Positions 1 through 64,000 of a stretch of 64,000 bases of DNA are shown one piece after another. The stretch comes from Corallococcus soli (GTDB taxonomy: Bacteria > Myxococcota > Myxococcia > Myxococcales > Myxococcaceae): contig NZ_JAAIYO010000010.1 of assembly GCF_014930455.1 (NCBI RefSeq), positions 124,001-188,000 of the forward strand, given 5' to 3'. The translations under genes and the position numbers were made by a program. Numbering within the stretch: position 1 is the stretch's first letter; each line of letters opens with the position of its first letter. The notes below the pieces were generated by a model that had not been told where the DNA came from, did no database searches, and saw only the letters and a program-made list of their open reading frames with translations.

Positions 1-2
1 CC

Positions 3-1868
3 AAGGTGCGCATCGTCGTCAACGTGAAGAACTGCGGCACGAACAACGCGGGGCCGCTGACCATCAACACGCTGACGTGGACGCCGGACCCGTCCGGGCC
101 GCTCCAGTTCAACCACAAGCCGCTGGCGACGCCGTACACGCTGCCGCCCAACGGCGAGGTCAACCTGGAGGTCTACTACGAGCCTTCGCGTGAGGGCTCC
201 GCGGCGGGCTCGCTGGTGATGACGACCAACGCCTTCTCCGCGGCCACGGTGCAGCTGGACTTCTTCGGCCGCGCCCGGGCGCATGCGCCGTGCGACCTGG
301 TGGTGACGCCGCAGGTGCTGGACTACGGCACGGTGCCGCCGGGGCGGGGCGCGGTGCTGGGCGTGAAGCTGGAGAACAAGGGCGCGGACCTGTGCCCGGT
401 GAAGAACATCCGCGTGGTCAACGACGGCGGCGGCGTGTTCCGCATGCCCGGCGGGGACCTCTTCGGCGGCATCATCTACCCGGGGGACTGGTTCAGCTTC
501 CAGGTGGCCTTCCAGGCGCCCTTCACCGGCGGTGACTTCGCGGGCGAGCTGCAGGTGGAGCAGTACAACCCGACGACGCCGGTGCTGCAGGTGCCGCTGA
601 TGGCGCACTCGCAGACGACGTGTCTGGTCGCCTCGCCCTGGTACGTGGACTTCGGCCTGGCGCGCAAGGACTGCCGGCCGGCGCCGCGCGAGGTGAACTA
701 CCTCAACGCGTGCACGACGCCCGTCACCATCTCCAACGTCTTCATCGGGCCGGGCACCACGGATTCGGAGTTCACGCTGCTGGACAACCCGGCGCCTCCC
801 GCCTTCCAGCTCCAGCCGGGCGAGTCCTTCACGGTGGGCGTGGACTACTTCGCGCAGGTGACGGGCATGAACCTGTCGCCCCTGTTCGTGGACTCCAGCG
901 ACCTGACGGTGCCGCTGCTGGTGCCGCTCATCGGTGAGTCGTCGAAGAAGGTGGAGAAGACGGACAACTTCGTGCAGCAGGACGTGAGCAAGGTGGACGT
1001 GCTGTTCGTCGTGGACAACACGGCGTCCATGGTGGAGGAGCACCCGAAGCTGGTCTCCGCCATCCCGTCCTTCGTGGACGCCGCGCGCAACAAGGCGGTG
1101 GACCTGAACATGGCGGTGACGACGACGGGCATCTCCGCGGTGTCCGGCGCGTGCCCGGGCGGCGCGCTGGGCGGCGAGGCCGGGCGCTTCTTCCCGGCGG
1201 ACAACACCCGCCAGCGCATCCTCACGCTGGCGACGCCCGACGTGACCCAGGTGCTCCAGCAGAACATGCAGGTGGGCCAGTGCGCGCAGGTGGAGCAGGG
1301 CTTCGAGGCGATGCGCCGCGCGCTCACCCCGCCCCTGGTGAACAACGCGGATGATCCGCGCACCGCGCTGCCCAACGACGGCAACCTGGGCTTCCTGCGC
1401 GACTCCGCGGCCCTGGTGGTGGTGTTCGTGGGCGACGAGGACGACCACTCGCCGGACGCGGTCTCCACGTACGTGCAGTGGGCGCAGCAGCGCAAGGGGG
1501 AGAACCAGCCGCAGCGGGCGACCTTCTTCGCCATCGCGCCCACGAAGACGGCCTGTGCCACGGCGGGCGGCGCCGGCACGCGCTACGCGGACGCCGCCGC
1601 GCAGACGGGCGGTGAGGTCCTCAACGTGTGCGCCGCGGACTACGCGCCGCTGCTGCGGCAGGTGGCCAGCAAGGCGTTCAGCGCGCAGGACCGCTTCCCG
1701 CTGAGCGAGGAGCCGGACACGGGCACGGTGGTGGTGAGCGTCAACGGCGCCCCCACCCCGTCGGGCTGGAGCTACGACGCCGCGAGCAACAGCGTGGTGT
1801 TCTCCGTGGTGCCCCCGCCGGGCGCGAAGGTGAGCATCACCTACCGCCGCGCCTGCGCCAACGACTGA
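3..1868 (+). CDS. VWA/ASH-domain surface protein, 5' end outside the window
   Basis: The reading frame is open from base 3, so the gene very probably starts upstream of the window; the GTG at base 6 is not a convincing start. The visible 620 residues hold three beta-rich repeats of the ASH/choice-of-anchor-D kind (about residues 1-95, 96-205 and 206-320). Each of the last two begins with a Cys followed by a 'P.. .DFG' or 'LDYGTV' type strand. A von Willebrand factor A domain follows (about 330-550), with a MIDAS-like 'FVVDNTASM'; the classical DxSxS is changed to D-N-T-A-S. A short beta domain closes the protein. Such proteins are typically secreted or outer-membrane linked in myxobacteria. 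The ligand is unknown. Domain assignment is fairly sure; function is not. Confidence 0.85.
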   Translation, partial: KVRIVVNVKNCGTNNAGPLTINTLTWTPDPSGPLQFNHKPLATPYTLPPNGEVNLEVYYEPSREGSAAGSLVMTTNAFSAATVQLDFFGRARAHAPCDLVVTPQVLDYGTVPPGRGAVLGVKLENKGADLCPVKNIRVVNDGGGVFRMPGGDLFGGIIYPGDWFSFQVAFQAPFTGGDFAGELQVEQYNPTTPVLQVPLMAHSQTTCLVASPWYVDFGLARKDCRPAPREVNYLNACTTPVTISNVFIGPGTTDSEFTLLDNPAPPAFQLQPGESFTVGVDYFAQVTGMNLSPLFVDSSDLTVPLLVPLIGESSKKVEKTDNFVQQDVSKVDVLFVVDNTASMVEEHPKLVSAIPSFVDAARNKAVDLNMAVTTTGISAVSGACPGGALGGEAGRFFPADNTRQRILTLATPDVTQVLQQNMQVGQCAQVEQGFEAMRRALTPPLVNNADDPRTALPNDGNLGFLRDSAALVVVFVGDEDDHSPDAVSTYVQWAQQRKGENQPQRATFFAIAPTKTACATAGGAGTRYADAAAQTGGEVLNVCAADYAPLLRQVASKAFSAQDRFPLSEEPDTGTVVVSVNGAPTPSGWSYDAASNSVVFSVVPPPGAKVSITYRRACAND

Positions 1869-2049
1869 ACGGTCGCGACGCTGTGGGTGTGGACCCCGTG
1901 ACGGGCCGGCCATCCGGCCCCGAACGGGGATGTCAGCCCCCGGTGCTACAGCACTGCATCTGCCTGTGCGGATGACCAGAAAATTGGAGGCGCTCCCTCG
2001 GTGTGTACCCTGCGGAGCGTCTAGCTGCTGTTGCCTTGGGAGGCACGCT

Positions 2050-2385
2050 GTGAGCACCCGGATCCCCGACGAGCATCCGAAGTCCCCTCCGCGCGCCGGT
2101 GCGCCGGGGCTGCGGGTCATCCGCGGGGAGGGCCAGCGCCGCCAGGAGCCGCTGGCGTCCCGGGATGCCGTGGCGCGGGTGCTGATGGAGGCCGGGGCGG
2201 ACATGCTGCTGCGGCGCATCAGCCCCCTGAGGGCGCAGGAGATCGAGCGCAAGGTGGACCGGGTGCTGGACCTGTTCGACCGGGTGGACGCGGCCCCGGT
2301 GCTGATGCCGGTGCTCAAGCGGCACCTGGACGAGCTGGAAGCCCTGATGCGGGAAACCCGCGAGGTCCGGGCAGTCCGCCGCTAG
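2050..2385 (+). CDS. small conserved hypothetical protein (111 aa)
   Basis: A GTG start at 2050 is preceded by GGGAGG at 2038-2043 with six bases of spacing. This is better than the ATG at 1930, whose N-terminal extension is low-complexity and Cys-rich. The protein starts VSTRIPDEH and has a basic, proline-rich N-terminus. A helical C-terminal half follows (about residues 40-111), rich in Leu, Arg and Glu, with heptad-like spacing in 'ERKVDRVLDLFDRV' and 'LKRHLDELEALMRE'. No enzyme motif, signal peptide or membrane segment is seen. It lies 43 bases upstream of a Ser/Thr kinase on the same strand and may be co-transcribed with it. I do not recognise the family; a small helical adaptor is a guess. 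Confidence 0.65.
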   Translation: MSTRIPDEHPKSPPRAGAPGLRVIRGEGQRRQEPLASRDAVARVLMEAGADMLLRRISPLRAQEIERKVDRVLDLFDRVDAAPVLMPVLKRHLDELEALMRETREVRAVRR

Positions 2386-2428
2386 GGCGCCCGGACGCCC
2401 CTGGCTGGAAAAACCCCAAGGGGATTCG

Positions 2429-5257
2429 ATGTTTGATTCCCCTGGCCGGGGGGCTTACGCTCGGGGCTCGCCTTCCCGCGTCCCGGCCGTGTCCATCGAA
2501 ACCTACGGCAGCTACCAGCTCCTGAAGCGCCTTGCCACGGGCGGCATGGCGCAGATCTACCTCGCGCGCAGGCCAGGTTCGGATGCACCGGACAAGCTGC
2601 TGGTGCTCAAGCGCATCCTCCCGCACCTGTCGGAGAACGACGAGTTCGTCCGGATGTTCCTGGACGAGGCGCGGATCGCAGCCCGGCTCGCGCACCCCAA
2701 CGTGGTGCAGATCTACGACCTGGGGGCGGAGGGGGACACGTTCTTCATCGCCATGGAGTACATCCATGGGGTGGACGCGCGCCGGCTCTGGAAGCGCTCG
2801 GAGACGTCCAACCGTCCGCTGCCCGTGCCGCTGGTGTGCCGCATCCTGCTGGGGGCCAGCGCGGGGCTGGACTACGCGCACCGCAAGACGGACGCGGCGG
2901 GGCGCCCGCTGGGCATCGTGCACCGGGACGTGTCGCCGCAGAACATCCTGGTGACGTTCGAGGGTGGCGTGAAGGTGGTGGACTTCGGCATCGCCAAGGC
3001 GGCGGACCAGGCCACCGTGACGCGCTCCGGGGTGCTCAAGGGCAAGTATTCGTACATGTCGCCGGAGCAGGCCTCCGGGCAGCGGGTGGACTGCCGTTCG
3101 GACGTGTTCGCGCTGGGCGTGGTGCTGCATGAGCTGCTGACGGGGGGGCGCCTGTTCAAGCGCCCCAGCGACATGCTGACGCTGTCGGCGGTGGCGGAGT
3201 GCAACGTGCCGCCGCCGTCGCTGGTGGCGCCCCGGGTTCCGGCGGATCTGGACCCCATCGTGCTCAAGGCGCTCGCGAAGGATCCGGACGCGCGCTACCA
3301 GCACGCGCACGACCTGCAGCACGCGCTGGAGGGGTGGCTGGCGGCGCAGTCGCAGCCGTCGGGCACGGCGGACCTGGCCGTGTACATGAAGGAGCTGTAC
3401 GCGGACCGGCTGTCCGACGAGGCCCGCTCGGGCGAGGTGCAGGTGACGGACGAGGAGGCCGGCGTGTCACCGCGCTCGGAGCCGCCTCCCACGCCGCGCC
3501 GCTCGGTGATGCGGCCCGCCCTGGCGACGGGACGGACGGAGCACGAGCCCACCACCACCCTGCGCCCGCCCCGGGCGAACCGGCCGAGCGGGAAGGTCGA
3601 ACCGCGCCGCGACGAGCCGGAGGCCGAGGCCCGGGCAGGGGAGGGACGTGCCGAGACCCGCGGGGTCGAGGCGCGTCCGGAGGCGCGGGGCGCGGAGTCT
3701 CGGGCTGATGCGCGGAGCTCGGAGCTTCGAGGCGAGGCTCGTGGCGGGGAGCTTCGCTCCGAAAGCCGCGGTGCCGAGGGTCGCAACGCCGACCTTCGGG
3801 GTGAAGGTCGCAACGCCGAGGGGCGCAACGCGGAGCCTCGCGGTGCCGAACCTCGTCACGCGGAGGTCCGCGCCGACATCCGTGGCTCCGAGAGCCGCCT
3901 TCCGGAGGTCCGGGGGGCCGACGCCCGGCCGGAGACCCGACAGACGACGGGGACGCGGCGGGCGCTGGAGTCTCCGCCCTCTCGCTCCGTGCGGCCGGTG
4001 CGCCTGGAGGAGCCGTCCATCCCGACGGTGACCGTGGATGAAGGCCCCACGCTCGCCATGGTGGATCCGCTGGGCCGCCTGGCCCCTGCCGGCTTCCAGG
4101 TGGAAGAGGACGCGCCCACGCTCGCCATGATGGATCCGCTGGGCCGCCTGAATCCCCGGTTCCAGCAGGAGGACGAGGAGGCTCCCACCCTGGATCAGCG
4201 CCTGCTGGCGGCCCGGCTCCAGGAAGACGAGGACGACGCGACCCAGGACATGCGGTCCATCACCCACGCCGAGGACGACGAGGGGCCCACGCAGGACATG
4301 CGCGCCGTGCCCCGCTCGGAGGTTCCCATCTCCCTGCGCTCCGGTGCGATGCCGTCGGCGGAGCACCGTCAGGCCCGGTTCCCGGTGCCCGCGCCCCACG
4401 CGACGCTCGAGGAGATGACCGCGTCCACGGCGCCGCGCTCCGCCTCCCGCGCGCCCATGCCCAACGCCTGGGTTCCGCCGGCCCGCACGGCCACGGTCGC
4501 CGACCATGCGCTCGTGGCGCCGTCCAAGCACCGCTGGTTCGTGTGGGGTGGGGCGGCCCTGGTGGTCGTGGTGATCCTGCTGGGGCTCTTCTGGGGTTCG
4601 GGGATGGCCACGGGCGGCGTGCGGGTGGAGTCCGAACCTACGGGCGCGCGCGTGGTGTTCGAGGACCGCGTGCTGCCGGAGCGCACGCCCCTGGTGCTGC
4701 CCTCGGTGAAGCCCGGCCGCTACCGCCTCGTGGTGGTGAAGGAAGGCTACCGGGAGTTCCGCACGCAGATCGTGGTGCCGGACTCAGGGCCGCTCGTGGT
4801 GGGGCCGCTGAAGCTCGTGCCCATGACGTCCTCCGGGCGGCCCGGCGCGGAGACGCCGCCTCCGGAGCCTCCCCCGACGACGCCGCCCGCGCCCGAGGTC
4901 GGCCCCTCCGGCGCGGCCGGTTCCCAGGCTCCTGCCCCCACGGCGCTGGAGGTGAAGGAAGCCCGGGCCGCGGCCCCCGCGGTCCGCCCGTCCCCGGTCG
5001 TGCCCGTCCCGGCCGCGGAGGGGCGCGAGCCTGCCCGGCCCGTGGAGCGTGCCGCGTCGGTGAGCTTCGTGGTGACGCCCTGGGCGGAGGTGACGTGCAA
5101 CGGGCGCAAGCTGGGCGAGACGCCGTTCCAGCCCGTGGAGCTGCGGGTGGGCATGTATGACTGCAAGTTCTCCAACCCCGAGCTGAAGCGCACGCTCAAC
5201 CGCCGCATCGAGGTGCGCCCCATCGACCTCAACGTGGTGACGGTCAAGTTCGAGTAG
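2429..5257 (+). CDS. membrane Ser/Thr protein kinase with two PEGA domains
   Basis: This is a Hanks-type kinase of 942 residues. The catalytic domain (about 27-300) has a Gly loop '[10 protein letters not shown]' (35-44), Lys61 in 'LVLKRIL', the catalytic loop 'HRDVSPQN' near 165 and 'DFGIAKA' near 186. A long disordered linker (about 350-700) includes an Arg/Glu-rich stretch of 'RxAExR'-like units and an acidic segment with repeated 'PTLAM.DPLGRL' and 'TQDM' motifs. One membrane helix (about 704-728) leads to two PEGA domains (about 732-795 and 870-942), which would lie outside the inner membrane. ATG 2429 has AAGGGG five bases upstream; GTG 2489 is an alternative start. The next kinase follows after six bases. 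Substrates are unknown. Confidence 0.93.
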
Positions 5258-5263
5258 GCGGCG

Positions 5264-7369
5264 GTGGACCCTTCCATGACGCTCGAGGCAGGAACCCACG
5301 TCGGCAAGTACGTCGTGCGCCGCAAGCTCGCCGAAGGGGGCATGGCGGAGATCTTCCTGTGCACCGCGCGCGGACCGGAGGGCTTCGAGAAGGAAGTCGT
5401 CATCAAGCGCGTGCGCTCGTTCCTCGCGAGCGACCCGGACTTCGTCCAGATGTTCATCGCCGAGGCGCGGCTGGCCTCGCGGCTCAACCACGCCAACGTG
5501 GTGCAGATCTTCGACTTCGACAAGCACGAGGACACCTACTACCTGGCGATGGAGTATGTGCGCGGCTGCTCGCTGTGGGAGCTGCGCAAGCGGAGCAAGG
5601 AGGCGATGACGCCGATAACGCCCACGCTGGTGGCGCACATCGGCGTGGAGGTCGCGCGCGGGCTGCACTACGCCCACCGCCTGCGGGTGAACGGCGAATT
5701 GCTGCACCTGGTGCACCGCGACGTCACGCCCCACAACGTGCTCGTGTCCTACGACGGCGCGGTGAAGCTCACCGACTTCGGCATCGCGAAGGCGGGCAAC
5801 ACGCTGACCAACCCCGGGGTGCTCAAGGGCAAGTTCGCGTACATGTCGCCCGAGCAGGCCCGGGGCGAGAGCGTCGACGCGCGCACCGACGTGTTCGCGC
5901 TGGGCGTGGTGCTGTGGGAGCTGCTCACCGGCGGGCGCCTGTTCCAGGGCGACTCTGAAATCGCCGTCCTGCGCGCGGTGCAGGAGAGCACCATCGTGCC
6001 GCCCGCGCGGCTCAACCCGGACGTGCCCCCGGAGCTGGACGCCGCCATCTGCCGGGCGCTGGAGCGCGACCTGTCGAAGCGCTTCCAGACGGCCGGTGAG
6101 CTGGAGCGCGCGCTGGCGCAGTGCGTGCTGAACCAGGCCCGCTCCGTGGACGACACCGACGTGGGCGAATTCCTGCGCGGGCTGTTCCCGGTCGCCGCCA
6201 GCAACCTGGCGCTGCCCGCCATGCCGGAGCGCACGGCCCTGGTGGACGGGGCGCTCCCGCCGCCCGGTGAGGACGCGGCGCCGCCGCCCCGTGAGCCCAC
6301 CGCCGTGATGCCCTCGCGCGGCCATGCCTCGGGGGCGATGCGGAGCCCTTCTCCGGACGAAGACCTGCACGGCACGACGCTGGTGCTGGGCCGCGACGAG
6401 CGCGCCGAGGCCGTGAACGGACGCCCTCCGGCCCCCACGCCGTTGATGCCCCTGCCATCCCTGGAGCGCGGGGCGCGGGAGCCGCAGGGGGCACCGGCTG
6501 GCAGGCGCCCCGCGTCGCGCGAAGTCGCCGCCTACTCCCAGGAGGCCTCGGAGGGTGGACGCCGGGCCATGACGCCTGGGGCAGGGGGGCGCTCCGGGGC
6601 AGCCGGTGATGCGTCGCAAGCCTCGACGTCCGAGGAGGCCTCTTGGGGAACGGGCGCCGACGCGGACGCAAGCCAGGGCTCCGCGCGGCGGTCCAGCGCC
6701 CCGGGCGATGAATCGCGTGGCGCCCGGCGGTCGGGCGCCTCCAATGATGAAGCCCGTTTCGCCACCCGGTCCGACGCCGGGCTTCGCGAAGACGACACCG
6801 TGTCCGCCACGGAGCCGGGACCGCCCTCCGCGCCGGGCCGCAAGCGGGCCCTCTGGGCAGGAGCCGCGGTGCTGGGACTCGCGGGCGTCCTGGGCGTCAT
6901 GGCCCTGGCGCGCTCCCTTCCAGGGGCCGCCGTCTCGGGGCAGGGGAGCAGTGCATCCCAACCGGCCGCGAACGTCCCTGTCGAACCGTCCCGGCCCGCG
7001 TCACCAGACGCCGTCGAGGCGGAAATCGAGGGGCAGCGGCGTGAGGCCGCCCTGGCCACGCCTCCGCCTCCGCGGAAGAGCGCCCCCGCGTCGGTGACGG
7101 CGGCGCCCGCCAACCCCCCCGCTCCGGTGGCGCCCGCCGAGGACGCGGCGAAGGCCCTGGGCACGCTCCAGGTCAGCGCCAATCCGTATGCGACCGTCTA
7201 CCTGGGCACGAAGCGGCTCGGGGACGTGCAGGGCCGCGCCTCCTACAAGGTGGCGCCCGGCACCTACAAGCTGACCTTCGAGCACCCGACCAGCGCCAGG
7301 TCGTACACCGTCGTCGTCCCCGCCAACGGCACCGTGACCCAGGAGTTCCGCGCCTCGAAGGGCCGCTGA
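5264..7369 (+). CDS. membrane Ser/Thr protein kinase with C-terminal PEGA domain
   Basis: This second Hanks-type kinase (701 residues) starts six bases after the first. The catalytic domain (about 14-285) carries '[10 protein letters not shown]', Lys in 'VVIKRVR', 'HRDVTPHN' near 152 and 'DFGIAKA' near 172. A Pro/Ala/Ser-rich linker runs to about 525, a single membrane helix spans about 527-549, and a C-terminal PEGA domain covers about 625-701. It is close in plan to the upstream kinase but has one PEGA domain and lacks the acidic TQDM segment. GTG 5264 was chosen; ATG 5276 (MTLEAG) is equally possible. Tandem kinases of this type suggest a signalling pair sensing envelope state, which is inference. 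Confidence 0.92.
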
Positions 7370-7377
7370 CCCCGGCC

Positions 7378-7410
7378 GCCTCCCCCCGCCTGGCCGGTGG
7401 GGGGCGAGGC
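7378..7410 (+). terminator. GC-rich stem-loop after the kinase pair
   Basis: GCCTCCCCCC (7378-7387) can pair imperfectly with GGGGGGCGAGGC (7399-7410), and CCGGCC/GGCCGG flanks extend the stem. It lies just after the kinase stop codon. There is no T tract, so its role as a terminator is inferred from stem strength and position. Confidence 0.45.
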
Positions 7411-7570
7411 AGCCGGCCGCCGTTCCCCGCCATCCCCCCGCGCCTCCCGGATGTTCAGTCCCCGACCCGAGCGTCGGACGGACGACGTCCGCCCGCCCGC
7501 CTGCTCGTCGTTCTTGACGAATGACGCGCGAATCTGGCACCTATGCAGTCCATTCAGTAGCCTCTATTCA

Positions 7571-8095
7571 ATGGAATCGATGGACCTGCTGGCGCCCGAA
7601 GAGCTCGAACGCATCGAGCGCGAAAACGCCGGGGGGCTGCCCGCGAACGCGATTCTTGAAATCTTCCGGCCCCGGGGCGTGAGGCTCTCGGAGGCGACGT
7701 TCCGGAAGTACGTCCAGGCGGGGCTCCTGCCGCGCAGCCGTCGCGTGGGCCGCAAGGGCAAGCACCAGGGCAGCCTGGGCCTCTACCCGGTGGAAGCGGT
7801 GCGGCGCATCAATGTCATCAAGAAGATGATGGCCGAGGGACACACCCTGGAGGACATCCGCCGCTCCTTCGTGTTCCACCGCAACCACATCGACCAGCTC
7901 CAGCGGGACCTGTCGGAGGTGCTGGACGGGTTCCAGGAGGAGCTGGGAGGACGGCCCCTGGGAGGAGAACGCAGGAGGTCACTCGAAGCCCAGTTGGCAA
8001 CGCTGAGGCAACGGGCGCAGGATCTGGTCCGCGATGTCGCCCGGTTGGGCAGCGCCGTCACGGCGCGCGAAGACGAAACGCTCCGGCCGCAATAG
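7571..8095 (+). CDS. MerR-family-like transcriptional regulator
   Basis: A 174-residue protein begins [10 protein letters not shown]. Residues about 20-75 form a winged-helix DNA-binding region of MerR type: '[18 protein letters not shown]' then a basic wing, '[30 protein letters not shown]'. The C-terminal half is a predicted coiled coil ('[16 protein letters not shown]', '[22 protein letters not shown]'), as usual for dimerising MerR proteins. No Cys-based metal site is visible. The track-long frame reaches back to 7397, but that extension is low-complexity. No clear ribosome site precedes ATG 7571. A TTGACG at 7514-7519 may be a -35 element but has no convincing -10. Target genes are unknown. 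Confidence 0.8.
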
Positions 8096-8149
8096 GATGC
8101 CCCCCAGGGTCCTGTTGAACCGGGTAGACTCCACACATCTGGAGGAATC

Positions 8150-8644
<495 letters not shown>

Positions 8645-8752
8645 AGTCGGGCCTGTGTGTCGTGTCGTCTCTGGGGTGACGTGTTGCGTTGACACCCCAG
8701 GGGGTGGTTGCTAGGACCCGCGCCACCCCCCCCCGCATCCCGAGGCGCACAC

Positions 8753-10297
8753 GTGCTGGCTCTCCTGAGCGTTTCCGACAAGCGCGGTCTGGTCCCCTTT
8801 GCCCAGGGCCTCGTCCGGCTGGGCTACCAACTGCTCTCCACCGGCGGCACCCTGGAGGCCCTCAAGGCCGCCAGCATCCCCGCCACCCAGGTGTCCGAGC
8901 ACACGCAGAGTCCCGAAATCCTCGGCGGCCGCGTGAAGACGCTCCACCCCCGCATCCACGGCGGCATCCTCGGTCGGCCCGACCTGGAGAGCGACCGGGC
9001 GGAGATGGCGGCGAACCGCATCGAGCCCATCTCGCTGGTGGTGGTGAACCTCTACCCGTTCCGCAAGACGGTGGCGTCGGGCGCGGCGGAGGAGGAGATC
9101 ATCGAGAACATCGACATCGGCGGGCCGGCGATGGTCCGCGCGTCGGCGAAGAACTTCAAGCACGTGGCCGTGGTGGTGGACCCGGACGACTACGCGCCGG
9201 TGCTCGCGGAGATTGAAGGCCACAAGGCGGTGAGCGAAGAGACGCGCCGGCGGCTGATGCGCAAGGCGTTCGCGCACACGGCGGCCTACGACGCGTCCAT
9301 CTCCGGGTGGCTGTCGGGCGAGGCCCAGGAGCCGTTCCCGCAGGAGCTGTCGCTGGCGTTCCAGAAGGTGCAGGGGCTGCGCTACGGGGAGAACCCGCAC
9401 CAGCGCGGCGCCTTCTACCGCGAGTTCCAGACGCCGAAGGAGCCGTCGGTGGCGTTCGCGAAGGTGCTCCAGGGCAAGGAGCTCTCGTACAACAACATCC
9501 TGGACCTGGACGCGGCCCTGGGGCTCGTCCTGGAGTTCCCGGAGCAGCCCTGCGCGGTGGTCATCAAGCACAACACCCCGTGCGGCGTGGCGGTGGACGA
9601 CGTGCTGGAGAAGGCCTACCGCACCGCCCGCGCGGTGGATGAGACGTCCGCCTTCGGCGGCATCGTCGCCTTCAACCGCGAGGTGGACGAGGCCGTGGCC
9701 AGGGCCATGGCGGAGACGTTCCTGGAGGCCGTCATCGCGCCGTCGTACTCGGCCGCGGCCCTTCAGGTGCTCGCGGCGAAGAAGAACCTGCGCCTCCTGG
9801 AGGCCGGCCCGGAGCTGGCGTCCCCCACCGCCCGGCCGCGTCCCCAGGTGGATGCCCGGAGCGTGTCGGGCGGCATGCTGCTGATGGACCGGGACGCGGT
9901 GGAGCCGCCCCTGGAGTGGAAGGTGGTCTCCAAGCGCGCCCCCACGCCGGAAGAGGAGCGCGCCCTGCGCTTCGCCTGGAAGGTGTGCAAGCACGTGAAG
10001 AGCAACGCCATCGTGTTCGCGGCCGGGCGCCAGCTGCTCGCCCAGGGCGGCGGGCAGACGAACCGGGTGGACTCCGTCCGCATCGCGATGACGCGGGGCG
10101 GCGAAGCCCTCAAGGGCAGCGCGGTGGCCTCGGATGCGTTCTTCCCCTTCCGGGACGGGCTGGACGAGGCGGCCCGGGCCGGGGCGACGGCGGTCATCCA
10201 GCCGGGTGGGTCCGTCCGGGACGCCGAAGTGATTGCGGCCGCGGACGAACATGGGATGGCCATGGTGGTGACGGGAGTGCGACACTTCCGGCACTAA
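8753..10297 (+). CDS. purH: bifunctional AICAR formyltransferase / IMP cyclohydrolase
   Basis: PurH catalyses the last two steps of de novo IMP synthesis. GTG 8753 gives [13 protein letters not shown], the normal N-terminus of the family, and GAGG at 8742-8745 serves as ribosome site; the ATG-like start at 8708 would add a proline-rich tail. The IMP cyclohydrolase (MGS-like) domain is at about 1-190, with '[11 protein letters not shown]' and 'GGRVKTLHP'. The formyltransferase domain follows, with '[13 protein letters not shown]' and the catalytic Lys-His of '[10 protein letters not shown]'. At 514 residues it has the usual length. It leads an operon: the next gene begins five bases after its stop and purD follows. 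Confidence 0.97.
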
Positions 10298-10301
10298 CTT
10301 C

Positions 10302-13298
10302 ATGCGCATCGTCTGTCAGAAATGCGCGGCGGCCTACGCGATCGACGATCGGTTGATCTCGGCCAAGGGCGTCCGCGCGCAGTGTCCCCGCTGCCGGCAC
10401 CTCCAGCTTGTGAAGCGGGAGGCGTCCGCCGCGTCGGTGACGGCGTCCCCTTCCGACGGAGCGGCTCCCCCCGCCCCCGAGCCGAAGCCCCCCGCGGCCG
10501 CCCCAGCGCCGCCCGCCGCGCCAGGGCCCCGGAGTCCTCCGGCCGCCGCAGCGCCGGCCCCGGCCTCGGACCTCTTCGGGGATCCGGGGGCGATGCCGGA
10601 GCTCGGGCCTCCGAGGGACGCGGATCCCTTCGCGGACCTGGGCCCTCCGGCCTCCCGGTCCACCGCGCCCGCGAGCCTCGCCGCGGACCCCTTCGCGGAC
10701 CTGGGGCCACCGGCCTCCGCGCCCGCGAAGAAGGAGCCGGTCGCGAAGCCCGCGCCCGCCGCGCCCGCGAAGAAGGAGCCGGCCGCGAAGCCCGCCGCTC
10801 CCGCGCTGGAGCTTCCGGCGGACCCGCTGCTCGACTTCCTGGGGCCGCCGCCGAGTGACCTGGGACGGGATGGGGCCTCTCCCCCGGCGTCCGCGCCCCC
10901 TGCCGGAGGCGTGTCGCTGGGCCGCATGTCCGCTCGCGCCCCGGCGCCGGCTCCGGCCGCCGCGCCCGCGCAGACCCAGACGAACTGCCGCGCGTGCGGC
11001 AAGGCGCTGGCGGACCCGTTCGACCAGGCGATGGGCGCGTGTGACGACTGCCGTCAGCGCGACCCCGTGGGGGCCCAGGAGGCCTCGGTGGTGGTGGCGC
11101 CCCAGGCGCCGGCGGCGTCCTCCGGGGGTGACCTGGAACTGCCGATGCTCAGCAACCTGGACCCCGGCGCCGCGTCGTCCGGCGGGGACCTGGACTTCGC
11201 GGGAGGCTCGCAGGGGTCGGGAGGCGACCTCCGGCTCGCGGGGGCCACGGCGCTGTCGCCGGACTCCCGCATCAGCGCGGTGAAGCCCGCGCGCACCTCG
11301 CACCTGACGGCCGCTCCGGTCCGGACCGCCCAGCGCGCGGGCTCCGGAGGCGGGCTCCGTTCGCTGGCCGTGGGCCTGCTTGGCGTGGTGGTGTTGGGCG
11401 GCGTCGGCGCGGCCGGCTACTTCCTCGTCTACAAGCCGCATCAGGAGGAAGCCGCCCGGGCCGCCCTTCCGGCCGCCCCGGCCGCCGTGCCCCAGGTGGT
11501 GCTGGACGCGATGCGCAGCTGGAAGCTCCAGTTCCTGGAGCTGGAGGGCACCAGCGCGGAGCACCTCGCGGCGGGCCAGCAACAGCTCGCGAAGGACCAG
11601 CGCATCGCGTACGCGGAGGCCGAGGAGTCCTTCCAACAGGCGCTGCTGCTGGACGCGCGCAGCACCGACGCCATCGCCGGATATGTGCAGGCGCTGGCGC
11701 TCGGCCGTGGCTCTGGCATGGACGACAACTCCTTCCAGGAAGCGCGCGGACTCATCCAGGCCGCGGAGGACATGGCGGGCAGGACGCCCGCGCTGCTCGT
11801 CGCGCACGCGAACCTGCTGCTGGCCCGCATGCGCGTGCCGGGCAACCAGGAGGAGGCGAGCCTCCTGGCGACGGCGGTGCTGGCGCAGCCCACGGCGCTG
11901 GACGCGCACAAGGCGGAGGCGCACCTGGTGCTGGGGCGCGCCCAGGTGGCCTCGTCGCGCGAGCTGGCCAACAAGGCGTTCGACGAAGCGCGCCGGCTGG
12001 CGCCGGGCCTCAAGCGCGTGGACTACTACAGCGCGCTCGCCCACGAGCAGGCCGGCCAGTACGGGCTGGCGCTCAAGATGCTGGGCCGCCGGCTGGAGCT
12101 GGATCCGCAGGACTGGGACAGCCTGGAGGCGTCCGCCCGCATCTACGTGGAGGTGGGGGAGCCCGCGCGCGCGCGCAAGCTGTACGAGGACCGCGTGAAG
12201 GCGAACGCGGGGGACGTGCGTGCGCTGCTCGCGCTGGCCGTGCTGCGCTACCAGGCTGAAGGCGACGTGCGCCTGGCGGTGCGCGAGCTGCGGGCCCTGG
12301 CGAAGAACGTGGCCCGCTACGGCCCCCGGGACGCCTCTGAAATCTGGGGACACCTGGCCGCGGCGGAGCGCTCCTCGGGCAACGCCGACGGGGCGGTGAA
12401 GGCCGCGGACGAGGCCCTGAAGGTGGTGAAGGACCTTCCGGAGGCCCACCTGCAGTTGTTCATGGTGGCCCTGGCGCGCAAGGACGCCGCGAAGGCGCGC
12501 GAGCACCTGAAGGGCTTCCAGGGCCGGTTGGAGGACTCCGCGCTGGAGCAGGTGCTGGAGGGCCGGGCGCTGCTGCTGGAGCAGAACCCGGCGGCGGCGC
12601 AGGAGCGCTTCGTGAAGGCGGGGAGGATGGACGCCCGCCGCCTGGACGCGCAGCTGCTCGCGGGCGTGGCGGCGGCCAGCGCGAAGCAGCGCGACGAAAC
12701 CTTCCGCCTCTTCTTCGGCGTGCTGGAGGCGCGGGAATGGGATCCGATGCGCCTGGCGCCGCACCCCGCGCTGACGCGCTTCTGGCTGCGCCCCAACGAC
12801 ACGCTCGCCGGGGTGGAGGGCGTGGTGCAGGTCCTGGGCACGGGCCCGGACGACGTGCAGCCCGCGCTGTACGAGGGGCTCGTGCGCTACTACCAGGGCG
12901 ACCTGCAGGGCGCGGATCGCCAGTTCCGCGCGGTGGTGGACACCGGCGTGAACAACGGCGCGGCGCTGGCCTACCGGTCGCTCATCGCGCTGGACGGGAA
13001 GTCCGCGCAGGCGCTCCCGCTGGCGGAGAAGGCGGTGGCGCTGGAGCGCAGCCTGCCCATCGCGCGCCTGTCGTTGGGGCTCGCGCAGGCGGCCAGGGAC
13101 GTGGAGCTGGCCAAGCGCACGGTGCGCTCCGTGGTGGACGTGTCCCCGAAGATGCTTTCGGCGCAGACCCATCTGGCGGCGCTGGAAGTGGCCGCGCAGC
13201 CGGACGTGGCGCGCGCGATGCTGTTGAAGGTGGTGGGACTGGATCCCGCCTACTTCCCGGCCAAGAAGCTGCTGTTCAAGCTGGACGAGCGAGGTTGA
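10302..13298 (+). CDS. zinc-ribbon, single-pass membrane protein with TPR repeats
   Basis: A 998-residue protein. The N-terminal 40 residues are a MJ0042-type zinc ribbon (CQKC...CPRC). A Pro/Ala linker contains repeated 'DPFADLGPP' units and lysine-bearing 'APAKKEP' units. A second CxxC...CxxC ribbon (CRACG...CDDCR) lies near 228-248. One membrane helix (about 352-378) precedes a long helical region of TPR-like repeats (about 395-998) with typical 'A...A....P.....A...L' spacing. This plan is common in myxobacteria, where zinc-ribbon/TPR proteins act in cell-envelope or motility assemblies; the exact role here is unknown. It sits between purH and purD with one- to four-base gaps, so it is surely co-transcribed. 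Confidence 0.85.
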   Translation: MRIVCQKCAAAYAIDDRLISAKGVRAQCPRCRHLQLVKREASAASVTASPSDGAAPPAPEPKPPAAAPAPPAAPGPRSPPAAAAPAPASDLFGDPGAMPELGPPRDADPFADLGPPASRSTAPASLAADPFADLGPPASAPAKKEPVAKPAPAAPAKKEPAAKPAAPALELPADPLLDFLGPPPSDLGRDGASPPASAPPAGGVSLGRMSARAPAPAPAAAPAQTQTNCRACGKALADPFDQAMGACDDCRQRDPVGAQEASVVVAPQAPAASSGGDLELPMLSNLDPGAASSGGDLDFAGGSQGSGGDLRLAGATALSPDSRISAVKPARTSHLTAAPVRTAQRAGSGGGLRSLAVGLLGVVVLGGVGAAGYFLVYKPHQEEAARAALPAAPAAVPQVVLDAMRSWKLQFLELEGTSAEHLAAGQQQLAKDQRIAYAEAEESFQQALLLDARSTDAIAGYVQALALGRGSGMDDNSFQEARGLIQAAEDMAGRTPALLVAHANLLLARMRVPGNQEEASLLATAVLAQPTALDAHKAEAHLVLGRAQVASSRELANKAFDEARRLAPGLKRVDYYSALAHEQAGQYGLALKMLGRRLELDPQDWDSLEASARIYVEVGEPARARKLYEDRVKANAGDVRALLALAVLRYQAEGDVRLAVRELRALAKNVARYGPRDASEIWGHLAAAERSSGNADGAVKAADEALKVVKDLPEAHLQLFMVALARKDAAKAREHLKGFQGRLEDSALEQVLEGRALLLEQNPAAAQERFVKAGRMDARRLDAQLLAGVAAASAKQRDETFRLFFGVLEAREWDPMRLAPHPALTRFWLRPNDTLAGVEGVVQVLGTGPDDVQPALYEGLVRYYQGDLQGADRQFRAVVDTGVNNGAALAYRSLIALDGKSAQALPLAEKAVALERSLPIARLSLGLAQAARDVELAKRTVRSVVDVSPKMLSAQTHLAALEVAAQPDVARAMLLKVVGLDPAYFPAKKLLFKLDERG

Positions 13299-13299
13299 C

Positions 13300-14559
13300 G
13301 TGAAGGTCCTGTTGCTGGGGTCGGGCGGCCGCGAGCACGCGCTCGCGTGGAAGCTGGCCCAGAGTCCCCGCCTCTCCCGGCTCCTGTGTGGCCCGGGCAA
13401 TGCCGGCACGGCGCGGTGTGGCACCAACGTGCCCCTGCAGGCGGACTCGCCGGAGGCCGTGGTGTCGCTGGCGCGCCGCGAGGGCGTGGACCTGGTGGTG
13501 GTGGGCCCGGAGGCGCCGCTGGTCGCGGGCGTCGCGGACGCGCTCGCCCAGGTGGACATCCCGTGCTTCGGCCCCGTGGCCGCGGCCGCGCGCATCGAAG
13601 GCTCCAAGGCGTTCGCCAAGGAGATCATGGCGGAGGCGGGCGTCCCCACCGCCGCCTTCAAGGTCTTCACCGACGCGGCCCAGGCGGAGGCGTACGCCGT
13701 CCAGCAGGGCCGCATCGTGGTGAAGGCGGACGGGCTGGCGGCGGGCAAGGGCGTCATCGTCGCGCCGGACGCGCAGGCCGCGCGGGACGCGGTGCGCGCG
13801 GTGGCGGCGCTGGGGGAGGCGGGCCAGCGGATGGTGCTGGAGGAGCTGCTGGAGGGCGAGGAGGTGTCGCTGATGGCCCTGTGTGACGGCGAGCGCTACG
13901 TGCTCCTGCCGCTGTCGCAGGACCACAAGCGCGTGGGCGAGGGCGACACGGGCCCGAACACCGGCGGCATGGGCGCGTACTGCCCGGCGCCGTTCCTCAC
14001 CGCCGAACAGCTGGCCCAGGTGGGCGAGCAGGTCATCGCCCCGACGCTGGCCGTGCTGCGCAAGCGGGGCACGCCGCTGCGCGGGGTGCTGTACGCGGGG
14101 CTGATGCTCACGGCCACCGGCCCGAAGGTGCTGGAGTTCAACGCGCGTTTCGGGGACCCGGAGGCGCAGGTCCTGATGATGCAACTGGATGAGGACATCC
14201 TGCCGCTCCTGGACGCGTGCGCGAAGGGGACGCTGGAGCCCCGGACGCTGGCGCAGAACACGGGCAGCTCCGTGGGCGTGGTGCTGGCGGCGGAGGGCTA
14301 CCCGGAGGCGCCGAGGAAGGGCCAGCGGATTGAGGGCCTGGAGGCGGTGCCCTTCAACGCGCCGGTGTTCCTGGCGGGCGTGGCGAAGGAGGGCGGCGCG
14401 CTGGTGACGGCGGGCGGGCGGGTGCTGACGGTGTGCGCGCGGGGCGAGGACCTGGCCAAGGCGCGCGAGCGGGCCCTGGCGTCGGCGGACATGGTCCGGT
14501 TCGAGGGCAAGCACTTCCGCCGGGACATCGGCGCACGAGGGCTCCGGACGCGGCCGTGA
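13300..14559 (+). CDS. purD: phosphoribosylamine-glycine ligase (GAR synthetase)
   Basis: PurD joins phosphoribosylamine and glycine using ATP, step 2 of purine synthesis. GTG 13300 lies one base after the previous stop and gives VKVLLLGSGGREHALAWKL, the family N-terminus. The ATP-grasp fold shows 'GPEAPLVAGVADAL', 'KADGLAAGKGVIV', 'EGEEVSLMALCDG' and the metal-binding 'LEFNARFGDPEAQ'. At 419 residues it has the expected size. Its TGA (14557-14559) overlaps the GTG of lptF at 14556, so the two are translationally coupled. Confidence 0.97.
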   Translation: MKVLLLGSGGREHALAWKLAQSPRLSRLLCGPGNAGTARCGTNVPLQADSPEAVVSLARREGVDLVVVGPEAPLVAGVADALAQVDIPCFGPVAAAARIEGSKAFAKEIMAEAGVPTAAFKVFTDAAQAEAYAVQQGRIVVKADGLAAGKGVIVAPDAQAARDAVRAVAALGEAGQRMVLEELLEGEEVSLMALCDGERYVLLPLSQDHKRVGEGDTGPNTGGMGAYCPAPFLTAEQLAQVGEQVIAPTLAVLRKRGTPLRGVLYAGLMLTATGPKVLEFNARFGDPEAQVLMMQLDEDILPLLDACAKGTLEPRTLAQNTGSSVGVVLAAEGYPEAPRKGQRIEGLEAVPFNAPVFLAGVAKEGGALVTAGGRVLTVCARGEDLAKARERALASADMVRFEGKHFRRDIGARGLRTRP

Positions 14560-15668
14560 AGCTGCTGGCGCGCTACCTGCTGAAGGAGCTGCTCGTCCCC
14601 CTGGGCGTCTGGGTGGCGTTCATGTTCCTGCTGCTGTTCGTCATGCAGTTCCTGCGGGGCACGGACGTGCTGCTGGGCTCCGCGGTGACGCTGAGCGACC
14701 TGGGCCGGCTCATCGCGTACCTGGCGCCGCACTTCCTGGTGATGGCGCTGCCCATCGCGTTCCTCCTGGCCATCCTGCTGGGCCTGGGCCGGCTGGGAGA
14801 GGACCGCGAGCTGACGTCGCTCCAGTCCCTGGGCATCAGCCCGCTCCAGCTGCTGGCGGCCCCCCTGGGCGTGGGGCTGGCGCTGAGCGGGCTGATGGTG
14901 CTGCTCACCTCCACGGTGGAGCCCTGGGGGCTCACGGGCGTGAAGGAGCTGGTGGGCGAGGTCATCCAGAAGAACGTCGCGGGCGACGTGAAGTCCGGCG
15001 TCTTCTACGAGGACCTGAGCGACCTCACGCTGTACGCGCAGAAGGTGGCGCCCAACGGGGGCGGGTGGACGAACGTGCTGCTGCACGACGACCGCGACCC
15101 CAGCTCCCCGCTGCTGGTGCTGGCCCACCGGGGACGCGTGGGCACCTCCGAGCGCGGCGAGGCGCTGACCATCGAACTGCAGCAGGGTGAGGTGCACCGC
15201 GCCAACCGCGCCTCGGTGGACGCCAGCACCGTCTCCTTCGAGAAGGCGCAGATCAACGTGGGGCTGGGCGGCTCGCTGTCGCGGCGCAACCGGTTCCGCT
15301 CCCCCAAGGAGGAGCTGACGCCGGTGGAGCTGCTGGCGGCGGCGAAGGACGCGGAGGAGCGCCAGGACAACCCGAGGCCGTTCCTGATGGCGCTGCACAG
15401 CCGGCTGGGCAACGCGGTGGCGCCGGTGGCGTTCGCGCTGCTGGCCACGCCGCTGGCCATTGGCCGCAGGCAGTCCGGCCGCGCCTGGGGCTACCTGCTG
15501 ACGCTGGGCGGCTACGTCCTCTACTACCTGCTCAGCCGCGCGTTCGAGCAGATGGGACAGAAGGGGCAGCTGCCGGTGCTCGTCGCGGGGCAGCTCGCCA
15601 ACGTGCTGTTCATGGTGGTGGGCGCGGTGGCGCTGTACCGGGTGGCGCGCTCGGGAACGGTGCGATGA
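14556..15668 (+). CDS. lptF: LptF/LptG-family permease of the lipopolysaccharide exporter (LptF-like)
   Basis: An inner-membrane subunit of the LptBFG transporter, which extracts LPS and passes it to the periplasmic bridge. The 370 residues show the family plan: three N-terminal membrane helices (about 10-35, 50-75 and 95-125), with 'LGEDRELTSLQSLGISP' as the cytoplasmic coupling loop that meets the ATPase. A periplasmic beta domain (about 130-275) and three C-terminal helices (about 285-365) follow. GTG 14556 overlaps purD by four bases. The stop overlaps the ATG of the next gene as ATGA. Which of the pair is F and which is G is assigned by order and is less certain than the family. Confidence 0.88.
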   Translation: MKLLARYLLKELLVPLGVWVAFMFLLLFVMQFLRGTDVLLGSAVTLSDLGRLIAYLAPHFLVMALPIAFLLAILLGLGRLGEDRELTSLQSLGISPLQLLAAPLGVGLALSGLMVLLTSTVEPWGLTGVKELVGEVIQKNVAGDVKSGVFYEDLSDLTLYAQKVAPNGGGWTNVLLHDDRDPSSPLLVLAHRGRVGTSERGEALTIELQQGEVHRANRASVDASTVSFEKAQINVGLGGSLSRRNRFRSPKEELTPVELLAAAKDAEERQDNPRPFLMALHSRLGNAVAPVAFALLATPLAIGRRQSGRAWGYLLTLGGYVLYYLLSRAFEQMGQKGQLPVLVAGQLANVLFMVVGAVALYRVARSGTVR

Positions 15669-16780
15669 ACCCCACGCTGTTCGGCTACGTGGTGCGCGCC
15701 TACGTGCGCTACACGCTGGGCATCCTGGCGGGCGTGGTGGCGGTGTTCCTGGTGGTGGACTTCGTGGACCGCGCGAAGGCCTACGGGGGCGAGGGCTGGG
15801 TGTGGGACGTGCTCAAGCTCTACGGCTACAAGGCGCTGGTGACGGTGCAGCAGCTGGGGCCGGCGGCGCTGCTGCTGGCGGCGGGCACCACGGTGTCGGC
15901 GCTGCGCAAGAAGGGCGAGGTGACGGCGCTCCGGGCGCTCACCTTCGGGCCGGCGGCGCTCTACCTGCCGGTGGGGCTGTGCGCGCTGCTGGCGTGCCTG
16001 GGCCTGGTCCTCTTCGACGAGACGGTGGCCGCGAGGGCCGGCCGGCGCGTGGACGAAATCACCACGCAGCGCTTCAACCGGTGGGGGGACTGGCGCCTGT
16101 ACTACACGCCGAAGCAGTGGTTCCGGCGGGGCGACAACATCTTCTTCCTGCGCGGCGGCGACGCGCAGGAGGGCTTCGAGAACGTCTCCATCTTCACGCT
16201 GACGCCGGAGTTCAAGCTGCGACGGCGCGTGGACGCGGGGCGGATGCGCTCGCTCGCGGACAACCGCTGGGAGCTGACGGACGTGGTGGAGCGCACCTTC
16301 ACGGAGGACGGGCGCACGACCGTCCAGCAGCAGCCGCGCGCCGAGTACGAGCTGGGCGTGGGCGCGACGACGTTCCGCATCCGGCCGGGGAGGCCGGAGC
16401 AGATGCGCCTGGGGGAGCTGCGTGAGCAGATCGCCGCGCGCGCGGAGGTGGGGCTGGCGACGCGGGGCTTCCAACTCGCGTGGCACAACCGGTTCGCGTA
16501 CGCGCTGGCGGGGCTGCCCGCGGCCCTGCTGGCGGTGGGGCTCGCGCTGCGCACGAACCGGCGGGGACACCTGACGGCCGCCGTGGTGGAGGGCCTGCTC
16601 ATCGCCGTGGCCATGTGGGGCCTGATGGTGGTGTCCCGCACGCTGGTGCTCACCGAACGGCTGGCGCCCGCCGTGGCGGCCTGGATGCCGACGACGTTGT
16701 TGACCCTGGTGGCCGGGGGCCTGTGGCTGCACCGCGAGGGCCTGCTGCCCCTGCCGCGAAGGCGGCGCGCGGCGAAGTAG
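15665..16780 (+). CDS. lptG: LptF/LptG-family permease of the lipopolysaccharide exporter (LptG-like)
   Basis: The partner permease of the upstream gene, overlapping it by four bases. The 371 residues have helices at about 15-40, 55-80 and 95-120, then the coupling loop 'LRKKGEVTALRALTFGP'. A periplasmic domain spans about 125-270, and three more helices about 275-350 precede a basic cytoplasmic tail (PRRRRAAK). It is the last gene of the purH-purD-lpt operon and runs towards acetate kinase, with only 23 bases between the stops. The ATPase LptB is not in the window. Confidence 0.88.
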   Translation: MNPTLFGYVVRAYVRYTLGILAGVVAVFLVVDFVDRAKAYGGEGWVWDVLKLYGYKALVTVQQLGPAALLLAAGTTVSALRKKGEVTALRALTFGPAALYLPVGLCALLACLGLVLFDETVAARAGRRVDEITTQRFNRWGDWRLYYTPKQWFRRGDNIFFLRGGDAQEGFENVSIFTLTPEFKLRRRVDAGRMRSLADNRWELTDVVERTFTEDGRTTVQQQPRAEYELGVGATTFRIRPGRPEQMRLGELREQIAARAEVGLATRGFQLAWHNRFAYALAGLPAALLAVGLALRTNRRGHLTAAVVEGLLIAVAMWGLMVVSRTLVLTERLAPAVAAWMPTTLLTLVAGGLWLHREGLLPLPRRRRAAK

Positions 16781-16803
16781 CCGGGGCCCGGCACCCGAAT
16801 TGC

Positions 16804-17979
16804 TCAGCCGCGCAGGAGCCGCCGGGTGTGCCGCGCGAGCTGCCCCTCCTCGTCGCTGCGGAGCACCCGCACCGGACACGCGGACGCCTGGGCGGAGATG
16901 ACCTCCGCCCCTGCTTCGTTGCGGCCCGCGTCGAGCGTGATGCCCAGGTGGCCGAGCGTCGCGCAGACGCGCTGGCGCACCCCCGCGCTGTTCTCCCCGA
17001 TGCCTCCCGTGAAGACGAGCAGGTCCAGCCCTCCGAGCACCGCGGCGTAGGCCCCCACCGTCTTGGCGATGCTCCGGGTGAACACGTCCAGCGCGAGCGC
17101 CGCCGCCGCGTCGCCCGCCTCCGCGTCGCGCGTGAGGGCCCGCATGTCGCTGGTCCCCTCCGACAGCCCCTTCAGCCCGGCCTCGTGGTTCACCACCGCC
17201 TCGAGCGCTCCCGCGTCCAGCCCGCATGTCCGCAGCAGGTACAGCAGCACGCCCGGGTCCAGGTCGCCCGTGCGGGTGCCCATGGGGATGCCCCCCGTGG
17301 GCGTGAAGCCCATGGACGTATCGACGGAGCGCCCGTGGTCGAGCGCCACGAGGCTCGCACCGCTGCCCAGGTGGGCCACCACGGCGCGCGCGGGCACGGC
17401 GGGCCCAAGCCTCGCGACGATGGATTCGTACGACAGGCCGTGGAAGCCGTACCGCTGCACGCCCTGCGCGCGCACGGCGCGGGGCAGGGGCAGCGTGGAC
17501 GCCGCGGGGGGCAGGGTGGCGTGGAAGGCCGTGTCGAAGCAGGCGAAATGGGGCACGCCCGGGTAGCGCGCCTGCGCGGCCCGGATGAGCGTGAGCGCCG
17601 GGGGGATGTGCAGGGGCGCGAAGTGCGTGGCGTCCTCCAGGGCCTCCAGCACCTCGGGCGTCAGGGCCTGGTGCTCGCGCAGCCGGGGCCCGCCGTGCAC
17701 CACCCGGTGCCCGATGGCGAGGGGCCTCGGCGCGCCGGCCGCCTCCAGGTGCCGCACGGCGGCGTGGAAGGCGTCCTCCTGGGTGGGGTGCCGCACGTCC
17801 TCGGCGCGCACCTGTCGGCCTTCGCCATCCTCCAGGACGAACCGGCCCTGCTCCGCGCCGATGTGGGTCGCGCTGCCCTTGAGCCGCACGGTGTCCTGGC
17901 CCGCTTGCTCGACGAAGAGCCCGAACTTCAGCGACGACGAGCCGCTGTTGATGACCAGCACCGCGTCGGCGTCGCTCAT
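16804..17979 (-). CDS. ackA: acetate kinase
   Basis: AckA makes ATP and acetate from acetyl phosphate and ADP. Its start '[22 protein letters not shown]' contains the family phosphate-binding N[ST]GSSS motif. '[12 protein letters not shown]' bears the catalytic His, and '[20 protein letters not shown]' and 'VFTGGIGEN' are also typical. At 391 residues it has the normal size. The ATG (complement of 17977-17979) overlaps the phosphoketolase stop by four bases, so the two are translated together. The pair therefore forms a complete bypass from sugar phosphate to acetate with ATP gain. Confidence 0.96.
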
Positions 17980-20336
17980 CGCGCGGTCCACTTCCAGTCG
18001 CGGACCTGGGGCATGTCCTCGCCGTGCTCCGACACGTAGAGCTTGTGCTGCTGCCGCACCTCGGAGAAGCGCTGCTCCGCGTCGTTCAGCCGGTGGCGCG
18101 CGGCGGGCGAGTACCGGATGGCATCCAGCGCCAGCGTGAAGCGGTCCAGGTCGTTGAGCACCGTCATGTCGAAGGGGGTCGTCGTGGTGCCCTCCTCCTT
18201 GTAGCCATGGACGTGGATGTTGTCGTGGTTGGCCCGGTTGTACGTGAGCTTGTGCACGAGCGTCGGGTAGCCGTGGAACGCGAACACGACGGGCTTGTCC
18301 GTGGTGAACAGGCGGTTGAAGTCCTCCTCGTTCAGGCCGTGCGGGTGGACGCGCACCGGGGCGAGCGTGAAGACGTCCACCACGTTGACGACGCGCACCT
18401 TCAGCTCCGGCGCCCAGGTGCGCAGCAGCGTCACCGCCGCCAGCGTCTCCAGCGTGGGCACGTCGCCCGCGCAGGCCATCACCACGTCCGGGTCGCCGTC
18501 GTCGTTGCCGGCCCAGTCCCACGCGCCAATGCCCGCCGAGCAGTGGCGCACGGCGCTCTCCATGTCCAGCCACACGGGCGCCAGCTGCTTGCCCGCGATG
18601 ATGAGGTTCACCTGGTTCTTGGAGCGCAGGCAGTGGTCCGTCACGGACAGCAGCGTGTTCGCGTCCGGTGGCAGGTAGATGCGCACCGTGTCCGCCTTCT
18701 TGTTGGCCACGTGGTCGATGAAGCCCGGGTCCTGGTGGGAGAACCCGTTGTGGTCCTGCCGCCACACGTGCGAGCTGAGCAGGTAGTTCAGCGACGCGAT
18801 GGGCTTGCGCCAGGGCAGCTCCTTCGCGGATTTGATCCACTTGGCGTGCTGGTTGAACATCGAATCGATGATGTGGATGAACGCCTCGTAGCAGCTGAAG
18901 AAGCCGTGGCGTCCGGTGAGCAGGTAGCCCTCCAGCCACCCCTGGCAGAGATGTTCGCTCAAAACTTCCATCACCCGTCCGTCGGCGGAGAGGTGCTCAT
19001 CCGTGGGCTCCCGCTTCGCGTCCCACGTCTTGCCGCTGACCGCGTAGACGTCCTGGAGCCGGTTGGAAGCGTTCTCGTCCGGCGCGAACATGCGGAAGTT
19101 CCGCGTGCCCAGGTTGTGGCGCATCACGTCCCGCAGGTAGCCGCCCAGCACCCGCGTGGCGCTGACCTGCCTGGAGCCCGGCGGGCCCGGGTCCACGGCG
19201 TAGTCGCGGAAGCCCGGCAGCGCGAGCGGCACCAGGAGCTGGCCACCGTTTGCGTGGGCGTTGGCGCCCATGCGCAGCCGCCCCTTGGGCGCCAGGTCCG
19301 CCAGCTTCTCGCGGAAGGTGCCGTTCGCGTCGAACAGCTCCCGGGGGCGGTAGCTGTGGAGCCACGCTTCGAGCAGCTTCAGGTGCTCCGGGTTGGTGCG
19401 CACCTCCTCCAGGGGGACCTGGTGGGAGCGCCAGGTGCCCTCCACCTGCTTGCCGTCCACTTCGCGCGGGCCGGTCCACCCCTTGGGGGTGCGCAGCACG
19501 AGCATGGGCCAGCGGGGGCGGGTGGCGTCGCGGTTCTCCCTCGCGTGACGCTGGATGCGCAGGATTTCGGCGTAGAGCAGGTCGAGGAGCGCCGCCATCT
19601 CCTGGTGCATCCTCCTGGGGTCGTCGCCCTCCAGGAAGAAGGGCTGGTAGCCGTAGCCCCGGAAGAGGGCCTCCAGCTCGTCGGCGTCGATGCGGGCGAG
19701 CACCGTGGGGTTGGCGATCTTGTACCCGTTGAGGTGCAGGATGGGCAGCACGGCGCCGTCGGTGATGGGATTGATGAACTTGTTGGAGTGCCAGCTCGCG
19801 GCGAGCGCGCCCGTCTCCGCCTCGCCGTCGCCGACGACGCAGGGGACGATGAGGTCCGGGTTGTCGAAGACGGCGCCGTACGCGTGCAGCAGGGAGTAGC
19901 CCAGCTCGCCGCCCTCGCTGATGGAGCCGGGCACCTCGGCCGAGTCGTGGCTGGGGACGCCGTAGGGCCAGGAGAACTGGCGGAACAGGCGCTTCATCCC
20001 GTCGCGGTTGCGCTCGATGTTGGGATACAGCTCCGTGTAGGAGCCTTCCAGGAACGTATTGGCGATGATGCCGGGCGCGCCGTGGCCGGGGCCAATCAGA
20101 TACATCATGTTGGCCCGATGCAGCCGGATGATGCGGTTCAGGTGCACGTAGATGAAGTTGAGGCCGGGCGTGGTGCCAAAGTGGCCCAGCAGCCGGGGCT
20201 TGATGTCGTCCACCACGAGGGGCCGCTCCAGCAGCGGGTTGTCCTTCAGGTAGATCTGCCCGACGGAGAGGTAGTTCGCCGCGCGCCAGTAGGCGTCAAT
20301 CTTCTCCAGCTCGGCTTCACCCAGCGGTCCTGGCAT
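17976..20336 (-). CDS. xfp: xylulose-5-phosphate/fructose-6-phosphate phosphoketolase
   Basis: This thiamine-diphosphate enzyme splits xylulose-5-P or fructose-6-P with phosphate to give acetyl phosphate. It shows 'GPGHGAPG', '[14 protein letters not shown]', the TPP/metal motif 'GDGEAETG' with the following Asn, and '[17 protein letters not shown]'. I chose the start at 20336 ([17 protein letters not shown], 786 residues) because the conserved helix '[19 protein letters not shown]' then lies near the N-terminus, as in the family. A longer start at 20384 adds 16 residues. A GGGGGC at good distance precedes 20336. It overlaps ackA, and inverted repeats lie upstream. Confidence 0.95.
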
Positions 20337-20387
20337 CCGTGTCGCCCCCACGCAGATGGTGCGGGCAAACCAGACTCCAGTCATTGA

Positions 20388-20480
20388 ACGTCACGCAATG
20401 GCACGGGGAGCGAAACCCCGGGCGGCCGGCCCGCCTGCCACGAACTCTGTCAGCGCAATGACAGTCGCCCTGCGTGACGT
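20388..20480 (-). promoter_or_regulatory. inverted-repeat-rich upstream region of xfp-ackA
   Basis: ACGTCACGCA (20388-20397) and its exact complement TGCGTGACGT (20471-20480) lie 73 bases apart. Between them are CGGGG/CCCCG (20404-20420) and a perfect CTGTCA-N6-TGACAG dyad (20447-20464). The block sits 50-145 bases upstream of the phosphoketolase start. It may hold operators or a long leader hairpin; no regulator can be named. Confidence 0.4.
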
Positions 20481-20493
20481 CGGTCCTGGGGCC

Positions 20494-21963
20494 TCAGTGG
20501 GTCGCGCTGGCGTCGGACAGGTTCACCGGCGTGGTGCCGCGCTTCACCTTGGGGAAGAACAGACCGGCGGAGAACGCGGCGACGGCGGCCGCGCAGATGA
20601 TCCAGAAGTTGATGGTGAGGCCGGTGCCCAGCGCCCCGCTGAGCGTCTCCAGGATGGCGGGAGGCAGGCCGCGTCCGTGCTCGGGCCCGAGCAGCTCGTT
20701 GGCGGCGCTCACCGGCACGCGCGGATCCTTCATCAACTGGGTCACCAGCACGCCGCCCATCAGCCCCACGCCCAGCGCCCCACCGATGGTGCGGAAGAAC
20801 ATGTTGCTGGCCGTGGCCACCCCACGCAGCTCCCAGCCCACGCTCGTCTGGACCGCGATGAGCAGCGCGGTGGACGTGAAGCCCAGGCCGATGCCGAACA
20901 GGCCCATCGCGAGCTCCGGCACCAGGAGGGACGCCCCTGGCTTGAGCAGCAGCGCCATCAGCCCCGTGCCGACCACGGACAGGCCCAGGCCCCCGATGAT
21001 GAGCGGACGGAAGCCGGTGCGGAGCATCAGCTTTCCCGCGACGAGGCTCGCCAGCGGCCAGCCGACGATCATCGGGGTGATCATCCCGCCCGCCAGGGTG
21101 GCCGAGCCGCCGAGCACCCCCTGCACGTACAGCGGCACGTAGGTGGTGGCCCCGAACATGGCGGCGGAGAAGAGCGCGCCCGCCGTGGAGGAGATGGCGA
21201 TGGCGGGGATCTTGAAGATGCTCATGGGGATGACGGGCTCGGCGGCGCGCCGCTCCACGAACACGAACGCGACCAGGAGCACGCCCGCGACGGGCAGGGC
21301 GAGCAGCGAGCTGCCGGTCCCCTGCACGCCGAACAGGAGGGCCACCACGCCCGCGGACAGGAGCGCCGCGCCCGCGTAGTCGAGCTGCACGTCCGCCTTC
21401 TTCTTCATCTGCTCCTGGAAGAAGAAGACGAGCAGCGCCATGACGCCCACGCCGATGGGGACGTTGATGAAGAAGACCCAGTGCCAGGTGAAGTACTTCA
21501 CGATGAGGCCCCCGGTGAGAGGCCCCGCGAGCCCGGCGAGTCCCCACACGGCGCTGAAGGCCCCCTGGACCTTCGCGCGCTGCTCCAGCGTGTAGATGTC
21601 CCCGATGATGGTGAGCGCGATGGGCTGCATGGCCCCGGCGCCCAGTCCCTGGAGGACGCGGAAGGCGATGAGCATGTTCATCGACGTGGACAGGCCGCTG
21701 GCGATGGAGCCCACGAGGAACAGGCCCGTGCCGAAGAGCAGCACCGGCTTGCGGCCATACAGGTCCGCGAGCTTCCCGTAGATGGGCACGGTGATGGTGG
21801 ACGACAGCATGTACGCGGTGAAGACCCACGCGTAGCTCTGGATGCCGCCCAGGTCGCTGACCACCGTGGGCATGGCGGTGGAGACGACGGTCATCTCCAG
21901 CGCGGCCATGAACATGCACAGCGCGAGAGCAAGGGTGGTGAAAGGTCGGTGGGTGGTGCGCAT
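20494..21963 (-). CDS. MFS drug exporter of the DHA2 (EmrB/QacA, 14-helix) family
   Basis: A 489-residue membrane protein. The N-terminus 'LALALCMFMAALEMTVVSTAMPTVVSDLGG' is the classic first helix of DHA2 transporters. Motif A is visible as 'GKLADLYGRKPVLL'. About 14 hydrophobic segments follow, with a basic loop 'QEQMKKKADVQ' near the middle. Such proteins expel toxic lipophilic or cationic compounds with proton antiport. Start at ATG 21963, just 198 bases from a divergent gene. It lies upstream of xfp on the same strand with a 157-base gap that contains dyads, so separate transcription is likely. The substrate is unknown. Confidence 0.92.
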   Translation of the reverse strand: MRTTHRPFTTLALALCMFMAALEMTVVSTAMPTVVSDLGGIQSYAWVFTAYMLSSTITVPIYGKLADLYGRKPVLLFGTGLFLVGSIASGLSTSMNMLIAFRVLQGLGAGAMQPIALTIIGDIYTLEQRAKVQGAFSAVWGLAGLAGPLTGGLIVKYFTWHWVFFINVPIGVGVMALLVFFFQEQMKKKADVQLDYAGAALLSAGVVALLFGVQGTGSSLLALPVAGVLLVAFVFVERRAAEPVIPMSIFKIPAIAISSTAGALFSAAMFGATTYVPLYVQGVLGGSATLAGGMITPMIVGWPLASLVAGKLMLRTGFRPLIIGGLGLSVVGTGLMALLLKPGASLLVPELAMGLFGIGLGFTSTALLIAVQTSVGWELRGVATASNMFFRTIGGALGVGLMGGVLVTQLMKDPRVPVSAANELLGPEHGRGLPPAILETLSGALGTGLTINFWIICAAAVAAFSAGLFFPKVKRGTTPVNLSDASATH

Positions 21964-22161
21964 GGCGGGAGGTTCGGGCCCGGGGGAAGGGGTCCTGAGT
22001 AACGGGTGCCCGTCCGCGTCGCCAGGGTCAAGCGCGCCGGTGCGATTCCCGGCGCCCGCGCCCCGGATTCCGGGGCCTGCCCGGCAGGAGGGAAAGGTCC
22101 GCGCTGGAGGGGGCTCGCGGGTGAGGTAGGGTCCAGCCGCCTCGCGACGCCGGGGCGCACC

Positions 22162-23421
22162 ATGAGCACGGATTCTCAGACGGTCGAGGGTGGGCGCTGG
22201 AGGACCGCGGTCGCCGCGGTGTTGGGGCTCTACGCGGTAGGGCTGGTGCTGGCGGAGGCCGTGCTCCAGGCGGGCGCCATCCTGGCCACGGCGCTGGCGC
22301 TGACGCTGGCGGTGACGAAGCGGCTGCGGCTGGAGCAGGACGTGCGGGCCTTCGTGGTGGCGAGCGTCGCGCTGTGCCTGTGGCAGCTGCTGTCCCCGGC
22401 GGTGGCGCTGGCGACGGGGGCGGCGACGAAGTGGCCCCGGGGTGCCCGGTACGGGCAGGCGCTGGACACGGTGGCGGGGGCGGCGGTGGCCTGCATCGGG
22501 ACGCTGGGCGTGCCGTGGGTGTTGCTGGGCGGCATCGTCGTGGGCGGGTGGTTGCTGGCGACGGCGCTGGGGCTCTTCCAGCACCGGGTGCGCTGGCCGT
22601 GGGTGCCGCCCTCGTTCACGAAGCTGAACCTGTCGCGCCTGCATGAGAACTTCGGCACGGAGGAGTCCCCCCGGTACGCCTCAGGAGGCTTCTTCTTCCA
22701 CCGGCTGCGGTTCGCGCACGGGGCCATCGCGGTGCTGGGGCCGGCGCTGGCGGTGCTGGGGCGCTCGCGGGTGACGCGGCAGCGGGTGATGGCGGGGGCG
22801 GTGGTGCTGGGGCTCCTGCTGTCCATCTACGGCGCGTTCGCGCGGGCGGCGCTGGGGGCGGCGCTGGGCGTGTGCGTGCTGGCGCTGCTGCTGCTCCTGA
22901 GGGGGACGGCGCGCAAGGCGGGGCTCGGCGTGGCGGTGGCGCTGGTGGTGCTGGTGCTGCTGACGCCCGCGTGGCGGGAGCGGTTCGGCAAGGCGGTGGA
23001 CAACCTCTTCGGCAGCGGGGAGCGCTCGCTGGCGATGTCGGTGGGCTGGCGGCTGGTGAAGGAGCACCCCTGGGTGGGCGTGGGCTTCGGCAATCACAAA
23101 CCCGCGGCGCTGGCGACGCAGGCCCAGACGGGCATCACGGACCTGCTGGCCACGGACGCCCACAACCTCTGGCTGACGGCCTGGGCGGAGACGGGGCTCG
23201 TGGGGCTGGTGCTGCTGGCGGCGATGCACGGCCTGCTGGCACGGGCGCTGGTGCGCAGGCACCGCCAGGGGTCCCTCATCGCGACGGGCGCGCTGCTGTC
23301 CTTCGTGGGCTTCCACGTCCTGGCCCTGGTGCACTACCTGCCGTTCCACCCCAGCGTGCACCTGTCGTTCATGCTCGTCTGGGGATTGGGGTTGTGCCGG
23401 TGGGCGGAGGCGGAGGCGTAG
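22162..23421 (+). CDS. O-antigen ligase/polymerase-like membrane protein
   Basis: A 419-residue multi-pass protein starting MSTDSQTVEG. About ten hydrophobic segments flank a periplasmic loop (about 295-345) that holds 'SLAMSVGWRLVKEHPWVGVGFGNHKPAAL' and then 'DAHNLWLTAWAETGLVGLVLL'. This is the signature of the Wzy_C / O-antigen ligase superfamily (WaaL, Wzy), including the conserved His of 'DAHN' and the preceding Arg and Gly-rich run. These proteins join undecaprenyl-linked glycans to lipid A or polymerise repeat units. No glycan gene is adjacent. ATG 22162 was chosen over an upstream in-frame ATG at 22006, whose extension is low-complexity. Confidence 0.85.
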   Translation: MSTDSQTVEGGRWRTAVAAVLGLYAVGLVLAEAVLQAGAILATALALTLAVTKRLRLEQDVRAFVVASVALCLWQLLSPAVALATGAATKWPRGARYGQALDTVAGAAVACIGTLGVPWVLLGGIVVGGWLLATALGLFQHRVRWPWVPPSFTKLNLSRLHENFGTEESPRYASGGFFFHRLRFAHGAIAVLGPALAVLGRSRVTRQRVMAGAVVLGLLLSIYGAFARAALGAALGVCVLALLLLLRGTARKAGLGVAVALVVLVLLTPAWRERFGKAVDNLFGSGERSLAMSVGWRLVKEHPWVGVGFGNHKPAALATQAQTGITDLLATDAHNLWLTAWAETGLVGLVLLAAMHGLLARALVRRHRQGSLIATGALLSFVGFHVLALVHYLPFHPSVHLSFMLVWGLGLCRWAEAEA

Positions 23422-23505
23422 GGCTTCACGCGAGCATCCCCGAAGTCCCAGGCCTGAGAGGCCGAGGGACCGGGGACGCGGGCCGCTCGCGGCCGTGATC
23501 GGTGA

Positions 23506-24069
23506 CTATTTATGACGATACGTGATCCGGCCGCGCGATGGGTCGTAGGGTGATACCTCGACCGTGACGCGGTCGCCCGGACGAATCGCGATGTAGTACT
23601 GCAACATCCGCCTGCTGATGGTCGCGAGCACGCCCAGGCCGTTGTCGGCCTTCACCCGGTACATCTTGTTCGGCAGGATTTCCTGCACGGCGCCATCGAA
23701 CTCCAACTTATCGCCAACCGGTTCCTTGTCGGGACTCGGACGCGCGGCCTCCGCGGCGGCCTGGGCGAACGGAGCGGCTGCGTGACCCACGACACTCGCT
23801 TGCGCGCGGAGCTGTTCGACTGACGGGGCTGCCTCGGCGCCCTGCACCTCGGACATGAGGCGACCCGCGAGGCGGGACAGCTCGGCGTTGAAGGCCTCGA
23901 AGGCGGGATGCTCCTTGTCGAAGAGTGCATCGGCCTCGGTGTCGCTGAGGCCAGCAGCCGCGAGGACGTCATCATCGCAGTACATCGGCCCGTTGCCGCT
24001 CTTCGCGAGGCTGGCGACCTCCCGAGCGGCAAGGGCGAGCGCAAGGCGGCGATTCTGGTCTGGTGTCAT
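23506..24069 (-). CDS. IF-1/S1-like domain fused to an unknown helical N-terminal domain
   Basis: A 187-residue protein starting [11 protein letters not shown], with AAGGAG about nine bases upstream. Residues about 117-187 match translation initiation factor IF-1: '[22 protein letters not shown]', '...[25 protein letters not shown]'. Normal IF-1 is only about 72 residues. The N-terminal 115 residues are alpha-helical and acidic ('[38 protein letters not shown]') and unfamiliar to me. It could be a specialised translation factor or an RNA-binding regulator. It is a lone gene, convergent with the upstream membrane-protein gene. A second normal infA is expected elsewhere in the genome (inference). 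Confidence 0.8.
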
Positions 24070-24246
24070 GTCGGGTTCGGCTCCTTTGGGGGGATGACGG
24101 TAGCAGCATCGGTCCCGATACGGCGGGCCAAGATCTCCGGCAAGAGCTGATCCAAGCTTCATTCATGTCTGGCATTGAGGAGGGTCCGCTGCTCATCGCG
24201 CTCCCTGGGGATGGCCTGCCTCCAGGCCTTGTGTGACAGTTGCCGG

Positions 24247-25122
24247 ATGGGAATGAACGCGGCTCCGCGGGTGACTGAAATCGGTTCGCACGACATTGGC
24301 CTGAAGGCCGCCTTCTGTGACTTCGTCCCCCAGGTGTTCCGCCGGGCCGACTTCCGACGCTGGTCTGATTGGGGGGAGTGGAACGACGACTACCGGGCGT
24401 TCGCGGTGCTGGAGGAAGGCCGCGTGGTGGCCAATGCCGCGGTGATGCGGATGCGGCTGATCCTGGAGGGACGTGAGGTGCAGGCGTTCCAGCTTGGCGC
24501 CGTGGGTTGCGTGCCAACACACCGAGGGCGGGGACTGTCGCGCGTGGTGATGGACGCCGCGTTGGATGCCTGCGCTGGCGCCCCCGTGCTGCTGTTCGCC
24601 AACCCCAACGTGCGTCAGTTCTACCCTCGCTTCGGGTTCCAGCCCTGGACGCAGACCCTGTTCGCCGCCGCGCACGAGGCGACCCCTTCCGGTCCTCCCG
24701 CACCTCGGATCGACCTGGAAGACGCCGCGGCGCGGGCGGGCCTGGCCGCGCTCTCCAGCGAGGGGCTCCCGGTGACGGAGCGCTTCGGCGCGCGTGGCCA
24801 TTCGACGGCCGCCAGTTGGCACGTGGCCAACGGGTTCGCGCGGCCCTTGCGGAGACTGGAGGACGACGCGTGGGTGTCCGCGGGCGTGGAGGGGGACACG
24901 CTGTACATCGATGACGTCTTCACCCGGCGTGCCTTTGACCTGCGTGCCTGCGTTCCGCGTCTCATCGACCGGCCCATCCGCTCCATCCGCTTCGGCTTCA
25001 CCCCGGAGCGCTGGTGGCCGGACGCGACCGTGGCCGGCGAGGACACGAAGGCGGACCTCTTCGTGCGCCAGCTGCCCCTGTCGCGCGAGCCCCACGGCTT
25101 CCCCGTACTCGCGCGCACCTGA
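24247..25122 (+). CDS. GNAT-family N-acetyltransferase
   Basis: A 291-residue protein starting MGMNAAPRVTEIGSHD. The first 150 residues form a GNAT fold: 'GRVVANAAVMRMRLILEGREVQAFQLGAVGCVPTHRGRGLSRVVMDAAL' contains the acetyl-CoA motif R-G-R-G-L. The later 'VLLFANPNVRQFYPRFGFQP' is the usual final strand-helix. A further 130-residue C-terminal domain ends in 'FVRQLPL'. The plan recalls two-domain Eis-like acetyltransferases. The substrate is unknown. ATG 24253 is an alternative start two codons later. It stands alone, followed by strong hairpins before the biosynthetic cluster. Confidence 0.82.
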   Translation: MGMNAAPRVTEIGSHDIGLKAAFCDFVPQVFRRADFRRWSDWGEWNDDYRAFAVLEEGRVVANAAVMRMRLILEGREVQAFQLGAVGCVPTHRGRGLSRVVMDAALDACAGAPVLLFANPNVRQFYPRFGFQPWTQTLFAAAHEATPSGPPAPRIDLEDAAARAGLAALSSEGLPVTERFGARGHSTAASWHVANGFARPLRRLEDDAWVSAGVEGDTLYIDDVFTRRAFDLRACVPRLIDRPIRSIRFGFTPERWWPDATVAGEDTKADLFVRQLPLSREPHGFPVLART

Positions 25123-25179
25123 CAGGTCATCCCATTCCCGCGGTGCTGGGATATTGCGACGACGCGGTTCGGATTGTCA

Positions 25180-25232
25180 CACGCGCGTCCTGACGCGGCG
25201 CGCGTGACGCAGCCGGTAGGTCTGGGCCTACC
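25180..25232 (+). terminator. two stem-loops between the GNAT gene and the biosynthetic operon
   Basis: CACGCGCG (25180-25187) pairs perfectly with CGCGCGTG (25199-25206) across an 11-base loop. A second hairpin, GGTAGG (25215-25220) with CCTACC (25227-25232), follows. CGCGTG/CACGCG (25201-25206 and 25233-25238) offers an alternative outer pairing, so two mutually exclusive folds are possible. No T tract. Likely a terminator of the GNAT gene, or a leader of the operon. Confidence 0.45.
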
Positions 25233-25344
25233 CACGCGCTGGGTGATGTTATTCCCCGTCGCACAACATCGCTCCACATTCAAAGACATATCAATACGTT
25301 TCGCCTGCGCGCCTGGGGATGTTTGGGCTGAAGGCTTTTGAATC

Positions 25345-25373
25345 TTGACGTGCTATTGATAGACGCGTACCCA
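25345..25373 (+). promoter_or_regulatory. possible promoter of the 12-gene biosynthetic operon
   Basis: TTGACG (25345-25350) is a good -35 element. At 17 bases the would-be -10 is TACCCA (25368-25373), a poor match that also overlaps the following dyad. The region is AT-richer than its surroundings. Weak but positioned correctly, 25-53 bases before the first start codon. Confidence 0.3.
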
Positions 25374-25389
25374 GTCATTCACTGACTGG
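25371..25389 (+). promoter_or_regulatory. 7-bp dyad overlapping the ribosome site of the operon's first gene
   Basis: CCAGTCA (25371-25377), loop TTCAC, TGACTGG (25383-25389) is a perfect inverted repeat. Its right arm shares bases with the Shine-Dalgarno GGAGG (25388-25392) for ATG 25398. In RNA it would partly hide the ribosome site; in DNA it could be an operator. Confidence 0.5.
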
Positions 25390-25397
25390 AGGCCGTC

Positions 25398-26246
25398 ATG
25401 CGCTTCACCCGCTATTGCCGCTCCATCCTGTTCACCCCGGCGCTCGCTGTGGATCGCTTCGAGCGAGGGCAGCAGTCCGGCGCGGACATCAGTCTGGTGG
25501 ACCTGGAGGACTCCGTTGCGGCGGCGCACAAGGACGCCGCCCGCCAGCACGCGGAGGCGTTCTTCACGGCGCCCCGGGTCGGGGAGAGCCGCCGCGCGGT
25601 GCGCATCAACTCCGTGACGCGCCATGAGGGCTTGCGTGACCTGCTGGCCCTGCGTGAGTACGCGGCGAAGCCCGACGCGATCATGATCCCCAAGGTGGAG
25701 TCGCCTCGCGACCTGGAGATCGTCGAACAGGTGCTGGGGCCCGAGTGCGCGAACGTGGACCTGCTCGCGCTGGTGGAGACGCCGCGCGGCATCGAGAACC
25801 TCGACGCCATCGTGTTCGCGACGCCCCGCCTCAAGGCGCTGGTGTTCGGCTCCGCCGACTTCTCCTTCAGCATCGGCGCGGCGCTCGCCTGGGAGCCCCT
25901 GCTGTACGCGCGCTCCCGGCTGGTGGCGGCCGCGCGCTCCGCGAACCTCCAGGTGGTGGACACGCCCCAGTTCGACATGGGCGACCTGGAGGGGCTGCGC
26001 GCGGAGTCCGCCCGCGCGCGCAGCCTGGGCTTCAGCGGCAAGGTGGCCATCCACCCGCATCAGGTGGAGATCATCAACAAGGCCTTCTCCCCGGACGAGC
26101 GCACCCTCCAGAAGGCGCGGAAGATCGTCGCGGAGAGCCAGGCCCGGGACGCGAACATCTGCGTCGTCGACGGCGCCATGGTGGGCACGCCGTTCATCGA
26201 AGCCGCCAAGCGCACGCTCGAGGACTTCGGCATCACCGAGGGCTGA
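25398..26246 (+). CDS. HpcH/HpaI-type CoA ester lyase (CitE-like)
   Basis: First gene of the operon, 282 residues, GGAGG at 25388-25392. It has the CitE/malyl-CoA lyase landmarks: 'RSILFTPAL' at the N-terminus, 'VDLEDSV', 'RAVRINS', 'AIMIPKVES' (Mg-binding region), 'LALVETPRGI' and 'KVAIHPHQVEIINKAF'. Family members cleave or form C-C bonds in malyl-CoA, citramalyl-CoA or related thioesters, using a TIM barrel and Mg2+. Together with the MaoC protein two genes on, it recalls the citramalyl-CoA lyase plus itaconyl/mesaconyl-CoA hydratase pair. This suggests handling of a branched dicarboxylyl thioester (inference). Substrate not known. Confidence 0.88.
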   Translation: MRFTRYCRSILFTPALAVDRFERGQQSGADISLVDLEDSVAAAHKDAARQHAEAFFTAPRVGESRRAVRINSVTRHEGLRDLLALREYAAKPDAIMIPKVESPRDLEIVEQVLGPECANVDLLALVETPRGIENLDAIVFATPRLKALVFGSADFSFSIGAALAWEPLLYARSRLVAAARSANLQVVDTPQFDMGDLEGLRAESARARSLGFSGKVAIHPHQVEIINKAFSPDERTLQKARKIVAESQARDANICVVDGAMVGTPFIEAAKRTLEDFGITEG

Positions 26247-26302
26247 CGCCCACCGCCTCCCATCCCCGTCTTTCCCGACCATTCCGCGCAGGAGGAGTCC
26301 GC

Positions 26303-27535
26303 ATGGCAACGAGCATTCCCGAGAGCGTCCTGGGGCCCCGGCGCTACCGCAACAACGAGAAGTTCGTCGGGCTGGGTGACGCCGGCTGGCAGCAGGCCGA
26401 GGACCACGGCCTCATCAACCTCAAGGTGGACTTCGAGTCCAACAACCAGCTCATCGACACGGCGACCCGGCACGCCTTCATGGTGCTGTGCTCGTGCTCG
26501 TACCTGGGCCTCAACCACCACCCGGCCATCCTCCAGGGCGCCATCACCGCGCTCCAGGAGGAGGGCACCATCGGCCTGGCGCTCTCCACGCTGCGCATCC
26601 GCCTGAGCCTGATGGCGCGGCTGGAAGAGGGGCTGAGGGATCTGTACGGCTGTCCGTCGCTGCCGGCCGCGTCGTGTACCGCGCTGACCGCGGGCATCCT
26701 GCCGCTGCTCGCGTCCGGACACCTGACGGAGGACGGGCAGCCGCGCGTCATGGTGTTTGATCGCTTCTGTCACTTCTCCATGGCGTACGTGAAGCCCATC
26801 GTGGGGGACGAGAGCCTGGTGCTGACCAGCCCGCACAACGACCTCAACTACCTGGAGGACGTCTGCAAGAAGTACCCGCGCGTCGCCTACGTGGCGGACG
26901 GCGCCTACTCCATGGGCGGGCTGACCGCGCTGGAGGGCCTGCTCCAACTCCAGGAGAAGTACGGCCTGTTCCTGTACTTCGATGACTCGCACTCGCTGTC
27001 CATCACCGGGAAGCACGGCGAGGGTTGGGTCCGCTCGCGCCTGAAGATGAACCCGCTGACGATGATCGTCGCGTCGCTGGCCAAGGCCTTCGGCAGCGCG
27101 GGCGGCGTGGCCATGCTGGGCAGCGAGAAGCTGTTCAACTTCCTCAACCGCAACGCGGGCCCGCTGGCGTGGTCGCAGAACCTCCAGGTGCCGAACATCG
27201 GCGCGTCGCTGGCCAGCATCGCGCTGCACAAGAGCCCGGAGCTGAAGACGCTCCAGGACAAGCTGGCGCGCAACATCGACTACTTCGACAGCCAGTTCCC
27301 GTCGCAGCACGCGGGCAACGGCATGCCCATCCGCAAGATAGAGGTCGGCGCGGAGGAGAAGGCCGTGCGCCTGTCCCAGGAGCTGTACCGGGCGGGCTAC
27401 TACTGCTCGGCGGTGTTCTTCCCCGTGGTGGCCAAGGGCGAGGCGGGCGTGCGCCTGATGATGCGCTCCGACATTGAACCGGACGAGCTGAAGCGCTTCT
27501 GCGCGACGGCGAAGGACATCATCTCCGGCTTCTGA
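26303..27535 (+). CDS. PLP-dependent alpha-oxoamine synthase-like enzyme (BioF/SPT/KBL family)
   Basis: A 410-residue fold-type I PLP enzyme, ATG 26303 with GGAGGA upstream. 'FDRFCHFSM' gives the His that stacks on PLP, 'FLYFDDSHSLSITGKHGEGWV' holds the Asp and His of the cofactor site, and 'ASLAKAFGSAGG' holds the Schiff-base Lys. Relatives condense an amino acid with an acyl thioester, losing CO2, to give an alpha-amino ketone. Here the usual 'GSR...H..LE' segment is replaced by 'LALSTLRIRLSLMARLEEGL', so substrate binding is probably unusual. With the ACP downstream, an acyl-ACP is the likely partner (inference). It is clearly not ordinary biotin BioF by context. Confidence 0.85.
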   Translation: MATSIPESVLGPRRYRNNEKFVGLGDAGWQQAEDHGLINLKVDFESNNQLIDTATRHAFMVLCSCSYLGLNHHPAILQGAITALQEEGTIGLALSTLRIRLSLMARLEEGLRDLYGCPSLPAASCTALTAGILPLLASGHLTEDGQPRVMVFDRFCHFSMAYVKPIVGDESLVLTSPHNDLNYLEDVCKKYPRVAYVADGAYSMGGLTALEGLLQLQEKYGLFLYFDDSHSLSITGKHGEGWVRSRLKMNPLTMIVASLAKAFGSAGGVAMLGSEKLFNFLNRNAGPLAWSQNLQVPNIGASLASIALHKSPELKTLQDKLARNIDYFDSQFPSQHAGNGMPIRKIEVGAEEKAVRLSQELYRAGYYCSAVFFPVVAKGEAGVRLMMRSDIEPDELKRFCATAKDIISGF

Positions 27536-27566
27536 AGCCATCCCCCTGAGCGCGAGGACACACGAC

Positions 27567-28088
27567 ATGGAGGGCACTGGCTACAAGCAGGTGGGACCGC
27601 AGCGCTACCGGGAGCTGCTGGGCTTCGCGTTCGAGGACTTCACCGTCGGGGACGTCTTCGAACACCGCCCCGGCCGCACGGTGACGGAGGCCGACAACGT
27701 GCTCATGAACACGCTGAGCCTCAACCCGTCCCCGCTGCACCTGGACGCGGCCTATTGCTCGCACACGCCGTGGGAGAAGCCGCTCATCTCCAGCCTGGTG
27801 ACGTTCAGCGTGGTGTGCGGCATGAGCGTGCGCAGCACCAGCGGCCGGGCGCTGGCGAACCTGGGGTGGGACCGCATCCGCCTCACGCACCCGGTGTTCG
27901 CCGGGGACACGCTGTACGCGGAGAGCCGCATCCTCGCCAAGCGCCTGTCCGCAAAGCGCGAGGGTGAAGGCATCGTCACCTGCGAGACGCGGGGGCTGAA
28001 GTCCACCGGGGAGGTGTTCCTCACGTTCGAGCGCAGCTTCCTCGTGCCCACGCGCGAGCGCGGTGTCGACGAAAGGGCCGGGTACTGA
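27567..28088 (+). CDS. MaoC-family (R)-specific hydratase/dehydratase
   Basis: A 173-residue hotdog-fold protein. 'RTVTEADNVLMNTLSLNPSPLHLDAAYC' is a MaoC hydratase-2 motif with Asp and the His of 'PLHLD'. The exact form 'TEADN....NP.PLHLD' recalls mesaconyl- and itaconyl-CoA hydratases more than the fatty-acid PhaJ type (from memory of the families). Those enzymes work with CitE-like lyases, and one is encoded two genes upstream. Alternatively it dehydrates a 3-hydroxyacyl intermediate on the ACP. It is followed after five bases by an oxidoreductase gene. Confidence 0.87.
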   Translation: MEGTGYKQVGPQRYRELLGFAFEDFTVGDVFEHRPGRTVTEADNVLMNTLSLNPSPLHLDAAYCSHTPWEKPLISSLVTFSVVCGMSVRSTSGRALANLGWDRIRLTHPVFAGDTLYAESRILAKRLSAKREGEGIVTCETRGLKSTGEVFLTFERSFLVPTRERGVDERAGY

Positions 28089-28093
28089 CCGTC

Positions 28094-29077
28094 ATGCGCG
28101 CCATCGTCTTCGAAGGCTCCGGGGGCCCGGAGGTGGTGAAGCTCCGCGACGTCCCCCGCCCGGTGCCCGGCGGCAACGCGCTGCTCGTGCGGGTGCACGC
28201 CACGGCGCTCAACCGCGCGGACCTGCTCCAGCGCGCCGGCGTCTACCACGTCCCGGAGGGCCAATCCGCCATCCCCGGCGTGGAGGTCGCGGGCACGGTG
28301 GAGGCGTGGGGCGAGGACGTGAAGGGCTTCACCCGGGGCCAGCGCGTGTTCGGCGTGGTGGAGGGCGGCGGATACGCGGAGTACTGCCTGCTGGACGCGG
28401 ACATGGCGCTGCTCATCCCGGAGGCCCTGGGCTTCGTGGAGGCCGCCGCCGCCGCCGAGTCCTGCCTCACCGCCAACGAGACGCTCTTCGAGCTGGGCGG
28501 GCTCAAGCCCGGACACACCGTGCTTGTGCACGCGGGGGCCAGCGGCATCGGCACGACGATGGTGCAGATGGTGAAGCACGTGGGCGCGACGGCGCTGTGC
28601 ACGGTGGGCACGCCCCGGAAGGTGGAGGCGCTGGAGCGGCTGGGCGCGGACGTGGCCATCGACTACCGGCGCCAGGACTTCGTGGCGGAGGTGATGGCGC
28701 GCACGCGCGGCGAGGGCGTGGACCTGGTGATGGACTTCGTGGGCGGCGCGTACTTGTCGCGCAACCTCTCCGTGCTGAAGCACGAGGGTTGTCTGGTGTT
28801 GGTGGGCCTGCTGGATGGGATGGCGGCGGAGCTGGACCTGCTGCGCGTCGTCCAGCGCCGGTTGCAGCTCAAGGGCTCGTCGCTGCGGCTGCGGCCCATG
28901 GTGGAGAAGCGGCAGGTCAACGCACGCTTCCGGCAGCGGTGGATGGAGGTGCTGGCGCGAGGAGGGCTGCCGCCCGTCATCCACGGGAGCTGGCCGCTGG
29001 AGGCGGTGGTGGAGGCCCACGCGGAGATGGAGGCCAATCGCAACATCGGGAAGATCGTCCTGACGGTGACGCCGTGA
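28094..29077 (+). CDS. zinc-free MDR oxidoreductase, quinone-reductase/enoyl-reductase type
   Basis: A 327-residue medium-chain reductase. The N-terminal GroES-like domain has 'ALNRADLLQRAGVYHVPEG' and 'IPGVEVAGTVEAWG'. The Rossmann part has 'VLVHAGASGIGTTMVQMVKHVGA', the NADPH-binding AxxGxxG of this family. 'NIGKIVLTV' ends the protein as in PIG3/QOR proteins. The zinc-binding Cys residues of alcohol dehydrogenases are missing. In polyketide and lipid pathways such enzymes are enoyl reductases. It would follow the MaoC step here, though its true substrate is unproven. Its TGA overlaps the next GTG by four bases. Confidence 0.88.
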   Translation: MRAIVFEGSGGPEVVKLRDVPRPVPGGNALLVRVHATALNRADLLQRAGVYHVPEGQSAIPGVEVAGTVEAWGEDVKGFTRGQRVFGVVEGGGYAEYCLLDADMALLIPEALGFVEAAAAAESCLTANETLFELGGLKPGHTVLVHAGASGIGTTMVQMVKHVGATALCTVGTPRKVEALERLGADVAIDYRRQDFVAEVMARTRGEGVDLVMDFVGGAYLSRNLSVLKHEGCLVLVGLLDGMAAELDLLRVVQRRLQLKGSSLRLRPMVEKRQVNARFRQRWMEVLARGGLPPVIHGSWPLEAVVEAHAEMEANRNIGKIVLTVTP

Positions 29078-29553
29078 CGGACCTGGGCGAGTTCCTGAAG
29101 CGCGAGCAGGTGGACGCGCAGCTGCTGACCCTGGCGACGCCGATGACGACGGCGGCGGCCGCCGCGCACGAGCTGGGCATCGCCGTGGGTGGCATCTTCA
29201 AGTCGCTGGTGTTCACCACGGACGCGGACGAGGTGCTGGTCGTCGTGCTGCCCGGCGACCGGCGCGTGGACTTCAAGGCGGTGGCGCGGGCGGCCGGCTG
29301 TCGCAAGGTCGCGTTCGCGAGCCGCGAGCGGGCGCTGGAGGCGACGGGCTATCCGCCCGGAGGCACGCCGCCCCTGGGCCATCCGCACCCGCTGCGCGTG
29401 TTCGTGGACGCGTCCGTCCTGGACTACCCGGAGGGCTACGGCGGCGGCGGGCGGCCGGAGCTGTTGCTGCGCCTGACGCCCGCGGAGCTGCTGCGCGTGA
29501 CGAAGGGCACCGTGGGCACCCTGAGCATTCCAACCGAAGCAACGACCCCCTAA
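29074..29553 (+). CDS. YbaK/ProX-type aminoacyl-tRNA deacylase-like protein
   Basis: A 159-residue protein from GTG 29074, coupled to the previous gene. 'GGIFKSLVF' carries the Lys of YbaK-family deacylases, and 'ATGYPPGGTPPLGH' is the conserved Gly/Pro loop of the active site. Known members hydrolyse mischarged Cys- or Ala-tRNA(Pro). Its location inside a lipid/polyketide-like operon is odd. It may be a passenger, or it may clear a wrongly loaded aminoacyl ester or thioester, for example on tRNA or the ACP (speculative). The family call is firm and the role is open. Confidence 0.85.
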   Translation: MTDLGEFLKREQVDAQLLTLATPMTTAAAAAHELGIAVGGIFKSLVFTTDADEVLVVVLPGDRRVDFKAVARAAGCRKVAFASRERALEATGYPPGGTPPLGHPHPLRVFVDASVLDYPEGYGGGGRPELLLRLTPAELLRVTKGTVGTLSIPTEATTP

Positions 29554-29567
29554 GCGAGGAGTTCCCC

Positions 29568-29840
29568 ATGCAGGACGACATCTCCAGAAGCCTCAAGAAG
29601 ATCCTGACGAACAACCTCTTCGTGGAGATCCCCGAGGAGCAGATTGGCGGAGACGACGGGTTGCAGTCCGTCGTCGGCCTGGACTCCGTGGGTTTCCTGG
29701 AGCTGCGGGTCATCTGTGAGGATCAGTTCGGCGTGAGCATCTCCGACCAGGACTTCGACACGGAGAACTTCCGCACGCTCAACCTGTTGTCGGCGCTCAT
29801 CGTGAAGCTCAAGGCCCAGCAACAGGGGGGCGCGAAGTGA
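29568..29840 (+). CDS. acyl carrier protein
   Basis: A 90-residue acidic protein with the phosphopantetheine site 'VVGLDSVGFLELRV'; the Ser of D-S is the attachment point. Helix 1 (SRSLKKILTNNL) and the later 'FGVSISDQDFD...FRTLNLL' match the ACP four-helix bundle. The GLDSVGF form, with V-G-F after DS, differs from the usual D-S-L/V-D/E-T/L of fatty-acid ACPs, so it is probably a dedicated carrier. It lies at the centre of the operon and overlaps the aminotransferase start by four bases. No PPTase gene is near. Confidence 0.92.
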   Translation: MQDDISRSLKKILTNNLFVEIPEEQIGGDDGLQSVVGLDSVGFLELRVICEDQFGVSISDQDFDTENFRTLNLLSALIVKLKAQQQGGAK

Positions 29841-31225
29841 AGGTGCCCGCCGCGGGGGAGAAGCTGGGGGCGGACGACGTCGCCCGCCTGCGCGCCGGCA
29901 TGGCGTTGCAGATGGACCACTATGGCGGCGGACGCCTGCCGTATGTCTGTCTGAAGGCGAAGGGCCTCGTGCAGCACATGGCGGCGCTGGAGGGGCCGGA
30001 CGCGGGCCGCGTCGTGGAGGTGCTGGACGCCAGCGGTGGCTACGCGAGCGCGTGCCTGGGCGCGGGCCATCCGCGCATGCAGGAGGCGCTGCGCGACGGC
30101 CTGGAGCGTACGGGCTATGTCACCGACGAGCTGGGCTCGTTGGAGCGCACGCTGCTCCTGGAGGAGCTGTTCGGCGCGCAGGGCCTCTGGGCGGACCGCT
30201 TCCCGGGGGACGCGTACCACGCGAGCGGCCGCAACTCCGGCTCCGAGGGCCTGGAGCTGGCGCTGCGCCTGGTGCTGGAGTCGAACTTCGACCGGCGGCG
30301 GATGGCGCCGAAGCCGGAGCGCTCGGAGCGGCGGACGATCCTCGCCTTCGAGGGCGCGTGGCACGGCTGGACGCAGGGCCTGGTGAGCCTGCTCAACCGC
30401 CGGCACTACCGGCTGGGGATGCCGCTGCCCGCGACGGAGGCGCTCGACGTGCAGTTCCTGCCGTTCGGGGAACTGGCGCACCTGGAGTCCTTCTTCGCGG
30501 AGCACGGGCGCAAGCTGGCCGGTGTGTTCGTGGAGCCCATCCAGGGGGACGCCGGCATCCTAGTGCCGCCCGCGGGCTACCTGCGACGGCTGGCCGCGCT
30601 GTGCCGCGAGCATGACGTGCTGCTGGTGGCGGACGAAGTGCTCACGTTCGCGAAGACGGGCCGCTTCTTCGGCATGACGGACGCGGAGGGGCCCATTCCC
30701 ACGGACATCACCGTCATCGGCAAGAGCCTGGGCATGGGCGTCGTCTCCACGTCCATGGTGATTGCCCGGCGCGAGCTGTCGGTGCGCTCCAGCGGCGCGG
30801 TGTCCACGTCGGATTTGCGCCCCCTGACGAGCGCGGTGATGCGCTCTGGCATCCAGTACATGTCCGGCGAGGGCCTGGTGGAGCGCACGGGCCCGCTGGG
30901 CGAGCTGCTGCGCGAGCGGCTGCGCAAGGACGTGGCGCAGGTGTTCCCGGAGGTGTTCCAGGAGGTCCGGGGCCTGGGCTACATGAATGGCCTGGAGCTG
31001 ACGGAGAAGGCGTCGGGGAGCCTGGGGCGGCTGCGGACGCGGCTGCTCGACGCGGGCATCTTCGTGGAGTTCATGGCGGGCGCGGGGCGACGTTCGCGGG
31101 GCTTGCGCTACCTGTTCCCTGCGATGCGCATCGCGCCGCCGCTCATCGCGGGGGAGGCGGACCTCCAGGAGATGGTCGCGCGCATCCAGCGCGGTGTGCG
31201 GGCCTTCGTGGAGTCCGGGTCGTGA
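29837..31225 (+). CDS. class III PLP aminotransferase
   Basis: A 462-residue fold-type I enzyme of the class III (omega-aminotransferase / glutamate-1-semialdehyde aminomutase) group. 'YHASGRNSGSEGLELALRL' lies in the phosphate-binding region. 'FEGAWHGWTQG' holds the aromatic/His pair seen in the family. 'LLVADEVLTFAKTGRFFG' has the D-E of the cofactor site, and 'ITVIGKSLGMGV' has the Schiff-base Lys. Such enzymes turn aldehydes or ketones into amines, so it could aminate a chain terminus or a beta-keto intermediate on the ACP. GTG 29837 overlaps the ACP stop; its TGA overlaps the thioesterase GTG at 31222. Confidence 0.9.
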   Translation: MKVPAAGEKLGADDVARLRAGMALQMDHYGGGRLPYVCLKAKGLVQHMAALEGPDAGRVVEVLDASGGYASACLGAGHPRMQEALRDGLERTGYVTDELGSLERTLLLEELFGAQGLWADRFPGDAYHASGRNSGSEGLELALRLVLESNFDRRRMAPKPERSERRTILAFEGAWHGWTQGLVSLLNRRHYRLGMPLPATEALDVQFLPFGELAHLESFFAEHGRKLAGVFVEPIQGDAGILVPPAGYLRRLAALCREHDVLLVADEVLTFAKTGRFFGMTDAEGPIPTDITVIGKSLGMGVVSTSMVIARRELSVRSSGAVSTSDLRPLTSAVMRSGIQYMSGEGLVERTGPLGELLRERLRKDVAQVFPEVFQEVRGLGYMNGLELTEKASGSLGRLRTRLLDAGIFVEFMAGAGRRSRGLRYLFPAMRIAPPLIAGEADLQEMVARIQRGVRAFVESGS

Positions 31226-31659
31226 CCGAGGCCGCGGTGCTACTGCCGGAGATCCTGCCCTCGCTGCGCAAGCGGGTGGAGCACGTGGACACGGATGCGT
31301 CTGGCGTCGTGCACTTCTCCCGCTACGCGTCGCTGCTGGAGACCGCGGGGCTGGAGGAGCTGGAGCGCCGGGGCGCGGGGCTCGCGGCCCTGACGGCGCA
31401 GGGCCTGGACCTGCGGGTGCGGGAGCTGCGCGTCAGCTACCGCGCGGCGGCGCGGTTCCAGGACTGGTTGGTGCTGGTGCCCTCCGTGGATCACGTGGGG
31501 CCCGCGAGCCTGAAGCTGGGCGTGAAGGTGTACCGCGAGGGCGCGGAGCCGTTGCTGCTCGCGTCCGGGAGTCTGGATTTCGCCGTCGTCACCCAAGAGA
31601 ACGGAGTGCCCGCATGTCTACCGCCGTCCCTCAGCAGCGCGCTCAAGCAGGCGCAGTGA
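31222..31659 (+). CDS. hotdog-fold acyl-thioesterase (4HBT/YbgC type)
   Basis: A 145-residue protein from GTG 31222, coupled to the aminotransferase gene. 'KRVEHVDTDASGVVHFSRYASLLETAGLEELERRG' is the YbgC/4-hydroxybenzoyl-CoA thioesterase signature, with the catalytic Asp of 'DTDASGVVHF'. It likely hydrolyses an acyl-ACP or acyl-CoA, either to release product or to proofread. The last 46 bases overlap the next gene in another frame, which is unusual overlap for this operon and implies tight coupling. Confidence 0.88.
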   Translation: MTEAAVLLPEILPSLRKRVEHVDTDASGVVHFSRYASLLETAGLEELERRGAGLAALTAQGLDLRVRELRVSYRAAARFQDWLVLVPSVDHVGPASLKLGVKVYREGAEPLLLASGSLDFAVVTQENGVPACLPPSLSSALKQAQ

Positions 31660-32138
31660 ATGAAGTGGAGCGCACGCCGAAGCCCCTGGGCTTCACGGCG
31701 CTGAAGCAGTGGCTGCGGCACCGCCACCCGATGATCTACCTGGACCGCATCGTGGACCATGAGCCGGGGAAGTTCCTGGACGCGCTCATCTGCATCTCCG
31801 GGAACATGGACAGCATCGCCGGGCACTTCCCGGAGCGGGCCATCTTCCCGGGCAGCCACCTCATCCAGTCCTACGCGCAGGCGGGCATCATCCTCTACCA
31901 GATGAGCACGTCGATGCTGGCCGAGGACGAGCTGACGCTCATCGGTTCGGTGGAGGCGCGCTTCCTCAAGGTGGTGGTGCCCGGAGACCAGGTGCTGCTG
32001 CACGTCCAGCAGAACCGGCTGGCGGGAGGGCTGTTCCACTTCACGGGCAAGGCCATGGTGGGGACGACTCGCGTGGCGGCGTTCCGCGCGAGCCTCGTTC
32101 GCTCCCGGGTCGCCGACCTGGGCTCGCCGCTGTGGTAG
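31614..32138 (+). CDS. FabZ/FabA-like hotdog protein with altered active site
   Basis: A 174-residue protein from ATG 31614, 46 bases before the thioesterase stop. The core 'WLRHRHPMIYLDRIVDHEPGK', '...GHFPERAIFPGSHLIQSYAQAGIIL' follows FabZ, whose motif is 'HRYPFLLVDR...GHFPG.PVMPGVL.VEALAQ'. The His is kept (HRHP). The catalytic Glu of 'VEALAQ' is aligned with Gln ('IQSYAQ'). The enzyme may therefore lack normal dehydratase activity, bind an altered substrate, or serve as a chain-holding or isomerase-like subunit. The N-terminal 30 residues are basic and variable. The fold call is good and the activity is uncertain. Confidence 0.82.
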   Translation: MSTAVPQQRAQAGAVNEVERTPKPLGFTALKQWLRHRHPMIYLDRIVDHEPGKFLDALICISGNMDSIAGHFPERAIFPGSHLIQSYAQAGIILYQMSTSMLAEDELTLIGSVEARFLKVVVPGDQVLLHVQQNRLAGGLFHFTGKAMVGTTRVAAFRASLVRSRVADLGSPLW

Positions 32139-33391
32139 CACCCGTCGTCGTCACGGGCGCCGCGTGGACGACGCCCCTGGGGCGCGGCCTGGACGCCGTG
32201 TGGCGCCGGCTGCTCGCGGGCGAGCATGGCTTCGTGGAGGTTCCGTCCCCGCACCGGCTGCGCAACACGCAGGCGGCCGTGGTGCCACGGCGGTCGGGCG
32301 GGCTCGCGGAGGCGCGCTCTGGAGGCGTCGCGGCGAAGGACGCGCCGGCGTCCCGCGCGCTGCCGACGCTTGAGGTCGAGCCGGAGAGAGCACGCTCGCT
32401 TTCGTTGGAGCGTGCCGCTGACAGCCAGGAGCCAGCGGGCCCTGCGGAGCGGTTGCGCTCGCTCGCGGTGGAGACCCTGCGGGAGGCCTTGGCGCACGCG
32501 GACCTGGCGGGAGACGGGACGCGCACGCTCTTCGTGCTGGGAACCAGCCTGGGGGCCTACCTGGACGATGAAGGCGAGCGGAACGCCCCGCTGCACCAGT
32601 GGGCCGACGCGGTGGTGGGGACGCTGGGAGCGAAGGCGCCGCCCGTGGTGCTGTCCACGGCGTGCTCGTCGGGTTCGGATGCGCTCGTGGTAGGGGCGGA
32701 GTGCATTCGCGCGGGCCTCGCGGACGTCTGTGTTTGCGGCGGCGTGGACATCCTGACGCCGAGCAAGCGATTGGCGCACTCCGCGCTGTCCACGTTGTCT
32801 CCGTCGCGTGCGCGGGCCTATGACACGCGGCACGACGGCATGATGCTGGGGGAGGGCGCGGCGTTCCTGGTGCTGGAGTCGGCGGCGCACGCGGAGCAGC
32901 GGTCGGCGCGCATCCTGGCGCGGCTGCGCGGTGTGGGCTCGGCCAACGACGCGGCGAGCATGACGTCACCGGATCCCGCGGCGGCGGGTGCGCGGCTGGC
33001 GATGGAGCGCTCCCTGGCGGATGCGGGACTCGCGGCGTCGGAGATTGGACTGGTCAATGGTCATGGCTCCGCGACGCCGGTGAACGACCGTGCGGAGGCC
33101 GCGGCGTTCCGGAGCGTGTTTGGCTCCGAGGGTGGGCCGCTCGTGTTCGCGACGAAGGGCGCCTTCGGTCACACGCTGGGGGCCACCGGGGCGATGGAGG
33201 CCATCGCGACCATCCTGGGGCTACGGGAGGGCATCGTTCCGCCCATCGTCGGACTGGAGCAGCCGGACCCCGACTTTCCCTGCCCGCTGTCCGTGGGCGC
33301 GCCGACCCGGCATGCGGCCCGGAAGGGCTTGAGCGTGACGCTGGGCTTCGGTGGCTTCGACACGTCGCTCGTCTTCGAGGTGGCGCGATGA
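32132..33391 (+). CDS. beta-ketoacyl synthase (type II, active Cys present)
   Basis: A 419-residue ketosynthase from GTG 32132. The catalytic Cys is in 'VVLSTACSSGSDAL'. The two His residues are in 'VNGHGSATPVND' and 'GAFGHTLGATGAMEA'. The FabF-like C-terminal 'VTLGFGGFDTSLVF' is present. About 50 residues (near 48-100) of low-complexity, Arg/Ala-rich sequence are inserted after the first strand, where FabF has a short loop. It would extend an acyl-ACP with malonyl-ACP by decarboxylative condensation. It overlaps both neighbours by a few bases and is followed by a half-size partner, as in two-subunit ketosynthases. Confidence 0.9.
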   Translation: MVAPVVVTGAAWTTPLGRGLDAVWRRLLAGEHGFVEVPSPHRLRNTQAAVVPRRSGGLAEARSGGVAAKDAPASRALPTLEVEPERARSLSLERAADSQEPAGPAERLRSLAVETLREALAHADLAGDGTRTLFVLGTSLGAYLDDEGERNAPLHQWADAVVGTLGAKAPPVVLSTACSSGSDALVVGAECIRAGLADVCVCGGVDILTPSKRLAHSALSTLSPSRARAYDTRHDGMMLGEGAAFLVLESAAHAEQRSARILARLRGVGSANDAASMTSPDPAAAGARLAMERSLADAGLAASEIGLVNGHGSATPVNDRAEAAAFRSVFGSEGGPLVFATKGAFGHTLGATGAMEAIATILGLREGIVPPIVGLEQPDPDFPCPLSVGAPTRHAARKGLSVTLGFGGFDTSLVFEVAR

Positions 33392-33954
33392 CGTCCCTGC
33401 CTTCGGTGGCCCTGCGCGGCAGCGCGGTGGTGTTCGCGGACGCGCCGAATCCGCACCTCGTCAAATGGAAGCCGTCGGTGCGCTACGCGGATCCGCTGTC
33501 CTGGGCGCTGGTCATGGCCGTGGGCGAGGCGACCGGAGCATTGGGTGAGGAGTTCACGCGCGCCGCGGACCGGTGTTCGCTCATCCAGGTGGGCGCGGTG
33601 GGCCCTCGTGAGACGTGGGCGCAGGTGGCGAGCGATGCCGCGCGAGGCTTCGCGTCCCCGCTGCGCTTCCCCGCGGCGACGCCGAGCGCCCCCACGGGCC
33701 TGTCCTGCATCGTCCATGGGCTGCGAGGCCCGACGCTCGCGCTGACGATGCCGGTGGCGACGGGCGCGGAGGTCGCGCTGGCGATGTCCGTGGCGTGGCT
33801 CCAGCGTGGGGTCGTGGACTGGGCCCTCATCGGCTCGGTGCTGGCGGTCGAAGGCCGACCACCGGGCGCGGGCTGCGTCGTCCTGTCCCGGGGAACCGGC
33901 CCTGGCGTCAGCGTGGATGTCGTCGCGCGGTCCCTTCAATTCCAAGCGGAGTGA
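33388..33954 (+). CDS. half-length ketosynthase-like protein (chain-length-factor type)
   Basis: A 188-residue protein overlapping the ketosynthase by four bases. It resembles only the N-terminal half of a ketosynthase: 'TPSAPTGLSCIVHGLRGPTLALTMPVATGAEVALAMSVAWLQRGVVDWALIGSV'. At the active-site position the Cys is missing (around 'MPVATGAEV'). Small Cys-less partners of this kind, about 190-250 residues, occur in aryl-polyene-type clusters (Ketoacyl-synt_2, from memory) and may set chain length. It is intact, with its own start and stop, and not a frameshifted remnant as far as can be seen. The next gene starts two bases after its stop. Confidence 0.78.
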   Translation: MTSLPSVALRGSAVVFADAPNPHLVKWKPSVRYADPLSWALVMAVGEATGALGEEFTRAADRCSLIQVGAVGPRETWAQVASDAARGFASPLRFPAATPSAPTGLSCIVHGLRGPTLALTMPVATGAEVALAMSVAWLQRGVVDWALIGSVLAVEGRPPGAGCVVLSRGTGPGVSVDVVARSLQFQAE

Positions 33955-33956
33955 AC

Positions 33957-35366
33957 ATGGCTTCACCTCTCCAGGAACTCGCGGGCGTTCCGCTGGCCAC
34001 CTTCCAGGCGTTCCTGGACCGGATCCGCGACCTCACCGAAGCGCACCCGACCGCCGACCGCGCCGTTTCGTCCCTGGCGGCCGGATGGATTGCCCGGGGG
34101 CTCAGGCCGGGGGATGTGGTGCTGCTCGCGCTGCCCAATGGCGTCGGCCTGCTGGCCCAGGTCTTCGCGGTGCTCGCGGCCCGGGGCGTCCCCGCGCTGG
34201 TGTCGCCGGCATCGCCCGCGGGCCGGCAGCAGTCGCTGGTGGATGCGTTGCCGGCGCGTGCGCTGGTGGCGATGCGCGCCCCCGCGCCGCACGCGGAAGG
34301 GGTGGAGCGCTTCGCCCTGGGTGGGGCGGAGGTGGCGCTGTTTCCGGACACCACGCCGCCGGGGGCCCAACCGGGGGAGATGGTGTTGCTCACGTCCGGC
34401 ACCTCCGGATTCGCGAGCGGCTGTGTGTTCGACCTGGCCGCGCTCTTCCGCAACGCGGACCGGCACGCGGACGCGGTGGGCCTGCGCGCGGGGGACACGG
34501 CCCTGGTGAACCTGCCGTTGTATTACTCGTATTCGATGGTCGCGCAGGCGTTCTCCGCGCTGCGGCGTGGGCTGGAGCTGGTCATCAGCGGGCCGCCGTT
34601 CCAGCCCGCGGCGTACCTGCGCCTCCTGGCGGAGCAGGGCATCACCGTGTCCGCGCTGACGCCGCTGCTGGTGCGCGGGTTGCTGCAACACGGGGAGGCC
34701 TTCCCTGAAGGGCTGCGGTGCCTGGGCGTGGGGGGGGACGTGCTCGCGCCCGAGCATGTGAAGCGGATGCTGCAAGCGCGGCCGGAGGGCGAGCTGTACC
34801 TGACCTATGGCCTCTCCGAGGCAGGGCCGCGCGTGGCGACGCTCGCCGCGCATGCGGAGCCGGAGCGCCGCTTCGCGTCCGTGGGATTGCCCCTGCCGGG
34901 CACGGAGGTGACGCTCGTGCCGCGTGGGCCGGATGGACAGCGGGAGCTGTTTGTCTCGTCAGACACGGTGATGAAGCGCCGCATCGGCATCGTGGAGGGG
35001 GAGAAGCAGCATGCGCTGCGAGGTCCCCGGCTGTTGGCCACGGGGGACGTGTTCGACATCGACGCGCAGGGCTACTTGTACTTCCAGGGACGCGTCTCCG
35101 ACTTCCTGGTGCGAGGCAGTGAGAAGATCAGCATGGCCTCCGTGCGGCGTCTGGCCATGATGCTCCCAGGCGTGCTCACCGCACGCACGCAGGTCATCAA
35201 GAGCGCGGAGGGGGACGACTACGAAGTGATCCTCACCGTGGCGGATGAACGCCGCTCCGTGGAGCAGCTGTCCCGCGACCTGTTCCGCCTGCTGCGCCTC
35301 GCGGAGCGTCCCCGCGCCGTGCAGGTGGTTTCGGCGGATGTCGCGGCGGCCTCCCTGCACAAATGA
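33957..35366 (+). CDS. AMP-dependent acyl ligase (ANL superfamily)
   Basis: A 469-residue adenylating enzyme. Core motifs: 'VLLTSGTSGFASGCVF' (A3, ATP-binding), 'LTYGLSEAGPRVATL' (A5), 'RLLATGDVFDIDAQGYLYFQGRVSDFLVRGSEKIS' (A7-A8 and hinge). The usual C-terminal Lys motif is reduced: the protein ends 'AAASLHK', so the only candidate catalytic Lys is the last residue. It probably activates a carboxylic acid and loads it on the ACP or CoA, giving the starter unit. The operon ends here, 27 bases before a convergent gene. The start could also be GTG 33951. Confidence 0.87.
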   Translation: MASPLQELAGVPLATFQAFLDRIRDLTEAHPTADRAVSSLAAGWIARGLRPGDVVLLALPNGVGLLAQVFAVLAARGVPALVSPASPAGRQQSLVDALPARALVAMRAPAPHAEGVERFALGGAEVALFPDTTPPGAQPGEMVLLTSGTSGFASGCVFDLAALFRNADRHADAVGLRAGDTALVNLPLYYSYSMVAQAFSALRRGLELVISGPPFQPAAYLRLLAEQGITVSALTPLLVRGLLQHGEAFPEGLRCLGVGGDVLAPEHVKRMLQARPEGELYLTYGLSEAGPRVATLAAHAEPERRFASVGLPLPGTEVTLVPRGPDGQRELFVSSDTVMKRRIGIVEGEKQHALRGPRLLATGDVFDIDAQGYLYFQGRVSDFLVRGSEKISMASVRRLAMMLPGVLTARTQVIKSAEGDDYEVILTVADERRSVEQLSRDLFRLLRLAERPRAVQVVSADVAAASLHK

Positions 35367-35393
35367 AGGACGTCCGTGATCCTTCTTCCAGTG

Positions 35394-36140
35394 TTAGCGC
35401 CCCGAGCGTCCACCGATTTCCGGGAAGCGCTCATAGGCCCGCAGGAGCGCGGTCAGGTGGTCGGGTTTGTTGAAATCGAGAGGGGTGTCCGTGAGCCGGA
35501 CAACCCAGCCGCCTGTCTCCGTGCGCCGCGCCCGTGACACCAGCTCGGCATCGCGGGCCGCGTCTGGGAACCCGATGTTTCGTGCGGCAGCAGCCGACCA
35601 GTAGTTCAACCACCCGAGGTGGTGCGGAATCTCGGGCGAACGGATTTCATCTGGAGGGGTGAGCATGGGCAGCCCACGCGGTGAGAGCGCCGGCCCATGT
35701 GTTGTGTTGCGCATCTGCTGCGCGACTTCCGAGCCGAAACCCTTCGGCGACGCATGCCCCCAGAACGCGTGAGTTCCTTTCGCGATGCCCTCCAGCACAC
35801 GTGATGCCGCCGCGATGTCGAGCGGCAGCTTCGCATGGACCTGAAGCTGGGGCTGGCCCCCTGGGAGCAGGCTCGCGGGCCTTCGCAACCCCGTGATCGT
35901 CACCGGGTTGCTCTCGTCGCCATTGCATAGGAGGGGAAACTCTCCGCGCTGTTCTGCCTCTGCGAGCCATGCATCACGCTGAGGCAGCGCGACGAGCCGC
36001 CCTTCCTTGGAGACCTCCCACTCCAGTCGCAAGCCGGGCAGAGCCCTTTCCATTTCGTGGACGGCAGCCAGTGCGCGGCCGTCATCGCCCTCTAGCGCTG
36101 GCGCGTAGACAGAAATCAAGAGGCGACTTTGCATCGTCAT
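35394..36140 (-). CDS. putative immunity protein (Imm52/DUF5953-like)
   Basis: A 248-residue protein with the ATG in the complement of 36138-36140, overlapping the upstream stop by four bases; longer starts to 36248 would run far into the toxin gene. It has a beta-strand N-terminus 'QSRLLISVYAPAL' and later 'AFWGHASPKGFGSEVAQQMRN', 'EIPHHLGWLNYWSAAAARNIGFPD' and 'WVVRLTDTPLDFNKPDHLTALLRAYERFPEIGG'. These recall the myxobacterial Imm52/DUF5953 family (from memory). It has no signal peptide and is presumably cytoplasmic. By context it would neutralise the nuclease-like lipoprotein encoded just before it. Confidence 0.7.
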   Translation of the reverse strand: MTMQSRLLISVYAPALEGDDGRALAAVHEMERALPGLRLEWEVSKEGRLVALPQRDAWLAEAEQRGEFPLLCNGDESNPVTITGLRRPASLLPGGQPQLQVHAKLPLDIAAASRVLEGIAKGTHAFWGHASPKGFGSEVAQQMRNTTHGPALSPRGLPMLTPPDEIRSPEIPHHLGWLNYWSAAAARNIGFPDAARDAELVSRARRTETGGWVVRLTDTPLDFNKPDHLTALLRAYERFPEIGGRSGR

Positions 36141-37066
36141 CGTTCGCATCCCGTAACGACGAGATTGGGGGCAAGAGAAGGTTCCAGGTCGAGCAATGCT
36201 TCCCTGTGCGCGTGGGTGCTGACCCCGACGACGAAGCCATATCCACATGCACGCGCGATCCTGCGTTCTTCCAGCATCTCGGCCACCTGATCCTTGGCCA
36301 CCTGCTCCTGGAGGAAGTCACTGTAGGTGTCAAATCGGTCGGTCTTGATCTCCCAGAGGACGCGCACCCCGACTTGCAGCGCGTCGAAGTGCTTGCCGTC
36401 AACGAGCACGTCCATGCCCTGGTATCGGTTGGGCGGGACCCTATCGGCGCACGCGTTGTGCGCGCCGTCTCCGCCTCGGTGTGGCACCGGAATGGGCTCG
36501 CACCGGGGGTGGCGCACCCGGTCAAGAGGGGCCGGTGGCATCGGGGGACGCAAGCCCTGGCCGGATGGCTCCGGCTCCAGCTTGGGATTCCGTTTCGATA
36601 CAACTTCCTGGGGCGCCGCCTTCGTTCCTCGCGCGGTCGCTGTCTCCTCGGGATAGAGCTGACGTAGCTCATACGCATCCAGCTCCTCCTTGATGGCGGC
36701 AGCTACCACCACCACGCCAAGGATGACGATGGCTCCCACAACGACCTCGGGTGCGACCAGGACGCAGACGCCGAGTCCCATGACGGCCGCGTTCGCCGAG
36801 GCGACCGTGCATCTTCCCGTCGGGTCGTGAAACCGGACCCGGTCATGGTCGACCGACTGAAAGCACCGCTCCACCATCACGGCCCAGGGCTGGGCCGCTT
36901 CTTGGACGACGCAATGTCCACCGTCAGTCCAGGGCAGCTTCGCCGCTCGCTGGAGGTTGGCGATTCTCAGGCTCCGGGTTCCCTGCTCGACGGGAAGCGG
37001 CTTCGACGTAGCGCAGGCTGAAAGAAAGAGGAGGAGTGAGATGTACGCGCGGAAACGGATGACCAC
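36137..37066 (-). CDS. lipoprotein toxin candidate with nuclease-like C-terminus (DUF6310-like)
   Basis: A 309-residue protein. The signal 'FRAYISLLLFLSACATSK' ends in a lipobox (L-S-A-C). A long hydrophobic segment lies near 95-125 ('VMGLGVCVLVAPEVVVGAIVILGVVVVAAAI'), and a proline-rich linker spans about 150-200. The C-terminal domain (about 210-309) begins with paired Cys and has 'VDGKHFDALQVGVRVLWEIKTDRFDTYSDFLQEQVAKDQVAEML'. The D...xEIK pattern resembles a PD-(D/E)xK nuclease core. This fits the myxobacterial lipoprotein toxins that pass between cells by outer-membrane exchange, paired with the overlapping immunity gene downstream. Toxicity is inferred, not shown. Confidence 0.7.
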   Translation of the reverse strand: MVIRFRAYISLLLFLSACATSKPLPVEQGTRSLRIANLQRAAKLPWTDGGHCVVQEAAQPWAVMVERCFQSVDHDRVRFHDPTGRCTVASANAAVMGLGVCVLVAPEVVVGAIVILGVVVVAAAIKEELDAYELRQLYPEETATARGTKAAPQEVVSKRNPKLEPEPSGQGLRPPMPPAPLDRVRHPRCEPIPVPHRGGDGAHNACADRVPPNRYQGMDVLVDGKHFDALQVGVRVLWEIKTDRFDTYSDFLQEQVAKDQVAEMLEERRIARACGYGFVVGVSTHAHREALLDLEPSLAPNLVVTGCER

Positions 37067-37102
37067 GGCCTTTCCTTGAAGCCAGGGAGCTGCGGGCAGG
37101 AT

Positions 37103-37138
37103 GGCCCATTCTGGCGGATGCCGGCCCGTTCTGCCGGA
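37103..37138 (-). repeat. imperfect 16-bp direct repeats, 20 bp apart
   Basis: GGCCCATTCTGGCGGA (37103-37118) and GGCCCGTTCTGCCGGA (37123-37138) differ at two positions and are spaced two helical turns apart, 37-72 bases upstream of the toxin start on the minus strand. They may be tandem binding sites. Confidence 0.4.
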
Positions 37139-37152
37139 GAGTGCACTCGGTA

Positions 37153-37179
37153 CGTGCCGGAGTGTGACAACCCGGCACG
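37153..37179 (-). terminator. 8-bp stem-loop downstream of the NRPS gene
   Basis: CGTGCCGG (37153-37160) pairs perfectly with CCGGCACG (37172-37179) over an 11-base loop. It lies 80 bases past the NRPS stop codon on the minus strand, between that gene and the toxin gene. It has no T tract. Confidence 0.4.
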
Positions 37180-37258
37180 GAGCTTCGGCAAGTGCGACGC
37201 AGCCGCCGCGCTGAAGAGTCTGAAGGCCGCACAGGCGAAGTCATGGTTGAGGTGGGCT

Positions 37259-40200
37259 TCAGGACGCCTGAGCGTCCAGCCCCATCGTCAGGTCCGGGTT
37301 CGCGAGCACCGCGTCGAGCACGCGCATGAAGTCCGCGTGGATGCCCTCGGCGGTGCGTGCATCGAACAGGTCGGTGTTGAACTCCAGCACGCCGGAGAAG
37401 CCTCCGGCCAGTTCGGTCAGGGACAGGGCCAGCTCGTAGGTGACGGAGCCGCGGTTGACCTCCACGGGTGACACCGTGAGGCCCGGCAGCTCGAACGGGG
37501 CTTCCGGCGCGTTCTGCAGGACGAACATCGCCTGGAACACCGGGGAGCGGTTCACGGGCAGCTCGACGCCCAGTGAAACCACGATCTGATCCACGGGGAC
37601 CTCCTGGTGCGCGTAGGCGCCCAGCGTCTCCTCGCGCACGCGCTGGAGCAGCGTGCGGAACCCCGGGCTTCCTCGCAGGTTGACGCGCAGGCACAGGCCG
37701 TTCACGAACATGCCGATGAGCGGCTCCACCTCCGGGAGCAGCCGGTTCGCGATGGGCGACCCGATGATGACCTCCTCCTGGCCGGAGCGGCGCGCGAGCA
37801 CGACGCCGAACGCGGACAGCATGGCCATGAACGGGGTGACGTTCTCACGCCTGCACAAGGCATGGAGCGCGTCGCTGCGGTCGCGGCCCAGGTGGACCTC
37901 GCGGTGGGTGCCGTTGAACGTGCGCGCCGGAGGCCGGGGACGGTCGGTGGGGAGCTGAAGCTCCGTGGGCGCCCCCGCGAGCGACTGCTGCCAGTACGCC
38001 AGGCGCCGGGACAGCTCCGTCCCGATGAGCCACGTCCGCTGCCACGCCGCGTAGTCCGGATACTGCACGACGAGCGGCGCCAGGTCGGGTGCACGCCCCT
38101 GGGCCAGCGCCGAGTACAGCACCCCCAGCTCCCGGGCGATGACGCCCATGGACCAACCGTCCGCGGAGATGTGGTGCACGCAGATGAGGAGCAGGTGCTC
38201 GTCGTCCTTCACGCACAGGAGGGACGCACGCACCAGCGGATCGCGTGTGAGGTCGAACGGCGTCTGCGCATCCGTGTGGATGTGACGCCACGCCGCGCCC
38301 TCCGCGTCGGGCTGCTCGCGGAGGTCCTCGAAGCGCCATGGGAACTCGCCGGCGGGAGTGACCCGCTGCACGAGCTGGCCGTCCTCTTCCGAGAACCGGA
38401 CCCGCATGGACTCGTGCCGCTCCAGCAAGGCCTGCAAGGCGCTACGAAGCGCGTCGACCCGCACCGGACCCCGGAGCCGGTAGCCGATGGGGATGTTGTA
38501 GGCGCTCGACGTGGGAGCCCGCAGGAAGAAGCGGTACAGCCGCTCCTGCGAGTACGACAGCGGGAGCGCCCGGTCGCGAGGCGCGCGAACCAGTGGCGGC
38601 ACCGCGCGGGGACCGTCCTCCGGAACGAGCGTGCCCAGGTGCTGCGCCAGCTCCGCGACTGTGGGGCCGGTGAAGAGGACACGAAGCGCGAGCTCCGCGC
38701 CAAGCTCCGCGCGGATCCGCGAGACCACCTGGGTGGCGAGGAGGGAGTGGCCGCCGAGGTGGAAGAAGTTGTCGTGGAGTCCGACGCGTTCCACGTCGAG
38801 GAGTGAGGCCCAGAGGCGGCAGAGGGCGACCTCGGTGGGCGTGCGAGGCGGGACGTAGGAGAGGGCGTCACCGCGAGCGGGCTCTGGAGCGGGCAGGGCG
38901 CGGCGGTCGACCTTGCCGTTGACGGTGAGAGGGAGGGAGGCGAGCGGGGTGAAGGAGGCAGGCACCATGTGCTCGGGGAGGCGCTCGCGCAGCCAGGCTC
39001 GCAGCTCTGAGAGTTCGGGGAGAGCGTCGTGGGCGACGAGGTAGGCGGCGAGGCGCCGGTCGCCGCCGGCCTCTCGGGCGATGACGGAGGCGTCCTTGAT
39101 GGCGGGGTGGAGGCGAAGGGCCTCTTCGATTTCGCCCAGCTCGACGCGGTAGCCGCGCACCTTCACCTGATGGTCGGCGCGCCCGAGGTATTCGATGCGT
39201 CCGTCGGGGAGGAAGCGGGCGAGGTCGCCTGTCTTGTAGAGGCGAGCGCCGGGGACGGAGGAGAAGGGGTTGGGAAGGTAGGTGCGGGCGGTGAGCTCGG
39301 GGCGGTTGAAGTAGCCGCGACCGAGGCGCTCGCCGGAGACGTACAGCTCGCCCGGGACACCCAGGGGGACGGACTGGAGAAGCGCGTCGAGCAGGAAGAG
39401 GGGACCGTTGGAGAGCGGGCGGCCAATGGGCACGGGGAAGCCGAGGGCCGGCGGCGAATCCACCAGATGGAAGGAGGAGAAGACGGTGCACTCGGTGGGG
39501 CCGTAGCCGTTGACGAGGCGCTTGGGCGTGCCGTGCTGGAGGACTTCGCGCAGGGCGAGCGGATCCGCGGCTTCACCTCCGAAGACGAGCGTATGCAGGC
39601 CCGCGAAGGCTGCGGGCACCTGCCGCGCGAGCAGGTGAAGCACGGCGGTGGTGAGGAACAGGGTTGAGACGCGGGCGTCTTGGACCTGCGCCACGAACTC
39701 GTGGGGCGAGTGCGCGGGATTGGCGGTGATGCCGATGAGGTGCGCGCCGTGCAGCAGCGCGCCCCAGATTTCGAAGGTGCTGGGGTCGAAGGAGGCGTTG
39801 GAGGCCTGGGCGACGCGGTCCTCGGGCGTGAAGGGATGGAGGAGCGGGTCGAAGGCGAGGGCGAGGATGCCCCGGTGGAGGATGGCGCTGCCCTTGGGCC
39901 TGCCGGTGGAGCCAGAGGTGAAGATGACGTAGGCGAGGTTCTCTGGCCCGGAGGTGCGCGGCAGGGGCTCGGTGGAGAGTCGACCCAGCGACTCCGCTTC
40001 CGTATCCAGGCAGACGGTGGCGCCGGAGAACGCAGGCAGTTGCTGGCGCTTGTGCTCATGGACGAGCAGGACGCTGACGCGCGCATCCTGGAGCATGAAG
40101 GCCAGGCGCTCGGCGGGATGGGACGCATCAAGGGGCAGGTAGGCGCCGCCGGCCTTGAGGACGGCGAGCATGCCAACGATGAGGTCCGGGGAGCGCTCGA

Positions 40201-43200
40201 CGCAGAGTCCGACGAGGACCTCGGGGCCCACGCCGAGGGAGCGCAGGTGCCAGGCGAGCTGGTTGGAGCGCTCGTCGAGCTGGCGGTAGGAGAGGGAGAG
40301 GGGGCCGTAGGTGACGGCGGGTGCGTCCGGGGTGCGAGAGGCCTGGAGGGCGAAGTGCTCGTGGACGCAGAGGTCGCGGGGGAAGTCGGCGGTGGCGTCA
40401 TTCCATGCGCGGAGGACGCGGTGGCGCTCGTCGTCGGGGAGTAGGGGGAGGGAGGCGATGGGGCGCGAAGGGTGGGCGACGGCGGCCTCCAGGAGGATCT
40501 GGAGGTGGGAGGCCATGCGCTGGATGCGCTCGGCGTCGAAGAGGTCGGTGTCGTACTCGAAGGTTGCGCGCAGCCCCTCCGGTGACTTCGACATGAAGAG
40601 GATCAGGTCGCACTTCGACGTCCCGGTGCTCAGCTCCCACGGCTCTGCGGTCGCGGTCATCTGGAGCGCGGCGGAAGGCTGGGGCTCCAGCACCGGAGCG
40701 TTCTGGAGGACGAACATCACCTGGACGACCAGCGCGTGACTGAGGTTGCGCTCAGGGTGGAAGTCCGCGACCAGCTTCTCGAAGGGGAGATCCTGGTGGG
40801 CATAGGCGCCCAGGGTGGACTCGCGCGCGCGGCGCATCAGCTCGATGAAGCTGGGGTTGCCCGACAGGTCCTGCCGCAGCGCGAGCGTGTTGACGAAGAG
40901 CCCGACGATCTCTTCGATCTCCGGCCGGATCCGCCCGGCGATGGGCGCCCCGACGATGAGGTCTTGCTGACCCGAGTAGCGATGGAGCAGGGCGCTGAAG
41001 CCCGCGAGCAGGCCCATGAACAGCGTGACGCTCTCCTGCCGGCAGAGGTCTTCGATGGCCTGGGAGACCTCTGGGGAGAGACGGAACGTCAGCGTGTTGC
41101 CCCGGAAGCGATGGATGGGCGGACGGGGCCTGTCCATGGGCAGCTCCAGCAGGAGCGGCGCGCCCTCCAGTTGCTTGCGCCAATAAGTGAGCAGCCGCTC
41201 CAACGTGTCATCCCGCAGCCACTTCCGCTGCCAGACGCCGAACTCCGCGTACTGGATGGGCAGTGGGGCAAGGGAAGAAGGGCGGCCCGCGGAGAAGTCC
41301 TCGTAGACCGAGCGGAGTTCGCGCAGCAGGACGCCCAGGGACCAGCCATCCGAGACGATGTGATGGATGGTCAGCAGCAGCAGGTGGTCCTGCTCACCGA
41401 AGCGAAGCAGCGCGCCCTGGAACAGCGGCCCCGAGGCCAGCTCCATGGACTGTTCGAGTTCAGCTCGTGCGTACCGTGCTGCCTCCGCTGCCTGCTCGGA
41501 AGGGGACAGGTGGCGGGCATCCACCACCTGGAGCGTGAACGGCTGCACGGGCTGGATGCGCGTGACGAAGGTGGTCTCGGTTGCCGCGAACACGGTGCGG
41601 AGCGATTCGTGGCGGCGGGTCAGCTCGGTGAGGCTGCGCTCCAGCACACCCACGTCGAGCGGCGAGGTGATGCGGTACGACACCGGAATCCGATACGTGG
41701 CGATCCCAGGATGGAGCTGCTCCACGAACAGCAGCCGCTCCTGCGCGAACGAGAGCGGCTGATCCCCATCATGTGGGAAGGCCACGAGCGGGGGGCCCTC
41801 TTCGGACACACCGGTCCGCCGAGCGGTCTCGATGGCCTCCGCCATGACGGCGAGGGTCGGCGCCTCGAAGATGCGCCGGATGGGCAGCCGCAGGTGGAAC
41901 GTCTCGTTCACTCGCGAGACGAGCTGGGTGGCGAGGAGGGAGTGGCCACCGAGATGGAAGAAGTTGTCGTGGAGTCCGACGCGTTCCACGTCGAGGAGTG
42001 AGGCCCAGAGGCGACAGAGGGCGACCTCGGTGGGGGTGCGAGGCGGGACGTAGGAGAGGGCGTCACCGCGAGCGGGCTCGGGAGCGGGCAGGGCGCGGCG
42101 GTCGACCTTGCCGTTGACGGTGAGGGGGAGCGAGGCGAGCGGGGTGAAGGAGGCGGGCACCATGTGCTCGGGGAGGCGCTCGCGCAGCCAGGCTCGCAGC
42201 TCTGAAACGTCGGGGAGTACGTCGTGGGTGACGAGGTAGGCGGCGAGGCGCCGGTCGCCTCCGGCCTCTCGGGCGATGACGGAGGCGTCCTTGATGGCGG
42301 GGTGGAGGCGAAGGGCCTCTTCGATTTCTCCCAGCTCGACGCGATAGCCGCGCACCTTCACCTGATGGTCGGCGCGTCCGAGGTATTCGATGCGTCCGTC
42401 TGGGAGGAAGCGGGCGAGGTCGCCTGTCTTGTAGAGGCGTGCGCCGGGGACGGAGGAGAAGGGATTGGGAAGATAGGTGCGGGCGGTGAGCTCAGGGCGG
42501 TTGAAGTAGCCGCGACCCAAGCGCTCACCGGAGACATACAGCTCGCCCGGGACCCCGATGGGGACGGGCTGCATGTGTCCATCGAGCAGGAAGAGGGGAC
42601 CGTTGGAGAGGGGGCCACCGATGGAGACGGGGATGCCGAGCGGAGGCGGGGCGTTGATGAGGTGGAAGGAGGAGAAGACGGTGCACTCGGTGGGGCCGTA
42701 GCCGTTGACGAGGCGCTTGGGCGGACCGTGCTGGAGGACTTCGCGCAAGGCGAGCGGATCCGCGGCTTCACCGCCGAAGACGAGCGTATGCAGGCCCGCG
42801 AAGGCCGCAGGGATCTGGCGCGCGAGCAGGTGCAGCACCGCCGTGGTGAGGAACAGGGTTGAGACGCGGGCGTCTTGGACCTGCGCCACGAACTCGTGGG
42901 GCGAGTGCGCGGGGTTGGCGGTGATACCGATGAGGTGGGCGCCGTGAAGCAATGCGCCCCAGATCTCGAAGGTGCTGGGGTCGAAGGAGGCGTTGGAGGC
43001 CTGGGCGACGCGGTCCTCGTGCGAGAAGGGATGGAGGAGCGGGTCGAATGCGAGGGCGAGGATGCCCCGGTGGAGGATGGCGCTGCCCTTGGGCCTGCCG
43101 GTGGAGCCGGAGGTGAAGATGACGTAGGCGAGGTTCCCCGGCCCGGAGGTGCGCGGCAGGGGCTCGGTGGAGAGTCGGCCCAGCGACTCCGCTTCCGTAT

Positions 43201-44332
43201 CCAGGCAGACGGTGGCACCGGAGAACGCAGGCAGTTGCTGGCGCTTGTGCTCGTGGACGAGCAGGACGCTGACGCGCGCATCCTGGAGCATGAAGGCCAG
43301 GCGCTCGGCGGGATGGGACGCATCGAGGGGCAGGTAGGCGCCGCCGGCCTTGAGGACCGCGAGGATACTGACGACGAGGTCCACGGAGCGCTCGACGCAG
43401 AGTCCGACGAGGACCTCGGGCCCCACGCCGAGGGAGCGCAGGTGCCAGGCGAGCTGGTTGGAGCGCTCATCGAGCTGTCGGTAGGAGAGGGTGAGGGGGC
43501 CGTAGGTGACGGCGGGGGCGTCCGGGGTGCGAGAGGCCTGGAGGGCGAAGCGCTCGTGGACGCAGAGGTCGCGGGGGAAGTCGGCGATGGCGTCATTCCA
43601 TGCGTGGAGGACGCGGTGGCGCTCGGCGTCGGGGAGCAAGGGGAGGGAGGCGATGGGGCGCGAAGGTTGGGCGACGGCGGCCTCCAGGAGGGTCTGGAGG
43701 TGGGAGGCCATGCGCTGGATGCGCTCGGCGTCGAAGAGGTCGGTGTCGTACTCGAAGGTGGCGCGCAGCCCCTCCGGCGACTTCGACACGGAGAGCACCA
43801 GGTCGCAGCGGGCGCGCTGAATATCCGCCGGCTGAGCTTCCAGCGGCTCGAAGACGAACAGCACCTGGAACACAGGCGCATGGTTGAAGCCCCCTGTCGC
43901 CGGGAGCGCACCCACGATCTTCTCGAAGGGAACCGCGCGATGGGTTTCCGCCGCTTGATGGACTGCGTGGACACGCGCCATCAGTTCCACGAACCGGGGA
44001 TTGCCAGAGAGGTCCTGGCGCAGCGCGAGGACGCCGTCCAGTCGCGCTACCGAGGCGCCCATGACGAGATCCTCCTGGCGTGAGTAGCGGTGGAGCAGCG
44101 CGCTGTAGCCCGCGAGCAGGGGCACGAAGAGCGGCAATGCCTCCTGCACGGCCAACGTCTCAAGTGCCCCCGTGAGCGATGCGGAGGGCGTCCAGGGAAA
44201 GCTGCCCCGCTGGAGTCGCTGCGCGGGAGGCCGGGGCCGATCCGTCGGCAGCTCCAGGAGGGCTGGGGCACCCGCGAGGTGCTGCTGCCAGAAAGTGACG
44301 GAAGCGTCGGGAAGGAGGGGCTCCGGCGTCAT
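37259..44332 (-). CDS. nonribosomal peptide synthetase, remnant C-A-T-C-A-T-C
   Basis: A 2357-residue NRPS with AAAGG eight bases before the ATG. Domain order: a cut-down condensation domain (about 1-250) without HHxxxDG and without the 'VG.FVNTL' segment; A1 (about 253-765); T1 with 'LGGHSLLATQL' (Ser near 793); C2 (about 860-1310, 'HHIVSDGWS', catalytic); A2 (about 1318-1830); T2 ('GGHSLL' near 1861); C3 (about 1923-2350, 'HHISADGWS'). No thioesterase, reductase or final A domain follows. Both A domains share the same pocket by eye (D-P-F at 235/236/239, V-G at 299/301, G322, V-F at 330/331), so both probably take the same nonpolar residue. No other NRPS gene is next to it. Confidence 0.93.
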   Translation of the reverse strand: MTPEPLLPDASVTFWQQHLAGAPALLELPTDRPRPPAQRLQRGSFPWTPSASLTGALETLAVQEALPLFVPLLAGYSALLHRYSRQEDLVMGASVARLDGVLALRQDLSGNPRFVELMARVHAVHQAAETHRAVPFEKIVGALPATGGFNHAPVFQVLFVFEPLEAQPADIQRARCDLVLSVSKSPEGLRATFEYDTDLFDAERIQRMASHLQTLLEAAVAQPSRPIASLPLLPDAERHRVLHAWNDAIADFPRDLCVHERFALQASRTPDAPAVTYGPLTLSYRQLDERSNQLAWHLRSLGVGPEVLVGLCVERSVDLVVSILAVLKAGGAYLPLDASHPAERLAFMLQDARVSVLLVHEHKRQQLPAFSGATVCLDTEAESLGRLSTEPLPRTSGPGNLAYVIFTSGSTGRPKGSAILHRGILALAFDPLLHPFSHEDRVAQASNASFDPSTFEIWGALLHGAHLIGITANPAHSPHEFVAQVQDARVSTLFLTTAVLHLLARQIPAAFAGLHTLVFGGEAADPLALREVLQHGPPKRLVNGYGPTECTVFSSFHLINAPPPLGIPVSIGGPLSNGPLFLLDGHMQPVPIGVPGELYVSGERLGRGYFNRPELTARTYLPNPFSSVPGARLYKTGDLARFLPDGRIEYLGRADHQVKVRGYRVELGEIEEALRLHPAIKDASVIAREAGGDRRLAAYLVTHDVLPDVSELRAWLRERLPEHMVPASFTPLASLPLTVNGKVDRRALPAPEPARGDALSYVPPRTPTEVALCRLWASLLDVERVGLHDNFFHLGGHSLLATQLVSRVNETFHLRLPIRRIFEAPTLAVMAEAIETARRTGVSEEGPPLVAFPHDGDQPLSFAQERLLFVEQLHPGIATYRIPVSYRITSPLDVGVLERSLTELTRRHESLRTVFAATETTFVTRIQPVQPFTLQVVDARHLSPSEQAAEAARYARAELEQSMELASGPLFQGALLRFGEQDHLLLLTIHHIVSDGWSLGVLLRELRSVYEDFSAGRPSSLAPLPIQYAEFGVWQRKWLRDDTLERLLTYWRKQLEGAPLLLELPMDRPRPPIHRFRGNTLTFRLSPEVSQAIEDLCRQESVTLFMGLLAGFSALLHRYSGQQDLIVGAPIAGRIRPEIEEIVGLFVNTLALRQDLSGNPSFIELMRRARESTLGAYAHQDLPFEKLVADFHPERNLSHALVVQVMFVLQNAPVLEPQPSAALQMTATAEPWELSTGTSKCDLILFMSKSPEGLRATFEYDTDLFDAERIQRMASHLQILLEAAVAHPSRPIASLPLLPDDERHRVLRAWNDATADFPRDLCVHEHFALQASRTPDAPAVTYGPLSLSYRQLDERSNQLAWHLRSLGVGPEVLVGLCVERSPDLIVGMLAVLKAGGAYLPLDASHPAERLAFMLQDARVSVLLVHEHKRQQLPAFSGATVCLDTEAESLGRLSTEPLPRTSGPENLAYVIFTSGSTGRPKGSAILHRGILALAFDPLLHPFTPEDRVAQASNASFDPSTFEIWGALLHGAHLIGITANPAHSPHEFVAQVQDARVSTLFLTTAVLHLLARQVPAAFAGLHTLVFGGEAADPLALREVLQHGTPKRLVNGYGPTECTVFSSFHLVDSPPALGFPVPIGRPLSNGPLFLLDALLQSVPLGVPGELYVSGERLGRGYFNRPELTARTYLPNPFSSVPGARLYKTGDLARFLPDGRIEYLGRADHQVKVRGYRVELGEIEEALRLHPAIKDASVIAREAGGDRRLAAYLVAHDALPELSELRAWLRERLPEHMVPASFTPLASLPLTVNGKVDRRALPAPEPARGDALSYVPPRTPTEVALCRLWASLLDVERVGLHDNFFHLGGHSLLATQVVSRIRAELGAELALRVLFTGPTVAELAQHLGTLVPEDGPRAVPPLVRAPRDRALPLSYSQERLYRFFLRAPTSSAYNIPIGYRLRGPVRVDALRSALQALLERHESMRVRFSEEDGQLVQRVTPAGEFPWRFEDLREQPDAEGAAWRHIHTDAQTPFDLTRDPLVRASLLCVKDDEHLLLICVHHISADGWSMGVIARELGVLYSALAQGRAPDLAPLVVQYPDYAAWQRTWLIGTELSRRLAYWQQSLAGAPTELQLPTDRPRPPARTFNGTHREVHLGRDRSDALHALCRRENVTPFMAMLSAFGVVLARRSGQEEVIIGSPIANRLLPEVEPLIGMFVNGLCLRVNLRGSPGFRTLLQRVREETLGAYAHQEVPVDQIVVSLGVELPVNRSPVFQAMFVLQNAPEAPFELPGLTVSPVEVNRGSVTYELALSLTELAGGFSGVLEFNTDLFDARTAEGIHADFMRVLDAVLANPDLTMGLDAQAS
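38740..40600 (-). repeat. second copy of a near-identical A-T unit in the NRPS
   Basis: This stretch encodes the end of C2, A2 and T2 and is almost the same as 41935-43790, at an offset of about 3195 bases. Identity runs from the codons for 'KSPEGLRATFEYDTDLF' to the T-domain 'NFFHLGGHSLLATQ', then stops sharply; the C domains on either side differ. Confidence 0.85.
41935..43790 (-). repeat. first copy of a near-identical A-T unit in the NRPS
   Basis: Partner of 38740-40600. Long runs agree base for base, for example around the T-domain codons at 41962-42060 versus 38765-38862, with only scattered differences. Recent duplication or gene conversion is the simplest cause. Confidence 0.85.
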
Positions 44333-44528
44333 CTGGGATTCCTTTCAACGGGGCGCGAACGGGGCGCAGGATACCGATGATCCACGCGCTCCCGGAAGCA
44401 GAGACACCGTCGTTGCGCACTCAAAGACAGGCAGCTACAGACGCGGACCGTCAGGGAGCAGGCTGGGAATCCGGACTGGCCGTGTACCTTCCGCCAGTCC
44501 CACCATTTTCCGGGCCTATGATGTGCGC

Positions 44529-45092
44529 ATGAACCCATCCCTTCCACGCACGGTGCTCGCGGTCTGCGTCTGGAGCGTGTTCGCCCCCGGTTGCTACTGG
44601 CTTCCCGACGCCGAGGCCGAGGGAGAGTGTTGGGGGAACCACCTGGGGAAGAGCGTGCGGTGGCCCATCTTCAAAGATGGATCCTGGTTGGAGCGAATCG
44701 CAGCCGACAGGGGCGGAAAGGACCAGGTCCATGTGCATCTGGAATATGAAACACCAGGCATCAATGACGACGTGGAGGCTTTCGGCGTGGACATCCGCCT
44801 GGAGGATGGGGCGCTGATCGAGAGGCCGAACACGACGAAGTTGGTGCCGAAGGGGGATTATGGGATGGGCCCCCAGGGCGAGTCGGTGGTGATGGAATGG
44901 TCAGGCAGGGTCTACACATCGGAGGAAGCGAGAACCGGCTACATCCGACCAGGACGCCCGGCGGAGGGGTCTGTGACCTTCGAGCGAGTGAACAACATCC
45001 AGGTGAAGGGGCAGTTTGTCTATCTCTATCTGGATGGAAGCAAGCTGACTTGCACGTTCGATACGCCGAAATACTCGTCATCAGAATCATGA
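44529..45092 (+). CDS. putative lipoprotein of unknown function
   Basis: A 187-residue protein starting MNPSLPRTVLAVCVWSVFAPGCYWLP. A hydrophobic leader followed by a lone Cys (A-P-G-C) suggests a lipoprotein, although the lipobox is imperfect. The mature part is polar and beta-rich ('DQVHVHLEYETPG', 'QGESVVMEWSGRVYT', 'GSVTFERVNNIQVKGQFVYLYLDGSKLTCTF'). I do not recognise the family. Its TGA overlaps the ATG of the toxin remnant by four bases. By analogy with sitBAI-type loci it might be the accessory lipoprotein encoded before a toxin (inference). Confidence 0.7.
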   Translation: MNPSLPRTVLAVCVWSVFAPGCYWLPDAEAEGECWGNHLGKSVRWPIFKDGSWLERIAADRGGKDQVHVHLEYETPGINDDVEAFGVDIRLEDGALIERPNTTKLVPKGDYGMGPQGESVVMEWSGRVYTSEEARTGYIRPGRPAEGSVTFERVNNIQVKGQFVYLYLDGSKLTCTFDTPKYSSSES

Positions 45093-45259
45093 TTCGAGAC
45101 ATTCCAGTAAGACTCCGAGTGCTGTTTCGATGGTTGATTCCCGTTTTGTTCGTTGCGCTGACTGGATGCAGCAGCAGCACGAGATCGGTGCGGCTGGACA
45201 CGGGGCATGGTTCGCCCACCGTGTTCACCCCGCGCTCCAGCGCGAGTTCGGGCTGCTGA
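45089..45259 (+). pseudogene. truncated lipoprotein-toxin N-terminus (SitA-like remnant)
   Basis: A 56-codon frame: signal 'VLFRWLIPVLFVALTGCSSST' with a good lipobox (L-T-G-C), then 'RSVRLDTGHGSPTVFTPRS', and soon a stop. The 'VRLDTG.G.P.VFTPR' stretch is, from memory, the start of much longer myxobacterial lipoprotein toxins. The toxin body is missing and transposase sequence follows within 35 bases, so this looks like a gene cut by insertion or deletion. It starts inside the previous stop (ATGA). Confidence 0.6.
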
Positions 45260-45290
45260 CCATCGAGAGAGTAGCGAAGGGGTTCTGGTG

Positions 45291-45683
45291 ATGAAGTTTG
45301 CCGAAGCCCTCTAGGACATCGCCAAGAGATACCCGGAGGCGAACACCATCCATCTGGTGCTGGACAACCTCAGTACCCATATCCGCCATGCGTTGGAGGT
45401 GCGGTATGGGGTGCGTGCAGGGTGTCGGCTCTGGCGTCGATTCACTCCACACTATACATTCGTCCATAGCAGTTGGCTCAATCAGGCGGAGATGGAGACT
45501 TCTCTGCTCTCCCGTCAGTGTTTGGGGAGGCGGCGCATCCCCACGCTCGACAAGCTCCGCTGCGAAACGCAGGCATGGCAGAAGTGGGCCAACCGCCAGC
45601 GAATCTGGATTCGCTGGCGATTCACGGTGCCGAAGGTCCGAGCGAAGTTCCATTACCAACCTACAGGCCTCACCCGGTCATAG
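45291..45683 (+). pseudogene. IS630-type transposase, C-terminal fragment with an internal stop
   Basis: The frame from 45291 reads MKFAEAL, an in-frame TAG (45312-45314), then 'DIAKRYPEANTIHLVLDNLSTH...'. 'LVLDNLSTH' and 'FTPHYTFVHSSWLNQAEMETSLLSRQCLGRRRIP' are the second and third parts of the DDE active site of IS630/Tc1-mariner transposases (D and E). The N-terminal half is absent. No terminal inverted repeats could be picked out. It marks a past insertion at the edge of the island. Confidence 0.85.
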
Positions 45684-45842
45684 GACTACAGAGTCCGACG
45701 CTGCTGCGCTATGCGCATACGACGCCTCCCTTCTGAGAGTTGCTTGGCTGTAAAGTCATCCGGAAATTCGATTGCTCGGGATTTTTCTCTTGAGGGCTTA
45801 CGTGGGTCGGCAAATAGGCCGCCACCAAGCGGGGGATCCCGC

Positions 45843-48830
45843 TCACGCGGCGCTCTCGTCTTCAGGCACATCAGTGTCGATTTGTTCGTCTTTGATTTCT
45901 TGCGCTAGCACATCTTTTTGGTACGCAATGCTTCGGGCTAGCTCTTGGTGGACTGTGCGGTAGGTTTTGAGTCTATCGTCGGCGCTATACGAGAGAATGC
46001 TGGGTATGAATGTATTTGTCCATGCGTCCGATACAGGAGATGGTTTTTCAGCCTTCCAAGCTGGATCTCCTAGGATCCATTCTGCCATCCACACATTGGG
46101 GCCACTTTTGAGTTTTTCAAGCGCGGAAATAAAATCTAGGGAAGTGGATTCGGCGTCAGGACTTAAAGAGAGAATGAGATTTTCCTTGGCTTCTCTTTCG
46201 ATCTTTACTTTTGCAACCAAGCTCTTTCTTACGGCTCGTGGTTTTTTGACCTTCTGCAGATCTGAGGTTGTGATTGCCGCGCGGATTTTGGTGACATTGA
46301 TGAATTCAATTCCTGCGGATAGCGACCGTTCGCGGTCGGAAAAATTGAAGCGAAACCAGCGGTAGAGGGATTGGTCGGAGCGGCCGAAGTTGAGGAATAT
46401 GATTGCAACGTCGGCCGGCAATGTGGAGAAAAGGTTGGGCGTGCAGCCTTCGGGGTTGGATATAATCCAGAGCCGTCGGACTCCAAGTGAAGTGAATGGC
46501 GCTTTGTCTAAAAGAGTGAACCCCGCTCGCGTGAATGCAAACGAATAGCTGTCGGAGCTTATGGAGTATCGAGAGAAGGAGACGAGGGGGTGTTCTCCGA
46601 GGCGACGCAGTTCCTCTTCAAACTCAGGCTGACCTGGCGTGCAGGTAAATGCGCGCACGAGAATGAAGGATATGTAGTCTTTGATTATTGATGAAATTAA
46701 TTGCTTGTCAAATGACAGGGATTTGCCGGTTACGGAAGTTCTTTGAAGATCGAGTGGTAGCAATCCTTGGGCATCGAAGATGGATAGGTTTGGCCTGTGG
46801 ATGGTGAGAGATGATATGTCTCCGTCATTCCAGAGTGTTCTGAGTGGTGAGTGGTGGATGTGTCTTTGGATGAAAATCCCATTGCATGCGAATGCTGGTG
46901 CGCTTTCGTTTGTCCAATGTATGTCGTCGTAATCGGGATCCTCAATTCGATACCAACCGGGTGGCAGCTCTGATTTCGGTTGTGGAAGTGAGTGTCGCGC
47001 CTCAAGTGTTCCAGTTCCTGTGTCGAGCTTGATTCGTACTGTTACCTTGGGAGAGTCAAGGCAGTACCAATCGATATTCTCCCAGCGGTGAATTGATGGT
47101 GATGGTGTTGTTTCGGGGGGCAAGGGTCTTGGTGTTAACTCTTTCCATGTTTCTTCTGTGTCTACTCGGATTCGAATTGTGGTTCCGAAGGGGGCTTCTG
47201 TGTGGCGGATGTTGAGTGCGTCTGTGTCTAGTGTCGCCGTGAATTTCAATGCGCGATTTGCGGGCTGAGTTATGTGTCTGGTCGTGACTTCAATTTCAGA
47301 GCCAATTAGAAAGGCAGCAAGTGCGCCGATGCCAAAGCGACCGCCTCGAAGTACTCGGGAACGCCCTTGCTCGTTTTCATGGGCCTTTCTCCATGCGTCA
47401 CTGCTTCGGAATGAGGCTCCTGCCCTCAGGAAGTAATTCTTGATGACCTCAATAGTCATGCCGATTCCGGCGTCGCGAATAGTTACCCAGTGCGAGCCGT
47501 CGGAGAGCTTTTCAAACTCAACAAGGACATCGATCTCGCCGAGTGGCGGGTCAGCGTCAATCTGACGTGCATGGTGCTTCCTCCAGTCGACAAGCTCTCG
47601 GCATGCGTCAACTGAATTCTGGATTAGTTCTCGAACTCCAACTCCTGGGACGTTTCCATAGAGTGGACCGACAAGTAGCTTCAGCAGGTCTGTTCCAGCT
47701 GTGCTGAATGACATGGCTGCTGGGACATAATCGATTTTTTTTGAGAAGGAGTCGGTATCATCAAGGCTTGAGCGAACCCTTCTGATTGTTAGGCCGAGTT
47801 CGTTGAGGGGAGGGACTCGACCATAGACTTCACCTAAGGCTGCCCAAGAACTATCCAGTTCTGCTTGGATGTCCTTTATGAGCCAAGTGAGTTTGGTGTA
47901 TATTTCAATGTCGGGCGGCAGCGCATCAATGTACAGGGCTTCAGGGTCGTCGTGGCTGTTTTGAATGTCGCGAATGGCGTCGTGAGTGCTCCATTCTCTC
48001 TTGGAGACTGGACTTCGAAGGTGCTTGACTCTAAGGAGCTGGCTTTCTGCACGCTCGCTTTGTACTTGTATGTAGTCGGAGATTCTTAGGACGGCCATCA
48101 GGAATATTGCGTGGACTCCTTGGAATTCCCTGATGTTGTATTTGTTTTTCAAGTAGTCATAGGTTTCTCGAATTGAGAGATTGTGGCTTCGGGCAACAAG
48201 GCCTGAAAGGTCTGCCAACGCAGGAGGGATGTTTATAAACTGAATCCTGTTTGCTGCTGGGCCGGGAACTCCCCCAAGAGCAATTTCGTGTGCCAAGCGG
48301 GCGTGGTGTCTTCTGATAAACTCGCCAACAAGGAGGCGATCGCGTTCGTTTAGGTTGTTGATGTCAACTTTTCGAGGATCGATTGGCTGACTGTCACCGA
48401 AAATCTCGGTAAGCTTGCGGCCATCAAAGCGGGAGGCGATTCCGACAAATTCAGTCCATGTTTTTTGCCACGGTTCATCTTTGAATCCGGTAATCAGGGG
48501 ATGTTGTGTTTGGCTTCCAACGAGATGACGAAAGCCATCTTCGGTTAGATGCATTCCTGCATCGTGCAAGAGTGTTGAGAGAATGAGAACAGCAACATCG
48601 GCTGGGGTGAGTAGTCGGCGTGCCTCATCTGAAATGAGGGAACTGGCCGTGCTGAGTACTTCGGAGATATGTTTGTCGCTGTGATCTGTGTAGCCAGGGA
48701 AAAATGGTAGTCCGCTCGTTCTGATCCAAGGGTGAAATGAAGTTAGGGTGCTTAGTATTGCTCCGTGCAGGCCTGGGTTTCCTGTTAGAATGGATTCAAG
48801 TCTTTGGGGAATGGTTATGATTGTGGTCAT
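45843..48830 (-). CDS. HD-domain plus GHKL (HSP90-like) ATPase protein, candidate defence gene
   Basis: A 995-residue protein of clearly lower GC than its neighbours. The N-terminal HD phosphohydrolase-like region has 'YTDHSDKHISEVL' (residues 47-59), 'LLHDAGMH' (87-94) and 'RRHHARLAHE'. A GHKL ATPase follows: N-box 'RELIQNSVDACRE' near 397, G1 'IRDAGIGMT' near 455 and G2 'GRFGIGALAAFLIGSEIEVTTR' near 500. The remaining 480 residues are unfamiliar. HSP90/MORC-type ATPases fused to other domains recur in bacterial conflict systems (established), so a phage-defence role is plausible. It stands alone between an IS fragment and glycosyltransferase genes. A poly-G tract lies 61-69 bases upstream of its start. 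No clear ribosome site is seen. Confidence 0.85.
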   Translation of the reverse strand: MTTIITIPQRLESILTGNPGLHGAILSTLTSFHPWIRTSGLPFFPGYTDHSDKHISEVLSTASSLISDEARRLLTPADVAVLILSTLLHDAGMHLTEDGFRHLVGSQTQHPLITGFKDEPWQKTWTEFVGIASRFDGRKLTEIFGDSQPIDPRKVDINNLNERDRLLVGEFIRRHHARLAHEIALGGVPGPAANRIQFINIPPALADLSGLVARSHNLSIRETYDYLKNKYNIREFQGVHAIFLMAVLRISDYIQVQSERAESQLLRVKHLRSPVSKREWSTHDAIRDIQNSHDDPEALYIDALPPDIEIYTKLTWLIKDIQAELDSSWAALGEVYGRVPPLNELGLTIRRVRSSLDDTDSFSKKIDYVPAAMSFSTAGTDLLKLLVGPLYGNVPGVGVRELIQNSVDACRELVDWRKHHARQIDADPPLGEIDVLVEFEKLSDGSHWVTIRDAGIGMTIEVIKNYFLRAGASFRSSDAWRKAHENEQGRSRVLRGGRFGIGALAAFLIGSEIEVTTRHITQPANRALKFTATLDTDALNIRHTEAPFGTTIRIRVDTEETWKELTPRPLPPETTPSPSIHRWENIDWYCLDSPKVTVRIKLDTGTGTLEARHSLPQPKSELPPGWYRIEDPDYDDIHWTNESAPAFACNGIFIQRHIHHSPLRTLWNDGDISSLTIHRPNLSIFDAQGLLPLDLQRTSVTGKSLSFDKQLISSIIKDYISFILVRAFTCTPGQPEFEEELRRLGEHPLVSFSRYSISSDSYSFAFTRAGFTLLDKAPFTSLGVRRLWIISNPEGCTPNLFSTLPADVAIIFLNFGRSDQSLYRWFRFNFSDRERSLSAGIEFINVTKIRAAITTSDLQKVKKPRAVRKSLVAKVKIEREAKENLILSLSPDAESTSLDFISALEKLKSGPNVWMAEWILGDPAWKAEKPSPVSDAWTNTFIPSILSYSADDRLKTYRTVHQELARSIAYQKDVLAQEIKDEQIDTDVPEDESAA

Positions 48831-48890
48831 TTTTTAATTTGTGGTGAAGGGGTTGGTTGATGCTTTGTTGGTAGTTGTGTGTTGTTCGGA

Positions 48891-48899
48891 GGGGGGGGG
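48891..48899. repeat. nine-base G homopolymer (C9 on the minus strand)
   Basis: A run of nine G on the plus strand lies between the HD-GHKL start (48830) and the stop of the upstream minus-strand gene (48906). Such tracts can change length by slippage. Confidence 0.7.
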
Positions 48900-48905
48900 T
48901 AATTT

Positions 48906-50021
48906 TTATGTGCCCCTTTTGGTTTGTGCGTGGAAGGGATTGGCTTTGTCTAGAGTGCGTCGAACAACGCCAATTGTTTGGTTCGCGCACTTGCTCCATG
49001 TTAGTCGCGCAGCCCTCTCGCGACCCAAAATCATCAACTCTCTGCGCAGCCCTTCATCTCTGAGTACCCTCAGCGTGGCTTGCTTCCAGCCATTGGTATC
49101 ATCGGGAGGCACCCGAATCGCTGCATTGCCCACCACCTCCGGCAGCGCAGTCGCATCCGCCGCAATCACCGGACACCCAGCCGCCATGGCCTCCAGCGCC
49201 GGCAACCCAAACCCCTCGTACTTCGAAGGCACCAGCAGCACCGCTGCCGCCCCGTAGAACAGTGCCATCTCCGACTCCGGCAACTCCTCCAGGTCGATGA
49301 CGTTCTCGTGCAGCCCCGTCTCGTGGGCCACCGCGCCCTTGCCGGCAAGCAACACCAGGGGCACTGGCAGGTCCGCCGCGAACTTCCCCAGCATCGCCAG
49401 ATTCTTGAACGGCTTCGCGTTGCCCACCACCGCCACGTACCGCTCCGGCAGCTCATGCCGTTCCCGGAACGCCTTCGCCTCACCAGCCGTGGGTGGCTCG
49501 AAGCGGGAATCCACGCCGTTGTGGATCACCTGGAAGCGGTACGGCGACATCTTCAGATACTTCCCCAGCTCCTCCCGGGAGAAGTCAGACACCGTGATCA
49601 ACGCCGACGCCGTGCGCGCCCGCGGCCCCACCACCGCCTTGTAATAGATCGCCTGCACCGGTGTGTACTGGTCCGCCAGCGCCAGGTGGTTCGCGTCATG
49701 CAGCGTTGCCACCAACCGCCCCGGCCACAGCAGCGGCAGGGAGAACGACGTCGCGTGGAACAGGTCCGGCTTGAGCTTGGTCAGCTCATACGCCAGCAGT
49801 GGCTGCTCCAGCGGTGTGAGGTAGCCCGCCCGGGAGCGGTGCAGCGGAATCCTCGGCGTCAGCTCACCCAGCCCGTCCGGCAACCCCTGGGCCGGGACGA
49901 GGGCGGAGAACTCCAGGTCCGGGGCGAGCCCCGGCAACCTTCGCGCCAGCTCCAGCGCGTAGCGCGCGATGCCGTGGAGCTGACCGCGCACCATTCGCAG
50001 GTCAAGAAGGACAGAGGGCAC
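48906..50021 (-). CDS. GT4-family glycosyltransferase
   Basis: A 371-residue GT-B glycosyltransferase of the GT4 family. The N-terminal strand 'SVLLDLRMVRGQLHGIARYALELARRL' is typical and sets the start at GTG 50021; the longer start at 50093 would overlap the divergent gene. 'LITVSDFSREELGKYL', 'VVGNAKPFKNLAML' and 'VPSKYEGFGLPALEAMAAGCPVIA' (the E-x7-E nucleotide-sugar motif) follow. It probably adds a sugar to a polysaccharide repeat. The 3' end abuts the low-GC island. The divergent neighbour is also a GT4 enzyme. Confidence 0.9.
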   Translation of the reverse strand: MPSVLLDLRMVRGQLHGIARYALELARRLPGLAPDLEFSALVPAQGLPDGLGELTPRIPLHRSRAGYLTPLEQPLLAYELTKLKPDLFHATSFSLPLLWPGRLVATLHDANHLALADQYTPVQAIYYKAVVGPRARTASALITVSDFSREELGKYLKMSPYRFQVIHNGVDSRFEPPTAGEAKAFRERHELPERYVAVVGNAKPFKNLAMLGKFAADLPVPLVLLAGKGAVAHETGLHENVIDLEELPESEMALFYGAAAVLLVPSKYEGFGLPALEAMAAGCPVIAADATALPEVVGNAAIRVPPDDTNGWKQATLRVLRDEGLRRELMILGRERAARLTWSKCANQTIGVVRRTLDKANPFHAQTKRGT

Positions 50022-50058
50022 GTCCCCTGGCCTACCACACAGTGCTAGAAGGCGCCCC

Positions 50059-51189
50059 GTGAAGGTCGCCCTCGTCCACGACTGGCTTGTCACCCACCGC
50101 GGCGGAGAGCGCGTCCTCGACGCCCTCTGCGAGCTGTACCCCGACGCGGACCTCTACACCCTCATCCACCAGCCGGGCAGTCAGCCCCCACGCATCGAGA
50201 ACCGACGCATCACCACGTCGTTCCTCCAGCACATCCCCGGCATCCACGCGCGCTACCGCCACTTCCTGCCGCTGTTCCCCCGCGCCATCGAAGCCCTGCG
50301 CATCACCGGGGACTACGACCTGGTCCTGTCCTCCAGCCACTGTGTCGCCAAGGGCATCCACGCCCCGCCCGGCGTGCCGCACCTGAGCTACGTGCACGCG
50401 CCCATGCGGTACATGTGGGACCTGTTCGACGACTACTTCGGCCCCGGCCGCGCCAAGCTCCCCGTGCGCGCCGCCGCACTCGCCGTGCGCGCCTACCTCC
50501 AGGCCTGGGACCGCGCCTCCACCGATGGCGTGGACCGCCTCGTCGCCAACAGCCAGCACATCGCCGGGAAGATCCAGCGCTTCTGGGGCCGCGAGGCCTC
50601 CGTCGTCCCGCCCCCCGTGGAGCTGGAGCGCTTCACCCAGATGCCCCTCCAGGGAGGAGGGCAGGGCGGCTACTTCCTGTGGCTCGGCGCCTTCGCCCCC
50701 TACAAGCGCCTGGACGTCGCCCTGGAGGCCTTCCGCACCCTCTCCACGCCCCTGTGGGTCGTGGGCACCGGCCAGGAGGCCGCGCGCCTCACGTCGGGCC
50801 CGCTGCCGCCCCACATCCGCTTCCTCGGCAACGTCCCGGACGCCGCGCTCCCCGCCCTCTACCGCGACGCCCGCGCGCTCCTCTTCACCCCCGAGGAGGA
50901 CTTCGGCATCACCCCCCTGGAAGCCCAGGCCACGGGCCGCCCCGTCATCGCCTTCGGCAAGGGCGGCGCCCTGGAGACCGTCACTCCCAGGACGGGCCTC
51001 TTCTTCCCCGAACAGACCCCCGCGTCCCTCGCCGCCGCCGTGCGCCAGTTCGACGCCTGGGAGCCCTCCTTCCGCCCCGAGGATGCCCGCGCCCAGGCCG
51101 AGCGCTTTGGCCGCGCCCGCTTCCAGCAGGCCATCCAGGCCGAAGTGGACACCCTCCTGGGTCTGACCCCGTCCTCCCCAGCGGTGTGA
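50059..51189 (+). CDS. GT4-family glycosyltransferase (WbaZ/mannosyltransferase-like)
   Basis: A 376-residue GT-B enzyme from GTG 50059: 'VKVALVHDWLVTHRGGERVLDAL' is the usual N-terminus of this subgroup. 'HLSYVHAPMRYMWDLFDDYFG', 'VANSQHIAGKIQRFWGREASVVPPPVE' and 'FTPEEDFGITPLEAQATGRPVIAFGKGGALETV' (E-x7-E) are present. These resemble WbaZ-type mannosyltransferases of O-antigen and exopolysaccharide loci; the sugar is not known. It is divergent from the other GT4 gene, with 37 bases between starts, and upstream of the sugar-phosphate transferase. Confidence 0.9.
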   Translation: MKVALVHDWLVTHRGGERVLDALCELYPDADLYTLIHQPGSQPPRIENRRITTSFLQHIPGIHARYRHFLPLFPRAIEALRITGDYDLVLSSSHCVAKGIHAPPGVPHLSYVHAPMRYMWDLFDDYFGPGRAKLPVRAAALAVRAYLQAWDRASTDGVDRLVANSQHIAGKIQRFWGREASVVPPPVELERFTQMPLQGGGQGGYFLWLGAFAPYKRLDVALEAFRTLSTPLWVVGTGQEAARLTSGPLPPHIRFLGNVPDAALPALYRDARALLFTPEEDFGITPLEAQATGRPVIAFGKGGALETVTPRTGLFFPEQTPASLAAAVRQFDAWEPSFRPEDARAQAERFGRARFQQAIQAEVDTLLGLTPSSPAV

Positions 51190-51413
51190 CAGGGCTGTCC
51201 GCCCCGTCCCCACTTTCCCGAGGCCCGTCCGCCGTCTCCCGCCCCGAGTGTTGGCTGCCCTCCGGGGCAACCCGTTGGTTTTACGGGAAAAGCCATGCTA
51301 GGACGCCGCGCGGGGGGCGGTGTCGGGCAGGTGACGAGGCCCTGACTTGAGGGTGCGCGTCTTGCAATGGAAGCGGCGGTTTCCCCCCCGTCCTTCCGAC
51401 AGGAGTCACCGCG

Positions 51414-52808
51414 GTGTTCGGTCGCCTGCAGCGCTTCTACACGTCCATCAAGGTCGCCGCCGACGCGGGGATGCTCGCGGTGGCGTTCGTGTTCGCGTAC
51501 TTCACGCGCTTCAGCGGCGTCATGCCCGTCACGGAGGGCGTCCCTCCGCCGGGTGAGACGTTCGTCTCGCTGCTGATGGTGCTGATCATCTTCCCGGTGA
51601 CGTTCCAGCAGGCCCGGCTGTACGCGACGAACCGCTCGCGCACGCACATGGGGGAGCTGTTCGAGCTCTTCAAGGCGACCATCACCGCGACGCTCGTCCT
51701 GGTGGCGGTGACGTACTTCATCCGCGAGCGCTATTCGCGACTCACCATCGCCATCTTCGTCGTCTACGCCTTCACGCTCATCGCGCTGTCGCGGCTGGCC
51801 TTCCGGCACGTGCTCAGCGAGGTGCGCCGGCGCGGCTACAACCTCAAGTCCATCCTCGTCATCGGCGCGGGGGACCTGGGGCTGCGGACCATCGAGACGG
51901 TGGAGAGCCACCGCGAGCTGGGCTTCCGCGTGATGGGCGTGCTGTCGATGGCGGAGGAGAAGGTCGGCCAGTGGGTGGGCGGCGTGCGCGTGGTGGACCA
52001 CGTGAAGAACGTGGAGGCGTACCTGGATGCGCACCCGGTGGATCAGGTCATCATCGCCGTGCCGCTGGAGGACCAGGCGCAGGTGAAGCCGCTGATGGAG
52101 CAATTGGCGCTGCGCACGGTGGACGTCAAGGTGGTGCCGGACCTGTACCAGTACATCACCCTGTACGGCGGCCTGGAGGAGTTCGGCGGCCTGCCCATCA
52201 TCAGCCTCCAGGGCGACCCCATGGACGGCTGGAGCCGCGTGGCCAAGCGCGTGTTCGACGTGCTGTTCTCGCTGCTCGCCATCCTGGTCAGCGCGCCCGT
52301 GATGGCGGTGACGGCGCTGGTGGTGTGGATGACGAGCCGGGGGCCCATCCTCTACCGCCAGGAGCGCATGGGCATGGACGGGCGCACCTTCCCCATCCTC
52401 AAGTTCCGCACCATGCGCATCGACGCGGAGGTGCAGGGCGCCACCATGGCCAGCGCCGTGGACGCCCGCCGCACGCCGGTGGGCACGTTCCTGCGCAAGT
52501 ACTCGCTGGACGAGCTGCCCCAGTTCTTCAACGTCCTGCGCGGCGACATGAGCCTCGTAGGGCCCCGGCCGGAGCGCCCTGTCTTCATCGAGGAGTTCAA
52601 GCGCCAGATTCCGCGCTACCACCTGCGCCACAAGGTGAAGGCGGGCATCACCGGCTGGGCGCAGATCAACGGCCTGCGCGGCCAGACGTCCATCCAGAAG
52701 CGCATCGAGTACGACCTGTACTACATCGAGAACTGGTCGCTGCTGATGGACCTGAAGATCCTCCTGCGCACCGCGCTGGGCGGCTTCCTGTCGAAGAACG
52801 CGTACTGA
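51414..52808 (+). CDS. polyprenyl glycosylphosphotransferase (WcaJ/EpsZ-type priming enzyme)
   Basis: This enzyme starts polysaccharide synthesis by moving a sugar-1-phosphate onto undecaprenyl phosphate. GTG 51414, AGGAG upstream, 464 residues. Four N-terminal helices come first, then a CoA-binding-like Rossmann domain ('SILVIGAGDLGLRTIETV') and a re-entrant helix 'VFDVLFSLLAILVSAPVMAVTALVVW'. The catalytic domain has 'GPILYRQERMGMDGRTFPILKFRTM', 'LRKYSLDELPQFFNVLRGDMSLVGPRPE' and 'KAGITGWAQINGLRG'. This is the PHPT family that primes myxobacterial exopolysaccharides. No Wzx, Wzy or Wza gene is adjacent, so the locus may be partial. Confidence 0.94.
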   Translation: MFGRLQRFYTSIKVAADAGMLAVAFVFAYFTRFSGVMPVTEGVPPPGETFVSLLMVLIIFPVTFQQARLYATNRSRTHMGELFELFKATITATLVLVAVTYFIRERYSRLTIAIFVVYAFTLIALSRLAFRHVLSEVRRRGYNLKSILVIGAGDLGLRTIETVESHRELGFRVMGVLSMAEEKVGQWVGGVRVVDHVKNVEAYLDAHPVDQVIIAVPLEDQAQVKPLMEQLALRTVDVKVVPDLYQYITLYGGLEEFGGLPIISLQGDPMDGWSRVAKRVFDVLFSLLAILVSAPVMAVTALVVWMTSRGPILYRQERMGMDGRTFPILKFRTMRIDAEVQGATMASAVDARRTPVGTFLRKYSLDELPQFFNVLRGDMSLVGPRPERPVFIEEFKRQIPRYHLRHKVKAGITGWAQINGLRGQTSIQKRIEYDLYYIENWSLLMDLKILLRTALGGFLSKNAY

Positions 52809-52928
52809 TTCCCCGGGGCCCTCCCGGGCCCGCGCGTTGGACCGAGCAGGCGGGCAGGGAAGGCGCGGAAGTCGTATTTCTGCGCACCCTCTTCACCTGC
52901 CGCGAAGCCGTCTAGAATCCGTCGGTAC

Positions 52929-55900
52929 ATGGCCGACAAGCTTGGAATCACCCTGGTCCGCAAGGGCCTCCTGACGCAGGCGCAGCTCGACCAGGGGTTG
53001 GGCGTGCAGCTCATCCACGGGGGCCGGCTGGGCACCCGGCTGGTGGAGCTGGGGTTCCTCGACATCGAGACGGTGGGCATGGTGCTGGGGGAGCTGACCC
53101 ACTTCCCCGTCGCGATGGAGGCGGACTTCGACGCCGTCACGGAGGCGACGCTCAAGCTGCTGACGGCGGACCAGGCGGAGAAGCATCAGGCGTTCCCGCT
53201 GGCGGTGGAGGGCCGGCGGCTGAAGGTCGCGATGGCGAACCCGCTGGAGCTCCAGACCACGGACGCGCTCGGGTTCATCACCGGGATGCGCATCGTGCCG
53301 TACGTCACGCCGGAGCTGCGGCTGTTCCAGTACCAGGCGCGCCACTACGGCATCGACCGTCCGCACCGGGCCCTGCCCGCGCCCGCGCCCGTGCCCATCC
53401 GGCGCTCGGTGTCCGTGGCCACGGTGCCCCTGCCGCCCATGCCGGCTCCCGCTGCCGCTGCCGCCCCGGTGCGTCCGGAGCCGCAGCTGCCCGCGATGTT
53501 CGGGGGGCTGGCGCCGGGACAGTTCCTCAGCGACGACAGTGACGACTCGGCGGCGGAGGACGCGGTGCCGGAGATCGCCAGCGCGTCCGGCTTGTCCTTC
53601 GACAGTCCGGAGGAGGAAGAGCTTCCGCAGATCGTCATGGGCGAGCCGGTGCGGCCGCCGCCGGGGAACGAGGCGTTCCGTCCGGGTGGGGTTCCCATGC
53701 TGGAGCCCGCGCGGCCTCCAGTGATCGCACCGGCTCCAGCCGCGGCGGCGGCGCCTCCGGTCGTGACGGCGCAGCCTCCGGGCATGGTGGTGCGGCAGGG
53801 GGGGCCGCCGGTGCTCGCGGGCCCGGGTGCGCCTCCTGCCGGGCCGGGTGGAGCGCCTGCGCGGGCGATGCCTCCTCCGGGAGCGCCGGGCTCACCTCCG
53901 CCTGGAATGGTCGCGCGCGGGGCGCCCGGGCCCGTGGCGGCTCGTCCTCCGTCAGCGGTGGGGATTCCCACGGTGGGTAAGCCGCCGCCTCCGGGGATGC
54001 GCGCGGGTCCTCCGGGAGGGCCGGGACCGGCGATGCCGCCGCGTCCGCCAGGGCCTCCGGGGGCACCCCTGCCTCCGGGGATGGTTCGCGCGGGACCGCC
54101 TCCGGGGCCGGGGGGCATGCCCCCGGGAATGGCGCCCCGGCCAGCTCCGGGCGCTCCGCCTCCTGGAGTGGCGGCTCCTGCTGGCGCGGGGCCTGTTCCT
54201 CCGGGGCCTGGGCGGCGTCCGTCGTCCGTCACGGGGATCCCGGTCGCGGGTGCTCCTCGTCCTGGTGGACCGCCGGGGGCTGTGCCTCCGAACGTCGCGC
54301 AGGGCAGGCCGGTGGGGCCGCCTCCTGGCGCGCCTCCGCGACAGGGACCTCCCGCTGGTGCTCCGGCATCCGTCGCGCAGCCGCGTCCTGGGCTGGCGGG
54401 ACCGGGGGGGATGCCGGCCGCCGCTGTTCCCGGTAGCGCTCCCGTGCTTGCACAGGGCGGAGCGGGTGGGGCGAATGCCCTCGCGGCTTCCTCTGCGGGA
54501 GGAACGCAGCCTGCTGTTGCTCCGATGACGGCGCCTGCACAGGGCGCGGCTTCCTCTCCGGGAGGTATGCAGTCCGCTGCTGTCCAGGCGGCGCCTGCGC
54601 AAAGCGGGACGAATGCCATCGTGGGAACGCCTCCTGGGAGTGCCTCGCCAACCGCTGCTGCCCAGGGCGGGGCGGGTGTCATTGCTGGGGCGTTGTCTGG
54701 CGCCTCGCCTGGTTCCTCCGGCCAGGGTGGGGCGAATGTCATTGCTGGGACGCCTCCTGCTCCGGCGAATGGTCTTTCAGCCCCATCCGTGGAGAGCGTC
54801 GCCAACACTGCTTCCCGGAGTGGGCCCGTCGCGGGAACTCCTCCGGTTGCGCTCGCTCAGGGTGAGCTTGGGGCCGCAGGCTCCGATGCATTGTCAGACA
54901 TCGCGGATGACTGGTCTTTCGAGAGCGCTCCTGGGGGCGCCTCCGGTGGGACGTCGGGCGTCCTGGTCGCGGCGAGTCCTGCCGCGAGCGCCCTCCCTCG
55001 CACCGAGGCAGGAATCACAAACGCCAGCCCTGGCGCGGCTTCCAAGGCCCAGCCCCCGCCGCTGTCCGACCTGGTGCTGGAAGCCGAGCTCGTCGAAGAC
55101 GAAGACGACATCCTGATCCCCGAGTCGTTCGACGCCGAACCCGAGTCCTCTCCTGCACTGGCCGCTGCCCCCTCCGCGAAGGCTCCCACGCCTCCCGCCG
55201 TCCTCGCCGGGGACGCCCTCGACTCGGACATCCTCGAAGACGTGGACGTGACGTCGTCCGGTCTGCACGAAGTCCCGGCGCCAGAGGTGGCGGAGCAGGG
55301 CTGGGATCTCTTCACGGAGGAATCCCCAGTCAGTGAGGCTCCTGCGCTGAAGGATGCGGCGACGGCGGAGGCGAGCCTGAGCCTGGCAGCCCCCATCCAG
55401 GCACCGTCAGGCGACGCATCCTCCGCCAGCCACGACGGTGGGTTGTTCGAAGCGATGGAGTTCGAGGACCTGCCCGACGCGCCGCCGTCAGACGTGCGCG
55501 AAGCAGCGGCACCTCCCGCACCGGCTGCTGTCGAAGTCGAGGAGCCGGTGCCCGCCGTTCTCGACGCGTCTGTCTTCACGGCCCCCCCGACCTCCTCCGA
55601 GAAGGAGCAGTTGGCGCAGTTCGACCCCTGGCTTTCGCCGGATGACGCGCCGGTGCCTGCTACTGCCGGCACGCCGGCCCCCTCCGAAGCCGTGGCGCTC
55701 CCGCTCGAAGTCACGGCGTCTCCGGTCGTGGTTGCCCCGACCGCGCAAGAAGTCGACGCCGACGCGCTTGAGTTCAGTCTGGCGGGGGAGTTGCCCCGGC
55801 CGCCCGATATCCTCCCACCTCCCGCCGTCGCGGCGACGGAGTCCGCGGAGCCGTGGCAGGTCGCCGCCGCGCCGAAGGCCGCCGCGGAGCCCACCGAGAC

Positions 55901-57272
55901 GGCACTTGCCTCGGAGACGTCCCCGTCCACCGAGGCTTCGCGAACCGAACTTCCCCAGGAGTTCGACGTCGCGCTGGTCACTGACGCGGAACCGCCTCCG
56001 TCAGCTCCGCCAGTCCTCGCGGCGGAACCCGTGAGCGCGGAGCCCGCCTCCAAGGCGCTCCCTGTCACCACGGAGCCCGAGTCCGCCTCCACGGCGCTCG
56101 ATACCTCCACGGCGAACTCCGAGCCCGTCTCCGAGGTGCTCCCCGTCACCACGGCGGAGTCCGAGTCCGCCTCCACGGCGCTCGATACCTCCACGGCGAA
56201 CTCCGAGCCCGTCTCCGAGGTGCTCCCCATCGCCACGGCGGAGTCCGAGCCTGCTTCCAAGGAACTCCCTGTCACCACTGCGGCGTCGGAGCCCGCCTCC
56301 ACGGCGCCCGCCGCCATGGTGCTGGAGCCCGAAGCCGTGGCCTCCGAGCCGGCTCAGGCCCTGGAGGACTCCCCCCGCGACACGGAGGCCCAGTCGCCCT
56401 CCGCCCCCGAGGACACCGCGCCACCGAAGCCGCGCCTCGTGGTCGCGCCCGCTCCGACTCCGGCGCGCGAGCGGACGCCCATCTCGCTCGACGACCTTCC
56501 CGCGTCCTCCGAAGAGCCCATGCAGCTCGCCTCCACCTGGGAGTTCGTGGGCTGGCAGGGCGGGGAAGGGGAGGGGCCCGTGGGCCACAGCGCGGAGACC
56601 ACCTGGGCGGACCGCGTGGTCGACCTGGAAGTCCCCGCCACCTCCACCCCGGCCACAAGCGAAGGGGGCGTGGCGCTGGCCTCCGCGTGGGAGTTCATGC
56701 AGCACCCCTGGCAGCCGCAGGCCTCCGAGTCGCTCGACACCGCCCAGGCCCTGCTCGCCGCCGCCAGCGCTTCCACCGACACGCCCCCGAACGGCCCCAC
56801 CGTCACGGCGGATCAGGTCCTCAGCGCGCTGGACACCGCGGACTCGCAGGGCATGGTCGGCAAGGTGCTGCTGGCCTACAGCGCGGGTCGCTTCCGCCGC
56901 GCCTTCCTGCTGGGAGACAGCTTCGGACTCGCGCGTGTTGGCCGCGCCTGGGGCCCGGGCAGCGAGCGCCCGGAGGTCACCGCGCTCAAGGTGGACCTGG
57001 ACGCGCCGTCGCTCCTCGCGTCCGCGCTGAAGGGCCCCAGCCCCAGCGTCTTCAACGCGCCGCAGGGCCCCCAGGACGAGGCCATCTTCTCCGCGCTGTG
57101 CGAGGCCGAGTCGCACCTGCTCGTCTTCCCACTGCACGCGCGCGGTCAGCCCGTGGCGTTCTTCGTCGCGGAGAACGGACCCGCTCCGGTGGAACTCGAC
57201 ATGCTGGAGGAGCTGGGCCGCATCGCCGACCGGGCCGTGGAGATCTGCACCCGTCTGCATCGCTTCCCGTGA
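52929..57272 (+). CDS. long Pro/Ala-rich protein with MshEN domain and GAF-like C-terminus
   Basis: A 1447-residue protein starting MADKLGITLVRKGLLTQAQLDQGL. Residues about 1-145 match the N-terminal (MshEN/GspE-N) domain of type II secretion and type IV pilus ATPases, which can bind cyclic di-GMP ('RLGTRLVELGFLDIETVGMVLGELTHFP', 'PLELQTTDALGFITGMRIVPYVTPELRL'). No ATPase domain follows. Instead about 1100 residues of Pro/Gly/Ala-rich, then acidic Ser/Glu-rich disordered sequence run to a globular C-terminal domain (about 1300-1447) of GAF-like look ('RFRRAFLLGDSF...VFPLHARGQPVAFFVAENG'). It is probably a regulator rather than a motor. It follows the polysaccharide priming gene after 120 bases. 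Confidence 0.85.
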   Translation: MADKLGITLVRKGLLTQAQLDQGLGVQLIHGGRLGTRLVELGFLDIETVGMVLGELTHFPVAMEADFDAVTEATLKLLTADQAEKHQAFPLAVEGRRLKVAMANPLELQTTDALGFITGMRIVPYVTPELRLFQYQARHYGIDRPHRALPAPAPVPIRRSVSVATVPLPPMPAPAAAAAPVRPEPQLPAMFGGLAPGQFLSDDSDDSAAEDAVPEIASASGLSFDSPEEEELPQIVMGEPVRPPPGNEAFRPGGVPMLEPARPPVIAPAPAAAAAPPVVTAQPPGMVVRQGGPPVLAGPGAPPAGPGGAPARAMPPPGAPGSPPPGMVARGAPGPVAARPPSAVGIPTVGKPPPPGMRAGPPGGPGPAMPPRPPGPPGAPLPPGMVRAGPPPGPGGMPPGMAPRPAPGAPPPGVAAPAGAGPVPPGPGRRPSSVTGIPVAGAPRPGGPPGAVPPNVAQGRPVGPPPGAPPRQGPPAGAPASVAQPRPGLAGPGGMPAAAVPGSAPVLAQGGAGGANALAASSAGGTQPAVAPMTAPAQGAASSPGGMQSAAVQAAPAQSGTNAIVGTPPGSASPTAAAQGGAGVIAGALSGASPGSSGQGGANVIAGTPPAPANGLSAPSVESVANTASRSGPVAGTPPVALAQGELGAAGSDALSDIADDWSFESAPGGASGGTSGVLVAASPAASALPRTEAGITNASPGAASKAQPPPLSDLVLEAELVEDEDDILIPESFDAEPESSPALAAAPSAKAPTPPAVLAGDALDSDILEDVDVTSSGLHEVPAPEVAEQGWDLFTEESPVSEAPALKDAATAEASLSLAAPIQAPSGDASSASHDGGLFEAMEFEDLPDAPPSDVREAAAPPAPAAVEVEEPVPAVLDASVFTAPPTSSEKEQLAQFDPWLSPDDAPVPATAGTPAPSEAVALPLEVTASPVVVAPTAQEVDADALEFSLAGELPRPPDILPPPAVAATESAEPWQVAAAPKAAAEPTETALASETSPSTEASRTELPQEFDVALVTDAEPPPSAPPVLAAEPVSAEPASKALPVTTEPESASTALDTSTANSEPVSEVLPVTTAESESASTALDTSTANSEPVSEVLPIATAESEPASKELPVTTAASEPASTAPAAMVLEPEAVASEPAQALEDSPRDTEAQSPSAPEDTAPPKPRLVVAPAPTPARERTPISLDDLPASSEEPMQLASTWEFVGWQGGEGEGPVGHSAETTWADRVVDLEVPATSTPATSEGGVALASAWEFMQHPWQPQASESLDTAQALLAAASASTDTPPNGPTVTADQVLSALDTADSQGMVGKVLLAYSAGRFRRAFLLGDSFGLARVGRAWGPGSERPEVTALKVDLDAPSLLASALKGPSPSVFNAPQGPQDEAIFSALCEAESHLLVFPLHARGQPVAFFVAENGPAPVELDMLEELGRIADRAVEICTRLHRFP
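56081..56248 (+). repeat. two tandem 84-bp units (28 residues each)
   Basis: 56081-56164 and 56165-56248 are near-identical and encode 'SASTALDTSTANSEPVSEVL' followed by a short variable end. Shorter related pieces flank them. In-frame expansion within the disordered part of the MshEN protein. Confidence 0.8.
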
Positions 57273-57374
57273 ACCCGCCGCACCGCTGAGAACACGAAGG
57301 GCCCCGGCGCCAACGCAGCGGCACCGGAGCCCCTCCCACCTTCATCCCCGGCGCCACCGCCGCGAAGGAGCGCC

Positions 57375-57405
57375 GGCGGTGCCCCCTCGGGAGGAGGGCA
57401 CCGCC
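57375..57405 (-). terminator. strong stem-loop between convergent genes
   Basis: GGCGGTGCCC (57375-57384) pairs perfectly with GGGCACCGCC (57396-57405); CCTC/GAGG in the loop extends it. It lies between the MshEN gene stop (57272) and the nrdJ stop (57416) and can serve both strands. A second weaker stem (57300s) lies nearby. No T tract. Confidence 0.6.
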
Positions 57406-57415
57406 GTCAGGCAAC

Positions 57416-60217
57416 CTAGCTGCAGCCGCTCGTGGTGCCGCAGTTCGCGCACTTGTAGCAGGCGCCGCTGCGCACGGTGATGGCGCCGCAGGTGTGGCAG
57501 GGCGGCGCGTCCGCCTGGTTCAGGTACGTGCTGCGCGAGCTGCTCATGGCGGACAGCTGCAACGTCTGCGCGGGCACCGTGGCCTGGGGCGCCTGCGCCG
57601 GACGGGCCTCCAGCACCGGCGTCACCTCCGCCTCGTCACCGCACGGCGCGGTGGGCAGGAACTTCAACGACAGCCACCGGAAGATGTAGTCGGTGATGGA
57701 CTTGGCGATGGGGATGTTCGGGTTGCCGGTGAAGCCGCTCGGCTCGTAGCGGGTGTGGCAGAACTTGTCGGCCAGCACCTGCATGGGCACGCCGTACTGG
57801 AGCGCCAGCGACACGCTGGTGGCGAAGCCGTCCATCAGGCCGCTCACCACCGAGCCCTCCTTCGCCATCACCACGAACAGCTCGCCCGGCGTGCCGTCCT
57901 CGTACATGCCCACCGTCAGGTAGCCCTCGTGGCCCCCGATGGAGAACTTGTGCGTGATGGACTGCCGCTCGTCCGGCAGCCGGCGCCGGTGCGCCTTGGG
58001 CTCGGGCGTCACCACGGGAACAGCCTCCGCCGCCACGCGCGGCGCGTCCTTGGGCTTGTCCTGGGAGGTGTTGAGCGGCTGCGTGCGCTTGCACCCGTCG
58101 CGGTACACGGCGACGGCCTTCAGGCCGCTCTTCCACGCCTCCAGGTAGGCTTTCTCGATGTCCTCCACCGTGGAGTCCGTGGGCATGTTCACGGTCTTGC
58201 TGATGGCGCCGGAGAGGAACGGCTGCGCCGCCGCCATCATCTCGATGTGGCCCATCCAGTGGATGCTGCGCTGGCCCTTGGACGGCTTGAACGCGCAGTC
58301 GAACACCGGCAGGTGCTCCGGCTTCAGGTGCGGCGCGCCCTCGATGGTGTCGTGCTTGTCCAGGTACGCGATGATGTCCTGCGCCTGCGTCTGGGGATAA
58401 CCCAGCTTCTCCAGCGCGAGCGGCACCGTCTGGTTGACGATCTTCAGCATGCCGCCGCCCACCAGCTTCTTGTACTTGATGAGCGCGATGTCCGGCTCGA
58501 TGCCGGTGGTGTCGCAGTCCATCATGAAGCCGATGGTGCCCGTGGGGGCCAGCACCGTCACCTGGCTGTTGCGGTAGCCGTGCTCCGTGCCGCCCGCCAG
58601 CGCGTCGTCCCATGCCTGCTTCTGCGCCTGGAGCAGCTCCGCGCTCACCCCGTCCGCCTGGAGCTGGTAGGCCGCCTTGCGGTGCTTGCGGATGACGCCC
58701 AGCATCGGCTCCGCGTTGTTGCCGTAGCCGGCGAACGCGCCCTGCTTCTGGGCGATGCGCGCGCTCGTGGCGTAGGCCTCGCCGCACATCAGGGACGTGA
58801 TGGCCGCCGCGTAGTTGCGGCCCGCGGGCGAGTCGTACGGCAGGCCCGTGGCCATCAGCAGCGCGCCCAGGTTCGCGTACCCCAGGCCCAGCGGGCGGTA
58901 GTCGTGGCTGTTCTTCGTGATGCGCTCGGTGGGGTAGCGGCTGAAGCCGACGATGATCTCCTGCGCCAGCAGCACCACCGACACCGCGTGCTTGAACGCG
59001 GCCACGTCGAAGCCGCCCTCCAGCGTGCGGAAGTGCATCAGGTTCAGCGACGCCAGGTTGCAGGCCGAGTCGTCCAGGAACATGTACTCGGAGCAGGGGT
59101 TGGACGCGTTGATGCGCGCCGTGCCGGAGCACGTGTGCCACGCGTTCACCGTGGTGTCGTACTGGAGGCCCGGGTCACCACACAGGTGCGCCGCCTCCGC
59201 GATCTCCCGGAACAGCTCCCGCGCCTTGTACGTCTCCATCACCTGGCCGTCGCGCACCGCGCGCGTCTGCCACGGGCCGTCGCTCACCACGGCCTTCATG
59301 AAGTCGTCCGTGACGCGCACGGAGTTGTTCGAGTTCTGGAAGTAGACCGACCCGTACGCCTCGCCGTTGAAGGACGGGTCGTAGCCCGCCTCGATGAGGG
59401 CCCAGGCCTTCTTCTCCTCGTTCGACTTGCAGCGGATGAACTCCAGGATGTCCGGGTGCTCGGCGTTGAGGATGACCATCTTCGCCGCGCGCCGCGTCTT
59501 GCCGCCGCTCTTGATGACGCCCGCGAACGCGTCGAAGCCGCGCATGAACGACACCGGGCCGGACGCCGTGCCGCCACCCGCGAGCAGCTCCTTGCTGCCG
59601 CGCACGGTGGACAGGTTGGTGCCCGTGCCGCTGCCGTACTTGAAGAGCATGCCTTCGGTGCGGGCCAGCCCCAGGATGGACTCCATGTTGTCGTCCACGC
59701 TGTTGATGAAGCACGCCGAGCACTGCGGGTGCTCCTCCACGCCCACGTTGAACCAGACGGGCGAATTGAAGGCCGCCTTCTGGCGCAGCAGCAGGTGCGT
59801 CAGCTCCGCGTGGAACGCCTCGCGGTCCACCGCCGACGCGAAGTAGTTCCCCTCCGTGCCCCAGCGGGTGAGGGTGTCCACCACGCGCGCCACCAGCTTG
59901 CGCACGCTCGTCTCACGCTCGGGCGTCCCGGGCGTGCCCCGGAAGTACTTCGACGCCACGACGTTCGTCGCCAGCATCGACCAGGACTTGGGGACTTCGA
60001 TGTCCTTCTGGTCGAAGACGACCTTGCCGTCCTCGCCCTTGATGCTCGCGCTGCGGTACTCCCACGCCAGCTCGTCCGCGGGGTCCACCCCGGGCGTCGT
60101 GAAGAAGCGCTCCACGGTCAGCCCCGTCGTCGTCGCCGTCGCCGCCTTCCCCTTCACCTTCGCCCCGCGACGCTCCTTGCCCCCCACCACCGCCTTACCG
60201 CCCAGTTCCTTCTCCAT
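57416..60217 (-). CDS. nrdJ: adenosylcobalamin-dependent (class II) ribonucleotide reductase
   Basis: NrdJ reduces ribonucleotides to deoxyribonucleotides with a B12-derived radical, with or without oxygen. ATG 60217 (MEKELGG) has TGGAGG nine bases upstream; GTG 60238 is a weaker alternative. Of 933 residues, the core shows 'HPQCSACFINSVDDNMESIL' (first redox Cys), 'NASNPCSEYMFLDDSACNLASLNL' (thiyl-radical Cys and Glu) and 'PTGTIGFMMDCDTTGIEPD'. A TSCPD-type domain ('GGHEGYLTVGMYEDGTPGELFVVMAKEGS') follows. The C-terminal Cys-rich tail 'CHTCGAITVRSGACYKCANCG' probably binds zinc. It is likely an essential or stationary-phase enzyme here. A promoter-like site is 200 bases upstream. Confidence 0.97.
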   Translation of the reverse strand: MEKELGGKAVVGGKERRGAKVKGKAATATTTGLTVERFFTTPGVDPADELAWEYRSASIKGEDGKVVFDQKDIEVPKSWSMLATNVVASKYFRGTPGTPERETSVRKLVARVVDTLTRWGTEGNYFASAVDREAFHAELTHLLLRQKAAFNSPVWFNVGVEEHPQCSACFINSVDDNMESILGLARTEGMLFKYGSGTGTNLSTVRGSKELLAGGGTASGPVSFMRGFDAFAGVIKSGGKTRRAAKMVILNAEHPDILEFIRCKSNEEKKAWALIEAGYDPSFNGEAYGSVYFQNSNNSVRVTDDFMKAVVSDGPWQTRAVRDGQVMETYKARELFREIAEAAHLCGDPGLQYDTTVNAWHTCSGTARINASNPCSEYMFLDDSACNLASLNLMHFRTLEGGFDVAAFKHAVSVVLLAQEIIVGFSRYPTERITKNSHDYRPLGLGYANLGALLMATGLPYDSPAGRNYAAAITSLMCGEAYATSARIAQKQGAFAGYGNNAEPMLGVIRKHRKAAYQLQADGVSAELLQAQKQAWDDALAGGTEHGYRNSQVTVLAPTGTIGFMMDCDTTGIEPDIALIKYKKLVGGGMLKIVNQTVPLALEKLGYPQTQAQDIIAYLDKHDTIEGAPHLKPEHLPVFDCAFKPSKGQRSIHWMGHIEMMAAAQPFLSGAISKTVNMPTDSTVEDIEKAYLEAWKSGLKAVAVYRDGCKRTQPLNTSQDKPKDAPRVAAEAVPVVTPEPKAHRRRLPDERQSITHKFSIGGHEGYLTVGMYEDGTPGELFVVMAKEGSVVSGLMDGFATSVSLALQYGVPMQVLADKFCHTRYEPSGFTGNPNIPIAKSITDYIFRWLSLKFLPTAPCGDEAEVTPVLEARPAQAPQATVPAQTLQLSAMSSSRSTYLNQADAPPCHTCGAITVRSGACYKCANCGTTSGCS

Positions 60218-60414
60218 GACGCCCACCTCCAGATTCACTGAGAGTACGGATGCGAAATTTGCAGAATCGCCAACGCCGCGAGATCCCAGGGGATCGGTTG
60301 ATCACCGAAGGACAGAAAGGGGCGACGTCCGGATGCATCAAGGAGGCAGGTTCCAGCGGTCCCGATGCTGGACTCCGGGCCCGGGCCTGACTGCCCTCCC
60401 GCCGGGCGGGCGGA

Positions 60415-60443
60415 TCCATATGATCGCTCACGGGGTCCGTCAA
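60415..60443 (-). promoter_or_regulatory. sigma-70-like promoter of nrdJ
   Basis: On the minus strand TTGACG (60438-60443) and TATGGA (60415-60420) are separated by exactly 17 bases. Transcription would begin near 60408 and leave a leader of about 190 bases before ATG 60217. The match is five of six and four of six to consensus. Confidence 0.55.
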
Positions 60444-60618
60444 ACATCACCTGCTCCCACCACAGATTGTATTCAAAATCCGCTTACACACTTCATTTTG
60501 GGGGTCCTTCGTCAGGCGAACACCCGGGGCGCTGCTCACCTGCGCAGGGGGTGTGGGCTTGACCCAAGGCTGATCTAGGAACCCCTCATGCCGGTGGCAA
60601 CCAATGCTTTGCTGGCAA

Positions 60619-60638
60619 TGTAGTGTCATGACACTACA
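60619..60638. promoter_or_regulatory. 20-bp perfect palindrome, probable operator
   Basis: TGTAGTGTCATGACACTACA is fully self-complementary with no spacer. It lies 176 bases upstream of the nrdJ -35 element and 194 bases upstream of the ferredoxin start. A dimeric regulator site is likely; it does not match the NrdR box I know. Confidence 0.55.
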
Positions 60639-60831
60639 AATTCAGGCTGGAGGGGGAGGGGCTTCGGCCAAGGGGTCGTGATCACTGGCGGATGTTTGCT
60701 GTCAGTCCGTGCGCCCAGCCTAGGGCCGGTCTCCCGCCGGGGCGAGGAAGGGGCGTGGCGGGAGGGCCTGGGACGGTCGGTTGCTGAACGGCGGCGTCGA
60801 TTTCGACGCCCGGCCGCGTTAGGAGGCCGAC

Positions 60832-61167
60832 ATGCCTCCTCCGTTCGAACGTCACGTCTTCGTCTGCACCAACCGCCGCCCGGACGGGAACCCCAAGGGT
60901 TGCTGCGCCACCAAGGGGGGGGAGGAGGTCCGCGCCGCCTTCAAGGCGGAGCTGGACAAGCGCGGACTCAAACGCGGCATGCGCGCCAACGCAGCGGGCT
61001 GCGTGGACACCTGCGCGTTCGGCGTCTCCGTGGTCGTCTACCCGGAGGGCACCTGGTACGGCGGCGTGAAGGTGGAGGACGTGCCCACCATCGTGGAGGA
61101 GCACCTGGTGCAGGGCCGCCCGGTGGAGCGGCTCCTGATGCCCTTCAACAAGAAGGCGGAGCGCTGA
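60832..61167 (+). CDS. thioredoxin-like [2Fe-2S] ferredoxin
   Basis: A 111-residue protein: 'RHVFVCTNRRPDGNPKGCCATKGG' then 'GMRANAAGCVDTCAFGVSVVVYPEGTWYGGV'. The Cys pattern (C..., CC, C...C) and the final 'GTWYGGV' strand match the thioredoxin-like 2Fe-2S ferredoxin family, also found as the NuoE-type fold. It carries electrons or may sense redox state; the partner is unknown. GGAGGC precedes the ATG. The divergent neighbour is nrdJ, so a role in electron delivery to it is possible but unproven. Confidence 0.9.
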   Translation: MPPPFERHVFVCTNRRPDGNPKGCCATKGGEEVRAAFKAELDKRGLKRGMRANAAGCVDTCAFGVSVVVYPEGTWYGGVKVEDVPTIVEEHLVQGRPVERLLMPFNKKAER

Positions 61168-61236
61168 AGGCGATTCCCCCGGGAGGGAACCGCCTCGCGC
61201 CCCGCCTCGGGGTTCCGCGATGCCTTGGGCCTTGGG

Positions 61237-61950
61237 CTAGCGGCGCTTGCCCAGCAGGCGCATCAACGACAGGAACAGGTTGATGAAGTCCAGGTAGAGC
61301 GTGAGCGCGCCGACGATGCTCACCGTCGCGGTGCTCTTGAAGCCGGTGCCCGCGTGGTACTCGCGCAGCTTCTGGATGTCGTACGCCGTGAGGCCCGCGA
61401 AGATGAGCACGCCCGCGCACGCGGTGACGAACGACACCGCGTCATTGCGCATGAACAGGTTCACGACGCCCGCGATGACGATGCCGATGAGGCCCATGTA
61501 GAGGAAGGTCTTCCAGCCGCTCAGGTCCTTCTTCGTGACGGTGCCATAGACGGCCATGGTGCCGTAGACGGCCGCGGTGATGAAGAACACCTGCGCGATG
61601 GAGCCCGCCGTGTAGATGAGAAAGAGCACGGACAGCGTCACGCCCGTCAAGGCCGAGTAGCCCAGGAAGAGCGCCGCGGCCACCGGGCCGGAGATGCGGG
61701 GCGCCAGGAACGACAGCGCCATCACCACGCCGAACTGCACCAGCAGGAGGCCCATGCGGTACTGCGCCACCGCCTGGAGCATCGCGGGGTTGGCCAGCGT
61801 CAACGCCGCCATGACGCCCGTGAGGGCCAGGCCCGCGAACATCCAGCCATGCACGCGCGTCATGAACGCGCGCTGCGACTCCTGCATCAGCACCGAGTCC
61901 ACTTCGCTCGCCCGCCCGCTGTGCCACCCACCAGAAGATTCCCACGCCAT
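61237..61950 (-). CDS. Bax inhibitor-1/YccA-family membrane protein
   Basis: A 237-residue protein with seven hydrophobic helices. It starts with a polar 30-residue tail, then 'QRAFMTRVHGWMFAGLALTGVMAAL'. 'LFLGYSALTGVTLSVLFLIYTAGSIAQVFFITAAVYGTMAVYG' and 'LIFAGLTAYDIQKLREY' are family signatures, including the Asp of 'TAYDIQ' linked to pH-dependent calcium leak in BsYetJ. The end 'ALTLYLDFINLFLSLMRLLGKRR' is typical. It sits in the inner membrane; the bacterial role is poorly known. It stands between unrelated genes, transcribed opposite to the ferredoxin. Confidence 0.94.
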   Translation of the reverse strand: MAWESSGGWHSGRASEVDSVLMQESQRAFMTRVHGWMFAGLALTGVMAALTLANPAMLQAVAQYRMGLLLVQFGVVMALSFLAPRISGPVAAALFLGYSALTGVTLSVLFLIYTAGSIAQVFFITAAVYGTMAVYGTVTKKDLSGWKTFLYMGLIGIVIAGVVNLFMRNDAVSFVTACAGVLIFAGLTAYDIQKLREYHAGTGFKSTATVSIVGALTLYLDFINLFLSLMRLLGKRR

Positions 61951-62028
61951 GTGCTTGCGTATCCTTTCGTGCCGGGACGGCTGCCCGGCCGCTCTGTGTC
62001 GATATAACGCGACCCTTGGGGGGACGCT

Positions 62029-63498
62029 CTAAAGGGCCTTCCAGGCCAACAAAAGCTTCGCGGCGACTTCCGTGGTGATGAGCGGCAGCACGCCCCCTCC
62101 GCCCACGATGTTGACGATCTCCGACATGGAGCCCCGGCACACCCCGCCCCAGGCGGGCTGCTTCGTCAGGCCCACCGACGCATAGGCCGAGTAGTCGACG
62201 AAGAACGACGTGGGCAGCACGCTGTTCTGCCCGCAGAGCAGGTGCTCCTCCGGCTGGGTGTCCACCACCTCCTGCACCACGAAGCCGCCGCCCTGGGTGT
62301 CCGCCGCCGCGCGCGCGCAGAGCTGCTCCCACGTCAGGGACTCGCCGTAGGCGCCCCGGGTGCGCTCCTCGTACGGCACCGTCCCCACGGAGCGGCCCAG
62401 GAACACCGCCTTGCCGCCGTAGTCCCACGCGCGCTTGAGCACGAAGCGCGCGGGCTCCCCGGCCACGCGCGCCACGATGTCGTCCACCTTCGCGCCGTCC
62501 GGGCCGGTGCCGGGGCCATGGCGGAAGGACCGCGTCCACGGCACCGCCGCGCGCACCGCCTCCAGCTCGTCCGGGGTGAGGCCCGCGCTGTCCGCGAGCG
62601 CGGGCTCCGTCAGTGCCTGCGACAGGAGCGCGAACGTCGTCTTCACCTCCACCTGCGAGGCGGGCGGGTTGAGGAACACCGCCTTCTTGCCGGGCACCGT
62701 GCCCAGGAAGTCCTCCACCCACGGGGCGGGGGACTGCTCCAGCCGGCGCACGAACAGGTGGCGGTAGACCAGGTCGTACGCCTTGCCCTTCACCGTGAAC
62801 GCGTCGTCGCCGGACACGTCCTCCGGGTGCACGATGTCCGCGTCCGCGCCGAACTCGCGGAAGCGCTCGCACAGCCAGCGCAGCTCCGTCACCTGCGCGT
62901 CGTTCTTGCGGCACAGCAGCGCCACCGTGTCCGGCAGCTTCCCGTCGCGCTCGGCCGCGTAGCCGTCCAGCAGCGCGCGGTAGAGCGCCAGCGCGTTGTT
63001 GCCGTTGAGCGTCTGGAGCGCCGCGAGCCCCTTCTCCGGGTAGCGCAGGTGCCGCGCGACCACTTCAATGAAGGTGCGCGCCGCGATGTCCGAATAGCCC
63101 TGCATGGCCGGGATGGTGGCGTTGACCTCCAGCGCCCAGGGGCGGCCCCCGGACACGAAGTAGTCCACGCGCGTCGTCGCCAGCGTGCGGCTCTGCTCCC
63201 AGGTGCGCTCGGCCAGCGCGCGCTCCAGGGGGGACAGCGAGCCGAGCAGCCGGTCCGGGTCCTCGCCCGCGAGCACCGCGCGCGCCATCTTCAGCGTGGC
63301 GGACGCCAGCTTCGCGGACAGCAGCGCGCGGCGTTTGATCTCCTCGGCGTCGAGGATGACGGGCGTGGCGGTGATGGGGATGGGCTGGGTGCTGCCATCC
63401 TGCTTCGTCACCGCGAGGCCGCGCTGGTAGGCCAGCTTCGCCAGCTCCGGTCCGAAATAGTGTGCCTGCCTGCGCAGGACATCCATGAACTCTTGCAC
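62029..63498 (-). CDS. hypothetical protein, probable ATP-grasp-like fold
   Basis: A 489-residue cytoplasmic protein from GTG 63498, or ATG 63486. 'TRVDYFVSGGRPWALEVNATIPAMQGYSDIA' looks like the metal-binding EVN strand of ATP-grasp enzymes. 'RFVLKRAWDYGGKAVFLGRSV' resembles their ATP-binding Lys-Gly loop, and 'GGFVVQEVVDTQPEEHLLCG' their E-V pair. The metal-binding motif comes before the ATP loop, the reverse of the usual order, as in circularly permuted ATP-grasp proteins. It would join a carboxylate to an amine or thiol; substrates are unknown. No partner gene is near. Fold call moderate, function open. Confidence 0.7.
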   Translation of the reverse strand: MQEFMDVLRRQAHYFGPELAKLAYQRGLAVTKQDGSTQPIPITATPVILDAEEIKRRALLSAKLASATLKMARAVLAGEDPDRLLGSLSPLERALAERTWEQSRTLATTRVDYFVSGGRPWALEVNATIPAMQGYSDIAARTFIEVVARHLRYPEKGLAALQTLNGNNALALYRALLDGYAAERDGKLPDTVALLCRKNDAQVTELRWLCERFREFGADADIVHPEDVSGDDAFTVKGKAYDLVYRHLFVRRLEQSPAPWVEDFLGTVPGKKAVFLNPPASQVEVKTTFALLSQALTEPALADSAGLTPDELEAVRAAVPWTRSFRHGPGTGPDGAKVDDIVARVAGEPARFVLKRAWDYGGKAVFLGRSVGTVPYEERTRGAYGESLTWEQLCARAAADTQGGGFVVQEVVDTQPEEHLLCGQNSVLPTSFFVDYSAYASVGLTKQPAWGGVCRGSMSEIVNIVGGGGVLPLITTEVAAKLLLAWKAL

Positions 63499-63730
63499 GC
63501 GCGGAACCTACGACCCCTGGGGCTCGTGGGTCCACAACCCGCGCCCCGCCACCCTGTTCCCCAGGCCGGCCTCCTGGAGGCAGACGTCCGGAGGGCGGCC
63601 GGGCGTGGGGCGGCCCCACCCCGGGAGGCCATGTCGCATTGGAGGACCCCAGGGCGCATCCGCTCCTGGCTTGCGCCCGGAGACGAGGTCGCTTAAAACA
63701 ACTCAGTTGCTTCTCTGCGATTGAGTGGAC

Positions 63731-64000
63731 GTGAGCCGCCTCCGACGCCACCCCAGCACGAACCGCCCCGTGTCGCGCCTGTTGGCGTGGCAGTGGGTGC
63801 TCGTGTGCGTGCTGGCGTACGTGGGCAGCGTCCTCCACTTCGCGCTCGTGCAGCACACCACGTGCCTGGAGCACGGGGACGTGATGCACGTCAGCGATGG
63901 TTCGGCGGGCGCGGAGGGGGCGGCTTCCCAAGCTTCCTTCGACGACGCGCGCGTGGCCCAGGCGCCCCAGGACCAGGCCGTGCCGCATGGCACGGAAGCC
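63731..64000 (+). CDS. membrane-anchored protein, 3' end outside the window
   Basis: An open frame runs to the window edge with no stop. From GTG 63731 (or 63725) it reads VSRLRRHPSTNRPVSRLLAWQW, then one hydrophobic segment 'WVLVCVLAYVGSVLHFALVQHTTC', then 'LEHGDVMHVSDG' and an Ala/Gln-rich stretch. The His/Cys run around the end of the helix ('HF..VQHTTCLEHGDVMH') could bind metal. 90 codons are visible. The family is not recognised with certainty. CAACT-C-AGTTG, a small dyad, lies near 63699-63709 upstream. Confidence 0.6.
   Translation, partial: MSRLRRHPSTNRPVSRLLAWQWVLVCVLAYVGSVLHFALVQHTTCLEHGDVMHVSDGSAGAEGAASQASFDDARVAQAPQDQAVPHGTEA

Follow-up and report, generated by a model that had tools for sequence, protein, structure and literature searches.

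The window, a 64,000-nucleotide stretch of a Corallococcus soli contig, carries at 25398-35366 a run of twelve genes on the forward strand (Table 1), all of which were returned with the same ends by a codon-usage gene caller, six of the twelve having belonged to its training set. The tight spacing claimed in the original prediction holds, with gaps of 56, 31, 5 and 14 bases, six 4-base overlaps and one 7-base overlap. Profile searches with Pfam and NCBIfam models likewise confirmed every family that it named; it gave eleven functions, and the unlisted twelfth gene (gene 5) encodes an aminoacyl-tRNA editing domain. The search covered 16 genomes of the genus, and 7 of them (that of C. soli included) preserve the complete set in the same order, so that the neighborhood is conserved rather than scattered and the run is not a chance arrangement. 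Among these seven, the MAG G007 shows its AmcE match split into two overlapping pieces. The limits first set for the operon proved too narrow, as a nonribosomal peptide synthetase (NRPS) gene on the opposite strand, judged by its genomic associations, is part of the same unit. A PADLOC scan of a low-GC gene gave no match.

Table 1. Genes of the locus, with positions counted from the first base of the window
Feature	Position	Strand	Evidence
Gene 1, HpcH/HpaI (CitE/RipC-like) aldolase-lyase, KtmA-like	25398..26246	+	PF03328 5e-40
Gene 2, PLP alpha-oxoamine synthase (AOS), KtmB-like	26303..27535	+	NF005697 497 bits > 342
Gene 3, MaoC/RipB-like hydratase/dehydratase, KtmC-like	27567..28088	+	PF01575 5e-17
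Gene 4, MDR (PIG3-type) reductase, another branch, proposed KtmF role	28094..29077	+	TIGR02824 373 bits > 297
Gene 5, YbaK/ProXp-type aminoacyl-tRNA deacylase, putative self-protection	29074..29553	+	PF04073 E 2e-30
Gene 6, AmcB, acyl carrier protein	29568..29840	+	NF058660 108.5 bits > 80 cut-off; LDSV motif
Gene 7, AmcC, class III aminotransferase	29837..31225	+	NF058664 723.9 bits > 600
Gene 8, AmcD, 4HBT thioesterase	31222..31659	+	PF03061 2e-11; family and position
Gene 9, AmcE, hot-dog decarboxylase	31656..32138	+	NF058663 251.8 bits > 140; GHFP histidine
Gene 10, AmcF, ketosynthase	32132..33391	+	NF058662 508.9 bits > 325; TACSSG cysteine, two histidine motifs
Gene 11, AmcG, cyclization factor (half ketosynthase)	33388..33954	+	NF058659 106 bits > 80; ketosynthase-like model
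Gene 12, AmcH, 2-oxoglutaryl-ACP ligase	33951..35366	+	NF058661 563 bits > 370; TSGTSG, YGLSE motifs
NRPS, 2357 aa, C remnant-A-T-C-A-T-C, terminal C domain	37259..44332	-	Pfam, motifs

Genes 6-12 are homologs of AmcB-H, which make up the seven-gene pathway to cispentacin that Hibi 2023 reconstituted in vitro; Corallococcus is already named among amc carriers in that paper (PMC10698177). The order of the genes along the DNA runs alphabetically from amcB to amcH, and all six proteins that matched AMC models (AmcB, C, E, F, G and H) exceed the respective cut-offs. With AmcD, assigned only by its family and by a place between AmcC and AmcE that is the same in other amc loci, all seven homologs of the cispentacin-type BGC are present. 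A motif scan of the window proteins found the ketosynthase cysteine, the ACP serine, the AmcE histidine and the PLP lysine motif intact. The half ketosynthase, which is without a Pfam match, has a predicted structure (mean pLDDT 78) that matches ketosynthases and chain-length factors, with 349 PDB chains at E<=0.001; its top match is a 203-residue ketosynthase (TM 0.57, 16% identity). This family membership argues strongly for cispentacin as the building block supplied by genes 6-12. Following the steps shown for the Streptomyces enzymes in PMC10698177, AmcH would load 2-oxoglutarate on AmcB, AmcF-AmcG would extend it by a single C2 unit taken from malonyl-AmcB and then close the five-membered ring, AmcE would decarboxylate, the FabI of the cell would reduce, AmcC would aminate and AmcD would release cispentacin.

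All seven genes are common to this locus and to the amcB-H set of the cispentacin/amipurimycin producer Streptomyces sp. SN-C1; amipurimycin is a peptidyl nucleoside, whereas the Corallococcus amc genes are joined to genes 1-5 and the NRPS. According to PMC10698177, the cfa1-5 genes of coronafacic acid comprise counterparts of the ACP, AmcE, AmcF, AmcG and AmcH; unlike these, the Corallococcus set includes an aminotransferase and a thioesterase (AmcC and AmcD).

Genes 1-4 are similar to that half of the ketomemicin cluster which is responsible for the ketomethylene unit. Against four loci with all six ktm families, namely ATP-grasp, MDR, aldolase, AOS, MaoC and amidinotransferase (L207, L211, L212 and L219), the AOS stands at 60-61% and the dehydratase at 66-68%, and they share forks with their counterparts there at 96/94 and 99/99, respectively; the aldolase stands at 52-53% in a weakly supported grouping (85/89, not a starred fork). 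Gene 2 also carries the motifs SLAKAFG, DDSH and HFSM, which we take to have functional roles in this enzyme. Since neither the KtmD ATP-grasp ligase nor the KtmE amidinotransferase had a tblastn match at 1e-4 in the window, we regard the locus as having the ketomethylene part in common with ktm clusters but do not class it as one of them. Among the other loci compared, the ktm locus L210 is incomplete, and no KtmD or KtmE match was obtained in L220. PDB searches with genes 1-3 found relatives, none of them named for a ketomethylene pathway.

The shared aldolase, AOS and MaoC dehydratase, together with an MDR dehydrogenase of another branch, make a good case that genes 1-4 provide a ketomethylene dipeptide isostere, built as in the ketomemicins (ktmA-F of Micromonospora, Salinispora and Streptomyces mobaraensis) and arphamenine. 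Gene 1 would couple an acyl-CoA nucleophile with a 2-oxo acid, gene 3 would dehydrate the adduct and gene 4 would then reduce it to a substituted succinyl-CoA; a decarboxylative condensation of this thioester with an amino acid by gene 2 would yield a 5-amino-4-oxo acid. PMC11943689 names ketomemicins and arphamenines as the only known natural ketomethylene pseudopeptides and describes ktm as NRPS-independent, whereas here an NRPS would form the peptide bonds.

Among 195 Myxococcota genomes 26 carry amcC, and in 20 of these the aldolase, AOS, MaoC and MDR genes lie beside amc. In a further genome (G146) the AOS, MaoC and MDR genes precede AmcB-C on a short second contig, where the aldolase was not seen, giving 21 hybrids in all, from three genera of the sample; the other five carriers (G032, G112, G117, G120 and G106) have amc without genes 1-3. 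A second type of MaoC, at 60-65%, was found in 23 genomes, from which we examined seven loci with AOS, aldolase and MaoC but without amc, leaving out L229 (G147; MaoC 46%, aldolase 30%). In the trees, genes 1-3 are nearer to the ktm loci than to the copies of their own family at NRPS loci without amc (AOS 96/94, MaoC 99/99, aldolase 85/89). The nearest non-hybrid relatives of the AOS are Corallococcus paralogs rather than ktm proteins (96/94), with aldolase and MaoC missing nearby. These trees were midpoint-rooted without a RipB/RipC or BioF outgroup and used 40 of 54 AOS, 34 of 44 MaoC, 32 of 42 CitE and 42 of 56 AmcC rows, the omitted rows being mostly near-duplicates; long rows were flagged for Lentzea, L220, L217, L229, L053 and L055.

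A similar union of amc and ktm-like genes was encountered in Lentzea. The Lentzea AOS groups with ktm (95/93) and its AmcC with those of Kutzneria and Streptomyces (100/98), suggesting that this hybrid was probably assembled separately from the myxobacterial one. These two trees disfavor a single shared origin, while the MaoC tree leaves the placement of Lentzea unsettled.

The NRPS lies at most 2 kb from AmcH in all 21 hybrid genomes, on the same strand in 12 (all 12 of the g41 hybrids). In the nine hybrids from Corallococcus and Archangium it is convergent, and its first C domain is degenerate there. An NRPS is also adjacent in six of the seven examined AOS/aldolase/MaoC loci without amc, which indicates that an NRPS of this kind cooperates with the ketomethylene genes. 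The enzyme would activate one or two amino acids. It ends in a C domain, in the place that a thioesterase could occupy, and this domain would hand the peptide over to a free amine, most probably that of the ketomethylene amino acid and/or of cispentacin. Reading the A-domain letters from motif anchors, at positions that we presume to be the appropriate ones, we noted that DPFFVGGVF is common to the myxobacterial hybrid NRPSs and that none of the five NRPSs read from amc-less loci has it. We know of no code that matches it exactly; DAFWLGGTF and DALWLGGTF were taken as valine codes and DVQ..QVV as a presumed proline code. Both A domains of the Lentzea hybrid, which carries amc, read otherwise than DPFFVGGVF, so that cispentacin, if it is part of that product, would have to be incorporated by a different route; the second of them, read by eye, is presumably a hydroxyphenylglycine code. 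Given that the letters come from motif anchors, we set aside substrate prediction from these codes.

Gene 5 belongs to the YbaK/ProXp trans-editing family, with PDB 1wdv and 2cx5 as its closest solved relatives. It differs from the ordinary YbaK in being a second, cluster-bound copy that forms a group of its own, and in the 12 myxobacterial genomes checked, copies of at least 58% occur only at amc loci. The gene is missing from the amc locus in 14 of the 26 carriers (g41 and g18); in the four of these 14 that were searched for a copy elsewhere (G140, G131, G141 and G032), only the ordinary one was found. Only 2 of 28 non-myxobacterial amc loci (Couchioplanes and Polycladospora) have a YbaK nearby, and as both group with ordinary YbaKs, we dropped YbaK as a marker of cispentacin across bacteria and limit the self-protection proposal to Myxococcaceae. 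One comparison of the non-myxobacterial loci took in 15 of the 28. Within Myxococcaceae, gene 5 may plausibly act as a dedicated aminoacyl-tRNA deacylase that clears cispentacin from mischarged tRNA, making it a candidate for self-protection.

Taken together, these features make it likely that the locus is a three-part cluster for a nonribosomal pseudopeptide, in which AmcB-H would supply cispentacin, genes 1-4 the ketomethylene isostere and the NRPS the assembly. We infer that the product is most likely an NRPS-built pseudopeptide containing both units, the same caution applying to substrates and connectivity. The original prediction of a biosynthetic operon that makes an amine, and presumably an aminoketone, thus survives, while its undescribed amino-lipid or polyketide chain does not: seven of the twelve genes belong to a characterized pathway and three more are homologs of the ketomemicin aldolase, AOS and dehydratase. 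Such a chain would account for the ACP, ketosynthase, half ketosynthase, dehydratase-fold, reductase and thioesterase families, but all of these except the reductase are AmcB-H, and AmcF-AmcG performed one C2 extension and ring closure in vitro, with no chain building (PMC10698177). The ketoreductase noted as absent is indeed not found among the twelve by profile searches, but would not be needed, since in the characterized pathway the host FabI carries out the reduction and FabD presumably loads malonyl (PMC10698177). The ketoreductase and iterative extension set typical of highly reducing type II PKS and aryl polyene clusters is not present, the ketosynthase and its partner matching AmcF and AmcG, and the Pfam and NCBIfam profiles gave no lipid enzyme or other pointer to a lipid among the twelve genes. 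With genes 6-12 matching the AMC models, we rejected this reading as scarcely credible. Hardly more probable is that genes 1 and 3 are the itaconate-degradation enzymes RipC and RipB, unrelated to the product; these are their best NCBIfam matches, but both fall far under the cut-offs (252 against 375 and 207 against 340 bits), as do the ktm-locus proteins of L207, and the two genes move with the AOS.

A more serious contender, though still unlikely, is that two independent products are made at one locus, free cispentacin by genes 6-12 and a separate ketomethylene peptide by genes 1-4 and the NRPS. The halves do occur singly, in the five carriers without genes 1-3 and the seven amc-less loci, and AmcD, which frees cispentacin, is retained in the hybrids. 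This is countered by the same-strand run through the NRPS in every g41 hybrid, by the union in Lentzea and by the A-domain letters that set the myxobacterial hybrid NRPSs apart from amc-less ones. It is rather improbable that gene 4 instead takes the place of FabI, an enzyme that the characterized pathway borrows from its host, as an enoyl reductase dedicated to the AmcB-bound cyclopentenone. Between gene 4 and the KtmF-like L211 protein identity is only 30%, and G106 has an MDR (33%) directly after AmcH; the other four carriers without genes 1-3 lack an MDR match, and copies of the gene 4 type (52-55%) are present in five of the seven amc-less loci. Because the MDR thus travels with the AOS set, we disfavor this role.

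The claim that no characterized cluster has this gene set stands for the whole, as we found no report of the cispentacin-ketomethylene-NRPS combination in the literature searched; the parts are known. A more specific version of the three-part cluster is speculative and, in our estimate, doubtful: DPFFVGGVF would activate cispentacin, the terminal C domain would capture the ketomethylene amino acid and gene 5 would trans-edit cispentacin off tRNA to protect the producer. The differing Lentzea A domains count against the first of these elements. If correct, it would to our knowledge be the first case of ketomethylene peptides made by an NRPS, with a mode of self-protection without precedent in the literature searched. 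The myxobacterial version would add, with its Lentzea counterpart, one more family of compounds likely to inhibit proteases. It would also link the antifungal amino acid cispentacin with a peptide scaffold, which gives a structure class for mass spectrometry searches, and the tRNA-editing gene makes a specific hypothesis of self-protection testable.

The twelve plus-strand genes that the original prediction read as an amino-lipid/polyketide-like operon lie in a genome of 9.44 Mb, and recomputed gaps agreed with the spacing it had reported. The same twelve genes were called by codon usage, with six of the twelve and other genes of the window as the training set. The predicted gene list stood as regards the run itself but left one gene unnamed, namely gene 5, which encodes a YbaK-type aminoacyl-tRNA editing protein. 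Judged by sequence, genes 6–12 are the cispentacin set AmcB–H: six of them scored above the cut-offs of equivalog models in NCBIfam that bear the names of amipurimycin/cispentacin proteins, and gene 8, a 4HBT thioesterase, was assigned to the AmcD position by family and place, as no AmcD model was seen. A motif scan recovered the ACP serine, the ketosynthase cysteine and histidines, the AmcE histidine, the aminotransferase lysine and the ligase core, and the structure model of AmcG is a truncated ketosynthase. The main text of Hibi 2023 (PMC10698177) describes how the reconstituted Streptomyces enzymes turn 2-oxoglutarate into cispentacin through a single C2 extension, FabI doing the reduction, and names Stigmatella and Corallococcus as carriers; the words aldolase, YbaK, NRPS, nonribosomal and resistance are all absent from this main text, the clusters being listed in the figures and supplements.

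Features of the window, with scores of the Amc proteins against their models
Feature	Position	Strand	Score (bits)	Cut-off (bits)
Genes 1–12	25398-35366	+		
AmcB (gene 6)		+	108.5	80
AmcC (gene 7)		+	723.9	600
AmcE (gene 9)		+	251.8	140
AmcF (gene 10)		+	508.9	325
AmcG (gene 11)		+	106	80
AmcH (gene 12)		+	563	370
DUF5953 gene	35394-36248	-		
NRPS	37259-44332	-		
HD-CE + HATPase gene	45843-48830	-		

Genes 1–4, encoding an aldolase, an alpha-oxoamine synthase (AOS), a MaoC protein and an MDR reductase, resemble a ketomethylene module in sequence. The primary paper on ketomemicin is Kawata 2017, cited in PMC9239090, PMC11906848 and PMC10367076. For reference we used the 160 genomes of the genus to which Micromonospora sp. 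KC213 belongs, 27 of them with an AOS profile match at E<=1e-30. In this genus the ketomemicin-type (ktm) loci L207, L211, L212 and L219 each hold an ATP-grasp ligase, MDR dehydrogenase, aldolase, AOS, MaoC dehydratase and amidinotransferase, as determined with Pfam for L207 and L211 and by tblastn otherwise; in L207 the opposite strand encodes the amidinotransferase, a homologue at 34%. PMC11943689 gives the same six families for ktmA–F. Identity to the proteins of these four loci was 52–53% for gene 1, 60–61% for gene 2 and 66–68% for gene 3. In trees built without a housekeeping outgroup, genes 1–3 join the ktm loci and Lentzea, away from NRPS-linked Myxococcaceae copies lacking amc genes (AOS 96/94, MaoC 99/99, aldolase 85/89); closest to the AOS of the hybrids, genomes combining amc genes with such a module, is a Corallococcus paralogue family (96/94), which joins ktm next. 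Gene 4 is of the PIG3 type and shares only 30% identity with the KtmF-like protein of L211, so that the reductase would be a KtmF analogue. The reaction order we infer for genes 1–4 is carried over by analogy from ketomemicin.

The gene amcC was detected in 26 of 195 Myxococcota genomes, and genes 1–4 adjoin amc in 20 of these carriers (seven of genus g1, two of g8 and eleven of g41). In G146, also of g41, AOS, MaoC and MDR genes stand ahead of AmcB–C on a different contig, within a stretch of 3.3 kb. An NRPS lies less than 2 kb from AmcH in all 21, and MaoC copies of at least 82% identity occur in exactly these 21 hybrid genomes. Three genomes have YbaK and amc without genes 1–3 (G117; G120, with an additional upstream NRPS match of 45%; G106, with an additional MDR of 33%), and G032 and G112 have amc alone.

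The NRPS of the window is part of the same unit as genes 1–12. It comprises 2357 residues, with a remnant C domain lacking HHxxxDG followed by A-T-C-A-T-C, and domain and motif reading found no thioesterase in it. The g41 NRPS follows AmcH on the same strand in 12/12 hybrids and has 1605–1626 residues arranged as T-C-A-T-C (three read). In Corallococcus and Archangium, all nine hybrids have the NRPS convergent with AmcH, 19 to 1899 bases from it. The pair of A domains shares 94% identity in the window NRPS and 93% in that of G005, as against 86–88% when A domains are compared between these genomes, a sign that the pairs have been homogenised; perhaps, on this sequence likeness, both take one substrate. 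The specificity letters are DPFFVGGVF in eight of the nine myxobacterial hybrid A domains read, the ninth having F for V. The gene separating AmcH from the NRPS in the window encodes a DUF5953 protein and is also matched in G013; no match was found in G009 and G007, both with a gap of about 1.7 kb, or in G002, G005 and G015, and in the last three AmcH directly adjoins the NRPS. Elsewhere in the window, a gene for a 995-residue HD-CE and HATPase protein, with 50% local GC against 70% in its surroundings, was probably acquired; a PADLOC scan of the protein gave no match.

Seven examined loci had AOS, aldolase and MaoC genes on stretches without amc, with an adjacent NRPS in six and a gene 4-type MDR in five. 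Six Myxococcaceae loci (L225, L226, L228, L230, L054, L055), with NRPS, AOS, aldolase, MaoC and mostly MDR but without amc, would make up a wider NRPS-ketomethylene family, and the A-domain codes of five we take to be Val-like or Pro-Pro-like. Five amc-less NRPSs (eight A domains read) gave DAFWLGGTF three times, DALWLGGTF once and DVQ..QVV four times.

Among 28 non-myxobacterial amc loci, one, from Lentzea xinjiangensis, has ketomethylene-type genes (MaoC 72%, AOS 58%, aldolase 53%, MDR 31%) and an NRPS beside amc; it alone had an AOS at E<=1e-30 among the 15 host genomes searched. Its AOS falls with the ktm loci (95/93) and the AmcC beside it with those of Kutzneria and Streptomyces (100/98); its MDR is 56% identical to the KtmF-like protein, and its NRPS ends C-terminally in a stretch judged by eye to be thioesterase-like. 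By these affinities the cispentacin-ketomethylene union was probably assembled twice, which is the best argument for both units joining in one molecule. The first A domain of this NRPS reads DAYWIGGTF, and the second is different again.

Each of 12 myxobacterial genomes searched carries a single ordinary YbaK, at 35–38% identity (G117 with an extra 38% copy). A second type, of at least 58%, occurs in seven (G000, the genome of the window, G013, G005, G102, G117, G120 and G106), in all cases at the amc locus directly before AmcB, and five aligned cluster YbaKs form one group against nine others (0.985). Across all 26 amcC carriers the cluster YbaK is present in 12 and missing from the amc stretch in 14, the g41 hybrids being without it there. 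YbaK-type proteins clear mischarged tRNA. Since, in addition, a cispentacin analogue inhibits isoleucyl-tRNA synthetase (main text of PMC10698177), producer self-protection is a reasonable guess for gene 5; the excerpts of literature matches listed held no precedent for an editing enzyme as self-resistance.

In the open-licence literature we found no report of the cispentacin-ketomethylene-NRPS combination. Queries there for cispentacin with ketomemicin or carbonylmethylene returned no paper mentioning cispentacin, those for ketomethylene with myxobacteria no paper, those for Corallococcus with pseudopeptide no paper mentioning Corallococcus, and those for cispentacin with Corallococcus only Hibi 2023; for aminocyclopentane with myxobacteria or NRPS, the matches listed, a small share of the total and hence a weak negative, held no report.

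Related loci were also observed. Two Micromonospora-genus genomes (L213, L214) have AOS, aldolase and MaoC genes followed by three genes of 291–316 residues; the ktm ligase and amidinotransferase were not found in these loci. In the same genus, L208, L209, L215 and L216 (AOS 40–41%, aldolase 35–37%, MaoC 50–52%) form an uncharacterised ktm cousin; L208 also has ornithine cyclodeaminase-like, cupin/JmjC and M24 peptidase genes, and one genome (G358) carries both a ktm locus and an L208-type locus. The Corallococcus loci L048–L052 and L056–L058, with an AOS paralogue of 54–56% and no aldolase or MaoC match in the stretch, represent another undescribed predicted aminoketone locus; in L050 the paralogue stands beside alpha/beta hydrolase, ornithine cyclodeaminase-like and 2OG-Fe(II) oxygenase genes.
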